Positions 1 through 50,063 of a stretch of 50,063 bases of DNA are shown here, piece by piece. The position numbers were made by a program, and so were the translations under genes. The DNA is from Bacteroidales bacterium (GTDB lineage: Bacteria; Bacteroidota; Bacteroidia; Bacteroidales; Marinilabiliaceae): the NCBI GenBank assembly GCA_017539645.1, contig JAFYCM010000011.1, positions 1 through 50,063 of the forward strand, given 5' to 3'. Below the pieces are notes generated by a model. It had not been told where the DNA came from. It searched no databases and worked only from the letters and a program-made list of their open reading frames with translations. Position 1 is the stretch's first letter. Each line of letters begins with the position of its first letter.

Positions 1-72
1 ACTGTAAATGATACTGTAAATGATACTGTAAATGATACTGTAAATGATACTGTAAATGATACTGTAAATGAT
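1..72 (+). repeat. 12-bp tandem repeat, six copies, coding for TVND units
   Basis: The 12-base unit ACTGTAAATGAT is repeated six times without change from the first base of the window, and a seventh, altered unit starts at 73 (ACTGAAACTGCC). The period is a multiple of three, so copy-number change keeps the reading frame of the overlapping partial gene and adds or removes Thr-Val-Asn-Asp units. The array may extend left of the window. Confidence 0.95.
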
Positions 73-228
73 ACTGAAACTGCCGTTTCCCTTTCTGAAT
101 ACATAGGTGTATCATTGATTACTACAAAACGTGATTTAGCAACGCTTCAGATGTACGGTTTTATTCGCCACGACGGTCCAGACAAAGGAGGCAAATGGGT
201 GGTGCTAAAACGAAATGACAAATACTAA
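1..228 (+). CDS. C-terminal part of a winged-helix protein, probably AlbA_2/ATP-binding DNA-binding family (partial)
   Basis: Frame 1 is open from the window edge to TAA at 226-228, giving 75 residues; the start lies outside the window. Residues 1-24 are six TVND repeats. The rest reads like a winged helix-turn-helix: a helix, then LSEYIGVSLITTKRDLATLQ (recognition-helix pattern), then YGFIRHDGPDKGGKWVVL (wing). Bacteroidota proteins with an N-terminal AlbA_2/Schlafen-like domain often end in a low-complexity repeat followed by such a winged helix, and that is the family inference. The N-terminal domain cannot be seen. The repeat probably acts as a variable linker. A small ORF overlaps the 3' end. 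Confidence 0.7.
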   Translation, partial: TVNDTVNDTVNDTVNDTVNDTVNDTETAVSLSEYIGVSLITTKRDLATLQMYGFIRHDGPDKGGKWVVLKRNDKY

Positions 229-301
229 ATGGTTAGCTGATATATACTCAAAAGTTGATATTGAGGAAATAATCTCAGAGCTAAGGCGTCTATATAAGTA
301 G
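215..301 (+). CDS. Possible 28-aa mini-ORF bridging two genes
   Basis: ATG at 215 overlaps the last 14 bases of the upstream gene in another frame and reads to TAG at 299-301. Only one base separates this stop from the ATG of the DUF1848 gene at 303. The predicted peptide starts MTNTKWLADIYSKVD and ends in an amphipathic stretch, EEIISELRRLYK. The tight arrangement would allow translational coupling across all three genes. I do not recognise the peptide. It could be a real small protein, a coupling leader, or chance. Confidence 0.35.
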   Translation: MTNTKWLADIYSKVDIEEIISELRRLYK

Positions 302-302
302 T

Positions 303-1358
303 ATGTCCACAAACCTCACCATCACCACCCAAAGCGGCGAACGTGTTGAAGCCGTTGAGCCAGTGATTATCTCGGCGAGCCGCAGCACGGATATTCCGGC
401 GTTCTATGCGCAATGGTTTATCAATAGGCTGCGGACAGGCTACTGCGTATGGTACAATCCGTTCAATCAGAGACCTACGTATGTATCGTTTGCGCAGTGC
501 AAAGTGGTTGTTTTTTGGACTAAAAATCCGCGACCGCTCATTCCGTTGCTGCATGAATTGGATGAACGTGGTATTCACTATTACTTCCAGTTCACGCTCA
601 ACGACTACGATGCGGAGCGCTTCGAGCCTAATGTTCCGAGCGTGGCAGAAAGGGTTGCTACGTTTCGCGAACTTTCTGAGAAGATTGGTCACGAGCGCGT
701 TATTTGGCGTTACGATCCGCTCATAGTTACGCCGCAACTCACGCCGCGCGATTTGCTCGTAAAGGTTTGGAATCTCGGCAATCAGCTAAGCGGACTAACC
801 GACAAACTCGTATTTAGTTTCATAGATATAAACGATTATCGCAAGGTGCAGACCAACATCGTGAAGGAGACTTCTCTGTTCGACAAAGAGAGCATCGAGC
901 GGGCTGAGTTCACGCAAGCGCAGATGGACGAAGTGGCTGCAGGCTTGGCAAAATGTCGAGATCGGTGGGCTGACGAGGGGTGGCATTTGCAGCTTGCCAC
1001 GTGTGCCGAACATATCGATTTGCATAAGTATGGTATAGAACACAACCGCTGTGTAGATGGCGAACTTATGAAGCGTCTTTGGCCAGACGATAAGGAACTT
1101 CTCTACTACCTAAAATACGGTGAACTGCCCGATACCTCGTCGCTTTTTGGTATGGACATGAGTCGCCCAGCGCTCGCGCCCGAGAAGATGAAGGACAAAG
1201 GACAGCGCAAGTTGTGCGGCTGCATGATTAGCAAAGACATAGGTATGTACAACACGTGCAGCCATTTCTGCGTCTATTGCTATGCCAATACAAGCAAAGA
1301 ACTCGTGCAGAAGAACCGTTTGCGCCACAACGACCAATCGGAGAGTATCATTGTGTAA
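303..1358 (+). CDS. DUF1848 family protein with radical-SAM-like cysteine cluster
   Basis: A 351-aa cytoplasmic protein. The N-terminal part contains VIISASRSTDIPAFYAQWF, typical of DUF1848, followed by a region resembling a TIM barrel of the radical-SAM/spore-photoproduct-lyase type (VVFWTKNP, YYFQFTLNDYD, VIWRYDPLIV). The C-terminus carries C305 and C307 and then C319-C323-C326 in CSHFCVYC, a CX3CX2C arrangement expected to bind a 4Fe-4S cluster. Classical radical-SAM enzymes have this motif at the N-terminus, so the C-terminal position is a family peculiarity. The substrate is unknown. The ATG at 303 follows a mini-ORF stop by one base. Family assignment is firm, function is not. Confidence 0.9.
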   Translation: MSTNLTITTQSGERVEAVEPVIISASRSTDIPAFYAQWFINRLRTGYCVWYNPFNQRPTYVSFAQCKVVVFWTKNPRPLIPLLHELDERGIHYYFQFTLNDYDAERFEPNVPSVAERVATFRELSEKIGHERVIWRYDPLIVTPQLTPRDLLVKVWNLGNQLSGLTDKLVFSFIDINDYRKVQTNIVKETSLFDKESIERAEFTQAQMDEVAAGLAKCRDRWADEGWHLQLATCAEHIDLHKYGIEHNRCVDGELMKRLWPDDKELLYYLKYGELPDTSSLFGMDMSRPALAPEKMKDKGQRKLCGCMISKDIGMYNTCSHFCVYCYANTSKELVQKNRLRHNDQSESIIV

Positions 1359-1362
1359 TTGC

Positions 1363-1410
1363 GAATTACGAGTTACGAATTACGAGTTACGAATTATGAA
1401 TTATGAATTC
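1363..1410. repeat. Low-complexity direct repeats between convergent genes
   Basis: The gap between DUF1848 and the convergent HTCS gene holds short degenerate direct repeats of the type GAATTACGAGTTAC and GAATTATGAATTAT. I see no terminator with a T-tract and no ORF here. Confidence 0.7.
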
Positions 1411-1426
1411 CTAAAGAACACATTTT

Positions 1427-4400
1427 TCAACTGTCAATTTCAGTATTCTGTAACGCCGAAGGAGTCATATTGAAGTGCTTGGTGAAGCAACGCGTGAAGT
1501 ACTTCGGGTCGTTGAAACCAACTTCGTATGCAATCTGCGAAATATTGAGTCGCTTTTTCTCGCGATTCATAAGTATCAGTTGTTTAGCGGCATTCAAGCG
1601 GAAACAGCGAATAAACACACCTGGCGACTGTCCCACCATGCTTTGCATCTTCTTATTGAGCATACTCTTCGAACAGCTCAAATCCTTCAAAATGTCTTCT
1701 ATGGCGTAGTCGGGGTCGGAGTAGTGTTCCTTCACATGCTCAATTACATTGCGGATAAACTTATCGTCGCTCGTCTCGCTGTCGAGGTTGAGGTCGTCGG
1801 TGTTGAGCGTGGCTTGGAAGCGGTGCTGATTCATCTTGCGACCTTCGAGAATGCCAGCTATACGCGCCATGAGCATCTGTTCGTCGAACGGCTTGTTGAG
1901 GTAGCTCTCCACGCCAATCTTGTAGCCTTCGGTGCGAAGGTTGTCATCTGGATTGGCCGTAAGTATAAGTATAGGAATGTGTGAGAACGAGAAGTTTTGC
2001 TTCACGCGCTTCGAGAATTCTAAACCGTCCATCACGGGCATCATCAGGTCGGCTATTATGAAGTCGATGTCGTGTTCGGCAAGTTGCGTCAATCCGTCCA
2101 TGCCATCGCGGGCTTCGTAGACTAAGTATTTGTCGCTCAGCACAGAACGTACATACAAACGCATATCGTTATTGTCCTCCACTATAAGTATGGCCATGCG
2201 TTTGTCGTTGTTCTTTACCTCATCGTCTTCCTCCTCGTCGATGTCGTTGATAGTCTCTTCGTCGGTGTCGGGCGCGGCGACGTCTTGCGGGCGCACAAGT
2301 GGCAGACAGAAAGTGAACGTCACGCCATCGCTCTCGTTGTTGCGAGCCGATATCGTACCGCCCTGCTGCTCAATAAGTTGCTTACATAAATACAGTCCAA
2401 TACCAGTACCGCTTTGCCCCGGAACCATATTTTTCGGGTGGTTGTCGGCTTGATGGAAACGGATAAAGATGCTCTCGAGTTCCGATTCGGGAATCTTGCG
2501 TCCTGTGTCGCTGATAGCCACGAGCAGCATTTCGCCTTGCGGTGCTTGCGTTTGCGAAATATGTATATCTATAATTCCGCTGTCGTAGCAGAATTTTATG
2601 GCGTTGGAGATTATGTTCGTCATAATCTTATTCATCGCGTCGGAGTCGAACACAATCACGTCATCGGTCATCTCATAATTAAGCTTGATACTAATGTTGC
2701 GCTCGGCAGCATAGATTGAAAATGGATGCACAATGTCGTCGATGAACGGTCGCAAACGCCCCGATTTGGGGTGAAGTTCCATCTCGCCGCTCTCCACTTT
2801 GCGGAAGTCGAGTAGCTGATTCACAAGATCGAGCATATAGTTGGCATTGCGCTTCACAATGTCGAGTTGCTCAATTGTCGTTTTGTCGGTGGTGGCCTTC
2901 ATTATATGATCTATTGGACCGAGAATCAGCGAGATAGGCGTACGTATTTCGTGCGAGATATTGTTAAAGAACGACAAACGGTCCGACGTAAGTTTTTGCA
3001 CCTTGGTCGACATGCTTTCGAGGTCGTTGTTTTGCTTCAAAATCATGGCGTTCTGCTCGTTGAGTTGCTCATTTTGGCGTTTCAATTCAATGGCTTTCTC
3101 TTCGAGCTGGCGCGCCTGTTCATGCAGTTCGGCGGTGCGGTGGTCTACGAGCTTAGTTAGCATTCGTTTCTGCTCGCGTAGGCTGCGTGTATGTATCTTC
3201 GTATACAGTATTACGCCCGACGTAATTATCAGTATAACAACAATATAGAACCAAATCGTTTTATAGAAATATGGCGCCACATCAATTGCTATTCTACTTA
3301 TGTCGCTTTGCTGCCCTGCGCCGTTGGTCTGCATCACTTCAAAGGTGTAGCTGCCATTGGCAATGTTGGTGTAAGTAGCCGAATGCTGGCGGTTGTCGGC
3401 GTCGATCCACTGCTCATCGTAGCCAAGCAAGCGGTATTTATAGTGCATTGATGCTGAACTTTTTAGTTCCAAACCGCTGAACGAGATAGTGAAACTCTTA
3501 TCACGCTCGTGTAGGGCGATGTGGTCGGCGTATGCAATGTCATTATTTATATAATTACTATTCGCCGAAATCTCTTCGTTGTACACCGTAAGCTGAGTAA
3601 ATACGGGCGCTTTAGGCTTTTCGGTGTTTATATGTATTTTGTGACTCTGAATCTCCGTCAGACCATCGAGCGAACCGAAGTAGATGTTGCCCGAAGCCGC
3701 CGATTTGTACGATGCATTCCAATAGTAACTATCGGTTGTCATGCCATTTTCGGTAGTGTAGTTGACGAATGTGTTCGCACTGGGGTCGAAAAGCGAAAGT
3801 CCGCGGTTAGTAGAAATCCAAAGCGTACCATTTTCGTCCTCCACAATTCCGCGCACACTATTGTTAATCAAGCCATTGCGAGTAGAGAAAACATTCATAG
3901 AAAGTTCGCCACTACGCTCGCTTAGTTGGCAAAAACCGTAGCCGTTTGTTCCTATGTACGTCTTGTTGTCGTGGGTGTGGGTAATGCACGTCACGCGAGC
4001 AAATGCAAGCGATGCGAGGTTGTTGTTATCGTCGCCATTGAGCACACGATAGTTGACGCTATCGGCTGTGTAACTTTCGAGATTAATAACCACAATGCCT
4101 TTGTTGGTGCCGAGCCACAAGCGATTGTTATTATCTATGGCAGCACCTATGGCACCATTCATTCCCGCAAGTTTGGGCGAATGAATTGGCTTGCTCATGC
4201 GACCATCTTTTATCACATAAATATTATTCACCGAAGCCGCCCAAATGGCATCGTTCAGCGCATCGTAGATAATAGAGCCAATAAACGGATTTGTGATATG
4301 CGTATACTTATTCACAACGCGAGGTTGCGCACCGCTTAGGTCGACCTCGTTGATGCCGCCGCCCCACGTACCAGCCCACAAATGCTCGTTTTTATCTATG

Positions 4401-5635
4401 GTGAGCGCACTTATCGAGTTGTGTGTCAGGCCGATATTTTGCGAAGTATAATGGTCGAACGAGTCGCTATTTTTATGTTTACGGTTGAGGCCGCCCTCCA
4501 CATTGCCTACCCACAAATCTTGGCGCTCATCCTCAATTATTGCATTCACAGGATTGGGCGCAATACTCGTTGGGGCGTTGCTATGCGAAAAGTTCCTCAC
4601 CGAAATGTCGTTTTGCGATATTATATTTACGCCAAACGCCTCAGTACCAACATACAACGTACCACGCGATAGCAACATACAGTTCACGAAATTGTCGCTC
4701 AACGTGTGGCGACTCGTGCCAGTTTCGTTGGTTATCTGCTCAAAACTATCGTCGAACGAATTGTAGATATTCAAGCCTTTGAGCGTAGCCACCACAATGT
4801 CGTTTTGCGCCGTCAGACAAATATCTGTGATTCGGTTTTGCGTCAGCCGAGTTCTTCCCTGCGTAGACTGCGAATAGAATTTCGACACGCCCGAATTTGT
4901 ATTTATGCGGTGAAGGCCATCTAACGTACCTATCCACAGCTCGTTATCTTTAGAGAAAAGGCATGTAATTATGGTTTCTACATTCTCGAGCGAGGCTATA
5001 GTCTCTTTGTTGAGCATAATACCGCCATTGTCGATGCTCGCGGTATATAAATCGGCGTGAATGGCCACTCGAAGGATATTGCCAGTAAGCTGAATAGCAG
5101 ACACCTCTTGGTCGAACGTGCGCGTGTATACATTCTTGATGCTACCATCGCTGTCGATTTCGGCCGCCACGAGGTTTTTCTCCTCCATAAACCAGATATT
5201 GCCATTTCTATCCGTCTCCACTATTAGCGATTCGTGCAAGATATGTTCTTGCTCGCTTTGGGGCCAAAGTTTATCGGTGACATTGCGCATTGTGGTTAGG
5301 TCGAGAATGTCAATGCCATCGTCGGAGGCAATCCAAAGGCGGTTGTGGTTGTCGGCAGCTATCTTGTGCAAGAAGTTGCTACGCAGATGCGGTTCGGTAG
5401 ATATGTCGTAGTATTGAAAATTATAGCCGTCGTAGCGCGAGAGACCACCGCCGTTCGTAGCTATCCAAAGGAAACCTTTGCCATCTTCGTAAAGGTCATC
5501 GACGAAATTATGCTGCAAACCGTCGCTCATCGTCAGCGTGGTGAGCACGTTCTTGTCCCAAAAACGATCTTGCGCTTTGGCAGCTATCGCTATAGTTATG
5601 AGTATAAATATTATTGATAGGCGCATCATCTGCAT
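1427..5635 (-). CDS. Hybrid two-component system sensor histidine kinase/response regulator (HTCS)
   Basis: A 1402-aa single-polypeptide sensor-regulator, the usual length for HTCS proteins that control glycan use in Bacteroidota. In order: a signal peptide at about 1-21; about 14 two-component propeller repeats making the periplasmic sensor (for example LWIATNGGGLSRYDG, LWISTNRGLSLFDP); a Y_Y_Y domain at about 710-780; one membrane helix at about 788-812; a coiled segment; a HisKA domain with the phosphoacceptor H895 in NNISHEIRTP; a HATPase domain (GTGIGLYLCKQL); a receiver domain with D1196 in IIADLMMPVMDG; and an AraC-type helix-turn-helix at about 1350-1400. All key residues look intact. 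ATG at 5635 is used; a second ATG three codons later would also serve. No SusC/SusD pair is adjacent, so its target is unclear. Confidence 0.95.
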   Translation of the reverse strand: MQMMRLSIIFILITIAIAAKAQDRFWDKNVLTTLTMSDGLQHNFVDDLYEDGKGFLWIATNGGGLSRYDGYNFQYYDISTEPHLRSNFLHKIAADNHNRLWIASDDGIDILDLTTMRNVTDKLWPQSEQEHILHESLIVETDRNGNIWFMEEKNLVAAEIDSDGSIKNVYTRTFDQEVSAIQLTGNILRVAIHADLYTASIDNGGIMLNKETIASLENVETIITCLFSKDNELWIGTLDGLHRINTNSGVSKFYSQSTQGRTRLTQNRITDICLTAQNDIVVATLKGLNIYNSFDDSFEQITNETGTSRHTLSDNFVNCMLLSRGTLYVGTEAFGVNIISQNDISVRNFSHSNAPTSIAPNPVNAIIEDERQDLWVGNVEGGLNRKHKNSDSFDHYTSQNIGLTHNSISALTIDKNEHLWAGTWGGGINEVDLSGAQPRVVNKYTHITNPFIGSIIYDALNDAIWAASVNNIYVIKDGRMSKPIHSPKLAGMNGAIGAAIDNNNRLWLGTNKGIVVINLESYTADSVNYRVLNGDDNNNLASLAFARVTCITHTHDNKTYIGTNGYGFCQLSERSGELSMNVFSTRNGLINNSVRGIVEDENGTLWISTNRGLSLFDPSANTFVNYTTENGMTTDSYYWNASYKSAASGNIYFGSLDGLTEIQSHKIHINTEKPKAPVFTQLTVYNEEISANSNYINNDIAYADHIALHERDKSFTISFSGLELKSSASMHYKYRLLGYDEQWIDADNRQHSATYTNIANGSYTFEVMQTNGAGQQSDISRIAIDVAPYFYKTIWFYIVVILIITSGVILYTKIHTRSLREQKRMLTKLVDHRTAELHEQARQLEEKAIELKRQNEQLNEQNAMILKQNNDLESMSTKVQKLTSDRLSFFNNISHEIRTPISLILGPIDHIMKATTDKTTIEQLDIVKRNANYMLDLVNQLLDFRKVESGEMELHPKSGRLRPFIDDIVHPFSIYAAERNISIKLNYEMTDDVIVFDSDAMNKIMTNIISNAIKFCYDSGIIDIHISQTQAPQGEMLLVAISDTGRKIPESELESIFIRFHQADNHPKNMVPGQSGTGIGLYLCKQLIEQQGGTISARNNESDGVTFTFCLPLVRPQDVAAPDTDEETINDIDEEEDDEVKNNDKRMAILIVEDNNDMRLYVRSVLSDKYLVYEARDGMDGLTQLAEHDIDFIIADLMMPVMDGLEFSKRVKQNFSFSHIPILILTANPDDNLRTEGYKIGVESYLNKPFDEQMLMARIAGILEGRKMNQHRFQATLNTDDLNLDSETSDDKFIRNVIEHVKEHYSDPDYAIEDILKDLSCSKSMLNKKMQSMVGQSPGVFIRCFRLNAAKQLILMNREKKRLNISQIAYEVGFNDPKYFTRCFTKHFNMTPSALQNTEIDS

Positions 5636-5653
5636 TCTATTTACATTTATTCA

Positions 5654-5661
5654 CAAATGTA
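5654..5661 (-). promoter_or_regulatory. Candidate -7 element for the HTCS gene
   Basis: On the minus strand TACATTTG matches the Bacteroidota -7 consensus TAnnTTTG, about 19 bases before the ATG at 5635. This implies a very short leader. A convincing -33 element is not obvious. Confidence 0.4.
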
Positions 5662-5767
5662 CGCATACCCACAACTCCAATGGTGGAAAATCGGTTTATT
5701 TCGGTGTTTTTAGAGATATTCGAAGGATAGCAATGGCCACAGAAAGCGCACACATTCAATTTTCAAA

Positions 5768-8044
5768 TCAGAAAGGATAGCCAATAGCGAAGTTGTAGCC
5801 TAAGTAATTAGAGTTGAATTTCTGGCTACCGATCCATTTCTGACCGGGGTCGGCAGCGGGATCATGCAGCTTCACACCCACATCGAAGCGGATGACGAAG
5901 TAGTCGAAGTTGAGGCGCAAACCAAGTCCCGAGCCGATGGCTATCTGCTCATAAAATTTCGATGTAAATATCGACTGCACATCGTTCGTCGAACGCTTCA
6001 GTGCCCATATATTACCGGCGTCGATGAAAGCAGCGCCTTCGAAATCGCCAATTATCGGGAAACGGTATTCTGCGTTGGCTTCAATACGTATGTCGGCCGT
6101 TTGGTTGTGGTAGCGCAAATCGGGGTCACTCTTGCGCGAACCTGGACCAAGACCTCTCACAGGCCAAGCGCGAATGCTATTGGCACCGCCCACAAAGAAG
6201 CTCTTCTCGAATGGCAGCGCGCGCGAATTGCCGTATGGCACACCTATACCACCAAACAATCTGTAAACCATGCGATTCTCGAGGCGGTCTACTATCTGAT
6301 AACGCGCCTCGATGTTCGTACGTATGTATTGAGAGAAGCGAATGCCGACAATCGTCTTGCCCTCTTTATCGTTCGACACATTTTTTGTCAGTGCATTCAG
6401 AAGGTTGCCAGCCGTCTCCACATCGAAATGGAAATACCACGCATTGCTATTCTTCTTCTGCACCTGCTGATTGAGCGTATAGCTATAGTTGAGCGACAGA
6501 ATGAAGTGCTTTTGGTAGCTATACTGCAGATACGACTGCGATATATACTTCCTGAAGTTTTCGCTTATAAAGGGAATATTTACAATATTGAACTCTACCA
6601 ACGTCAACTGATGGCGCACAAAGCGGCCACTTCGCCAGTTGTATGTATAATTAGCAGCAAACACCGTGCGTGTGAAGTCTGGTCGGCGCTGATAGTCGTA
6701 CGACAAGAAGAAGATGGTCGACGGATTGTGTTTGCGGTCGAAATTTTCGGTAGCAAAGGGCCAAAGGAACTTAGGCAGCGTCAGCGAAGCCTCAGCGCCG
6801 GCCTCTACGGTGTAGAAACGGTCTTTACCGTCGGTGGCGAATTGGTTTTGCGTAGAGAAGCGCGTCTTTATATTGAAGACCTCCGCGCCTTTGAAAAGAT
6901 TCAAGTGTCTATATCTCAACGCAATAGCGCCACCAAGGTTACCCGACGAGTTTGTACCTTCTATATCAACGCCATATTGCTGCTGAGGAGCTGTGGTCAA
7001 CCGAATTGTGCAACCTATATGGCGCACGCTGTCGACGGTAGTTATCGAGTCGATGTCGTAGAAGCGTATGCTATTGGCGGCAAAGAGCGGCAAAGAACTG
7101 AAGCGCTGCTGCGTGTATTCCACATCGTTGAGGTTATATATATTGCCACTTCTAACGAAGTTTTGGTTTTGCAGCAAATCGGCGCGGAACGGCAACGTAC
7201 TCTTGTGGTAGATAGGGTCGGGCGCGTAGATCACTTGCAAACTACTGTCGTTGAGCGAAGTAGGCGGAGTATTGCTTTGCGATATTATGTACTGCACACT
7301 ATCTATGACCGATTTTTTGTAGAGATTAATCTTGTCGTCGTAGCGCAGCAGCAGATTGTCGTTCACGCGATGATTAAGTCCAAGAGTATCAGCGAGGAAC
7401 GAGATATAGTTTTTATCGAAATGGTAATAGCCTTGCTGCTGCATATTTCGAGTTATGCGTGCGCGCTCTGCATCGTGGACATTGGCATCGAAAGCATCGC
7501 CGACATGGAGCAACGTATTCACCGTGTCGCTCATTATCAGCGGCTCTACGGTAGGTTCAGCAATATCGTAAGTGAGAGATTTTATGCGATATAGCTCACC
7601 AGACGCTATCTTATATCGCACATCGCAGCGCTTAGGCTTACGGCGCGGCTCCATGGTGTAGGTCACCACAGCATCGTAGTAGCCACGACTTTGCATATAC
7701 ATACGTAGCTGATTACTACTTATCTTAGCCAAACTATCATTATATATAACAGGCTCAGAGCCAATAGTTTTCAGCCAATTATTGAAACGCGTATCGCGCT
7801 TGCCCGAAAGATTGTAAATAGCCAAATTCAATCGCCACAAACTCAGCAGACGAATATTCGGCAGCTGGCGTATGTAGTCGTCCAAATCGTCGCGCTGCAC
7901 ATCTTTGGCGTCGCAGTCGATATGTACGTGGTCGATAAGATATTTGTCTTCGGGTACGTATTTGGTGGTGCGGCAAGCTTGGAAAACTACCGCAGCCATC
8001 AGAGCAAACGAAGCTATAAATATTTTATGCAGTCCTCGTCTCAT
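5768..8044 (-). CDS. tamL: TamL-type outer-membrane assembly lipoprotein (BamA/Omp85 superfamily)
   Basis: A 758-aa protein starting at the ATG at 8042-8044. The frame stays open to 8227, but the chosen start gives a lipoprotein signal peptide (MRRGLHKIFIASFALMA, lipobox VFQAC with C24), and the extension lies inside the upstream gene. POTRA-like segments follow in the first half (for example QSRGYYDAVVTYTMEP). The C-terminal half is a 16-strand-type surface-antigen barrel with GGANSIRAWPVRGLGPGS, the conserved Omp85 loop, and an aromatic terminus (LGYNFAIGYPF). In Bacteroidota, lipidated TamA-like proteins called TamL are paired with TamB to help insert outer-membrane proteins. TamB is not next to it here. 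The ATG overlaps the upstream stop codon as ATGA. Confidence 0.88.
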   Translation of the reverse strand: MRRGLHKIFIASFALMAAVVFQACRTTKYVPEDKYLIDHVHIDCDAKDVQRDDLDDYIRQLPNIRLLSLWRLNLAIYNLSGKRDTRFNNWLKTIGSEPVIYNDSLAKISSNQLRMYMQSRGYYDAVVTYTMEPRRKPKRCDVRYKIASGELYRIKSLTYDIAEPTVEPLIMSDTVNTLLHVGDAFDANVHDAERARITRNMQQQGYYHFDKNYISFLADTLGLNHRVNDNLLLRYDDKINLYKKSVIDSVQYIISQSNTPPTSLNDSSLQVIYAPDPIYHKSTLPFRADLLQNQNFVRSGNIYNLNDVEYTQQRFSSLPLFAANSIRFYDIDSITTVDSVRHIGCTIRLTTAPQQQYGVDIEGTNSSGNLGGAIALRYRHLNLFKGAEVFNIKTRFSTQNQFATDGKDRFYTVEAGAEASLTLPKFLWPFATENFDRKHNPSTIFFLSYDYQRRPDFTRTVFAANYTYNWRSGRFVRHQLTLVEFNIVNIPFISENFRKYISQSYLQYSYQKHFILSLNYSYTLNQQVQKKNSNAWYFHFDVETAGNLLNALTKNVSNDKEGKTIVGIRFSQYIRTNIEARYQIVDRLENRMVYRLFGGIGVPYGNSRALPFEKSFFVGGANSIRAWPVRGLGPGSRKSDPDLRYHNQTADIRIEANAEYRFPIIGDFEGAAFIDAGNIWALKRSTNDVQSIFTSKFYEQIAIGSGLGLRLNFDYFVIRFDVGVKLHDPAADPGQKWIGSQKFNSNYLGYNFAIGYPF

Positions 8045-8490
8045 CGTTTGCTTTCGGTGTATGGTGGTATTTGGCCGAGCATCTTTGCGCCGCCGTCGTC
8101 GGTGAGTAGTGCGCAGAAATGCTGCATTCCGTTGGTTATGACTAATATGCGCGTGCCGAGCTGCGTATTGTAGCGCAACGCCTGACGGAATGTCTCTTGC
8201 GTGATTTTTATGTGCGGAGCTTTGCATTCCACAACCATGTATGGCTGCGCAGCCTTGTCGAAAATCACAATGTCGGCGCGCTGATGCAGTCCGTTCACAT
8301 TCACTGGGTGCTCCACAGCTGTTCGCCCAGCAGGATAACCCAAATAATTAGTCAGATAGCCCAAAAACGTTTGACGGACCTCCTCTTCTGGCGTCAACTT
8401 CACAAAGCGTTTGCGATAGGGGTCGAAAACGTCCGTACGCCCATTGGCGTCGGTGCGAGTGCGCAATTCTATTGGCGGCAAGTTGAGCAT
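8041..8490 (-). CDS. Small HsdR-N-type (PD-(D/E)XK) nuclease-domain protein
   Basis: A 149-aa protein resembling the stand-alone HSDR_N_2 family, related to the N-terminal nuclease domain of type I restriction subunits. Motifs seen: RADIVIFDKAAQPYMVVECK contains the D...ExK catalytic pattern, preceded by a helical segment (PEEEVRQTFLGYLTNYLGYP) and followed by ITQETFRQALRYN with a conserved Q/R. No helicase or specificity subunit is nearby, so it is not a restriction system on its own. Such proteins are common next to housekeeping genes in Bacteroidota and their role is unknown. The stop overlaps the tamL start (ATGA at 8041-8044), indicating one operon with translational coupling. Confidence 0.85.
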   Translation of the reverse strand: MLNLPPIELRTRTDANGRTDVFDPYRKRFVKLTPEEEVRQTFLGYLTNYLGYPAGRTAVEHPVNVNGLHQRADIVIFDKAAQPYMVVECKAPHIKITQETFRQALRYNTQLGTRILVITNGMQHFCALLTDDGGAKMLGQIPPYTESKR

Positions 8491-8526
8491 GATTCAGGTT
8501 CGGTGTCGGGTCTTTTTTTATGCATA

Positions 8527-8534
8527 CAAATATA
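8527..8534 (-). promoter_or_regulatory. Candidate -7 element for the nuclease-tamL operon
   Basis: The minus strand reads TATATTTG, a full match to TAnnTTTG, 37 bases before the ATG at 8490. The upstream -33 region is only T-rich. Confidence 0.45.
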
Positions 8535-8587
8535 GTATCGATTAACAGAGTGAAAAAAGCAGAGTGTACTTTATATAGTTTGTGACT

Positions 8588-8595
8588 TAGCTTTG
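8588..8595 (+). promoter_or_regulatory. Candidate -7 element for the beta-barrel gene
   Basis: TAGCTTTG matches the TAnnTTTG consensus 41 bases before the ATG at 8637. Together with the element on the other strand it makes 8491-8636 a divergent promoter region. Confidence 0.45.
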
Positions 8596-8636
8596 CACCG
8601 AAAAATATTGATATAAGACAAAACCTTTTTGAAGAG

Positions 8637-9299
8637 ATGAAAAAACTACTCCTAACCATAGCTCTAACGGGGGCTATGTGTTCTGCGCATTCGCAATGGC
8701 GAGTTGGCGCTACGGCAGGTTTCGACTGGAACCACTACTCTATCGACAATCACTACATGACGGACTGGCATTACGAAGGCAAAAAAGGTCTAACCATCGG
8801 CGCTACGAGCCAATACAACTTCAACGATTGGCTTGCGCTGAGAGCCGACCTCATCTATACGCAGAAAAATCACCGACAGTATCGCACTGGTGAATTAGCC
8901 GAGACTGACTACGATACCAAAAACTCCTACTTGCAACTGCCGCTAATGAGCTCGTTTAGCTTCGGCGGCGAGAAGGTGCGCGGCTTTATGAATCTGGGCA
9001 TCTACGGCGGATATTGGCTCAAAAGTTCGCTAAAAGGCTCGTTCCACAATCCGCTTACAGACGAGGTTTCGGATATTGACGAGGATGTGACGTTCATCAG
9101 TGAGCGCGACCGACGGTTGGACTTTGGCGCTGTAGGCGGCGTTGGCGTGGAATACATATTCGGCGAACATTGGGCGGCTCAGGTGGAGGCACGTTGCTAC
9201 TACAGCACCGTAAGTACACAAAAAGATTACATGGCTATAAAAGACCCCAAATACAACACGACCATTGGCGCGCAGGCGGCATTTTTCTACATATTCTAA
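8637..9299 (+). CDS. Small outer-membrane beta-barrel protein (PorT/OMP_b-brl-like)
   Basis: A 220-aa protein with a clear signal peptide (MKKLLLTIALTGAMCSAHSQ) followed by alternating beta strands typical of eight-stranded barrels: WRVGATAGFDWNHYS, KGLTIGATSQYNF, WLALRADLIYTQKNH, a central LQLPLMSSFSFGG, VRGFMNLGIYGGYW, and a terminal aromatic strand (GAQAAFFYIF). Proteins like this are annotated as PorT-family or outer-membrane beta-barrel proteins. The substrate or role is unknown. The S41 protease gene follows after six bases, so they are probably co-transcribed. Confidence 0.85.
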   Translation: MKKLLLTIALTGAMCSAHSQWRVGATAGFDWNHYSIDNHYMTDWHYEGKKGLTIGATSQYNFNDWLALRADLIYTQKNHRQYRTGELAETDYDTKNSYLQLPLMSSFSFGGEKVRGFMNLGIYGGYWLKSSLKGSFHNPLTDEVSDIDEDVTFISERDRRLDFGAVGGVGVEYIFGEHWAAQVEARCYYSTVSTQKDYMAIKDPKYNTTIGAQAAFFYIF

Positions 9300-9305
9300 A
9301 TAAAT

Positions 9306-10850
9306 ATGGCTACGATGAAGAACTATATATACACCATACTTACAGCGGCTATAGCACTGACATTCAACGCTTGCCGCGATACTGCCGACGACGTTATTTC
9401 TTACGGGCAGAACGATTACTTGAATTTTGCTGCAGCCGAAGAGAGCTACGAGGCACAATTCAAAGCTCTCTGGACGGCACTCAACTGCAACTACGCCATT
9501 TGGGACTACGAAGAGGAGCAAGGCCTCGATTGGGACGCGGTGTACAAGCAATATAAGTCCAAGATGGCCTCTTTCGATAGTCGGCTCGAACGCAACAAGG
9601 AGGTTAGCGACGACGAGTTTCAGCGTATTTATGAGAGCATCCTCAACAAGCTGCATGATGGCCATATATACATACAGATAAAAAACTTATATACAGGCAA
9701 TTACTTAGATTTCAGTCCGTCGGACACTCGCAACTCCGACCGCAACGACTATTACTACGTACGCCTGCCGCAGATGAGCTACTACCTCTCGAATCAAGCT
9801 GGCGAGAACGAAATTGTGGAATACGACACCGTGACCACTCGTCCAGCAGGATTTATGAAAAACGAGATTGCAAACGCTTTGAGCCAAATAGATAAGCAAA
9901 TCTCCAAGCTCGAGCACAAAAATTCGCGCACCGATTTGGACGACTATTTTCTGAATAATTACAAGGCCGCAAAACAAGAGTTGGAGAGATTCAACCCAAA
10001 TAGTTACAGCGCCGCGGACTACTACAACAACGAGCTAAGAGACATATGCAAAAAGCTCGACATTGACTTGAATGTCTACGACATAGAGAGCAGCGACTAC
10101 CTCGACGTGCGTTTGGCACTCTTCCGCGATGGCATTGTATACTTCCAGCTGTCGGACTTCGGGCTCTACCCTTTCATCAATGGCATCGTTGGTGGCTCAT
10201 ACTGCTCCGATTCGCTTAGCAACCGCGTGTTCGACGTAATAGATAATTGGGTAAACACCGTGCAAGAGTTGCACTACAATCGTCAGCTCAAGGGCGTAAT
10301 TATAGATGTGCGCAACAATGGCGGCGGCTACAGCGACGATTATCAATACGTACTTGGCTCGTTGCTGCGCGAAGGTGGTCACAAGTTTGGATACCACCGC
10401 ATAAAAACTGGCATTGGTCGCTACGACTACTCACCACTCACGCCCGACGTCATGCCTACGCTCGATGCTGGTCAGGAGGCTATCTCGGAGCCTATTGTGG
10501 TGTTGGCAAACTGCAACTCGGTAAGTATGTCAGAGCAGACGTGTCTCGGCGCAAAAGATCTGAGCAATGCTCGCGTTATTGGCACGCCTACTTGGGGCGC
10601 ATATAGCCCGCTCTACGACGATCCTATTTACTATTCACTTACATACGCCAGCGTCGTTGGCATACAAGACGAAACTCCATTCTATGCATACATACCTTGC
10701 TCAGCCTACTTCAATAGCGACAAGGAGATTTGCGAAGGCGTGGGCGTAACTCCCGACATAAAAATAGATTTGGACGAGAAACTTCTCCGCCGAAATGGTC
10801 GCGACAACCAACTTGAGCGCGCATTGCAATACATACGTACTGGCAAGTAG
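9306..10850 (+). CDS. S41 (tail-specific/tricorn-like) peptidase lipoprotein
   Basis: A 514-aa protein. A lipoprotein signal ends at the lipobox TFNAC; the ATG at 9315 would give a more standard signal peptide (MKNYIYTILTAAIALTF) than the ATG at 9306 used here. The N-terminal helical bundle includes AIWDYEEEQGLDWDAVYKQY, typical of S41 proteins. The catalytic core begins around LKGVIIDVRNNGGGYSDDY and contains NCNSVSMSEQ, where S407 aligns with the nucleophile, then VIGTPTWG. GVGVTPDIKID near the end is the usual S41 tail. A separate PDZ domain is not obvious. It probably acts in the periplasm or on the outer membrane. A terminator follows. Confidence 0.9.
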   Translation: MATMKNYIYTILTAAIALTFNACRDTADDVISYGQNDYLNFAAAEESYEAQFKALWTALNCNYAIWDYEEEQGLDWDAVYKQYKSKMASFDSRLERNKEVSDDEFQRIYESILNKLHDGHIYIQIKNLYTGNYLDFSPSDTRNSDRNDYYYVRLPQMSYYLSNQAGENEIVEYDTVTTRPAGFMKNEIANALSQIDKQISKLEHKNSRTDLDDYFLNNYKAAKQELERFNPNSYSAADYYNNELRDICKKLDIDLNVYDIESSDYLDVRLALFRDGIVYFQLSDFGLYPFINGIVGGSYCSDSLSNRVFDVIDNWVNTVQELHYNRQLKGVIIDVRNNGGGYSDDYQYVLGSLLREGGHKFGYHRIKTGIGRYDYSPLTPDVMPTLDAGQEAISEPIVVLANCNSVSMSEQTCLGAKDLSNARVIGTPTWGAYSPLYDDPIYYSLTYASVVGIQDETPFYAYIPCSAYFNSDKEICEGVGVTPDIKIDLDEKLLRRNGRDNQLERALQYIRTGK

Positions 10851-10879
10851 AACATTTGCTATACATAGCCACACAAAAT

Positions 10880-10920
10880 AGGCAGGAACTCCGTTACAGA
10901 GCGCCTGCCTTTTCTGTTTT
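10880..10920 (+). terminator. Rho-independent terminator after the S41 gene
   Basis: AGGCAGG at 10880-10886 pairs with CCTGCCT at 10904-10910, followed by TTTTCTGTTTT. It lies 30 bases after the S41 stop codon. Confidence 0.85.
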
Positions 10921-10938
10921 TATATCCTATTGGAGTCT

Positions 10939-11016
10939 TATCAGTTGAGACCAATCTTCATCACATCGCGCTCAAAATCGTCGCGGTTGCCTGCGGCTTT
11001 GTTTTTGATGCGAGCA
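10939..11016 (-). pseudogene. 3' remnant of a DUF6377 paralogue
   Basis: These 78 bases match 16391-16468, the 3' end of the intact DUF6377 gene, with only three differences. In the DUF6377 frame all three are synonymous (CTT/CTC Leu, GAC/GAT Asp, AAT/AAC Asn), and the TGA stop is kept. This is what a remnant of a once-functional paralogue would look like. The rest of the gene is absent. Confidence 0.8.
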
Positions 11017-11260
11017 TATTACGAGAATACCACAGAGGAGCACGACAATCGACCGTCAATGTGCACCCATCGATAATGAAATTATCGTTGTGCCAAAATG
11101 GGTAACGACCTTCGAAACGGCAATTGTAAGCTTCAACATCGGCACACTCTTTCAGAGCCGACTCGCCAGTGTGAATAGTTACACCACGCAAAACGACGTC
11201 TTTACTACCGAAGAGTGGACGCTCGCCGCTAAATTCTTTGTTTTCTATTGTTGTTTTCAT
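11017..11260 (-). pseudogene. Truncated DUF3737 gene (N-terminal part only)
   Basis: ATG at 11258-11260 starts MKTTIENKEFSGERPLFG, the family's N-terminus, and continues with RYPFWHNDNFIIDGCTLTVD and APLWYSRN, a right-handed beta-helix-like pattern. DUF3737 proteins are normally near 280 aa, but here the family match stops after about 81 residues and runs into the tail of a DUF6377 gene in a different frame, ending at a stop at 10961. It starts 10 bases after the MFS efflux gene, so it may still be transcribed as the last cistron. It is probably non-functional. Confidence 0.75.
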
Positions 11261-11269
11261 GCAGCAAAG

Positions 11270-12886
11270 CTACGCCTTTTTTTCTTGTCGCGCCATTCGT
11301 TTGAGCATTCGCTTCCCGACATCGTTCCACGACTGCATTCGCTTGAACCCTCTACGAAGTGGCAACTTATAGAGCAACAGTAGCATACCCACAGAAAGAC
11401 ATACATAAGCCACTATACCATAAAGTTGCTTAATACTTACAAGCATGACGGTATGGCTAAAACTATCCATCTTGAAAGCAAATGGTATGTTCTCAACACT
11501 CATAGAAATATGGTCGAAGCACTGCGAAAAGCGGCTAATATTATCAGCAATAAAATAATTAAGCCCATAAGAATAAAAAGCAGCGCCAACAACTCCACCA
11601 ATAACCATGTGAATCATATTGAATATAGATAGCGCCATAAAAAAGGTCTGGAAAGTAAATATGTCATGCAAAAGTGTCATCAAAGCTATAGACATGATGG
11701 CAGCAGCCATACTACGCAACATAAGAGGCAATCGCAACGACTCGATATTCAGCGCGGATGATATGATATTGTAAAATATAATTAGGTAAGCAGCCAAAGC
11801 AAAAAAGGCAATGGTTACAAGTCGCAACTTGCTGAAGTCGCAAACCTTCATCCATAACAATGCAAATAGGCAGCCAATAACCACGCCCATAAAAGACCAC
11901 CAATCGAGCCGAGCCGCAACGTGATCGGTATATTCCAAGCCATGCTCATAAAACACCTCTTCGAGCACATGCTCGGAAGCGAAGCATATTTCTGCAATGG
12001 TGATGATACATAGAATAGGCAAGAAATGTTTTACGCGCCAAATCTGCGGATCGATATATGGTTGCTTGAGCCACAACATACGCACCACTATGAGAACAGA
12101 AGTTGCAATAGCAGCAATGCCTACAGTTCGCATAGATGCAGAGTGGAGCCAATCGAGAGTTTGACCATAGCAAAAAAAGAAAGCCCACTGCAATAGGAAA
12201 GCCAGCCATAGCAACGCGCTTATCCAATCGATGCCTTTAAGCGGCACTGGAGGCATAATATAGACAGCCTTCGTAATGATAATTAGCACAATAGCTATCG
12301 TCATATATATGCCAGACATGAGCCAATGCATATTTTCCCAAGCCGAGGTATAGGCTATTTGAGCAGCCAAATAATCGCTCACTTGCATTGCACCTAAAAT
12401 AAATATGTGCAACAAAGGGAAGAAGACGCGGAAATCACGCTTAGGAGTCATCCATAATTGGATGTTGCTCATGCATTCGAATGTTCCTTGTATTTTGCAA
12501 AATCCGCTTATTATGCAGAACAGCCACAACATAGGCAAGTTGGGCGCATAGGCAGCACCAATATTCGACACAATCAGACCTACAGAAGCCCCAAGTAGCA
12601 ATACTTTATTGGGAAAATGGAACTTCATTCTGAAAAGCAGAGGAAAATAGACTGCCATTCCAGCCAAATTGCAATAGAGACACATAAGAACATCTTCGAG
12701 CAAAAACTGACGAGTACTTATTATCTCATTGATAGCACCCAGATATAAGCCGCCTCCAAGTTGAAAGCAGAAGGCAAACACTACATATATCCACGGGCGC
12801 AGAGGCTTGGGCACAAAATCGCGCATCATAGGCATGGCAAAGACCATTGGAGGGCCAGCATGAGTCTGCATTTTTTGCTGTTCCAT
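11270..12886 (-). CDS. MFS drug-efflux permease (EmrB/DHA2-like)
   Basis: A 538-aa integral inner-membrane protein with about 14 hydrophobic segments, starting with IYVVFAFCFQLGGGLYLGAI and ending near LYGIVAYVCLSVGMLLLLYKL, then a basic tail. The length and helix number fit the DHA2 class that works with an HlyD-type adaptor. It is the third gene of a tolC-hlyD-MFS operon (23 bases after the adaptor gene), forming a tripartite pump that exports drugs, bile compounds or fatty acids across both membranes. The classical EmrB motif C is not clearly readable, so the substrate class is inferred from context. Confidence 0.85.
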   Translation of the reverse strand: MEQQKMQTHAGPPMVFAMPMMRDFVPKPLRPWIYVVFAFCFQLGGGLYLGAINEIISTRQFLLEDVLMCLYCNLAGMAVYFPLLFRMKFHFPNKVLLLGASVGLIVSNIGAAYAPNLPMLWLFCIISGFCKIQGTFECMSNIQLWMTPKRDFRVFFPLLHIFILGAMQVSDYLAAQIAYTSAWENMHWLMSGIYMTIAIVLIIITKAVYIMPPVPLKGIDWISALLWLAFLLQWAFFFCYGQTLDWLHSASMRTVGIAAIATSVLIVVRMLWLKQPYIDPQIWRVKHFLPILCIITIAEICFASEHVLEEVFYEHGLEYTDHVAARLDWWSFMGVVIGCLFALLWMKVCDFSKLRLVTIAFFALAAYLIIFYNIISSALNIESLRLPLMLRSMAAAIMSIALMTLLHDIFTFQTFFMALSIFNMIHMVIGGVVGAAFYSYGLNYFIADNISRFSQCFDHISMSVENIPFAFKMDSFSHTVMLVSIKQLYGIVAYVCLSVGMLLLLYKLPLRRGFKRMQSWNDVGKRMLKRMARQEKKA

Positions 12887-12909
12887 TATTATTTGCTCTC
12901 CTATGTATA

Positions 12910-13932
12910 TTAATACTTCACCTCACATTCAACGTTGAGTCCCGCACGCAAGAGACTGTTTTTATCACTATCGTCAAGCATGATCTTTACAGGAATGCGT
13001 TGCTCTACCTTCACGAAATTGCCAGTGGCATTATCTTGCGGAATAACAGAATAGGCGGCACCAGTAGCACGAGAAATAGCCACCACATGTCCGGTGTAGA
13101 CAACATCGGGAACAGCATCTGCCTTTATTTCTACTTCGGCACCCACTGCGATATTTGACAATTGAGTCTCGCGATAATTGGCAATAATCCATGCTTCGCC
13201 ATCGGCAACAATGTCAACTATAGTCTGCCCGGGTTGAATAAGTTGTCCCTCTTGAATATCCTTACGACCCGTAGTACCATCGCACGGAGCAACAATCACG
13301 GTATACGACAAATTGAGTTGCGCCAAATTGAGTTGCGCAGCCGCCACTTGAATAGCAGCATCGTTCTGTCCAAGACGAACAGTCTGTTCTTGCTTTATGA
13401 GTGCAGTAGAATTTTTCTGACGCATAAGTTGCTCGTAGCGAGCCTTGGTAGCATTGTAGTCCGTCTCTACCCTATCGTATTGCTGCTGAGTGGCAGCACC
13501 ACGTTTCACAAGTTCAGCATATCTATTAAGCTCCGTCTCGGCATTTTTCAAACGAATAGCCACTTCTTCTATTCCAGCATCGGTAACTGCGATATTGTTT
13601 TCGGTGGTCGAGATGGTCGTATTCATTGCCGTTTTTCCCGTCGTGGCATTCATAAAATCGGCCTTTGCTTGAGCCAAACGGAGACGGAACTCGGCATCTT
13701 CAATAATGAGAAGAGTGTCACCTTTTTTTACTTGTGCATATTCTGAAAAGCGAACCTCTTTCACAAAACCTTGCACTCGCGAGTTTACTGGCGTCACAAG
13801 TTGACGAACCTGAGCATTGTCGGTATATTCTACATTTCCAAGGTGAATAAAACGTGAGCATACCATACACACGCCACCAACAAGCATCAATACGACAACT
13901 ACGTTAAATATAATTTTAGCAGAAATTTTCAT
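12910..13932 (-). CDS. HlyD/EmrA-family periplasmic adaptor
   Basis: A 340-aa membrane-fusion protein. One N-terminal membrane anchor (IIFNVVVVLMLVGGVCMVCS) is followed by a biotinyl-lipoyl half (VNSRVQGFVKEVRFSEYAQV), a long coiled-coil hairpin at about 80-200 (rich in A, E, K, Q; VKRGAATQQQYDRVETDYN), the second lipoyl half (VIVAPCDGTTGRKDIQEGQL) and a beta-barrel domain (VPVKIMLDD-type ending, here IPVKIMLDDSDKNS). It bridges the MFS permease and the TolC channel encoded on either side. Confidence 0.92.
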   Translation of the reverse strand: MKISAKIIFNVVVVLMLVGGVCMVCSRFIHLGNVEYTDNAQVRQLVTPVNSRVQGFVKEVRFSEYAQVKKGDTLLIIEDAEFRLRLAQAKADFMNATTGKTAMNTTISTTENNIAVTDAGIEEVAIRLKNAETELNRYAELVKRGAATQQQYDRVETDYNATKARYEQLMRQKNSTALIKQEQTVRLGQNDAAIQVAAAQLNLAQLNLSYTVIVAPCDGTTGRKDIQEGQLIQPGQTIVDIVADGEAWIIANYRETQLSNIAVGAEVEIKADAVPDVVYTGHVVAISRATGAAYSVIPQDNATGNFVKVEQRIPVKIMLDDSDKNSLLRAGLNVECEVKY

Positions 13933-13969
13933 GATTATTACTTATATATATCTATAAATCAACATATTA

Positions 13970-15289
13970 CTACAACAAACCAACTGCTGCAAGAAGCAAA
14001 CAATGGCTATAAACAATCGACATTTGGGAATTAATAAGCATCAATTCGGCCGATAGTTGCTGATTCGATGCATCGAGCATATCGGTGACCAATGCCATAC
14101 CATTCAGATAGCGATACTGAATGACATCGTAGTTTTCGTGAGCAAGTTGAAGGCTTTTTTCGCGCGTCCTACGAATCGACAAGGCCTCTTGATACTTAAC
14201 ATATGCAGCATGCACTTTAGCTCGCATATCGTTTTGAAGAGCCTCATATTGCGTACGAGCTGTAGCAGTGGCGGTGTGGAGTTTGCTAACCGCGTGTTTT
14301 TGTTTGTATATAGCACCAAGATTATAACTAACACCTACGCCAACATACCAATAATTAACATTTTTATCGATAGTGGGAATTTCAAACGTGATAGGCCCAT
14401 TCAAGTTATCCTCAGCACGAAGCACTATAGTGGGTCGATAAGCAGCTTTTGCAATCTCTTCGCTTTTGGTATTTATGTCGACTATCGACTCTGAGATGCG
14501 CACGGCAGGAGAGACGTCCACTTTTTGCAACCATTCCGACTCGTTGGCAACCGACTCTTGAAGGTTGATAATATTAGTATCGGGCTCAATAACAGTAGAA
14601 TGAGGCAAATCGAGAGCTGCCACAAGGTTGCTATTAGTTATATCGAATGCATTATGAGCCTGAGTCAAACGGAGGTCGAGATCTTGAAGTTGCATTTCGT
14701 AGCGAGTGATGTCGCTCTTCAGAGCCGTACCAGCCTCATAATTAGCCTCAATGTCGTCTACGAGTTTTTGCGTTTGCTCTTTATTCTTCTGAAGAATAAG
14801 TATCTGGTTACGCAGTTGGCAAAGGTCGAGATAATAGCCAGCCACAAGTAGTCGGACCGCCTGACGATTACCTTCGTAACGAAGCTTAGCAATAGTAGTT
14901 TTCAGTTCACTCAACTCAATCGACTTCTTTATTGCACCGCCAGCAAACAACACTTGAGTGACAGCCACCGAAAATGTGTTTCCCAAATGTGGTGTGGAGG
15001 TGTTGAAGCCATTCGAGAAATCACGGTCCATAATACGGACATCGCCCAAATAAGAGAGTTGCAAATTGAAATCGATGTCGGGAGTTCGATTGCTCTTAGC
15101 TGAACTAACTCCCTCTTCGGCCTCTACTATTTCGCTTCTTGAGGCTGCAAGAGACAGACTCTGTTCGTCGGCAAGCTGAAAAACTTCGTCCATCGACAAT
15201 CGTTTCGTTTGTGCTATGGCATTACTTATGCTAACAGTAGCAATAATTAGTAATGCACTAAATTTCAAATACTTACAATTAATATACAT
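13970..15289 (-). CDS. TolC-family outer-membrane efflux channel
   Basis: A 439-aa protein with a signal peptide (LLIIATVSISNAIAQ), then two OEP repeats of long helices separated by beta strands. The first starts LSMDEVFQLADEQSLSLAAS; the second includes RPTIVLRAEDNL and WYVGVGVSYNLG, the usual barrel strand. It is the first gene of the efflux operon, 37 bases before the adaptor gene, and provides the outer-membrane exit duct. The divergent AraC gene is the likely local regulator. Confidence 0.92.
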   Translation of the reverse strand: MYINCKYLKFSALLIIATVSISNAIAQTKRLSMDEVFQLADEQSLSLAASRSEIVEAEEGVSSAKSNRTPDIDFNLQLSYLGDVRIMDRDFSNGFNTSTPHLGNTFSVAVTQVLFAGGAIKKSIELSELKTTIAKLRYEGNRQAVRLLVAGYYLDLCQLRNQILILQKNKEQTQKLVDDIEANYEAGTALKSDITRYEMQLQDLDLRLTQAHNAFDITNSNLVAALDLPHSTVIEPDTNIINLQESVANESEWLQKVDVSPAVRISESIVDINTKSEEIAKAAYRPTIVLRAEDNLNGPITFEIPTIDKNVNYWYVGVGVSYNLGAIYKQKHAVSKLHTATATARTQYEALQNDMRAKVHAAYVKYQEALSIRRTREKSLQLAHENYDVIQYRYLNGMALVTDMLDASNQQLSAELMLINSQMSIVYSHCLLLAAVGLL

Positions 15290-15308
15290 ATCCTATTTTT
15301 TCGCAGAG

Positions 15309-15337
15309 CAAAACTACGCTCATAAGACATGCTACAA
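15309..15337 (-). promoter_or_regulatory. Promoter of the tolC-hlyD-MFS efflux operon
   Basis: On the minus strand TAGTTTTG (15309-15316) matches TAnnTTTG, with TTG (15335-15337) 18 bases upstream as the -33 element. It lies about 20 bases before the TolC ATG, in the divergent gap shared with the AraC gene. Confidence 0.6.
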
Positions 15338-15439
15338 TTGTTCAAACCAACACGATATTTGTCAAATTCGAACCAAAATCATACGTACTATCTATATTTG
15401 CGCAAAAAGATTTGTCCATATACAAATAATATTAATTCT

Positions 15440-16345
15440 ATGATTAAGAATAGTATACACGTATTTTCGATTCCCGACATAGAGCGCTCGCACCGAGGAA
15501 TGACCTACGGAGATCTTCTTTCGATATACCATAGCCAGCCAAACGAGAGCTTTCGCGCAGGAATAAATGGACAAACGGCATTCTACCTAAAAGCCTATAG
15601 CTACATGCTTGTGCTCAATGGCAGTGCCGAAATGAACATTGCACAACACAGCTACAATGTGTCATCTGGTAATTTGATTGTGTGCACTCCACTTCATTTG
15701 ATTAAGTATGTGTCTACTTCGCGCGATTTTGAATTCTTCGTCATGTCTATTTCGACGCAAATGGTTGACCAATTGCCACTCATCGATCTTCGCAGTAGAA
15801 TAACAAGTGGGCTCGACACGGGACGTCACCCAGTGAGCAAACTTAAGCCTCACGAAGTGGGCACTATTCTTCGCGCCTTCAACGACCTCTATACACAAAC
15901 CTCTCGGCGCGACCATATATATTGGAAAGAGTTAATAGAAAATGCTTTGTGCAGATTCTTTTTAGAATACGACAGTCTGAAAACCAACAACATGCCACCA
16001 AGCGAAAACCGAAGCAAACGGGCATCATCGATTTTCGACCAATTTATCCATTTAGCACAGCTACATTTCGTTGCGCATCACGATGTGTCGTTCTATAGCA
16101 ATGCTCTCAACATTACGCCTCAATATCTCACCCGAATAACCAACCAACAAGCAAGTATCAAACCTTCGGATTTCATCTCGGAGCTTCTATATGCCGAAGC
16201 GCGCAACCACCTTGCCACCTCATCGGCTACAATACAAAAGATAGCCAACGACCTTGGCTTTTCCGACCAAGCGGCGTTTTGCAAATTCTTTCGCCGCCGC
16301 TCTGGTATGTCGCCTAAAGAGTTTAGAATGAGCTACAAGCTATGA
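15440..16345 (+). CDS. AraC-family transcriptional regulator, divergent from the efflux operon
   Basis: A 301-aa regulator starting at ATG 15440 (MIKNSIHVFSIPDIERSH); the frame is open further upstream, but that part overlaps the promoter region and is not family-like. The N-terminal cupin-like ligand domain (INGQTAFYLKAYSYMLVLNG) is followed by two helix-turn-helix motifs at the C-terminus, at about 225-298: NALNITPQYLTRITNQQ, then TIQKIANDLGFSDQAAFCKF and the family signature FRRRSGMSPKEFR. Divergent placement makes it the likely regulator of the adjacent tripartite pump. The effector is unknown. Confidence 0.92.
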   Translation: MIKNSIHVFSIPDIERSHRGMTYGDLLSIYHSQPNESFRAGINGQTAFYLKAYSYMLVLNGSAEMNIAQHSYNVSSGNLIVCTPLHLIKYVSTSRDFEFFVMSISTQMVDQLPLIDLRSRITSGLDTGRHPVSKLKPHEVGTILRAFNDLYTQTSRRDHIYWKELIENALCRFFLEYDSLKTNNMPPSENRSKRASSIFDQFIHLAQLHFVAHHDVSFYSNALNITPQYLTRITNQQASIKPSDFISELLYAEARNHLATSSATIQKIANDLGFSDQAAFCKFFRRRSGMSPKEFRMSYKL

Positions 16346-16392
16346 AGCGTGCCTTGAGCAATTGCTCTCCACATTCACCATTGATAGGGCTA

Positions 16393-18036
16393 TCAGTTAA
16401 GACCAATCTTCATCACATCGCGCTCAAAGTCGTCGCGATTGCCTGCGGCTTTGTTTTTGATGCGAGCACGATAGGCATAGATAGAATTGGGTGAATAGTG
16501 CAAAAATTCGGCAATCTTGGAGCTTTCGGTAATACCTAAGCGCACAAGTGCAAAAATTCGCAAATCGGTAGAGAGACTATTTTCTGGCGGAACCAAGCGT
16601 TCTTCTGGACGCAGAAGGGCGTTGAAGTCGTCGACGAAAGTTGGGAATATATGTAGAAATACCTCATCGAAGTGATGGAAGAGTTCTTCGAGTTCGTCGC
16701 TCTTCATCTGTTCCGAATCGGTCATGCGCAAAAGTTCCTTGTATTGCCCGGCTTTTAGTTTTCGGTTCATCTTGATGCGGTAGTTGTCGAGTTTGTCTAT
16801 ATACTCAGAACAGATACTGAAGAATGAGCCGAGATATTCGTCCTTGACACGGTTGAGCTCGTTTTGTTGCATCATCGATTGGTGCAAATGTTCGTTCATA
16901 ACCGAGAGTTTGCTATTAGCCTCTGAAAGTTGCTGATTAACAAGCTGCAACTGGCTACGCGAATAGGATAGCTGACGGCGTTTTTTCAGCACGTAGAACA
17001 ACAGAAGCAGAAGCACTACTGCAAGTATGCTAATAGCAGCAATAGTATACGTCTGTCGTCTGTTGGCATCCTGCAAGCTCTGCTTATATTGGTTATTTAT
17101 ATTTATAACGATGGGCGCCACAAGCCACGAGCGCATGTGGGTGCTGAATTGCGACAAGCATTTCCACGAGAAGTCCACATAATGAAAGGCTCGGTCGGCC
17201 TCATCGGTGGTGAGAGTTTGAGCAAGCGACCAAAGAGCTCCCTGGTCCATTATGGCGAGCCGAATATCTACCAAGGCAGCCTGAGCCAACCAATAGCGAT
17301 ACATATTCATCTGATCTTGTTCACCATAAATCAAAGCACGAAAATAGGCCATTGTAGCCCAATCGCGGCTACCAGGTTCGCAATGTTGTTCCCAGAAATT
17401 GCAACATTTGAAGGCTTCGTCGAATCGGCCTTCATTTATCTGCATAACAGTCATTTCGTGAATCCACGTGAGCGACAAACTGTCGGGATAAGCCAAAAGA
17501 GAATCGCGCATTGCAGCTGCATAGTCCGAAAACTCGTTTCTGAATTTAGGCTCGTGCGTATAGTAGCTCATCTCGCCATAGAGTCGACCAAGGCAATAAT
17601 AGTATTTATGCTTCATCTCATCGCTGAGAGTCTCGGTCTTTAGCTTGTTGTAATGTATGTATGCCTCGTGATAGAAACCCGATTCGGTAAGCTGGTCGGC
17701 AAGCGCCATAAGGCTTTGCTGGTAAAAATCTCTATTGCCCATTTTCTGCGAAATGTCGAGACATATATATTGGTATGCTATCGCCGAATCGTTGTTGAAT
17801 GGTTGGTACTCTTCATAAATACTTTTGGACCAAGCGAAGCGCTCTTCAAGGCTCTCAGTCTTTTGCAGGCGAACCTTTAGAAGATTTATGCGTTCGGTTT
17901 TTCGCTGTAAGTATATATGCGACGAATCTATTGCGAGATCTATAGCACGGTAGAGAGAGTCGAGTTGTTGGGGAGTTATGCACAATACATGAGTAGTTAA
18001 TGATATGAGTATTAGAAGTAAAGAGCCTTTTTTCAT
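16393..18036 (-). CDS. DUF6377 membrane-tethered transcriptional regulator
   Basis: A 547-aa protein with a signal peptide (MKKGSLLLILISLTTHVLC), a helical TPR-like periplasmic part at about 20-325 (ESLEERFAWSKSIYEEYQPF, AYIHYNKLKTETLSDE), one membrane helix at about 328-350 (AVVLLLLLFYVLKKRR), a cytoplasmic coiled coil at about 355-395, and a C-terminal DUF6377 region ending in a LuxR-like helix-turn-helix at about 492-528 (RLGITESSKIAEFLHYSPNS). This architecture would let an outside signal reach a DNA-binding domain without a phosphorelay. It is divergent from the SusC gene of the beta-glucan locus and is the best candidate for its regulator. A decayed paralogue tail lies at 10939. Confidence 0.85.
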   Translation of the reverse strand: MKKGSLLLILISLTTHVLCITPQQLDSLYRAIDLAIDSSHIYLQRKTERINLLKVRLQKTESLEERFAWSKSIYEEYQPFNNDSAIAYQYICLDISQKMGNRDFYQQSLMALADQLTESGFYHEAYIHYNKLKTETLSDEMKHKYYYCLGRLYGEMSYYTHEPKFRNEFSDYAAAMRDSLLAYPDSLSLTWIHEMTVMQINEGRFDEAFKCCNFWEQHCEPGSRDWATMAYFRALIYGEQDQMNMYRYWLAQAALVDIRLAIMDQGALWSLAQTLTTDEADRAFHYVDFSWKCLSQFSTHMRSWLVAPIVININNQYKQSLQDANRRQTYTIAAISILAVVLLLLLFYVLKKRRQLSYSRSQLQLVNQQLSEANSKLSVMNEHLHQSMMQQNELNRVKDEYLGSFFSICSEYIDKLDNYRIKMNRKLKAGQYKELLRMTDSEQMKSDELEELFHHFDEVFLHIFPTFVDDFNALLRPEERLVPPENSLSTDLRIFALVRLGITESSKIAEFLHYSPNSIYAYRARIKNKAAGNRDDFERDVMKIGLN

Positions 18037-18161
18037 TTCTTTTACATTTCATTTGCGACCGTAAAGATAATTTTACTTTGCTTTATGAGCAGAATATCGA
18101 TAAAATTATGGCTTCAAATCGCAATATTTAGGACGCAATAATCCATATTTATTTTTTATGT

Positions 18162-18169
18162 TATTTTTG
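18162..18169 (+). promoter_or_regulatory. Candidate -7 element of the beta-glucan PUL
   Basis: TATTTTTG matches TAnnTTTG about 150 bases before the SusC ATG at 18317, leaving a long untranslated leader as is common for SusC transcripts. The 280-base gap between the divergent DUF6377 and SusC genes is very A+T rich and holds no other gene. Confidence 0.45.
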
Positions 18170-18316
18170 TATACATCTAAAACACAACAAATTACAAAAT
18201 CGAACATCGAAAGTAATCCATATTTACATAAATATGTAAAAAGCTATGAGCAATAAGAGTAGTAGACTTGCATTATGTGTTAATAAAATCTAATTCATCA
18301 ACAACAAACTGTCATT

Positions 18317-21300
18317 ATGCTAAAGAGAACATTTATAGTAGCGCGGCAAGTAGCACTTGCTTTCGTTGCAATGCTTCTATCCACAGTTGCTTTTGCACAA
18401 ACAATGTCGATAAACGGCAAAGTTGTAGACAACTCTGGAGAAGCAATAATTGGTGTAAATGTGATTGAAAAAGGTACTACTAATGGTACTCTAACCAATG
18501 CCGACGGTAATTTCAATCTGAAGGTAAACGAAGGCGCAACGATTTCGTTTTCGTTTATAGGCTACGCATCACAAGACATTGTAGTAGGTAATCAGACCAC
18601 TATTAATGTTGTACTCGAAGAGGAGTCGGCAATGCTCGAAGACCTCGTGGTAATTGGTTATGGCGTACAAAAGAAGAGCGTTGTTTCTGCAGCCATTGCC
18701 AAGGTAACAGCAGAGGACCTTGCAGGTAAAGCTCCTGTACGTATGGATAACGCACTGAAAGGTCTTGCGGCTGGTGTCAACGTTACATCTAATTCAGGTC
18801 AGCCGGGTGAAGGATCGCGAGTTCGCATTCGTGGTATAGGTACTATCAACAATTCAGACCCATTGTACATTGTAGATGGCATGCCTATCGAAGGTGGTCT
18901 CGACTTCGTCAACCCGAACGATATTGAATCGATTGAGGTGTTGAAAGATGCAGCTTCGGGTGCTATCTATGGTGCACGTGCTGCCAACGGCGTTATACTT
19001 GTTACCACTAAAAAAGGTAAGAAGGGCGATGCTGTTATCAACTACAATGCTTCGTGGGGTTGGCAAAGCGCAGCACGTCATCGCGAAGTTACTGGCGCTG
19101 TCGATTATGCTATTCTTCAAAACGAGAAGTATGTAAACGGTGGCAAAGAGGCACCATTCAAAGATCCTTACAATTTGACCGACTACAAGGGCGATGCTAT
19201 TGTAGGTGATGGTACCGATTGGCAAGATCTTGTATTCAACGACAATGCTCCGGTTCAGAATCACGACTTGTCTGTAAGTGGTGCATCAGACCGCGTTAGC
19301 TACTATTTGTCGTTAGGCTATTTCGACCAAGAAGGTATCGTTGGTGGTAACTATGGACAGTCGAACTACGACCGTCTTACACTTCGCAGCAACACCCAAT
19401 TTACTTTGGTTGACGCATCTAATGAGCGCGACTTCCTAAACAAAGTCGATTTGGGTGTGAACGTTGCATACATGCGCACTCATAGCACTGGTATTTCTAC
19501 CAACTCTGAATATGGTTCTGCGCTTGGTTCTGCACTTTATATGTCGCCAATTCTCACTCCTACCGTAACAGGTAAATTTGCAGAAGAGATGGCCGACACC
19601 TATTCTAATTATGAACTTGCTAAGAATAGCGCTGGCGAATATTACACCATTCCGGGCTATCAGGGTACATACCAAGAGATGAACAACCCATTAGCAATTC
19701 TCGATGCCACCAATCCAAGCAAAAACTGGTCGCACAAGTTCGTTCCTTCAGCTTCAATCGACATTCAGTTATGGGACGAAATCAAGTATCGTGGTACTTA
19801 TAGCGCCGACATGTCGTTCTGGGGCTACGATGGTGCAGTGAAGAAACTCAACTACTTCTCTGGTAACAACCATAACGAGCATACAGAGGCAACCTCTTCT
19901 AAGGCGCAAAACTGCTATTGGCAGATAGAAAACACCTTGTCGTATAACAAGACATTCGCCGATGTTCACACAATTGGTGTTACTGTTGCTCACTCAATCA
20001 TGAAATCTAAAGGTAGCGACCTTGGTGGCAGCCGTTGGAACTTGGTAAATATCGATAAGCCATCTATCAATTATGCTACTGGCGACTATGTAATTTCCGT
20101 AGGTGAAGAGAAAACCGAAGTTCAGATTCAGCACAGCGTTTGGGGCGGACCTTACACCGAGCACCGCATGATCTCTATGCTTGGCCGTTTGAGCTACGAC
20201 TACAACGAACGTTATGGCGTTACGGCAACAATACGTCGAGACGGTTCTTCACGATTCGGTACTAACAACCGTTTTGGTATCTTCCCTTCAGCATCTGTAA
20301 TGTGGAACTTGCACAACGAGCCTTACATGGAACTCCCTGAATGGTTTAACTCAGCAAAAGTTCGTTTGAGCTGGGGTAAAAATGGTAACGATAACATTGG
20401 CGATTTCCAATATACCACTCTTACTTCTATCAACAACAATGTACTTTTTGGTACTACTGCTCAGAAGTATATTGGTTCTAAGGCCGATAAGACTGCAAAC
20501 CCCGACCTCAAGTGGGAAGAGTCGGAGCAAACTAACCTCGGTTTCGACCTCGCATTCTTGAATAGTTCTCTTACCCTTACTGTCGACTTGTTCAACAAGA
20601 AGACTAACGGTATGATTATCGAAATGCCTATTCCTTCATACGTTGGCGAGACTAAACCTCAAGGCAACGTTGGCGATATGTCGAATAAAGGTATCGAAAT
20701 TGAGTTGGGATATAAATGGAGCATCGGTAGCGCTAAATTCTCTACTACTGCTAACGTATCGTACCTAAAGAACGAACTTAAGAACCTTGGTAACACTGAA
20801 GGTTTCTTGAATCTTGATGGTGTTCAGGGTATAACTGGCACAGTAACCCGCGCCGAAAATGATCTTCCTTTCCCATTCTTCTATGGTTATAAGACCGCAG
20901 GAATTCTTCAAAACGAGAAAGAAGTGAACGATTATATAGCTGCTCTCGGTGGTAAAAAAGAGAACACTCTTCAGGGTGACGACATTACAGCTGGTGATGT
21001 TCGCTTTGTAGATGTTAATGGTGACGGAAAGATCGACACAAGCGACCGCACAAACATCGGCAATGGTAATCCTGATTGGACATTCGGTTTGAATTTCAAT
21101 GCAGAATGGCACGGATTCGATATAAATATGTTCTTCCAAGGCGTTCAAGGTGCCGATGTATTCGACGCTACTTATCGTCAGGACATCTATTCGGGTAACT
21201 ACCCAACTTGGATGCTTAGCCGCTGGACTGGCGAAGGCACTTCAAACAAATATCCACGTCTTGCCTTGGGCGACTCTAAAAACTGGCAAGTTTCTGATCT

Positions 21301-21550
21301 ATACGTATGCGATGGTTCATACCTACGCTTCAAAACGCTTCAGATAGGCTACACATTGCCAAAGAACATAACAGAAAAGGCATTCATCGAACGTTTCAGA
21401 GTATTCGTATCGGCCGACAACCTTGTAACTTGGACTAAGTACTGGGGCTTCGATCCTGAAATTGCTTCTGGTGGTACATCACTCGGCATCGACCGTGGCG
21501 TATATCCACAGGCTCGCACCTACACTGTTGGTTTCAACCTTACGTTCTAA
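18317..21550 (+). CDS. susC: SusC-like TonB-dependent glycan transporter (beta-glucan PUL)
   Basis: A 1077-aa outer-membrane transporter. In order: a signal peptide ending AFAQ (about 1-28); a carboxypeptidase-regulatory-like domain at about 30-100 (NGKVVDNSGEAIIGVNVIEK); a TonB-box and plug region (DLVVIGYGVQKKSVVSAA, then the plug signature VDGMPIEGGLDFVNPNDIES); and a 22-strand barrel ending in aromatic YTVGFNLTF. It imports oligosaccharides with energy from TonB. First gene of the PUL, followed by SusD after 18 bases. All landmarks of the family look intact. Confidence 0.97.
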   Translation: MLKRTFIVARQVALAFVAMLLSTVAFAQTMSINGKVVDNSGEAIIGVNVIEKGTTNGTLTNADGNFNLKVNEGATISFSFIGYASQDIVVGNQTTINVVLEEESAMLEDLVVIGYGVQKKSVVSAAIAKVTAEDLAGKAPVRMDNALKGLAAGVNVTSNSGQPGEGSRVRIRGIGTINNSDPLYIVDGMPIEGGLDFVNPNDIESIEVLKDAASGAIYGARAANGVILVTTKKGKKGDAVINYNASWGWQSAARHREVTGAVDYAILQNEKYVNGGKEAPFKDPYNLTDYKGDAIVGDGTDWQDLVFNDNAPVQNHDLSVSGASDRVSYYLSLGYFDQEGIVGGNYGQSNYDRLTLRSNTQFTLVDASNERDFLNKVDLGVNVAYMRTHSTGISTNSEYGSALGSALYMSPILTPTVTGKFAEEMADTYSNYELAKNSAGEYYTIPGYQGTYQEMNNPLAILDATNPSKNWSHKFVPSASIDIQLWDEIKYRGTYSADMSFWGYDGAVKKLNYFSGNNHNEHTEATSSKAQNCYWQIENTLSYNKTFADVHTIGVTVAHSIMKSKGSDLGGSRWNLVNIDKPSINYATGDYVISVGEEKTEVQIQHSVWGGPYTEHRMISMLGRLSYDYNERYGVTATIRRDGSSRFGTNNRFGIFPSASVMWNLHNEPYMELPEWFNSAKVRLSWGKNGNDNIGDFQYTTLTSINNNVLFGTTAQKYIGSKADKTANPDLKWEESEQTNLGFDLAFLNSSLTLTVDLFNKKTNGMIIEMPIPSYVGETKPQGNVGDMSNKGIEIELGYKWSIGSAKFSTTANVSYLKNELKNLGNTEGFLNLDGVQGITGTVTRAENDLPFPFFYGYKTAGILQNEKEVNDYIAALGGKKENTLQGDDITAGDVRFVDVNGDGKIDTSDRTNIGNGNPDWTFGLNFNAEWHGFDINMFFQGVQGADVFDATYRQDIYSGNYPTWMLSRWTGEGTSNKYPRLALGDSKNWQVSDLYVCDGSYLRFKTLQIGYTLPKNITEKAFIERFRVFVSADNLVTWTKYWGFDPEIASGGTSLGIDRGVYPQARTYTVGFNLTF

Positions 21551-21568
21551 TTCTAAAACAGATTATTT

Positions 21569-23101
21569 ATGAAAAAGATAAACATATTAGGATACTGTGC
21601 GGCAAGTTTGCTAATAGCAACAGCCTGCAACGAAGACTTCCTTGAGGTTACAAACCCGAACGGTGAGCCTCTCGAAGAATACTATACTACTGAAGATCAT
21701 ATCAAAGAGGCTCTTTATGCTGCATACGACCCTATCCATTGGCCAGATTGGGGCTTAGGTCAGTACAATGCCCTAAATATCGATGCAGAAATTATGGGCG
21801 ACCTCTTTTGGGTGGGCGGTTCAAACCTTACCGACATGCAAAACTGGCACATGATCTCTAACTTCGAAGCCGATGAGAACAACACGCTCAGTTCACTTTG
21901 GACTGTAGACTACTCGGGCATCAAACGTTGCAACGACCTTTTGAAGTATCTCGGATGGGCTCAAGGCAACATGTCGGCCGAGGCATACGCATCGTATGAA
22001 GCACAGGGAAAATTGCTCCGCGTGTTCTACTACAACATGTTGTGGCACTATTTCGGCAACATACCTTTCTACCTCGAGAATTTGTCAGACCCATATACTG
22101 CTCCACAAATTTCGGCCGATGAGGTTTATAGTCAACTCATTCCCGAGCTTGAGGGCATTCTCGACTCAAAAGTTCTCCCTATGAAATGGGGAAATTCTGA
22201 TGCTGGCAAAGTATCGCAAGCTATGGGCTATATGCTCTACGCCGAAATGGTTATGTATCAAAACGATGAATCGCGTTACAGCAAAGCTCTTGGCTACATG
22301 AACGAGATTATCAATAGTGGCGAATACGAACTTAACGACGATTTCGCAGCAATATGGGAAGAGAGCGGCGAATGGTGCAAAGAGTCTATTTGGGAAATCA
22401 ACTACGAGGACAACAACAACGATCGTGGCTGGAACTCTCCACTTGCAACAGGTGGCACCGTCTTGCCAACGCTCATCTCTCCGAACTCATGGCCTGGTGG
22501 CGATGGTTGGGACAAAGGCGCCGATGGTTGGGGCTTCCTTCCAGTTCGCGTATCTACATACAATATGTATGAAGAGAGTGATGTGCGCCGCGATGCTACT
22601 TGCTGGGATGTTAGAGGTGTAGAGTACACCAATCGTTTCCAAGACACCCACATCTGGCTCAAGAAGTATCGTCCTCAGAGCGCTAACAATGGTGATGCTG
22701 GTTTCGATAACAACCTTAACTACAACAACAACTATCGTTACTATCGCTACGCAGAGACTCTCCTCAACGCTGCCGAACTCATTGTTCGTGGCGCTGGTTC
22801 GGGCGATGCTAAAGCACTTATCTATCAAGTGCGTAAGCGTGCCGGTCTCAATGCCATTGATGCTACTATCGACAACATTATTAACGAGCGCAAACTCGAG
22901 TTCGTTGGCGAAGGCAAACGCTACTGGGATCTTGTTCGTACGGGTCTTGCTGCTACAGTTCTCGTTCCTACACCTTGCGATGGTACAAACCCAGCCGATC
23001 AAGGACGTGTAGGCACCTGGACCGAGAAGAAGAAATATCTTCCAATAGCTCAGAGCGAATTAGACTCAGACTCTAACCTCAAGCAGAATGCATATAAGTA
23101 A
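21569..23101 (+). CDS. susD: SusD-like surface glycan-binding lipoprotein (beta-glucan PUL)
   Basis: A 510-aa RagB/SusD-family lipoprotein. The signal peptide ends at the lipobox IATAC (C20), followed by NEDFLEVTNPNG, the usual SusD start. TPR-like helices form the core (SAEAYASYEAQGKLLRVFYY), and the C-terminus has the family's RYYRYAETLLNAAELIV and ERKLEFVGEGKRYWDLVR motifs. It forms the lid of the SusC transporter and helps capture the glycan on the cell surface. The SusC gene is 18 bases upstream. Confidence 0.97.
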   Translation: MKKINILGYCAASLLIATACNEDFLEVTNPNGEPLEEYYTTEDHIKEALYAAYDPIHWPDWGLGQYNALNIDAEIMGDLFWVGGSNLTDMQNWHMISNFEADENNTLSSLWTVDYSGIKRCNDLLKYLGWAQGNMSAEAYASYEAQGKLLRVFYYNMLWHYFGNIPFYLENLSDPYTAPQISADEVYSQLIPELEGILDSKVLPMKWGNSDAGKVSQAMGYMLYAEMVMYQNDESRYSKALGYMNEIINSGEYELNDDFAAIWEESGEWCKESIWEINYEDNNNDRGWNSPLATGGTVLPTLISPNSWPGGDGWDKGADGWGFLPVRVSTYNMYEESDVRRDATCWDVRGVEYTNRFQDTHIWLKKYRPQSANNGDAGFDNNLNYNNNYRYYRYAETLLNAAELIVRGAGSGDAKALIYQVRKRAGLNAIDATIDNIINERKLEFVGEGKRYWDLVRTGLAATVLVPTPCDGTNPADQGRVGTWTEKKKYLPIAQSELDSDSNLKQNAYK

Positions 23102-23134
23102 GTAATGTTATTGTTTACCAATCCATCAGCTCTT

Positions 23135-23156
23135 GATAGCCTCTAAGTAGGCTATC
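23135..23156 (+). promoter_or_regulatory. Intercistronic hairpin between SusD and the glycan-binding protein
   Basis: GATAGCC (23135-23141) pairs with GGCTATC (23150-23156) around an 8-base loop, with no T-tract after it. It may protect the upstream SusC/SusD messenger from 3' decay rather than terminate transcription. Confidence 0.5.
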
Positions 23157-23186
23157 GGAGCACCGATGGGAAAAAGTAGATTATAT

Positions 23187-25094
23187 ATGAAAAGTATTTA
23201 TAAATATATGTTGGGCGCTCTTGTTGTAGGCTCAATGGCTTCATGTTCGCCAGAAGAGTTCGACGGAGTAGATTTAAGCAATTTGCCCACTATCGAAGCC
23301 AACCACATCACCGTTGATGTAGACCAAGAGACCAACACCATGACAGCCAAAACCGAGGAAATTCCTGGTCAATATCTCATTTGGTATATCGACGACGTGA
23401 AATATTCGAGCCTCGCCACCATTAGCTATAGTAGCATGGAAGCTGGTACTCACACTATTACGCTCAAAGTGGGCAACCGCAACGGTATATCTAATGCTGC
23501 TAAAACGGCCGAATTTACCTTCAACGAGACCAAGGTCGATTTCTCTATCTATTTCAACAAACTTGTTGACAAAACTTGGCGTGTAAGCTACACAGAGAAA
23601 GGTCACCTTGGCTGTGGCGAATCTGGCACCGACGGTTCTAACTGGTGGTCGGCTTCTCCTAACGATAAAGCCGATTGGGGCGTATACGACGATCGCCTCA
23701 CATTCGCTCATTCCGATTCTGATGGCGCGGCTGAAGGTACATATACCTACAACCCTGGCGAGGGCGGAACTGTTTATGTAAATACTGGTTGCTCAATATT
23801 TGCTGAACACAACACCAATGATAATAACGACTTCATGGCTCCAGTAGAAGCAATGTCCGCTAAGTATACGCTCATTCCTGGCAAGTATAATGGCGAGGAT
23901 TGTCTCTACATACAGTTCGCTCCTAAAACTCTCTTGCCATACATACCTAACGATGATACATACAACAACCCATTGTATCGCATCGAGTCGATAACCAGCA
24001 ACACTCTTGCTCTCGTTTGCGACAATGGCAACATTGCTTGGCGTATGGTTCTTACAAGTAAAGAAGATGAAGGTATGCCTACTGAACCTGAAGTAACAAT
24101 GGATTGGGATGTCAATTCAGCACAAAACCTTTGGACTATCAAATCTGAATCTGACCTCGCTTCTGCTGTAGAAACTTGGTGGGCCGACGGTGGTTGGCAG
24201 CAGTTGCCATCTCCATCATATACTTATGAAAATGGCGAATTGTCGCTCACTGCCGTAGAAAATGGCGGTTCACAATGGCAAGCTCAAGTAAAACTCCATA
24301 CCAACATTTCGGCAGTACAAGCTAAGAAATATGATTTCTATTGTGTTGTTGAAGCTGATGAAGACGTAAAAGGAGCTACTATAAAACTCACTCAAGATGG
24401 CGACGACGAAAACTATTTCTTTGGCGACCGTCATGATGTTACGGGTGGCAAACCATTCGTATACAAGATCGAAGGCGTTTCATTGGCTAAAGCTGCCGAC
24501 GCTTCTAAAGTGATGCTCGTACTCGATTTTGGTGGTGCAGCAGTAGGCACTAAAATAAAAGTTCACGACATATATTTCGCTGAAAATATATCAATGGATC
24601 CTGCTGATGAGGACAACCTTTGGACCATCAAATCTGAGTCGGACCTCGTTTCTCCTGTAACATTTTGGTGGGCCGACGGAGGTTGGCAACAGTTGACATC
24701 TCCAACATATACTTTCGAAGATGGCGTATTGTCGTTCACTGCAGTAGAGAATGGTGGTTCACAATGGCAAGCTCAGGTAGCACTTCATACCAATATTCCA
24801 GCAGAATTGGCCTCTACTTATAACTTTGCTTGCAAGATTGAAACTGATGATGATGTTGCTGGTGTAACAATAAAGCTAACACAGTCTGACGAGTCGGCTG
24901 ATAAAAAGCACGACGACAACTTCTTCTTTGGTGACAGACACGACATCACTGGCGGTCAAGCATTTGAATATAAAGCTATGGGCGTTCAGCTTGCAAAGGG
25001 CGATGCTCATGCGCTGTCTCTTGTGTTCGATTTTGGCGGAATACCTGCAGGTACTCACGTAAAAATTAGCAACATAGTATTCAAAAAGAACTAA
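23187..25094 (+). CDS. Surface glycan-binding lipoprotein with duplicated carbohydrate-binding module
   Basis: A 635-aa protein from the ATG at 23187 (MKSIYKYMLGALVVGSMASC, lipobox SMASC); the frame is open from 23166 but the seven extra residues precede a normal signal peptide. A PKD-like domain follows (SMEAGTHTITLKVGNRNG, about 30-105), then a central beta domain with TWRVSYTEKGHLGCGESG (about 115-300). Two tandem copies of a CBM-like beta-sandwich come last, each beginning NLWTIKSESDL and containing WWADGGWQQL and ENGGSQWQAQV. The many tryptophans suit binding of glucan chains. In position it corresponds to the SGBP-B proteins of laminarin and mixed-linkage glucan loci. Confidence 0.85.
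   Translation: MKSIYKYMLGALVVGSMASCSPEEFDGVDLSNLPTIEANHITVDVDQETNTMTAKTEEIPGQYLIWYIDDVKYSSLATISYSSMEAGTHTITLKVGNRNGISNAAKTAEFTFNETKVDFSIYFNKLVDKTWRVSYTEKGHLGCGESGTDGSNWWSASPNDKADWGVYDDRLTFAHSDSDGAAEGTYTYNPGEGGTVYVNTGCSIFAEHNTNDNNDFMAPVEAMSAKYTLIPGKYNGEDCLYIQFAPKTLLPYIPNDDTYNNPLYRIESITSNTLALVCDNGNIAWRMVLTSKEDEGMPTEPEVTMDWDVNSAQNLWTIKSESDLASAVETWWADGGWQQLPSPSYTYENGELSLTAVENGGSQWQAQVKLHTNISAVQAKKYDFYCVVEADEDVKGATIKLTQDGDDENYFFGDRHDVTGGKPFVYKIEGVSLAKAADASKVMLVLDFGGAAVGTKIKVHDIYFAENISMDPADEDNLWTIKSESDLVSPVTFWWADGGWQQLTSPTYTFEDGVLSFTAVENGGSQWQAQVALHTNIPAELASTYNFACKIETDDDVAGVTIKLTQSDESADKKHDDNFFFGDRHDITGGQAFEYKAMGVQLAKGDAHALSLVFDFGGIPAGTHVKISNIVFKKN
24124..25085 (+). repeat. Internal tandem duplication encoding two CBM-like modules
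   Basis: The segment from about 24124 to 24595 is repeated at about 24616 to 25085. Both copies encode NLWTIKSESDL, WWADGGWQQL, ENGGSQWQAQV, LHTNI and FFGDRHD. High similarity at both DNA and protein level points to a fairly recent duplication or ongoing conversion between the copies. Confidence 0.85.
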
Positions 25095-25130
25095 CCAGAC
25101 AACTTTAGATATCAATCTAATTATTTGATT

Positions 25131-25164
25131 AACTGCCGGCTTCACGGCCGGCAGTTTTGTTCTA
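25131..25164 (+). terminator. Internal terminator/attenuator before the GH16 gene
   Basis: AACTGCCGGC (25131-25140) pairs with GCCGGCAGTT (25147-25156) around a 6-base loop, followed by TTTGTTCT. The stem is strong and the T-tract weak. It sits between binding-protein and enzyme genes on the same strand, so it may reduce, rather than end, transcription into the enzymes. Confidence 0.7.
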
Positions 25165-25176
25165 ATAACCCTTGAT

Positions 25177-26310
25177 ATGAATAGTAAGATGTTATTATCT
25201 ACATTACTCGCTTGTGGTGCGCTCTTTATAGCTCCAAGTTGCGATAAAGATGACAACAATGTCGAGCCTACAGTAACTGCTTTGTCTGTAAGTGCATCGG
25301 AACTTAATTTCGATGGATTGGCAGGCGAAAAAGAGATTACGGTTACGTCAGAAAGAGAGTGGTCTGTTATTATTGATAAAGATTGGGTTACAGTTACGCC
25401 CGATAATTCTACAGAAAAGTCAACAGTAGTAACAGTTAACGTTCTAAAAAGCGACGAATACGAACCACGAGAAGCTACAATCACATTCATGTCTGGCTTA
25501 GCCCGACAAGCTGTCACCGTCAAACAAGCGGGTGGCGACGGCGTGCCCGACCCTAATGCTATCGTTTGTCCAATAGAAGGTTACAAACTTGTATGGAACG
25601 ATGAATTTGACCAAACATCTACCTCGCTCAACGCAAATGATTGGCGCCACGAGGTACAAAACTCAGGTTGGGTAAACAACGAGCTTCAGAACTACGTAAA
25701 CGAGAAATCGCCTGAGGGTAAGCGCGTAACAGAGGTGAAAGATGGTATCTTGAAAATCAAATGCCTCAAAGAAAACGACAAGATTTATAGCGGCAGAGTC
25801 TATGCCCACGACAAACAGGGTTGGCAATATGGCTACATAGAAGCACGCATCAAACTTCCTAAAGGCAAAGGCACATGGCCTGCTTTCTGGATGATGCCCG
25901 TCAATGTAGATTGGGCTAACGAAGGATGGCCCAAATGTGGCGAGATAGACATTATGGAAGAGGTTGGCGCAAATCCAAATTACGTTTCGTCGAGTCTTCA
26001 TGCCGAAGGTCACGTACATACGCTTGGCAACCAAGTAACCCACGAAATGCTTTGCGAAGGTGCAGAAGACGATTTCCATACATACGCTATGGAATGGACC
26101 AAAGAGGGCATCACAACTTACGTCGACGGCAAGGTACAGCTCTCGTACAAATCCGACGGCACTGTCAAAAATTACCCTTACGACAAGCCTTATTACATCA
26201 TTCTAAACCTTGCTTGGGGTGGCTCTTGGGGCGGCTACAAAGGCATCGACGAATCGGCTCTACCTACCACAATGCAAGTAGACTACGTTCGCGTTTTCCA
26301 AAAGAAGTAA
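25177..26310 (+). CDS. GH16 endo-beta-1,3(4)-glucanase lipoprotein with BACON domain
   Basis: A 377-aa lipoprotein (signal MNSKMLLSTLLACGALFI, lipobox APSC). A BACON domain occupies about 35-115 (LNFDGLAGEKEITVTSEREW) and the GH16 catalytic domain about 130-377. The catalytic motif GEIDIMEEVG gives nucleophile E256, D258 and acid/base E261; WPAFWMMPVN and NLAWGGSWGG are laminarinase-type GH16 features. The extra Met in ExDxME is typical of laminarinases and bacterial mixed-linkage glucanases. It probably sits on the cell surface and makes the first internal cuts in the glucan. Confidence 0.95.
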   Translation: MNSKMLLSTLLACGALFIAPSCDKDDNNVEPTVTALSVSASELNFDGLAGEKEITVTSEREWSVIIDKDWVTVTPDNSTEKSTVVTVNVLKSDEYEPREATITFMSGLARQAVTVKQAGGDGVPDPNAIVCPIEGYKLVWNDEFDQTSTSLNANDWRHEVQNSGWVNNELQNYVNEKSPEGKRVTEVKDGILKIKCLKENDKIYSGRVYAHDKQGWQYGYIEARIKLPKGKGTWPAFWMMPVNVDWANEGWPKCGEIDIMEEVGANPNYVSSSLHAEGHVHTLGNQVTHEMLCEGAEDDFHTYAMEWTKEGITTYVDGKVQLSYKSDGTVKNYPYDKPYYIILNLAWGGSWGGYKGIDESALPTTMQVDYVRVFQKK

Positions 26311-26336
26311 TCTGAAACAAACAATAGGCAACAATA

Positions 26337-27596
26337 ATGATTAGAAGACTCAGTACGTATGTAGCTACTTTGGCACTTATAGTGGCTTGCGTAGGTGAGC
26401 CATCTTTACCCAAAGAGACTGACTTTGTGCGTGTAGATGGTCCAAACCTCATCAAGCCCGATGGCACAAAACTCTACATACAAGGTACCAATCTCGGCAA
26501 TTGGCTCAATCCTGAAGGCTATATGTTCGGTTTCTCGAAAACCAACTCGCCTTGGATGATCGACCTGATGCTTAAGCAACTTGTCGGGCCTGATGCCACT
26601 GCTGAATTTTGGAGTAAATTCAAAGATAACTATATCACGCGCGCCGACATTGAGTTCATCAGTCAGCAAGGTGCCAACACCATTCGCTTACCATTCAACT
26701 ATAAACTCTTCACCAACGAAGATTATATGGGTTTGCACAACAATCAAGATGGATTTCAGCGCATCGACCAAGTGGTGAAATGGTGTAAAGAGTTTGGGCT
26801 ATACCTCATCCTCGATATGCACGACTGTCCGGGCGGGCAAACTGGCGATAACATCGACGATAGCTACGGCTATCCATGGCTATTTGAAAGCAATGAGTCG
26901 CAACTACTGTTTTGCGATATTTGGAAGAAAATAGCTTCACATTATAAAAACGAAACAACAATTCTCGGCTACGAACTTATGAATGAGCCCATAGCCCCAT
27001 ACTTCGAAAATAAGGATACGCTCTATACGCTGCTTCAGCCGCTATACAAGAAGGCCGTAGCAACCATTCGCGAAGTGGATCAAAACCATGTCATATTGCT
27101 TGGAGGCGCACATTGGAACTCGTTCTTCTTCATGTTCGACGATTGGAAGTTCGACAACAACATAATGTATACATGCCATAGGTATGGTGGCGAAGCGACA
27201 GCCGAAGCTATAAAAACGTACATCGATTTTCGCGACAAGACCAACCTACCGATGTATATGGGCGAAATAGGTCATAACACCAATGAGTGGCAAGCTCAAT
27301 TTGTAGAGGTGATGAAGCAAAACAACATTGGCTACACCTTTTGGCCTTATAAGAAAATAGGAAACTCTTGCATGGTGGGTATAGAACGCCCAGCCGAGTG
27401 GGATTCTGTGATAGTTAAATTTGCCGAAACTTCGAGAAATAGTTATAGTGAATGGCGCAAAGCACGTCCTAATCAAGATGTTGCAAAACAACTTTTGATG
27501 CAATTTGCAGATAACTCCAAATTCGAAAATTGTACGGCTCAAGATGATTATATTTCATCTATGAGTTTGAAAGAGAATAAACAAAATGAAAAATAA
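26337..27596 (+). CDS. GH5 family glycoside hydrolase lipoprotein (probable beta-glucanase)
   Basis: A 419-aa protein with a short lipoprotein signal (TLALIVACVGEPSLP). The (beta/alpha)8 GH5 domain starts at about 45 with YIQGTNLGNWLNPEGYM. Catalytic residues visible: acid/base E217 in GYELMNEPIAPY and nucleophile E310 in MYMGEIGHN; RLPFNYKLF and LILDMHDCPGG are further family motifs. The NLGNWL start resembles exo-beta-1,3-glucanase-type GH5 proteins, but the subfamily cannot be fixed by eye. It lies between GH16 and GH3 and probably shortens oligosaccharides. The stop at 27594-27596 abuts or overlaps the GH3 start. Confidence 0.92.
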   Translation: MIRRLSTYVATLALIVACVGEPSLPKETDFVRVDGPNLIKPDGTKLYIQGTNLGNWLNPEGYMFGFSKTNSPWMIDLMLKQLVGPDATAEFWSKFKDNYITRADIEFISQQGANTIRLPFNYKLFTNEDYMGLHNNQDGFQRIDQVVKWCKEFGLYLILDMHDCPGGQTGDNIDDSYGYPWLFESNESQLLFCDIWKKIASHYKNETTILGYELMNEPIAPYFENKDTLYTLLQPLYKKAVATIREVDQNHVILLGGAHWNSFFFMFDDWKFDNNIMYTCHRYGGEATAEAIKTYIDFRDKTNLPMYMGEIGHNTNEWQAQFVEVMKQNNIGYTFWPYKKIGNSCMVGIERPAEWDSVIVKFAETSRNSYSEWRKARPNQDVAKQLLMQFADNSKFENCTAQDDYISSMSLKENKQNEK

Positions 27597-27597
27597 T

Positions 27598-29859
27598 ATG
27601 AAAAGTTTAGCAAAAATATCAATGGCTTTGTGTGGCTTTGTGGCACTCGCAGCGTGCACACATCAAGCACAAGAGGCTGATGGTCGCGATGCCGAAATAG
27701 AATCACGCATAGAGTCGTTGCTTAGCAAGATGACGCTTGAAGAGAAATTAGGTCAGATGAATCAAATATCGTCGTTTGGCGGTAGCATAGATGAAATGCA
27801 CGACCTCATTGCCAAAGGCGAAATAGGGTCAATACTCAACGAGGTTGATGCAAAACGCATCAATCAAATACAAAAAATAGCTGTAGAAGAGTCGCGCTTG
27901 GGTATTCCAATTCTCATGTCGCGCGATGTTATCCACGGTTTCAAGACAATTTTCCCAATACCTATTGGTCAGGCCGCGACATTCGACACCGCGGTGGTTT
28001 ACAGTGGCGCACGAGTAGCTGCAATTGAAGCTACTTCGACTGGTATTCGTTGGACGTTTTCGCCAATGGTCGACATAGCTCGCGACCCACGTTGGGGCAG
28101 ACTTGCCGAAGGTTATGGCGAAGATCCATATCTGACATCCGTTATGGGTGCTGCTACCGTCAAAGGCTATCAAACCGACAACTTGTCGGACCCCACAGCA
28201 ATGGCTGCTTGTGCTAAGCACTTTGTTGGTTATGGTGCTGCTGAAGGTGGTCGCGATTACAACTCGACATACATCACCGAACGTCAGTTGCGCAACGTCT
28301 ATTTGCCTTCGTTCAAAGCATCGAGCGACGCTGGCGCTGCTACATTCATGACTTCGTTCAACGATAATGATGGCGTACCATCAACGGGCAACAAGTTTGT
28401 GCTAAAAGATGTCTTGCGCGATGAATGGAAGTTCGACGGCTTTGTTGTTACCGATTGGGCTTCAGCCAGCGAAATGATAAACCATGGCTTCTGTGCCGAT
28501 AGCTACGATGCTGCCGTAAAATCGGTTAAGGCTGGCGTAGATATGGAGATGGTGAGCTACACATTTGTTAAGCAGTTGCCCGAAGCCATCAAACGCGGCG
28601 ATGTCAGCATGAGCGACATCGACAACGCTGTACGCAACATTTTGCGCATAAAGTTCCGCTTGGGTTTGTTCGACAATCCATATACTGACGAGGCTCGCTC
28701 TGCAAAAGAGCTCTACGCTGATAGCCATCTCTTGGAGGCCAAGAAAGCTGCAACCGAAGCTGCCATATTGCTCAAAAACGATGGCACTCTGCCACTAACC
28801 GATAAGGTTAAGTCGGTAGCTATAGTTGGTCCAATGGCCGATGCTAAGCACGACCAAATGGGCACATGGGTTTTCGATGGCGAAAAAGAGCACACCGTTA
28901 CTCCGCTCGCAGCTATCAAAGAGCTTGTTGGCAACAAAGTAAATGTTGTTTACGAGCCAGGACTAACATATAGCCGCGACAACAACAAAGCCGGCATAGC
29001 CAAAGCAGTAAATGCAGCGCGCAAAGCCGATGTCGTTTTGGCATTCGTAGGCGAAGAGTCAATCCTCTCTGGCGAAGCACACTGCTTGGCAAATATCGAC
29101 CTGCAAGGAGCACAAAAAGAACTCATCGATGCTCTTAGCAAAGTTGGCAAACCATTGGTTACTGTAATCATTTCTGGTCGTCCACTAACAATTGCCGACG
29201 AGGTTCAGAAATCGGCAGCTGTGTTGTTCAACTTCCATCCGGGCACTATGGGTGGTCCAGCCATTGCCGATTTGCTTTGGGGCAATGCAGTGCCTTCGGG
29301 CAAATTGCCTATGACATTCCCTAAATATGTTGGCCAGATTCCTATCTATTATGCCCACAACAACACCGGTCGACCTGTTGAAGGCAACGAGGTGCTGATA
29401 AACGACATTCCTCTCGAAGCTGGACAAACCTCTCTCGGCTGCCGCTCGTTCTACCTCGATGCTGGTTGGGAGCCTCTATTCCCATTCGGTTATGGTCTTT
29501 CATACACCACATTTGAGTATTCCGACATAACACTCTCGTCGAATAGTTTGACAACAAACGAAACACTCAAAGTGTCGTTCAAACTAAAGAATACCGGTTC
29601 GGTTGAGGGCACAGAAGTAGCACAGCTCTACGTGCGCGATAAAGTCGGTTCGGTAACCCGCCCAGTGAAAGAACTCAAACGATTTGCACGCGTAACGCTC
29701 AAACCTGGCGAAACCAAAGACGTGGTATTTGAGCTTCCTGTGAGCGATTTAGCATTCTGGAATATCGACATGAAATATGTAGTAGAACCAGGCGATTTCG
29801 ACCTTTGGGTAGCAGGCGACAGCCAATCGGGCAAACCAATATCATTCAATGTAAAATAG
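27598..29859 (+). CDS. GH3 beta-glucosidase (BglX-like)
   Basis: A 753-aa protein from the ATG at 27598, one base after the GH5 stop; an ATG at 27586 in the same frame would overlap GH5 and add four residues. The lipobox ALAAC lies in the signal peptide. The GH3 N-terminal domain carries RDPRWGRLAEGYGEDP, KHFVGYGAAEGGRDYNST and the nucleophile D286 in GFVVTDWAS. The C-terminal GH3 domain (AILLKNDGTLPL, GEESILSGEA) and a fibronectin-III-like domain (EVAQLYVRDKVGSVTRPVKE) follow. Length and order match periplasmic beta-glucosidases such as BglX. It should release glucose from beta-linked oligosaccharides imported by SusC/SusD. Last gene of the PUL. Confidence 0.96.
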   Translation: MKSLAKISMALCGFVALAACTHQAQEADGRDAEIESRIESLLSKMTLEEKLGQMNQISSFGGSIDEMHDLIAKGEIGSILNEVDAKRINQIQKIAVEESRLGIPILMSRDVIHGFKTIFPIPIGQAATFDTAVVYSGARVAAIEATSTGIRWTFSPMVDIARDPRWGRLAEGYGEDPYLTSVMGAATVKGYQTDNLSDPTAMAACAKHFVGYGAAEGGRDYNSTYITERQLRNVYLPSFKASSDAGAATFMTSFNDNDGVPSTGNKFVLKDVLRDEWKFDGFVVTDWASASEMINHGFCADSYDAAVKSVKAGVDMEMVSYTFVKQLPEAIKRGDVSMSDIDNAVRNILRIKFRLGLFDNPYTDEARSAKELYADSHLLEAKKAATEAAILLKNDGTLPLTDKVKSVAIVGPMADAKHDQMGTWVFDGEKEHTVTPLAAIKELVGNKVNVVYEPGLTYSRDNNKAGIAKAVNAARKADVVLAFVGEESILSGEAHCLANIDLQGAQKELIDALSKVGKPLVTVIISGRPLTIADEVQKSAAVLFNFHPGTMGGPAIADLLWGNAVPSGKLPMTFPKYVGQIPIYYAHNNTGRPVEGNEVLINDIPLEAGQTSLGCRSFYLDAGWEPLFPFGYGLSYTTFEYSDITLSSNSLTTNETLKVSFKLKNTGSVEGTEVAQLYVRDKVGSVTRPVKELKRFARVTLKPGETKDVVFELPVSDLAFWNIDMKYVVEPGDFDLWVAGDSQSGKPISFNVK

Positions 29860-29889
29860 GTAGTTAGATTTTCATACTTGTTTTGATTG

Positions 29890-29924
29890 ACGGTAGTCAC
29901 AGCTTTTGTGGCTGCCGTTTTTTT
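29890..29924 (+). terminator. Rho-independent terminator at the end of the beta-glucan PUL
   Basis: ACGGTAGTCACA (29890-29901) pairs with TGTGGCTGCCGT (29906-29917), followed by seven T. It lies 30 bases after the GH3 stop. Confidence 0.9.
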
Positions 29925-29960
29925 ATTTACGACCCAGCTCACGAGTTTGCTGATTTATTA

Positions 29961-29989
29961 TCGCACAGATTACACAAGATGACACAGAT
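29961..29989. repeat. Dispersed CACAGAT-type intergenic repeat
   Basis: The sequence CGCACAGATTACACAAGATG and the bases after it contain the CACAGAT word twice. Similar words recur at 36561, 38093 and 38200 in this window. The 339-base gap 29860-30198 between convergent operons otherwise holds only two terminators and no gene. Confidence 0.55.
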
Positions 29990-30120
29990 ATTCATATTGC
30001 TCCGTTGGAGAGAATTTACGATTACCGACTATAGAAATAGCGAACATCGTTCAAAGAAATTTGAAATCTATAGTTCATGAGGTTGGCATATTCCGTAATC
30101 CGCTATAACTATAACGAAAA

Positions 30121-30156
30121 AATACCGCTGCAAACTCCAATGCTTGCAGCGGTATT
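30121..30156 (-). terminator. Terminator of the second SusC/SusD operon
   Basis: AATACCGCTGCAA (30121-30133) pairs perfectly with TTGCAGCGGTATT (30144-30156). On the minus strand the stem is followed by a T run, 43 bases after the SusD stop codon. Confidence 0.9.
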
Positions 30157-30198
30157 ATTATTTAGGTGTAGATATTATCGCTAATATCTTGGCATATT

Positions 30199-32061
30199 CT
30201 ACTGCCAACCACGTACCTGATGCATCTCAGGATTGATGTCGAGGATGCTTTGAGGAATTGGCCAGTATTCGTTCTTGCCTGCCTTGAACTCAAGCGTAAT
30301 ACCCTTTATATCCTTGAATGGATGGCGTACTTCGTAAACAAGGTTGTGAGGTACAGCATTATTTATGATAGGATTACCATTTTCGTCTGTTTTTCTCTTC
30401 ATCTTAGGTTTACCTGTCTTTTCATCTATTTTTACCTCACCTGTCTTTTCGTCAATATCTTCCACCCAAACGAATTCAGATTTTGACCAAAATTCGTCAA
30501 ATTGATATGGGATGTTGTCCAATACCTTGTCGTAGCACTCCTTAGCAATGCCCCAACGAACGATGTCGTGCCAACGGCAACCTTCAAACCAAAGTTCGTA
30601 TTCCTTCTCGTCTTGAATAACCTGAAGGTTAACAGATGAGGAAATTGTCTTTGAACCAGCGCGTTCCTGAATCTTGTTAACATATTTCAAAGCTTCAGCG
30701 TTGTTACCAGTTGCAAGACAAGCTTCAGCATAGATGAGGTAAGCCTCAGCAAGACGTGCAAGACAGAGGTTGGTCTGGTTACAGTTATCACCGACTTCAT
30801 TACCTGCGTCATTAGGGTGCATCATCATCTTTACTTCCATTACGTCTGAGCGAGAGAATGAGCCATCAGAATTGTCGATACCACGTTTGAAATCATATTC
30901 CTTTTCAGCACGGGTTTTGAGTGTACCGCCAGCTTCTACGTCATCTGCCCATGGGCAAAGAGTTGCATCATAGAAGAACTCGTCAGATGTGAGGAAAGTT
31001 GCTTTACGACGGTAGCTATCGCCATCGTTATCAAGCATCTTGTGAGCAAAAATGTGGTTGATAGAGCCACCGCCCCAACCGCCAGTAGAGCAGATTTGTG
31101 GGTTCTTGCCACCACCAATGATGTCGTCACCACGCCAATTGAGTACGTTAGCTACCATCCAACGACCACGGCCGTTAGCGCCTCGCCAAGATTCAGTACC
31201 ACCAGCAGCAGCGGTGTTGGTAGAATAGTTAATCTCAAAAATCTTCTCTTCGCAGCCATCGCCCTCTACATGGAAGAGGTCGCGGAAACGATCGCCAGAT
31301 ACAAGAGCATAATTAGGAGATTCTACAAGGTCTTTCATTATAGAAACGACCTTAGCATTGTCGCCAGCAAAGAGAGCTGCCTTGCCACCAACGAATTGTG
31401 CAAAACCTTTGGTAGCACGCCAAGCACCCTGCTTATCGCCTTGTCCTTGACGCTCGTTGATGTCAACAATTGCCTCCTCGCATTCCTTTACACACCAATC
31501 GAGTATTTGCTTCTGCGATTCTGCATTTACAGGAACATCGTCAGTGATAAGATGGTCTACCAACGGTGGCTGATAATAAACAAGAGCAGCCAACATGTGA
31601 GCCCATGCACGCATTACTCTTGCCTCTGCTACAGCCTCCTTTTTCTTCTTTGTATCGGCCTTGTCACCGCCAAAGTAGTTGACTATAAGGTTGGCAGAGT
31701 AAATCGACTTATAGAGTCGGTTATACAACTCTTTTATTGGTTCAAGACCAGCATCAAAACGAAATTCGTTCAATTCGCGGAAGCCAGAGTGGTCATCACA
31801 GTCACCACCGGCTGCGAAAACGTCGTCGGCAGAGTAGTTGAGGCCCATGATGTAGGCGCTCCAGATACCATTGTTACCAGAGATTTGATCTGCGTAGGTG
31901 GCGTACATTGCCATCAATGCAGACTCGGCATCTTCGTCGGTCTTATAGAATGTTTCGGTAGAACTTACTGCTTTTTGTTCTACTTCCAACCAGTCCTCGC
32001 TGCAGGAAGCGACAAGCATACTGCCCGCAATTAGTGCTATAGGAACTAATATCTTTTTCAT
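30199..32061 (-). CDS. susD: SusD-like surface glycan-binding lipoprotein (second locus)
   Basis: A 620-aa RagB/SusD lipoprotein, longer than the usual 500-550 aa. The signal peptide ends at LVASC (C20), followed by SEDWLEVEQKAVSSTETFY. Core motifs: EARVMRAWAHMLAALVYY, ARLAEAYLIYAEACLATG and the family signature KEYELWFEGCRWHDIVRWG. An unusual lysine- and glutamate-rich insertion near the C-terminus contains two EKTG motifs (EKTGEVKIDEKTGKPKMKRK) and explains some of the extra length. It lies 21 bases after its SusC partner. Confidence 0.95.
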   Translation of the reverse strand: MKKILVPIALIAGSMLVASCSEDWLEVEQKAVSSTETFYKTDEDAESALMAMYATYADQISGNNGIWSAYIMGLNYSADDVFAAGGDCDDHSGFRELNEFRFDAGLEPIKELYNRLYKSIYSANLIVNYFGGDKADTKKKKEAVAEARVMRAWAHMLAALVYYQPPLVDHLITDDVPVNAESQKQILDWCVKECEEAIVDINERQGQGDKQGAWRATKGFAQFVGGKAALFAGDNAKVVSIMKDLVESPNYALVSGDRFRDLFHVEGDGCEEKIFEINYSTNTAAAGGTESWRGANGRGRWMVANVLNWRGDDIIGGGKNPQICSTGGWGGGSINHIFAHKMLDNDGDSYRRKATFLTSDEFFYDATLCPWADDVEAGGTLKTRAEKEYDFKRGIDNSDGSFSRSDVMEVKMMMHPNDAGNEVGDNCNQTNLCLARLAEAYLIYAEACLATGNNAEALKYVNKIQERAGSKTISSSVNLQVIQDEKEYELWFEGCRWHDIVRWGIAKECYDKVLDNIPYQFDEFWSKSEFVWVEDIDEKTGEVKIDEKTGKPKMKRKTDENGNPIINNAVPHNLVYEVRHPFKDIKGITLEFKAGKNEYWPIPQSILDINPEMHQVRGWQ

Positions 32062-32082
32062 ATAAAAATCAAATTAATAGGT

Positions 32083-35000
32083 TTAGAAAGTAACACTTAC
32101 ACCAAGAACAAACTTTCTCATGTTAGGATATGCAGCATCGTCGATACCCGGAGCGTTGTACTTAGAGGTAACAGTTTCTGGGTCGAGGCCAGGATACTTG
32201 GTGAATGTAAAGAAGTCATCAAGTGAAAGGTATGCACGTACATTCTGCATGAAGGCTTTCTTTACGATGTTAGTTGGCAAAGTGTAGCCAAGTTGAATTT
32301 GTTTGATCTTGAAGTATGAGCCATCGTAAACAGCAGCGTCAGAAGTCCAAAATGTTGAGCTACCTGCTACTTTCTCCAATGGAGGCATTTTGCCCGACTT
32401 GAAGTCATCATATACACCCTTTGCAATGTTGTGGTAACCTGAGTGATACATACCATAGTAAATATCGTTACCAGCTGCACCAGTACCAAAAATAGAGAGG
32501 TCGATGCCTTTATATTCAGCAGTAAGAGTGATACCGTATGTTACGTCAGGAAGACCGTTACCGATATTGGTCATATCTTCTGCCTGAGGATCCCAAGTCT
32601 CTTTGCCGTCTTTGCCCATATACAATGGGACATCGTCGCCCTTATCATTCTTACCCATGCCTACATATTTGTAACCACGCATATACCAGAGAGATTCGCC
32701 CTCTTCGAAATAGCATGTCATCTTACATTCGTTGGCACCTGAGATATTACCACCAGCAATACGTTGGATAGACGGATCGAGGTAAGTTACTTTGTTCTTG
32801 AGAGTTGCCAAGTTAGCAGATACTCCATATCGAACATCGCCGATGTTATCCTTCCAAGAGAGTTCCAACTCGAAACCTTTGTTTTCTACTTCACCAGCAT
32901 TGATAGTCATGCTGCTAACACCTGATTCAGGCATAGGAGTGATAGGAACGAGAAGGTCTTTGGTGGTCTTCTTGTACCAATCGAGACCGAGAGAGAGACG
33001 ATCGCTCAAGAAACGCATATCGAAACCGAAGTCGATTTGCTCAGAGGTTTCCCAAGTAAGGTTTGGATTGGCAACTTTGTCTTCAGGCATTGAACCATAG
33101 TAAACCTTGCTAGTCCCGTCCATATTGTAGAACACGCCGTTGGTATTGATACCTACACTATAAGGATAGTTATTGAGCACGTTTACGTTACCATTCTGAC
33201 CCCAAGAGAAGCGAACTTTGCCGAATGACATGATGCTTTCGTCAACATTCTCCTTGAAGAATGATTCGTTAGAGAATGTCCAGCCTAATGATGCTGAGAA
33301 GAACTTACCCCAACGGTTGTCGGCAGAGAGTTTTGATGAGTCGAATGCATCTGCACGGAAGTTGGTTTGTACGCTATAGCGATTGTCGAAACTATAGACG
33401 AGACGACCGAAGTATGAGATAGCGCGAGTTGTGTTAGGTACGCCACCTACGAGTTTTGTGGTAGACTCTGCAGCGTTAACACTGTTGAGGAAGATAAAGT
33501 TAGATGTGTAACCCTTGAGAGGGTCAGGACCAGAAGCGTTAGCGTTCACACCATTGCTATTAGATATGCGGAACGACATACCTGCCATTGCATTTACATC
33601 GTGCTTTTCAGCAAATGTCTGGTTGAAGTTGAGGAAGTTTTCCCACTGATACCAGAGCGAGTTATTGCTTTCACCAGTGATTTTGTAGTTTTCACTCTTG
33701 GTCTGTCCGTTGAGGTAGTATGGGAATTCATAATCGCTGACATTGTTATAAGAGATACGATAACCAAGGCGAGATGTAAATACAAGTTGCTTGATAGGGT
33801 TGATATTTACAAAGGCAGTCCCTTGTACGTTTACTCCATCATCTTTACGTTGTGCGCGATCTCTCTGAGAGAATGGGTTACCACCAGAAAGACGAGTGTT
33901 GAAGTATGATGTTGCATAGTAGCCATTGTCATCACCGAAAAGTGTGTATTTGGTTGCAGATGTTCCTGCTTGTAGTGCATCATAAACAACCTTGAACTCG
34001 TCGAGGTATTGTTTTGAATCGGTCCAATAAACTGGAGTCAAAGGATCGATGAGGAGAAGCATTTCGAGAGCAGTACCATAACCATTCTCAGATATACCTT
34101 TCGTACGCCATTTTTCGATAGAAGTATTGGTGCCAATCTGGAGCCAATCCTTAATCTTGTAGTCAGCGTTGATTTGAGCAGTAATACGCTCGTATACATC
34201 TTTACTACCCTTTACGATACCATTCTGGTCAACATAGCTGAGGCTTGCGAAGTATGAGCCACGATCGTTGCCACCTTGGAAAGTAATAGTATGCTGCTTA
34301 GCCCAAGTATCTTCGAAGAATTCATTCAACCAATCGGTATCGGTGTTAGGATCCCAACCATACTTGCTTTCAGCATCAGACATATCAGAAGATACTTTGT
34401 CTGCACCTTGTTTCATCGACATCCAATCTTTGAACTCTGCTGCGTTGAGCACTTTAGGAACATTGCCAAGAGATTGGAGGGTGAACTTACCATCGTAAGT
34501 AATAGTGCCTTTCCCTTTTTGACCGGACTTGGTAGTAATAAGTACAACACCATTACCAGCTTCAGCACCATAGATAGCAGCCGAAGCAGCGTCCTTCAAT
34601 ACTTCCATAGATTCAATCATAGATGGATCGAGGTATTGGATGCTACTTACTTGTAAACCATCTACAATCAAGAGTGGACCGATTTTGTCGGAGTTCGATG
34701 CATAACCACGTACGCGGATAGATGCACCTTGACCAGGTTTACCAGAACTATTCAAAACTTGTACACCTGCAGCCTTACCTTGAATTGCGGCAGCAGCATC
34801 CGTTGTAGACCTATTCTTAAGGTCTTTTGCTCCTACTGATGCTACAGCACCAGTTAGGTCGCTCTTGCGTTGCGTACCATAACCAACGACTACAACGTCC
34901 TCAAGTTGTTTTGAATCTTCTACAAGATTAATTTTTACAGGGTCACTGCCTTCAACTTTTACAGTTTGGGTAATGTAACCCATGTAAGATACTGTCAGCA

Positions 35001-35208
35001 ATGCGTCTCTTGCGATGGTAATAGCGAAGTTACCTTCCGCATCGGTGACTGTGCCATTCGTGGTACCCTTTTCAATAATGGATACGCCAATCAGAGGCTC
35101 ACCATCTGAATCTGAGAGCACCTGACCCTTGACATTTTGCGTTTGTCCAAATGCCACTGAGGTAGCAAACAGACAGAGCGTCAACAAAAGCATGAGTTTT
35201 GTCTTCAT
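32083..35208 (-). CDS. susC: SusC-like TonB-dependent transporter (second locus)
   Basis: A 1041-aa transporter from ATG 35206-35208 (MKTKLMLLLTLCLFATSVAF); the frame is open to 35298, but the extra 30 residues hide the signal peptide and lack coding character. A carboxypeptidase-regulatory-like domain (GQVLSDSDGEPLIGVSIIEK) is followed by the plug (DVVVVGYGTQRKSDLTGAVA, IRVRGYASNSDKIGPLLIVD) and the 22-strand barrel ending in aromatic KFVLGVSVTF. No glycan-degrading enzyme is encoded next to this pair. Its regulator is probably the AraC gene upstream. Confidence 0.96.
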   Translation of the reverse strand: MKTKLMLLLTLCLFATSVAFGQTQNVKGQVLSDSDGEPLIGVSIIEKGTTNGTVTDAEGNFAITIARDALLTVSYMGYITQTVKVEGSDPVKINLVEDSKQLEDVVVVGYGTQRKSDLTGAVASVGAKDLKNRSTTDAAAAIQGKAAGVQVLNSSGKPGQGASIRVRGYASNSDKIGPLLIVDGLQVSSIQYLDPSMIESMEVLKDAASAAIYGAEAGNGVVLITTKSGQKGKGTITYDGKFTLQSLGNVPKVLNAAEFKDWMSMKQGADKVSSDMSDAESKYGWDPNTDTDWLNEFFEDTWAKQHTITFQGGNDRGSYFASLSYVDQNGIVKGSKDVYERITAQINADYKIKDWLQIGTNTSIEKWRTKGISENGYGTALEMLLLIDPLTPVYWTDSKQYLDEFKVVYDALQAGTSATKYTLFGDDNGYYATSYFNTRLSGGNPFSQRDRAQRKDDGVNVQGTAFVNINPIKQLVFTSRLGYRISYNNVSDYEFPYYLNGQTKSENYKITGESNNSLWYQWENFLNFNQTFAEKHDVNAMAGMSFRISNSNGVNANASGPDPLKGYTSNFIFLNSVNAAESTTKLVGGVPNTTRAISYFGRLVYSFDNRYSVQTNFRADAFDSSKLSADNRWGKFFSASLGWTFSNESFFKENVDESIMSFGKVRFSWGQNGNVNVLNNYPYSVGINTNGVFYNMDGTSKVYYGSMPEDKVANPNLTWETSEQIDFGFDMRFLSDRLSLGLDWYKKTTKDLLVPITPMPESGVSSMTINAGEVENKGFELELSWKDNIGDVRYGVSANLATLKNKVTYLDPSIQRIAGGNISGANECKMTCYFEEGESLWYMRGYKYVGMGKNDKGDDVPLYMGKDGKETWDPQAEDMTNIGNGLPDVTYGITLTAEYKGIDLSIFGTGAAGNDIYYGMYHSGYHNIAKGVYDDFKSGKMPPLEKVAGSSTFWTSDAAVYDGSYFKIKQIQLGYTLPTNIVKKAFMQNVRAYLSLDDFFTFTKYPGLDPETVTSKYNAPGIDDAAYPNMRKFVLGVSVTF

Positions 35209-35388
35209 AAGCTTTAGATTGTAATAAATAATTAAGGTTGTTTCTTGGAAAACAATTTGTGTTTTCTGGATGCAAAATAGATAAACATAAATTAACACTT
35301 ATTACAAAATCGTTGCATATTCTTTCGTTTATGTAACATGTACAACGTTACATGGAGCGCAACAAAAAGCAAAAACGCAACCAGGTGA

Positions 35389-35476
35389 TTTTCACCACAA
35401 ATACATATATAACAACGGATTACGCTTTTATTTTTATAACAAAATGCGTTGCCAAAACGCGTTTTTTTCACCACAA
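35389..35476. promoter_or_regulatory. Repeated and palindromic motifs upstream of the second SusC gene
   Basis: The 428-base gap 35209-35636 has no gene. TTTTCACCACAA occurs at 35389-35400 and again at 35465-35476, 76 bases apart. A perfect palindrome AAAACGCGTTTT is at 35454-35465, with the related words AAAATGCGTT just before it and TTTTGAACGCGTTTTTGAAC near 35553. These are plausible operator sites for the adjacent AraC regulator; binding is inferred. Confidence 0.4.
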
Positions 35477-35636
35477 TTAGCGTAAAAACAAAAATACACG
35501 ATGATGATTTGCGCGCTGTTATTAGTTAATTTCTGTTAACCATAAAAGCAACTTTTGAACGCGTTTTTGAACTGACATACATAAAATATTTATCGCCTTA
35601 TTGAGACAATAAGAATTTGTTCGCGTAGCACAACGG

Positions 35637-36521
35637 TCAGCGCTCATCTTTGCGCCACTGTTTGGGCGATTTGCCTTTGATGCGTGTGAAGAGACGCGAG
35701 AAATAATAGGCATCTTCGAACCCCACCTTGAACGATATTTGATTGATTTTCATATCAGTGTCTTCGAGCAACTGAGCCGCAGCATCAATTTTCAGCCGAT
35801 TGAAATACGACATCGGGCTCTCGTTCATGCGTGCGAGGAAAAGATGCGAGAAGTGCGATGCCGAAAAGCCTACGTAGTCGGCAAAATGCTGCAACGAGAG
35901 GTGTTTCTCGATATTTTCATTCATAAAATGTATGGCCGCAGCCACAACATCATTCGCCACGCTATCATCATCGCGCGTCTGGCGGAATTGGTTGACGTAG
36001 CGCAACGTGCCAAGATAATAGTGGAATAGGCACGACGCATAATGCAGCTGCTGAAGCCCTTGCCCTTGATGTAAGGTCTGAAAAATCTCTTCAAAGATGT
36101 GTGTGCGCGTACTTATGCGCGAATCTATTTCGGGGCGAATATCAAGCGGCGCCTGCATCTGGTCGGCATAATATGGCGCTAGCGAACCGCCGAAGTGGAT
36201 CCAATATATTGTCCACGGATGATGCTCATCGGCAGCATAACGATGTGGGCAATTGGCAGGCAGAATAAAACACTGATTTTCATGCACATGATACTCTTGT
36301 TCATCAATCCAATACATGCCAGCTCCCTCCACGCAGTAGATAAACACAAACTGAGCTATACCCTGCCGACGCTCCACGTAATGTCCATCGGCCACTGGAT
36401 AATGTCCAATATCGGTGATATGCAGCGCCGAAAGAAGCGCATCGGTCGAATATATATCTATAACGTACGGCGGCAGCACTATGTCGCGCGAACCAGAAAA
36501 GCCTTGTTTTATACGTACCAT
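35637..36521 (-). CDS. AraC-family transcriptional regulator (second sugar locus)
   Basis: A 294-aa regulator; start taken at ATG 36519-36521 (MVRIKQGFSGSRDIVLPPYV), six codons inside the longest frame, because this matches the family N-terminus. The N-terminal cupin-type sugar-binding domain contains FVFIYCVEGAGMYWIDEQEY, FILPANCPHRYAADEHHPW and TIYWIHFGG. The C-terminal part has two helix-turn-helix motifs (HFADYVGFSASHFSHLF and INQISFKVGFEDAYYFSRLF) and ends SPKQWRKDER. It lies between the SusC/SusD pair and the divergent sugar porter and probably controls both. Confidence 0.93.
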   Translation of the reverse strand: MVRIKQGFSGSRDIVLPPYVIDIYSTDALLSALHITDIGHYPVADGHYVERRQGIAQFVFIYCVEGAGMYWIDEQEYHVHENQCFILPANCPHRYAADEHHPWTIYWIHFGGSLAPYYADQMQAPLDIRPEIDSRISTRTHIFEEIFQTLHQGQGLQQLHYASCLFHYYLGTLRYVNQFRQTRDDDSVANDVVAAAIHFMNENIEKHLSLQHFADYVGFSASHFSHLFLARMNESPMSYFNRLKIDAAAQLLEDTDMKINQISFKVGFEDAYYFSRLFTRIKGKSPKQWRKDER

Positions 36522-36560
36522 ATTAATTACGAATTCCAAATTCCGACTTACGATATTGAG

Positions 36561-36686
36561 AACGCAGATAACGCAGGTTTGACGGATTTTTTCAAATCAT
36601 GAAAAATGTTTATCACAATTAGTGGATATAATTTGTGCCAAATTGTGACCAGAGGGAATCCATTGAATCTGTTCAATCTGTGTTCC
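36561..36686. repeat. Dispersed CAGAT/AATCTGT intergenic repeat words
   Basis: In the 288-base divergent gap between the AraC and porter genes, AACGCAGATAACGCAG (36561) and GAATCTGTTCAATCTGTG (36665) resemble the CACAGAT words seen in other gaps of this window, in both orientations. Confidence 0.4.
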
Positions 36687-36809
36687 ATTTGTTTTGATAT
36701 TTACATTACAAAGAAAAGCAAGATAATCCATCTTTTTGTCTGTTTTTTCCATTTTCGATGTAGCAAAAATGCGCTGTCTTTGCGTTGCAAAAAGCTTATA
36801 TATACCATA

Positions 36810-38075
36810 ATGAAAAAATCATTTCTCTACTTCATTTGCTGCGTCAGTGCTATGGGTGGATTGCTCTTTGGCTACGACTGGGTAGTCATTGGCGGAGCAA
36901 AGCCGTTCTACGAGCTCTACTTCGACATTCAAGCAAGCCCAATGTTGCAAGGTTTAGCCATGAGCATAGCGCTCGTTGGTTGTCTGATTGGTGCGATGGT
37001 GGCTGGTGCATTGGCCGATCGCTTCGGACGTAAACAGCTTCTCATCATAGCTGCGACGTTGTTTCTTACCTCTGCTGTTGGTACTGGATTATTTAGCGAC
37101 TTCACACTGTTTAACATAGCTCGCTTGTGGGGTGGCATTGGCATTGGTGTAGCATCGGCGCTTTCGCCTATGTATATAGCAGAAGTGTCGCCTAAAGAAA
37201 TTCGTGGTAAACTGGTGTCTATTAACCAGATGGCTATTGTGTTGGGCATTCTCGGAGCTCAAATTTGCAACTTCCTTTTGGCCGAAGAATCGGTGCAAGT
37301 GCATATAGATAGTTGGAATGCGCAGATGGGGTGGCGCTGGATGTTTTGGGCCGAAGCGGTGCCAGCAGGAATGTTCCTCGCTTTGGCATTCTTTATACCC
37401 GAATCGCCTGTTTATCTGCGACTAAAGAGCGAAAACATATCAGAGCATAGCGATGAGGTTGGCTTGAAAGAGCTATTTGGGAATGTGCGTTACCGTGGCA
37501 TACTTATTTTAGGTATAGTGATAGCCGTATTCCAGCAGTGGTGCGGCACGAATGTTATTTTCAACTATGCCGAAGAGATTTTCAAAGGAGCTGGCTACGA
37601 TGTGAATGGCATGTTCATAAATATTGTAGTTACAGGCATAGCCAATGTGATTTTTACCATCGTGGCTATGGCTACAGTCGAGCGCCTTGGCCGTCGTACT
37701 CTGATGCTCATTGGTTCGTTTGGGTTGGGTGTAATATACTTAATCTTAGGTACTTGCTATTTCGCCGAATGCACGGGCATAGGTATGGTATGCCTTGTGG
37801 TGGCAGCCATCTCGTGCTACGCCATGACGCTCGGACCTATCACCTGGGTGCTATTGGCGGAAATTTTCCCTAACCGTGTGCGCGGCATAGCTATGGCAAC
37901 TTGCACTTTCGCATTGTGGGTTGGCTCTTGCACCCTGACGTTCTGTTTTCCGCCAATGAATGCGGCTCTCGGTACTTATGGTTCGTTTTGGATTTATAGC
38001 GCCATCTGTTTTGCTGGCTTCACATTCTTCTGGAAACGTTGTCCGGAAACGAAAGGCACAGCGCTGAGTGAATAA
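36810..38075 (+). CDS. Sugar-porter MFS transporter (XylE-like sugar:H+ symporter family)
   Basis: A 421-aa inner-membrane protein from ATG 36810 (MKKSFLYFICC); the frame is open from 36606, but the upstream part is intergenic in character. About 12 helices. Sugar-porter signatures seen: GGLLFGYDWVVIGGA in helix 1, GALADRFGRKQLLI between helices 2 and 3, RLWGGIGIGVASALSPMYIAE (first part of the second signature), VFQQWCGTNVIFNYAEEIF in helix 7, ERLGRRTLMLIG, and PITWVLLAEIFPNRVRGIA in helix 10. It is shorter than E. coli XylE (491 aa). It probably takes up the monosaccharide released in this locus; which sugar is not clear. Confidence 0.9.
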   Translation: MKKSFLYFICCVSAMGGLLFGYDWVVIGGAKPFYELYFDIQASPMLQGLAMSIALVGCLIGAMVAGALADRFGRKQLLIIAATLFLTSAVGTGLFSDFTLFNIARLWGGIGIGVASALSPMYIAEVSPKEIRGKLVSINQMAIVLGILGAQICNFLLAEESVQVHIDSWNAQMGWRWMFWAEAVPAGMFLALAFFIPESPVYLRLKSENISEHSDEVGLKELFGNVRYRGILILGIVIAVFQQWCGTNVIFNYAEEIFKGAGYDVNGMFINIVVTGIANVIFTIVAMATVERLGRRTLMLIGSFGLGVIYLILGTCYFAECTGIGMVCLVVAAISCYAMTLGPITWVLLAEIFPNRVRGIAMATCTFALWVGSCTLTFCFPPMNAALGTYGSFWIYSAICFAGFTFFWKRCPETKGTALSE

Positions 38076-38090
38076 TTACGTAGCTATCAC

Positions 38091-38228
38091 ATCGCACAGA
38101 TGACACAGATTTTATATCACCAAATTAAACGAATGTCATACATATACATTTCGTTTATTTCGTTCAATTCGGTGATGTTCCCATATACAGATCTGCGGGA
38201 ATCTGTTCAATATGCGTCATCTGTGTGC
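38091..38228. repeat. Large imperfect inverted repeat between porter and DUF5107 genes
   Basis: Words near the left end (GCACAGATGACACAGATT at 38094, ATCACCAAATTAAACGAA at 38117) are inverted near the right end (TTCGTTCAATTCGGTGAT at about 38158, GTCATCTGTGTGC at about 38216). The pairing is interrupted but spans about 135 bases. It may be a nested repeat element or a transcript structure. Confidence 0.55.
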
Positions 38229-38266
38229 TTATTTATGCATAAACTAACAATATATACAACATAATT

Positions 38267-41200
38267 ATGGTCAAAGCATGGCACGAAGATGTGGTCATTC
38301 CTACCTACGAGGTGGGCAAGCCTGAAAAGAATCCCATCTTCCTCGAAAAACGCGTATATCAAGGCTCGTCGGGTGTGGTATATCCATACCCAGTCATAGA
38401 GAGCATCTCGGATGAGAAAACCGACGTTACATATCACGTCATATATATTGAGAACGAATACATCAAGGTGATGATTCTGCCCGAACTTGGCGGCCGCGTG
38501 CAGATGGCCTACGACAAGATTCGCAAGCGTCATTTCATATACTACAACCAAGTTATCAAGCCTGCGCTTGTGGGGCTGGCAGGCCCGTGGATTTCGGGCG
38601 GTATCGAGTTCAACTGGCCCCAGCACCATCGCCCGAGCACATATTCGCCCGTAGATAGCACCATAGAAGAGAATGCCGATGGCAGTGTGACGGTGTGGGT
38701 GAACGAGCGCGAAAAGATGTTCCATCAGCAAGGACAAGCAGGTTTTACGTTGCGCCCAGGTCATGCCTATCTGGAGATTCAGGGCCGCCTCTACAATCCT
38801 ACGGAGATGCCTCAGACATTCCTGTGGTGGGCTAATCCCGCAGTGGAGGTCAACGATGAATATCAAAGTGTCTTCCCGCCCGACGTGAACGCTGTGTTCG
38901 ACCATGGCAAACGCGCCGTTTCCTCGTTTCCAATAGCTACTGGCACATACTACAAGATGGACTACAGCGCTGGCGTGGATATTTCTAACTATCGCAACAT
39001 TTTTGTGCCTACCTCATACATGATTGCAAAGTCGAAATACGACTTCGAAGGTGGCTACGAGAACGACACTAAGGCTGGTATGCTGCATGTGGCCGACCAC
39101 CATTTCTCACCAGGCAAAAAACAATGGACTTGGGGTAATGGCGATTTCGGTCGTGCATGGGATCGCAACCTTACCGACCCTGTAGAAGATGGCGATTTGC
39201 CTGCTGGCGTGCCTGCGTTGGATAGCGAAAAGAAGATGAACCCACACCGCCCATACATAGAACTTATGGCTGGTGTGTACACCGAAAATCAACCCGACTT
39301 CACTTGGCTCATGCCTTATGAAGAGAAGCGTTTCGTGCAGTATTTCTTGCCATATTGCGAACTTGGTTTGGTCAAGAATGCCAATAAGGATTTGTTGCTC
39401 AATATTGAACCAGCCGACAATGCTCAAGCTGTGCTCAAGGTGTTTGCCACATCGCGCCAAGAGATTCGCATTGAGGTGAAAGATGCCAATGGAGCTGTTG
39501 CATTTACGGAAGATGTAACTGTCTCTCCAGAAGATGTTTACATACATACACTCTCGAATATTGATGCAACAAAGGCGAACGTACATATTTATAAAAATGG
39601 GCGTGTCGCTTTGGAATATGTACCCGAAACCGACGACATCAAGACCATTCCCGACGCTGCCGAGGCTGCACTTTCGCCACAAGAGACCAAGACCAACGAA
39701 CAGCTTTATCTCACTGGCTTGCATCTCGAACAATATCGTCATGCTACATGGAGCGCTCTCGACTACTATGAGGAGGCTCTGCGCCGCGACCCTCTCGATG
39801 TGCGTTGCAACAATGCCATCGGTCTATGGTACATACGTCGTGGACGCTTCGACAAGGCCGAGCCATACCTACGCACTGCCGTGAAAGTGCTGCAAAAACG
39901 CAATCTGAACCCTTACGATGGCGAACCTATCTACAACCTCGGTCTGTGCCTGAAATACCGCAGCGGTTGGAATCTCGGCGCTCAGCTCGACGAGGCTTAC
40001 GACTATTTATATAAAAGTACATGGAACCGCGCTTGGCAAGATACTGGCTACATGGCGTGCGCCCAGATCTCGTGCATGCGTGGCGACTTCGATGAGGCTC
40101 TGCGCAACGTTGACCAAGCTCTCATTGCAGGTTGGCACAACCATAAGGCACGCGCGCTAAAGGTTGCCATAATGCATCGAACGACATGTTCAAGCGCTGC
40201 ATTTGCAGCCGAATCATTGGCCATAAATCCGTTTAATTATGGAATTATGTGGGCTCAAGGTCGCACAGATGAGATGACAAAGTTGATGCGCAACGAAGCC
40301 AACAACTACGACGAAACGGCTCTCGACTTCTGTGCTGCCGGCCTTTGGAACGATGCAATTGGTATTTGGCAATTGGCTATAAACAATGATGCCACGACCC
40401 CACTCACTCGCTATTACCTCGCATGGGCTATGGCGCATAGCGATACATACGCCAACGAGGTTACAAATATGCTCAATGATGCTGCCAAAATATCACCTGA
40501 TTATTGCTTCCCAAATCGTCTGGAGGCTATCCTTGCTCTTCAGTTTGCCATAGATAATAATGCTAATGATGCCCACCCGCACTACTTCCTTGGCAATCTC
40601 TATTACGACAAACGCCAATACGATGTAGCGCAGACGCAGTGGGAGATAGCGCGCAACCTCGAACCTACCTTTCCAACCGTCTGGCGCAACTTGGCTCTCG
40701 TCTATGCCAATAAGCGAGACGACCTCGGCCGCGCCCTCGAATGTATGGAACGCGCTTACTCACTCGACACCACAGATAGCCGCGTACTGATGGAACTCGA
40801 CCAGCTGTACAAGCGTATGCAACGCCCGCACGACTTCCGCCTACAAAAGTTACAAGCACACCCTGAGTGCATTGCTCAGCGCGACGACTTGGTGCTCGAA
40901 GAGGTTACGCTGCTCAACCAACTTGGCAGACACGAAGAGGCCAAAGCCATAATCGATGCACACATCTTCCACCCGTGGGAAGGCGGCGAAGGCAAGGTTT
41001 CGGGGCAATACCAGATTTGCCGTCTCGAAATTGCCAAGAGCATCATACTTAATAAAGATGCCAATGTCGCTGAACTCGAAAAGGCTGTCGCACTACTCAA
41101 CGAGTGTCTCGTCTTCCCAGCTCACCTCGGCGAAGGCAAACTCTATGGTGCACAGGATAATGATTTTTACTATTTCATGGGTATGGCATATCGTCGTTTG

Positions 41201-41638
41201 GCTTCGCAGAGCGCCGATGAGCATAAATATGAAACTTTGGCAAATGACAGTTTCCGCCTAGGCACCAATGGTCCAACGGAGCCCGCCGCAGCCATGTACT
41301 ACAACGATGCTAAGCCCGACAAGATTTTCTACGCCGGACTCTGCTACCGCGCTCTTGGCGACGAGAAATCGGCCTTGCGTCTATTCCACAAACTTGTCAA
41401 CTACGGCGAGCAGCACATCTACGACCATATTACTATGGACTATTTCGCAGTCTCACTGCCCGACCTACTTGTGTGGGACGACAGCCTCGACCGCAAGAAT
41501 CAAATTCATTGCAACTACATGCTTGCGCTTGGTCATTATGGCCTTGGCAGCCTAACAAAGAGTCAGCATTACAGCCGCGAAGTCGAAGCGTTGGACATCA
41601 ACCACGCCGGCCTCGCTGCGCTGAAATCGCTGAAATAG
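38267..41638 (+). CDS. DUF5107 domain protein with TPR repeats
   Basis: A 1123-aa protein without a signal peptide. The N-terminal third is DUF5107 (about 1-350): IENEYIKVMILPELGGRV, AGPWISGGIEFNWPQHHRPS and LWWANPAVEVNDEYQSVFPP resemble the galactose-mutarotase-like beta-sandwich fold, suggesting sugar binding or modification. TPR-type helical repeats fill about 450-1120 (ALDYYEEALRRDPLDVRCNN, WRNLALVYANKRDDLGRALE). It lies downstream of the sugar porter in the same direction, so a cytoplasmic role on the imported sugar or glycoside is likely. No catalytic residues can be assigned with confidence. A terminator follows the stop after 19 bases. Confidence 0.88.
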   Translation: MVKAWHEDVVIPTYEVGKPEKNPIFLEKRVYQGSSGVVYPYPVIESISDEKTDVTYHVIYIENEYIKVMILPELGGRVQMAYDKIRKRHFIYYNQVIKPALVGLAGPWISGGIEFNWPQHHRPSTYSPVDSTIEENADGSVTVWVNEREKMFHQQGQAGFTLRPGHAYLEIQGRLYNPTEMPQTFLWWANPAVEVNDEYQSVFPPDVNAVFDHGKRAVSSFPIATGTYYKMDYSAGVDISNYRNIFVPTSYMIAKSKYDFEGGYENDTKAGMLHVADHHFSPGKKQWTWGNGDFGRAWDRNLTDPVEDGDLPAGVPALDSEKKMNPHRPYIELMAGVYTENQPDFTWLMPYEEKRFVQYFLPYCELGLVKNANKDLLLNIEPADNAQAVLKVFATSRQEIRIEVKDANGAVAFTEDVTVSPEDVYIHTLSNIDATKANVHIYKNGRVALEYVPETDDIKTIPDAAEAALSPQETKTNEQLYLTGLHLEQYRHATWSALDYYEEALRRDPLDVRCNNAIGLWYIRRGRFDKAEPYLRTAVKVLQKRNLNPYDGEPIYNLGLCLKYRSGWNLGAQLDEAYDYLYKSTWNRAWQDTGYMACAQISCMRGDFDEALRNVDQALIAGWHNHKARALKVAIMHRTTCSSAAFAAESLAINPFNYGIMWAQGRTDEMTKLMRNEANNYDETALDFCAAGLWNDAIGIWQLAINNDATTPLTRYYLAWAMAHSDTYANEVTNMLNDAAKISPDYCFPNRLEAILALQFAIDNNANDAHPHYFLGNLYYDKRQYDVAQTQWEIARNLEPTFPTVWRNLALVYANKRDDLGRALECMERAYSLDTTDSRVLMELDQLYKRMQRPHDFRLQKLQAHPECIAQRDDLVLEEVTLLNQLGRHEEAKAIIDAHIFHPWEGGEGKVSGQYQICRLEIAKSIILNKDANVAELEKAVALLNECLVFPAHLGEGKLYGAQDNDFYYFMGMAYRRLASQSADEHKYETLANDSFRLGTNGPTEPAAAMYYNDAKPDKIFYAGLCYRALGDEKSALRLFHKLVNYGEQHIYDHITMDYFAVSLPDLLVWDDSLDRKNQIHCNYMLALGHYGLGSLTKSQHYSREVEALDINHAGLAALKSLK

Positions 41639-41657
41639 ACACACTCCTTTTTTTCTT

Positions 41658-41699
41658 CAACGGAGGTAAGTACGTATGTATTTATCTCCGTTGTTTTTT
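41658..41699 (+). terminator. Terminator after the DUF5107 gene
   Basis: CAACGGAG (41658-41665) pairs with CTCCGTTG (41686-41693) and is followed by six T. Confidence 0.85.
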
Positions 41700-41717
41700 A
41701 TACGTACATACATAAAC

Positions 41718-41799
41718 AAAAAAAGCCCCGTTGAAGGACGAGGCAACCTAATGTTTTCACAACGGAATAATCCTTATTGTGAATTGCTTCAAATTGTAT
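41718..41799 (-). ncRNA. tracrRNA of the type II-C CRISPR system
   Basis: On the plus strand 41776-41799 reads like the crRNA-sense repeat (GAATTGCTTCAAATTGTAT) with one base deleted and one end mismatch, so the minus-strand transcript carries the anti-repeat. Downstream on the minus strand come AAGGATTATTCCGTTGTG and GAAAACATT, the conserved core hairpin region I know from Bacteroidota type II-C tracrRNAs. A terminator follows: GCCTCGT pairs with ACGGGGC (41725-41744) before seven T (41718-41724). The -7 element just upstream predicts a start near 41797, giving about 80 nt. It is divergent from cas9. Confidence 0.88.
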
Positions 41800-41802
41800 A
41801 GC

Positions 41803-41810
41803 CAAAAATA
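41803..41810 (-). promoter_or_regulatory. -7 element of the tracrRNA promoter
   Basis: The minus strand reads TATTTTTG, a full TAnnTTTG match, placed so that transcription would begin at the first bases of the anti-repeat. Confidence 0.6.
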
Positions 41811-41864
41811 GAGCATATTTATAAACAAATGCTAATTTCATTCGCAAAAAAAACAAAAATCTCT

Positions 41865-44800
41865 ATGAAAAAGATTCTCGGTCTCGACCTTGGCACAAAC
41901 AGCATCGGCTGGGCTGTGGTGAATGCGGAAGTGGTAACCCGCAACAATGAAACCTCATTCTTGAAGCCAGCAAGCATTAGTGCCGCTGGTAGTAGAATTA
42001 TACCGATGGACGAAGGTATCCTCGGCGATTTCGACAAAGGAAATACGAAATCGCAAACAAAAGATAGAACCGACAAACGTGGTGCACGTAGGTTGTTAGA
42101 ACGCTATCTTCTGCGTCGTGAGCGACTTTTGCGTGTGCTGAAACTGATGAAGTTTTTGCCAGAACATTTCGCTTCTCACATAAATGAATACGGCAAATTT
42201 ATTGATAAGAGTGAGCCTAAATTGGCATGGAGAAAGGGTATTGATGGCAAATCTGAGTTCATCTTCAAAGACTCTTTCAGCGAGATGCTTGCCGATTTCG
42301 CAAAGAATCAGCCGCAACTTGTTGCCAATGGGAAGAAAGTGCCGTACGATTGGACTATCTACTATCTGCGTAAGAAGGCTTTGTCGCAAAGGTTGACAAA
42401 GGAAGAACTCGCATGGATTCTGCTCCAATTCAATCAGAAGCGCGGCTATTACCAACTTCGTGGCGAGGAAGAGGAGGAAGCACAAGATAAGAAGGTAGAA
42501 TTTCTTGCTCAAAAAGTTATGCGCGTTGAGGCAACTGATGAGAAAAAGGGCGATGATGTTTGGTATAACGTCTATCTCGAAAATGGAATGGTTTACCGAC
42601 GTTCGAGTCGCATTCCGTTGGATTGGGAAGGAAAAACCAAAGAGTTTATTGTTACAACGGACCTTGAAAAAGACGGGACACCAAAGAAAGACAAAGATGG
42701 CAACATCAAACGTTCGTTCCGTGCACCGAAGGAGGACGATTGGACATTGCTCAAAAAGAAAACGGAGTATGATATAGACAATAGCAACAAGACTGTTGGC
42801 TGCTACATCTACGATGCCTTACTACAGAATCCTAATCAGAAGATTGTTGGCAAACTCGTGCGCACAGTAGAGCGTAAATATTACAAAGACGAACTTCGTC
42901 AAATCCTTGATATTCAGAGAGCCTTGATGCCGGAACTTCAAGACGAAAATCTTTACAAGGCTTGCATCGAAGAACTCTATCCAAATAATGAGGCGCATCG
43001 CAACATTATTGCAAAACCAGATTTTGCCAATTTATTCATCAATGACATTTTATTCTATCAGCGACCACTAAAGAGCAAAAAGGCGTTGATTAGCGATTGT
43101 CCATATGAGTCGCATTTCGATAAAGATGGCAACGCACATCCGATAAAGTGCATCGCGAAATCGAATCCACTATTCCAGGAATTCCGTTTGTGGCAGTTCG
43201 TACAGAATCTTCGTATCTATCAGCGAGAGAAGGAAGAAAACGGAAGGCTCATAACCGATGCTGACGTAACCAACGAGTTTTTGAAAACGGAAGATGATTA
43301 TGTCACACTCTTCGATTGGCTTAATGATAGGGCATCAATAAAGCAAGATACTCTGCTCAACTCTTATTTCAAGTTCAAAAAAGAGAAAGGTAAAGACCAA
43401 TATCCATATCGCTGGAACTACGTTGAGGATAAGGAATACCCGTGTAACGAAACTCGTGCCGAGATTCTGAAAGGATTGGGCAAATGTGGCGTTACTGCCG
43501 ATTTCTTGACTAAAGAACGAGAAATGCAGCTTTGGCATATTCTTTATTCGGTTGAGGATAAGTTAGAGATTGGCAAAGCTCTGAAGAAGTATGCCGAGAA
43601 GAGTAATTTGCCTGAATCTTTCGCAGAAGTCTTTGCCAAAATCAAGCCGTTCAAAAAAGAGTACGGCTCATATTCTGAGAAGGCTATCAAAAAATTGCTC
43701 CCGCTTATGCGTATGGGCAAATATTGGAATGCAGATGCCATCGATGCCAATACCAAAGATCGCATCAGCAAGATTATCACTGGCGAGTATGATGAAGACA
43801 TCAAAAACCGCGTTCGCGAGAAGGCGATAAATTTGATCGATGAGAACCATTTTAGAGGCTTGCCAATCTGGTTTGCTTGTTACATTGTGTACGACCGACA
43901 TTCAGAAGCCAAAGAGGTTGAAAAATGGGAGAAGCCAGAGGATATTGATAAATATCTAACAGCGTTCAAGCAACATTCTTTGCGAAATCCGATTGTGGAG
44001 CAGGTTGTTACTGAAACACTTCGTACTGTGCGCGACATCTGGAAGCAGGAGGGCAATATCGACGAAATTCACGTAGAACTCGGTCGCGAAATGAAGAATC
44101 CTGCCGACAAACGCAAAAAGATGACTGAAACTATTCAGCAGAACGAGAATACAAATTTACGCATCAAAGCAATGCTTATGGAGTTTATGAATCCTGAAAT
44201 GGGTATTGAGAACGTGCGTCCGTATTCACCAAGTCAGCAGGATATTTTGCGTATTTACGAAGAGAATGCTCTCGATAACCTTTCTAAAGACGACCCCGAT
44301 TTTGAGTTTGTCAGTAAGGTTTCGAAGTTGGCTCAACCATCAAAATCTGATATAATAAAGTACAAATGCTGGTTGGAGCAGAAATATCGTTCGCCATATA
44401 CTGGCGAGATGATTCCGCTTGCCAAACTTTTTACTTCTTCATACGAGATTGAGCATGTGATTCCGCAGTCGCGCTACTTCGACGACTCGTTCAGCAACAA
44501 GGTCATTTGCGAAGCCGAAGTGAATAAGTTGAAAGATCGTCAACTTGGCTTTGAATTCATAAAGATCCATAAGGGCGAAAAAGTTCAGCTTAGCCAAGGC
44601 AAAACGGTTGAGATTCTTTCTGTCGAGGCATACGAAAAGTTCGTGAAAGACCATTATAGCAGCAATCGCACAAAGATGAAAAAGTTGCTGATGGAAGATA
44701 TTCCAGATGGATTTATTGAGCGTCAACTGAACGATAGCCGATATATCAGCAAGTTTGTAAAAGGGTTGCTGTCGAACATCGTGCGCGAGAAATTGCCAAA

Positions 44801-46649
44801 TGGCGAGTATGAACAGGAGGCTGTTTCCAAGAATCTGATTTCGTGCAATGGTTCAATAACCGACCGATTGAAAAAAGATTGGGGCATGAACGACGTGTGG
44901 AACAGCATTATCTTGCCACGTTTCAAGAGGCTGAATAAATTAACGAATAAAATAACCGACATAGAGCTTGTAAATGAGTTCAAGCGACTGTTTGAATTAG
45001 AACTCCAGAACATTGCGCAATCGAAAGGCATAATAAAGGTTGATTCATATCCAGATTTCTATAAATCATTGGATAATAAAGAACGTGTGAAAGTTATAGA
45101 CAATGTGATGAAACAATTACCAATAGCAGAGTCATTTTTGTCAGTCAATAATGAAGGACACGTTATCCCTAATATGCCGCTCGAGCTTCAAAAAGGTTTC
45201 AACAAGAAGCGCATTGACCATCGTCATCACGCTATGGATGCTATTGTGATAGCTTGCGCCACACGCGACCATGTGAATTTGTTGAATAATGAAGCTGCAC
45301 ATTCTAAAAAACATGACAAATCTTATCGATTTGACTTGCAAAGCAAGCTTCGCAGAAAAGATGAAGAAGGATATTATAAAGAGTTCTTGAAACCGTGGAA
45401 TTCGTTCACCACCGACGCAAAGCAGGCTTTGGAAAACATTATTGTCAGCTTCAAGCAGAACTTGCGCGTAATTAACAAGACAACAAACTATTTTGAATCT
45501 TACAAAGACGAAAACGGAAATCTAAGGATAGGGAGAAATGGAAAGCCTGAAAAGAAACCGATAAAGCAAGATAAAGGCGACAGCTGGGCAATACGCAAAT
45601 CGATGCACAAAGATACTGGTTGGGGCGAAGTGAATTTGCGAAAGACAAAAGATGTGTCGTTGAACGATGCGCTGAAAAATCCGAAGGCGATTGTAAACAA
45701 AGAGTTCAAACATAAAGTGCAAGAGTTGCTTGCACAAGGCCACGATGCCAAATACATAAAGAAATATGTTGAGGACAATAAAGATATTTGGTCGGAGATT
45801 AACACTTCAAAAATTGAAGTTTATTACTTCACAAAAGAGACTAACGACCGCTATTTTGCAACACGCTTCCTTAGCGATTTGGTTGGCTATATGTCTGGAA
45901 TAAAGGAATATGACAAGGCTATTGCAAAAATAGAAGGAATAACGGATACAGGTATTCAGAAGATACTAAAAGCACATTTACAGGCAAAAGAGAACAATCC
46001 AGAACTTGCGTTCTCGGCTGATGGTATTGATGAAATGAACCGCAACATTGTAGAATTGAACGGAGGCAAGCCTCATAAGCCTATATACAAGGTGCGCCGT
46101 TACGAAAGTGGCAATAAATATTCTATTGGTCAGATAGGTTGCAAAGCAAAGAAGTTCTTTGAAGCCGACAAGGGCACAAACCTTTTCTTCGCCATCTTCA
46201 GTTCTGAAAAATTGAACAAGGAGTCTGGTGAGATGGAGAGCGTACGTTCGTATCTTACAATTCCGCTCAACGTGATGATTGATTGTCAAAAGAAATTCGG
46301 TTCGAAGTGGCAAGCTAATATTGAAACATATCTGAAAGAATGTAAGTTGGTTTCTGATGAGGTTAAACTGCTGTTCATTCTTTCGCCAAATGATTTGGTA
46401 TATTTGCCTACGAAAGATGAGTTGAAAGATGGAATAAAGGAGGTTGACAAGAAGAGGATTTATAAAATGGTGAGTTGTACTGGTAACGAAGGACATTTTG
46501 CCCCAGCAAAAATTTCCAATCCAATTTTGCAGACGACTGAATTAGGAAGTAATAATAAAGCGCAACGTGCATGGACTGGCGAAATGATCAAGGAAATATG
46601 CATCCCTTTGAAAGTCGACCGATTAGGCAATATTATAGGAATTGACTAA
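41865..46649 (+). CDS. cas9: Cas9 endonuclease, type II-C (large form)
   Basis: A 1594-aa RNA-guided nuclease from ATG 41865 (MKKILGLDLGTNSIGWAV); the frame opens 12 codons earlier at 41829, but those residues precede the conserved start. Catalytic residues: RuvC-I D8; Arg-rich bridge helix about 72-95 (RGARRLLERYLLRRERLLRV); RuvC-II E738 in IHVELGREM; HNH H864 in YEIEHVIPQSRYFDDS with N887; RuvC-III H1122 and D1125 in DHRHHAMDAIVIA. All are intact, so it should cut both strands. Glu replaces Asp before the HNH His, which I believe is common in this branch. It is much longer than the N. meningitidis type II-C protein (1082 aa). The absence of csn2 and cas4 and the cas9-cas1-cas2 order support subtype II-C. 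Confidence 0.97.
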   Translation: MKKILGLDLGTNSIGWAVVNAEVVTRNNETSFLKPASISAAGSRIIPMDEGILGDFDKGNTKSQTKDRTDKRGARRLLERYLLRRERLLRVLKLMKFLPEHFASHINEYGKFIDKSEPKLAWRKGIDGKSEFIFKDSFSEMLADFAKNQPQLVANGKKVPYDWTIYYLRKKALSQRLTKEELAWILLQFNQKRGYYQLRGEEEEEAQDKKVEFLAQKVMRVEATDEKKGDDVWYNVYLENGMVYRRSSRIPLDWEGKTKEFIVTTDLEKDGTPKKDKDGNIKRSFRAPKEDDWTLLKKKTEYDIDNSNKTVGCYIYDALLQNPNQKIVGKLVRTVERKYYKDELRQILDIQRALMPELQDENLYKACIEELYPNNEAHRNIIAKPDFANLFINDILFYQRPLKSKKALISDCPYESHFDKDGNAHPIKCIAKSNPLFQEFRLWQFVQNLRIYQREKEENGRLITDADVTNEFLKTEDDYVTLFDWLNDRASIKQDTLLNSYFKFKKEKGKDQYPYRWNYVEDKEYPCNETRAEILKGLGKCGVTADFLTKEREMQLWHILYSVEDKLEIGKALKKYAEKSNLPESFAEVFAKIKPFKKEYGSYSEKAIKKLLPLMRMGKYWNADAIDANTKDRISKIITGEYDEDIKNRVREKAINLIDENHFRGLPIWFACYIVYDRHSEAKEVEKWEKPEDIDKYLTAFKQHSLRNPIVEQVVTETLRTVRDIWKQEGNIDEIHVELGREMKNPADKRKKMTETIQQNENTNLRIKAMLMEFMNPEMGIENVRPYSPSQQDILRIYEENALDNLSKDDPDFEFVSKVSKLAQPSKSDIIKYKCWLEQKYRSPYTGEMIPLAKLFTSSYEIEHVIPQSRYFDDSFSNKVICEAEVNKLKDRQLGFEFIKIHKGEKVQLSQGKTVEILSVEAYEKFVKDHYSSNRTKMKKLLMEDIPDGFIERQLNDSRYISKFVKGLLSNIVREKLPNGEYEQEAVSKNLISCNGSITDRLKKDWGMNDVWNSIILPRFKRLNKLTNKITDIELVNEFKRLFELELQNIAQSKGIIKVDSYPDFYKSLDNKERVKVIDNVMKQLPIAESFLSVNNEGHVIPNMPLELQKGFNKKRIDHRHHAMDAIVIACATRDHVNLLNNEAAHSKKHDKSYRFDLQSKLRRKDEEGYYKEFLKPWNSFTTDAKQALENIIVSFKQNLRVINKTTNYFESYKDENGNLRIGRNGKPEKKPIKQDKGDSWAIRKSMHKDTGWGEVNLRKTKDVSLNDALKNPKAIVNKEFKHKVQELLAQGHDAKYIKKYVEDNKDIWSEINTSKIEVYYFTKETNDRYFATRFLSDLVGYMSGIKEYDKAIAKIEGITDTGIQKILKAHLQAKENNPELAFSADGIDEMNRNIVELNGGKPHKPIYKVRRYESGNKYSIGQIGCKAKKFFEADKGTNLFFAIFSSEKLNKESGEMESVRSYLTIPLNVMIDCQKKFGSKWQANIETYLKECKLVSDEVKLLFILSPNDLVYLPTKDELKDGIKEVDKKRIYKMVSCTGNEGHFAPAKISNPILQTTELGSNNKAQRAWTGEMIKEICIPLKVDRLGNIIGID

Positions 46650-46673
46650 AACCTTTTCCTATTCAAATAACGT

Positions 46674-46710
46674 AAACGGATTTAAGGTAACAACTTAAAT
46701 CCGTTTTTTT
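46674..46710 (+). terminator. Terminator/attenuator directly abutting the cas1 start codon
   Basis: AAACGGATTTAAG (46674-46686) pairs perfectly with CTTAAATCCGTTT (46694-46706) around a 7-base loop, and the T run (46704-46710) ends where the cas1 ATG (46711) begins. It should stop most cas9 transcripts before cas1 and leaves no room for an ordinary ribosome-binding site. Confidence 0.9.
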
Positions 46711-47995
<1,285 letters not shown>

Positions 47996-48011
47996 TACTC
48001 CATTAGAAAAC

Positions 48012-48041
48012 AAAAAAGCACCTTTTGAAAGGTGCTTTTTT
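48012..48041. terminator. Bidirectional terminator between cas2 and the CRISPR array
   Basis: GCACCTTT (48018-48025) pairs with AAAGGTGC (48028-48035), flanked by six A on the left and six T on the right. It can end the cas1-cas2 transcript (plus) and the crRNA precursor (minus), which converge here. Confidence 0.85.
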
Positions 48042-48113
48042 GCAGATCGGAACCAGATTTTTATTTACACAAGCATTGCAAACTGCTGATGTTGTGAACG
48101 TTATCGACATTCA

Positions 48114-48689
48114 GTTGTTTCCGATAGCGTAAAAATACAATTTGAAAGCAATTCACAACTAATAATCTTAGCCATAGTGATTTATTTGGTTGTTTCCGAT
48201 AGCGTAAAAATACAATTTGAAAGCAATTCACAACGAGTTCTTCTATACTCTGACAGTTGCTGAAGTTGTTTCCGATAGCGTAAAAATACAATTTGAAAGC
48301 AATTCACAACTCTCCATAACGTTTTGATTTTTTGATTGTGTTGTTTCCGATAGCGTAAAAATACAATTTGAAAGCAATTCACAACTCATATCCTCGAATA
48401 CCTGAGAGAAGTACTGTTGTTTCCGATAGCGTAAAAATACAATTTGAAAGCAATTCACAACTCACCCTCATAACCTCAGCTATGGCTTGGTGTTGTTTCC
48501 GATAGCGTAAAAATACAATTTGAAAGCAATTCACAACCGCAATGCGTACCACTGGCACACCAGAGCAGTTGTTTCCGATAGCGTAAAAATACAATTTGAA
48601 AGCAATTCACAACTACGTCCCCGATAGGTTCATGGAATGATGAGTTGTTTCCGATAGCGTAAAAATACAATTTGAAAGCAATTCACAAC
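48114..48689 (-). CRISPR. CRISPR array: eight 46-nt repeats, seven 29-30-nt spacers
   Basis: Repeats, identical in all copies, are at 48114, 48189, 48265, 48340, 48416, 48492, 48568 and 48644, each 46 nt; on the plus strand each starts GTTGTTTCCGATAGCG and ends GAAAGCAATTCACAAC. Spacers are 29, 30, 29, 30, 30, 30 and 30 nt. The tracrRNA anti-repeat pairs with the GTTGTGAATTGCTTTC end, so crRNAs are read from the minus strand, opposite to cas9-cas1-cas2, as in other type II-C loci. The predicted leader, and therefore the newest spacer (48614-48643), is on the right. I could not match any spacer to the window by eye. Confidence 0.98.
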
Positions 48690-48722
48690 CAATGTGGGAT
48701 GGGTAATATATAAGAAGTGAAT

Positions 48723-49388
48723 ATGACGCAGAGAAAACAAAAAACCGTCAACCCGAAGGCTAACGGTATATATAGTGAGTTAATTATCACTATTGAAAAA
48801 CTCCCGACCCATAAGCTAACCGCTTACAAACCACAAGGGGATTATGCGCCCTACAAAAATTGCCAAACGTCAAGTAACCTCGCACATTTGGGAAGCATCT
48901 CTGCAGACAAAGATACACAAAAATCAATTGGTAGATTAAGAAAACTATTAAAAGATTGGAATATCGACAATCCTCATACGTTTGCATTAATCGTATCAAA
49001 TAACATTAGTGCAGAGCCATCACAAGAGCGTGTTGTTTCTGCTGAAGACGCAGACGAGATAAGTTATTATCTCAATTTACCTGAATATTCACTTCGCATC
49101 GGCCTACACAATCTTAACACAGAAAATTACAAAGGCTCTCGCAATCGCCAAATGAATTATGGCGTAACATTCAAAGATTTTACAAAAAAAGACACATTTA
49201 GAGAAAAGAAAGGCGTAAAAGTCAAAGCGTATGTATATGTGTATTTTACACAAGAACGTCTTAAACTCATAGCTAAAGCAATATTATATCTACTCGAAAA
49301 TGGCGAATGGGACGATAGTATAGCTAAAGCCGATTATGAAAACCCATCATCTCTCGATGGCGAAATCTCAAACAGTTGTTTCCGATAG
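48723..49388 (+). CDS. Unrecognised 221-aa protein on the leader side of the CRISPR array
   Basis: ATG 48723 starts MTQRKQKTVNPKANGIYSEL (a GTG at 48717 would add two residues); AAGAAG a few bases upstream may serve as ribosome-binding site. I do not recognise the family. It has no signal peptide or membrane helix. Visible features: a basic N-terminus, a mixed alpha/beta middle, a stretch SLRIGLHNLNTENYKGSRNR, a lysine-rich segment around 158-170 (KKDTFREKKGVKVKAYVY) and an amphipathic helix ERLKLIAKAILYLLENGEW near the end. A+T-rich codon use fits a coding frame open for 666 bases but differs from the housekeeping genes. It runs convergently to the array. Its last codons (S-C-F-R-stop) are made by a CRISPR repeat fragment at 49375. 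It could be CRISPR-associated, a mobile-element or phage gene, or an anti-CRISPR; none is shown. Confidence 0.65.
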   Translation: MTQRKQKTVNPKANGIYSELIITIEKLPTHKLTAYKPQGDYAPYKNCQTSSNLAHLGSISADKDTQKSIGRLRKLLKDWNIDNPHTFALIVSNNISAEPSQERVVSAEDADEISYYLNLPEYSLRIGLHNLNTENYKGSRNRQMNYGVTFKDFTKKDTFREKKGVKVKAYVYVYFTQERLKLIAKAILYLLENGEWDDSIAKADYENPSSLDGEISNSCFR

Positions 49389-49394
49389 CGTAAA
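49375..49394. repeat. Orphan CRISPR repeat fragment
   Basis: GTTGTTTCCGATAGCGTAAA is identical to the first 20 bases (plus-strand sense) of the array repeat, in the same orientation, 685 bases to the right of the last array repeat. The rest of the repeat is unrecognisable. It forms the end of the 221-aa gene, including the TAG stop at 49386-49388. Confidence 0.9.
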
Positions 49395-49660
49395 GTATCA
49401 TTTTCATTGGTTGCGCGTAGATAACTGATAATCACACTAAAATTACTTGTTTCTAATGCAAAATTCTTATATTTACCATCGAGATGATTGGATAGCGAGG
49501 AGATTGATTTTACACAGCCCACTGCCGTATTATGAGCCTTTATGCGCTTGGCGTTCAAACCTCTCGGAAGTGATTGGTGGACATTCAACGTCTTTTCTAT
49601 CGAAATAATTATTTTCATATCATACAAGGTTTTATTCCCTCTCACCATTCATTGAGCGAG
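49395..49660. other. No convincing gene
   Basis: A minus-strand frame opens from 49648 (an internal ATG gives MKIIISIEKTLNVHQSL at about 49615) and runs through the orphan repeat to 49334. It has no recognisable domain, and its final part is antisense to the 221-aa gene. CCCTCTC near 49637 can pair with GAGAGGG near 49657 without a clear T-tract. This could be a gene remnant. Confidence 0.4.
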
Positions 49661-49731
49661 AGGGGGATTTCTTATTTACATATACGATGATCGCTGTTTT
49701 ACCTATTCAGGCTAATTTGCAATCTGTTTAG

Positions 49732-49829
49732 GCGGATTTCTAATCCGCTATTCCCTTAGCCTCGGATTACAAATTTCCTCAAGAAGGGTCTGTCGAAACC
49801 GCTGGCTGAGCTTGTCGAAGCCATGCGGT
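49732..49829. repeat. REP-like short hairpins
   Basis: GCGGATT (49732-49738) and AATCCGC (49742-49748) form a tight hairpin with a 3-base loop. A second imperfect hairpin, ACCGCTGGCT... AGCCATGCGGT, lies at 49798-49829. Nearby words such as GGATTACAAAT and GGTATTACAAATCC repeat the theme. They look like dispersed palindromic repeats; no transposase is present in the window. Confidence 0.6.
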
Positions 49830-49928
49830 TCTGTTCAGGCAGTTTTGCTATCCACTTTTTCATTTAGTTGGGTATTACAAATCCACTCCAACGGAAATCC
49901 GCATTATCCGAGCAAATAGCATACAAAC

Positions 49929-49964
49929 AAAAAATCCTCTCAAGCCATTCAGCTTAAGAGGATT
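49929..49964 (-). terminator. Terminator of the rRNA operon
   Basis: AATCCTCTCAAGC (49933-49945) and GCTTAAGAGGATT (49952-49964) pair with one mismatch; on the minus strand the stem is followed by six T. It lies just after the 3' end of the 5S rRNA gene. Confidence 0.88.
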
Positions 49965-49973
49965 CTAAATCAA

Positions 49974-50063
49974 GTGGCGGCAACCTACTCTCCCACATTG
50001 TAGTGCAGTACCATCGGCGCTTGCGGGCTTAACTTCTCTGTTCGGGATGGGAAGAGGTGGATC
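49974..50063 (-). rRNA. rrf: 5S ribosomal RNA, 3' part (continues beyond the window)
   Basis: The minus strand begins at the window edge with GATCCACCTCTTCCCATCCC and continues GAACAGAGAAGTTAAGCCC, then GCGCCGATGGTACTGC and GGGAGAGTAGGTTGCCGCC, all conserved 5S rRNA segments. About 90 nt are present; the first 20-25 nt lie outside. The exact 3' end is approximate. Confidence 0.95.

What the first reader, a model, noticed from the sequence alone, without database searches (positions are those of the whole stretch)
48690..49388. Unknown gene occupying the predicted leader side of a type II-C array
The tracrRNA anti-repeat fixes crRNA transcription on the minus strand, so the leader should lie right of 48689. 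Instead, a 221-aa ORF of no family I recognise starts 34 bases from the last repeat and runs convergently to the array. A gene at this position could use the leader region, influence adaptation, make RNA antisense to an array precursor, or be a cargo gene captured at a CRISPR repeat. Of all features in the window it is the one least explained by known systems.
Basis: partly seen in the sequence, partly recalled or inferred. Interest (0 to 1): 0.75.

Follow-up and report, generated by a model that had tools for sequence, protein, structure and literature searches.

The report
Phage gene piece hiding antisense RNA
The unknown gene beside this CRISPR array looks like a stray piece of a phage-type gene at the old end of the array, and its opposite strand carries a conserved, folded small RNA gene that matched no family in the RNA library searched.

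Summary
The 221-aa ORF is real and coding: outside the RNA overlap, changes at codon positions 1/2/3 against its closest relative are 38/31/84 over 147 codons. It is not on the leader side. II-C arrays are transcribed toward their leader (PMC8092290, passages), the conserved flank is the cas2 side, and the orphan half-repeat matches the degenerate terminal repeats of 7 of 8 relatives. The ORF thus fills the oldest interval of the array. Its protein is a ~200-aa module that also starts a 1011-aa methylase-like protein on a phage-like contig of the same genome.

The surprise is on the opposite strand: about 48902-48744 (minus) looks like a structured RNA gene with promoter, covarying fold and terminator, antisense to the ORF's first ~60 codons. 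Eleven copies were found in eight Bacteroidales genomes; 18 of 40 pairs change on both sides, 0/500 shuffles as high; no Rfam match. A different conserved block fills the same place in the phage-like copy. I favour antisense control of a phage-type gene. No expression data; structure prediction never ran; the window copy's own minimum-energy fold differs from the consensus.

The parts
47996..48113 (.). predicted leader (variable end) between cas2 and first repeat
   Evidence: conserved among 12 loci, mean score 17.8 against 10.6 shuffled
48114..48689 (-). II-C array, 8 identical 46-nt repeats, 7 spacers of 29-30 nt; crRNA sense on minus
   Evidence: strand inferred
48723..49388 (+). 221-aa ORF of the finding; stop codon inside the half-repeat
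48759..49361 (+). module shared with polyvalent proteins (profile A9)
48744..48902 (-). RNA A, structured RNA gene antisense to the ORF's 5' part (ends approximate)
   Evidence: model match 48789-48919 incl. promoter, 130.2 bits; covariation
48908..48915 (-). promoter -7 box TATCTTTG of RNA A
   Evidence: TAnnTTTG scan; consensus from PMC7366714, passages
48744..48767 (-). Rho-independent terminator of RNA A, 55 nt upstream of the array in crRNA sense
49375..49394 (.). degenerate terminal repeat (half kept)
   Evidence: crRNA-sense 3' half 20/22, 5' half 8/24 identical; relatives
49395..49648 (-). start of a second gene of the same kind, broken at the half-repeat
   Evidence: DNA match of 49587-49677 to C84:7719-7806, 76%, E 3.4e-9; protein match weak, 34% over 58 aa, E 0.005-0.05
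49468..49672 (+). RNA D, candidate only: promoter-like box and terminator-like hairpin antisense to the second gene start
   Evidence: by eye; fold not better than shuffles, z -1.1, 33/200 as stable

Best explanation
The ORF is a stranded fragment, the N-terminal module, of a Bacteroidales phage-type polyvalent gene that came to lie between the last intact repeat and the degenerate terminal repeat at the leader-distal end of a II-C array. Its 5' third overlaps, on the opposite strand, a small structured RNA gene (RNA A) with its own promoter and terminator. Shown by sequence: coding constraint on the ORF, homology of the module, a conserved covarying fold of RNA A, promoter and terminator motifs, and occurrence of RNA A with and without the ORF. 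Inferred: that RNA A is transcribed; that in the parent elements it holds down the polyvalent gene by pairing with the mRNA's start and first ~60 codons; and that its fold serves stability or a partner so that solitary copies can act in trans. At this locus its terminator may also shield the array from outside transcription.
For: ORF coding. A profile of three sequences found a fourth, C84:7768-8394 in the same genome (E 1.9e-59), at the start of a 1011-aa ORF with methyltransferase matches in PHROGs (none in Pfam), followed by a strawberry-notch-type helicase gene, on a contig with tail-fibre, endolysin and DNA methylase genes. G006 C129 has the module in an open frame of 809 aa with an N6-methylase domain, beside a MuF-C protein. 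RNA A: RNAalifold on eight minus-strand copies gives 40 pairs, 17 with compensatory changes, -42.3 kcal/mol; the plus strand (slightly different extent) gives 17 pairs, 5 compensatory, -19.7. The covariance model found three copies not used to build it, E 2.0e-23, 2.2e-20, 5.1e-19. 94.3% of cells pair, 18 of 40 pairs change on both sides, 0/500 shuffles as high on five measures, slid controls pair 36-50%. Terminator in 9 of 11 copies by a permissive finder. Third positions change less under RNA A (11/38 against 88/154, p 0.002) and in the block at the same place of C84/C129 (RNA C: 3/44 against 78/149, p 2e-8).
Against: No expression data. Seven of 11 RNA A copies have no homologous ORF opposite them, so cis-antisense control cannot be its only role. 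On the window copy the consensus structure has -24.0 kcal/mol against -39.1 for the minimum-energy fold, and consensus energies lie above the minimum in all 11 rows that could be scored; the window's minimum-energy fold keeps the P2/P3 and P6 hairpins but not P1. The strict terminator finder hit only 3 of 11, and for two copies 5-8 of 60 shuffles do as well as the permissive hit. The two G437 copies lack the promoter box and lie right behind genes. RNA C rests on two sequences, its block was outlined after seeing the alignment, and it folds only moderately better than shuffles (z -2.1, 7/200). The window protein has no match in 50,697 phage or 72,556 plasmid records nor in viral contigs, so the phage origin rests on contig C84 alone; the C84 protein itself was not searched there.
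Confidence: 0.6

Rival explanations
1. RNA A is an independent trans-acting or structural RNA of mobile islands. Its overlap with the ORF is an in-frame insertion of the RNA gene into the gene's N-terminal loop, without regulation of that gene.
For: Seven of 11 copies stand without the ORF; in UBA1754 and G061 the ORF stops early while the RNA is intact; C84 and C129 modules lack RNA A.
Against: C84 and C129 carry another constrained block at the same place, which an accidental insertion would not predict.
Confidence: 0.25
2. Only the terminator matters here: the insert was kept because a Rho-independent terminator upstream of the array, with a broken terminal repeat, prevents extraneous crRNA.
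For: Terminator 48767-48744 and terminal repeat with 8/24 of the tracr-pairing half; both are proposed II-C mechanisms (PMC12080349, abstract and passages).
Against: That paper reports no significant enrichment of terminators upstream of II-C arrays; RNA A has the same layout in genomes where no array is next to it.
Confidence: 0.08
3. CreTA-like CRISPR-regulated toxin RNA: the degenerate repeat makes a guide that holds down a small toxic RNA (RNA A).
For: Degenerate repeat and small RNA beside a Cas locus, the outward signs of CreTA (PMC9458426 and PMC8501985, search listing and start of abstract only).
Against: One half-repeat without the tracr-pairing half; the guide next to the first intact repeat has a seed run of 5 in the insert, reached by 175 of 200 shuffles; most RNA A copies lie away from CRISPR loci.
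Confidence: 0.02
4. Unknown gene that uses the leader or acts in adaptation.
For: Position next to the array.
Against: Wrong end of the array; found homologues are not next to arrays.
Confidence: 0.03

Closest known systems
Polyvalent proteins of phages and conjugative elements (Iyer et al. 2017, PMC5512222, passages read)
   Same: Relatives of the module start or sit inside large proteins with DNA methylase matches, next to helicase or MuF-C genes
   Different: In the window only the single module is left; the module matches no Pfam or NCBIfam family
DonS-type cis-antisense RNAs of Bacteroides (PMC7366714, passages read)
   Same: RNA on the opposite strand of a gene; the sigma-ABfr TAnnTTTG box
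   Different: DonS-type RNAs go with susC homologues; RNA A has a multi-helix covarying fold and solitary copies
Extraneous-crRNA suppression in II-C arrays (PMC12080349, abstract and passages read)
   Same: Mutated extra repeat and a Rho-independent terminator upstream of the array
   Different: Here the terminator belongs to an RNA gene that also occurs without an array
Degenerate terminal repeats of related II-C arrays
   Same: Seven of 8 relatives; in six of them the left part is kept, in L057 the whole repeat has diverged
   Different: In these seven it follows about 30 nt of spacer; here it follows 685 nt

Membership tests
CRISPR leader (adaptation side) | lies at the variable end and is conserved among related loci | tested here: not met
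   right flank 11.7 against 17.8 on the cas2 side, shuffled 10.6; terminal repeat on the right is degenerate
Polyvalent protein | two or more domains in one large polypeptide | tested here: not met
   window ORF is one module of 221 aa; relatives of 735-1011 aa meet it
Polyvalent protein | encoded by a phage or mobile element | tested here: inconclusive
   met for the C84 relative; not shown for the window fragment; no match in phage, plasmid or viral collections
Structured RNA gene | covariation beyond chance across diverged copies | tested here: met
   18 of 40 pairs with double changes, 0/500 shuffles (alignment fitted to the model); 17 of 40 on the unfitted alignment of 8
Structured RNA gene | is transcribed | not testable with these tools
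   promoter box at this place in 6 of 11 copies, terminator in 9 of 11 by the permissive finder
Known Rfam family | reaches a family threshold | tested here: not met
   window at gathering: only 5S; window stretch at E up to 5: E 1.2 and 2.7 only; G219 stretch: tmRNA nearby and one E 2 hit; six RNA A loci: one off-site hit, E 0.25; RUG13712 and RGIG9953 copies not scanned
cis-antisense RNA regulator | opposite strand over the target's 5' region | tested here: met
   RNA A 48902-48744 against the ORF from 48723
cis-antisense RNA regulator | found only with its target | tested here: not met
   homologous ORF opposite 4 of 11 copies, G061 weakly
cis-antisense RNA regulator | represses the target | not testable with these tools
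   needs expression
II-C extraneous-crRNA suppression | mutated extra repeat and upstream terminator | tested here: met
   tracr-pairing half 8/24 kept; terminator 48767-48744
CreTA | degenerate repeat unit whose guide matches a nearby toxin promoter | tested here: not met
   one half-repeat; no guide match beyond shuffles

The most novel reading that the evidence does not exclude
Antisense RNA cassettes of different sequence (A, C, perhaps D) occupy one fixed position of a phage-type polyvalent module, so that each effector gene carries its own RNA switch. Solitary RNA A copies, some beside defence loci (a Cas9 array, a Cas12a island, a type III methylase with a WYL regulator), would be host-captured copies that silence the matching gene of incoming phages: an RNA-based immunity kept in defence islands.
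Probability: 0.1. Interest if true: 0.9.

Novelty: new variant of a known kind. Interest (0 to 1): 0.6.

Why it matters
If right, a structured RNA family that matched nothing in Rfam 15 is woven antisense into genes of the kind phages use against their hosts, and at least one other RNA-like block fills the same slot. That makes RNA control of polyvalent proteins testable and gives a covariance model to search with. It also corrects how the ends of II-C arrays are read: the cas-distal flank is the old end, where stray DNA can lodge, not the leader.

Tried and rejected
Leader gene or adaptation factor: rejected. ORF without relatives: rejected once whole genomes were searched (2 of 71 family genomes incl. 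the own; 2 of 393 order genomes incl. the own), although genome contigs, viral contigs, plasmids and phages gave none. RNA on the plus strand: 5 of 17 pairs compensatory, weaker than minus. Riboswitch for the downstream gene: downstream genes are not consistently co-directional. RNA A pairing with the repeat or the tracr candidate: 19 to 187 of 200 shuffles as strong. Spacers (7, plus the two spacer-sized ends of the interval) against 119 fetched loci, 592,487 bases, own-array loci left out: best 8-10 mismatches, no target (the first listing, showed only the array itself). RNA A in viral contigs: two patterns gave none; a looser one gave 8 stretches, none an RNA A by the model at E up to 1. 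RNA C block in 286 order genomes: only its own (G006 gave no row, so it was not in that sample). RNA A in a phylum sample: 1 of 326, the window's own. PHROGs hits of the ORF at E 0.09-0.12 ignored. Profile against PDB sequences: one hit at E 1.

Limits: order and phylum searches drew samples; RNA searches over more than 40 genomes use stricter filters. Of 20 fetched cas1 loci, 11 of the same repeat class went into the leader test with the window; 7 of another class (L062-L068) and 2 without an array (L055, L061) were left out. For the window, the right flank in that test is the insert itself.

Full report
What is there. The right end of the window holds cas9 (41829-46649), cas1, cas2, eight 46-nt repeats (48114-48689), the ORF of the finding (48723-49388, plus) and an exact 20-nt half-repeat (49375-49394), then a flank that ends in a 5S rRNA gene. 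The ORF matches nothing in Pfam or NCBIfam at E up to 10. Its closest relative lies in G006, another genus of the family: 68% identity over residues 16-213, inside a 472-aa ORF. Outside the RNA overlap, codon positions 1/2/3 differ 38/31/84 over 147 codons, so the frame has been under protein selection.

Which side is the leader. In type II-C it runs the other way, from promoters inside repeats toward the variable end (PMC8092290, passages). The data agree. The 150 nt on the cas2 side are alike among 12 loci (mean local score 17.8 over 66 pairs; shuffled 10.6, largest 16.0); the right flank is not (11.7 over 36 pairs). In 7 of 8 relatives whose array end lies on the contig a degenerate repeat follows the last near-perfect one: in six its left part is kept, in L057 the whole repeat has diverged; L058 has none. 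The half-repeat at 49375 fits this: it keeps 20/22 of the crRNA-sense 3' half and 8/24 of the tracr-pairing 5' half. The ORF thus fills the last interval, 685 nt where spacers have 29-30 nt. Its first 30 nt (48690-48719) and last 30 nt (49345-49374) are spacer-sized, which would fit an insert of about 625 bp in place of a repeat; this is conjecture.

What the protein is. A profile of the module (window, G006 C91, G006 C129) found a further copy in the same genome, C84:7768-8394, E 1.9e-59, at the start of a 1011-aa ORF with methyltransferase matches in PHROGs but none in Pfam, followed by a strawberry-notch-type helicase; the contig also carries tail-fibre, M15 endolysin and DNA methylase genes. 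G006 C129 has the module inside an open frame of 809 aa with an N6-methylase domain, beside a MuF-C protein, and a second, partial copy. Methylase-helicase pairs and MuF-C are themes of polyvalent proteins (PMC5512222, passages). The profile matched 2 of 71 family genomes. Right of the half-repeat, on the minus strand, the window carries what looks like the start of another such gene: 49587-49677 matches C84:7719-7806 at 76% DNA identity, E 3.4e-9, and the predicted proteins agree over 58 residues, weakly (34%, E 0.005-0.05). Two gene starts of this kind would thus converge on the terminal half-repeat. The parent element of the window fragments was not found, so phage origin is inferred from C84.

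The RNA. A DNA block inside the ORF's 5' part recurs in other Bacteroidales where no such ORF exists. On the minus strand it shows a promoter box TATCTTTG at 48915-48908, a conserved core, and a terminator at 48767-48744. RNAalifold on eight copies gives 40 pairs, 17 with compensatory changes, at -42.3 kcal/mol; the plus strand, in a slightly different extent, gives 17 pairs, 5 compensatory, at -19.7. The window RNA with its terminator folds 4.45 s.d. below shuffles, 0 of 200 as stable. A covariance model then found three copies that were not in it: two in G437 and one in G061 of the window's own genus. On 12 matches (11 distinct rows) 94.3% of cells pair, 18 of 40 pairs change on both sides, and 0 of 500 shuffles reach any of five measures; slid structures pair 36-50%. 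Against this: on the window copy the consensus structure has -24.0 kcal/mol and the minimum-energy fold -39.1; in the 11 rows that could be scored the consensus is always above the minimum. The window's minimum-energy fold keeps the P2/P3 and P6 hairpins but not P1. I give covariation more weight than single-sequence energy, but the outer helix needs probing.

Occurrence. Eleven copies in eight genomes: window, G006, UBA1754, RUG13712 (G253), RGIG9953, G219 (three), G437 (two), G061. Rates: 4 of 393 order genomes, 3 of 71 family genomes, 1 of 326 phylum genomes, each counting the window's own (samples overlap). The exact TAnnTTTG box sits at this place in 6 of 11; the three G219 copies have one about 50 nt further up; the two G437 copies have none. 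A terminator follows in 9 of 11 by a permissive finder (none for G219c and G437b), though for RUG13712 and RGIG9953 8 and 5 of 60 shuffles do as well; a strict finder gave 3 of 11. Rfam 15 has no match to the copies scanned.

RNA and gene together. A homologous ORF lies opposite RNA A in 4 of 11 copies: window, G006, UBA1754 (E 1e-25 to the window ORF) and, weakly, G061 (E 0.027 to the window, 0.002 to G006). In UBA1754 and G061 that homology stops early while the RNA is intact. Under RNA A third positions differ less than in the rest of the gene (11/38 against 88/154, p 0.002). In the other branch of the module (C84 against C129), a different block fills the same place with third-position changes of 3/44 against 78/149, p 2e-8; I outlined it after seeing the alignment. 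I call it RNA C; it has promoter-like and terminator-like ends by eye, but folds only moderately better than shuffles. RNA D in the window's right flank is not supported by folding. Recurrence at one position argues for control of the gene; solitary copies argue for more than that.

Mechanism. Most likely RNA A, made from its own promoter, pairs with the mRNA of the polyvalent gene over its start and first ~60 codons and holds it down in the parent element; the conserved fold suggests a partner or a trans role. At this locus the terminator and the broken terminal repeat are two of the ways by which II-C systems are thought to avoid extraneous crRNA (PMC12080349, abstract and passages), though that paper finds no significant enrichment of such terminators. 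None of this is shown by experiment.

Print. Four searches (listings and starts of abstracts) showed no paper that describes such an RNA; other sources were not searched. Several of the copies come from rumen assemblies by their record names (RUG13712 and the yak-reticulum RGIG9953; 'RUG' as rumen is recalled).

Noticed in passing
L111 (G061 C4) 7700-16600: A Cas12a gene (11064-15071) and a V-A array (15810-16440) share a segment with an RNA A copy (8065-8198); an 81-nt direct repeat at 89% flanks it (7717-7797 and 16509-16589), as if an island.
   Followed up: partly
L052, L054, L056, array ends: The terminal II-C repeat is interrupted by an extra stretch of roughly 15-30 nt; in L054 and L056 it contains GCGGAAATCGG(T/C)GGAGCC.
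   Followed up: no
L071 8977-9028 and 9458-9509; L096 about 85-181; L100 about 8102-8239: A second conserved repeat that may be another small RNA gene (ACACGAGCCGAGGTTTAGTGG...CTACGGCGTTTG) lies next to RNA A in three genomes.
   Followed up: no
L100 8338-9850: Three tandem RNA A copies lie downstream of a tmRNA gene (10256-10600, minus), a usual integration site (recalled).
   Followed up: partly
L110 4140-4271 and 8858-8988: RNA A copies directly behind 600-aa and 445-aa genes without Pfam match, beside a type III methylase and a WYL protein.
   Followed up: partly
window 49700-49960: Short stretches found many times in this genome and in G055, before the rRNA operon.
   Followed up: no
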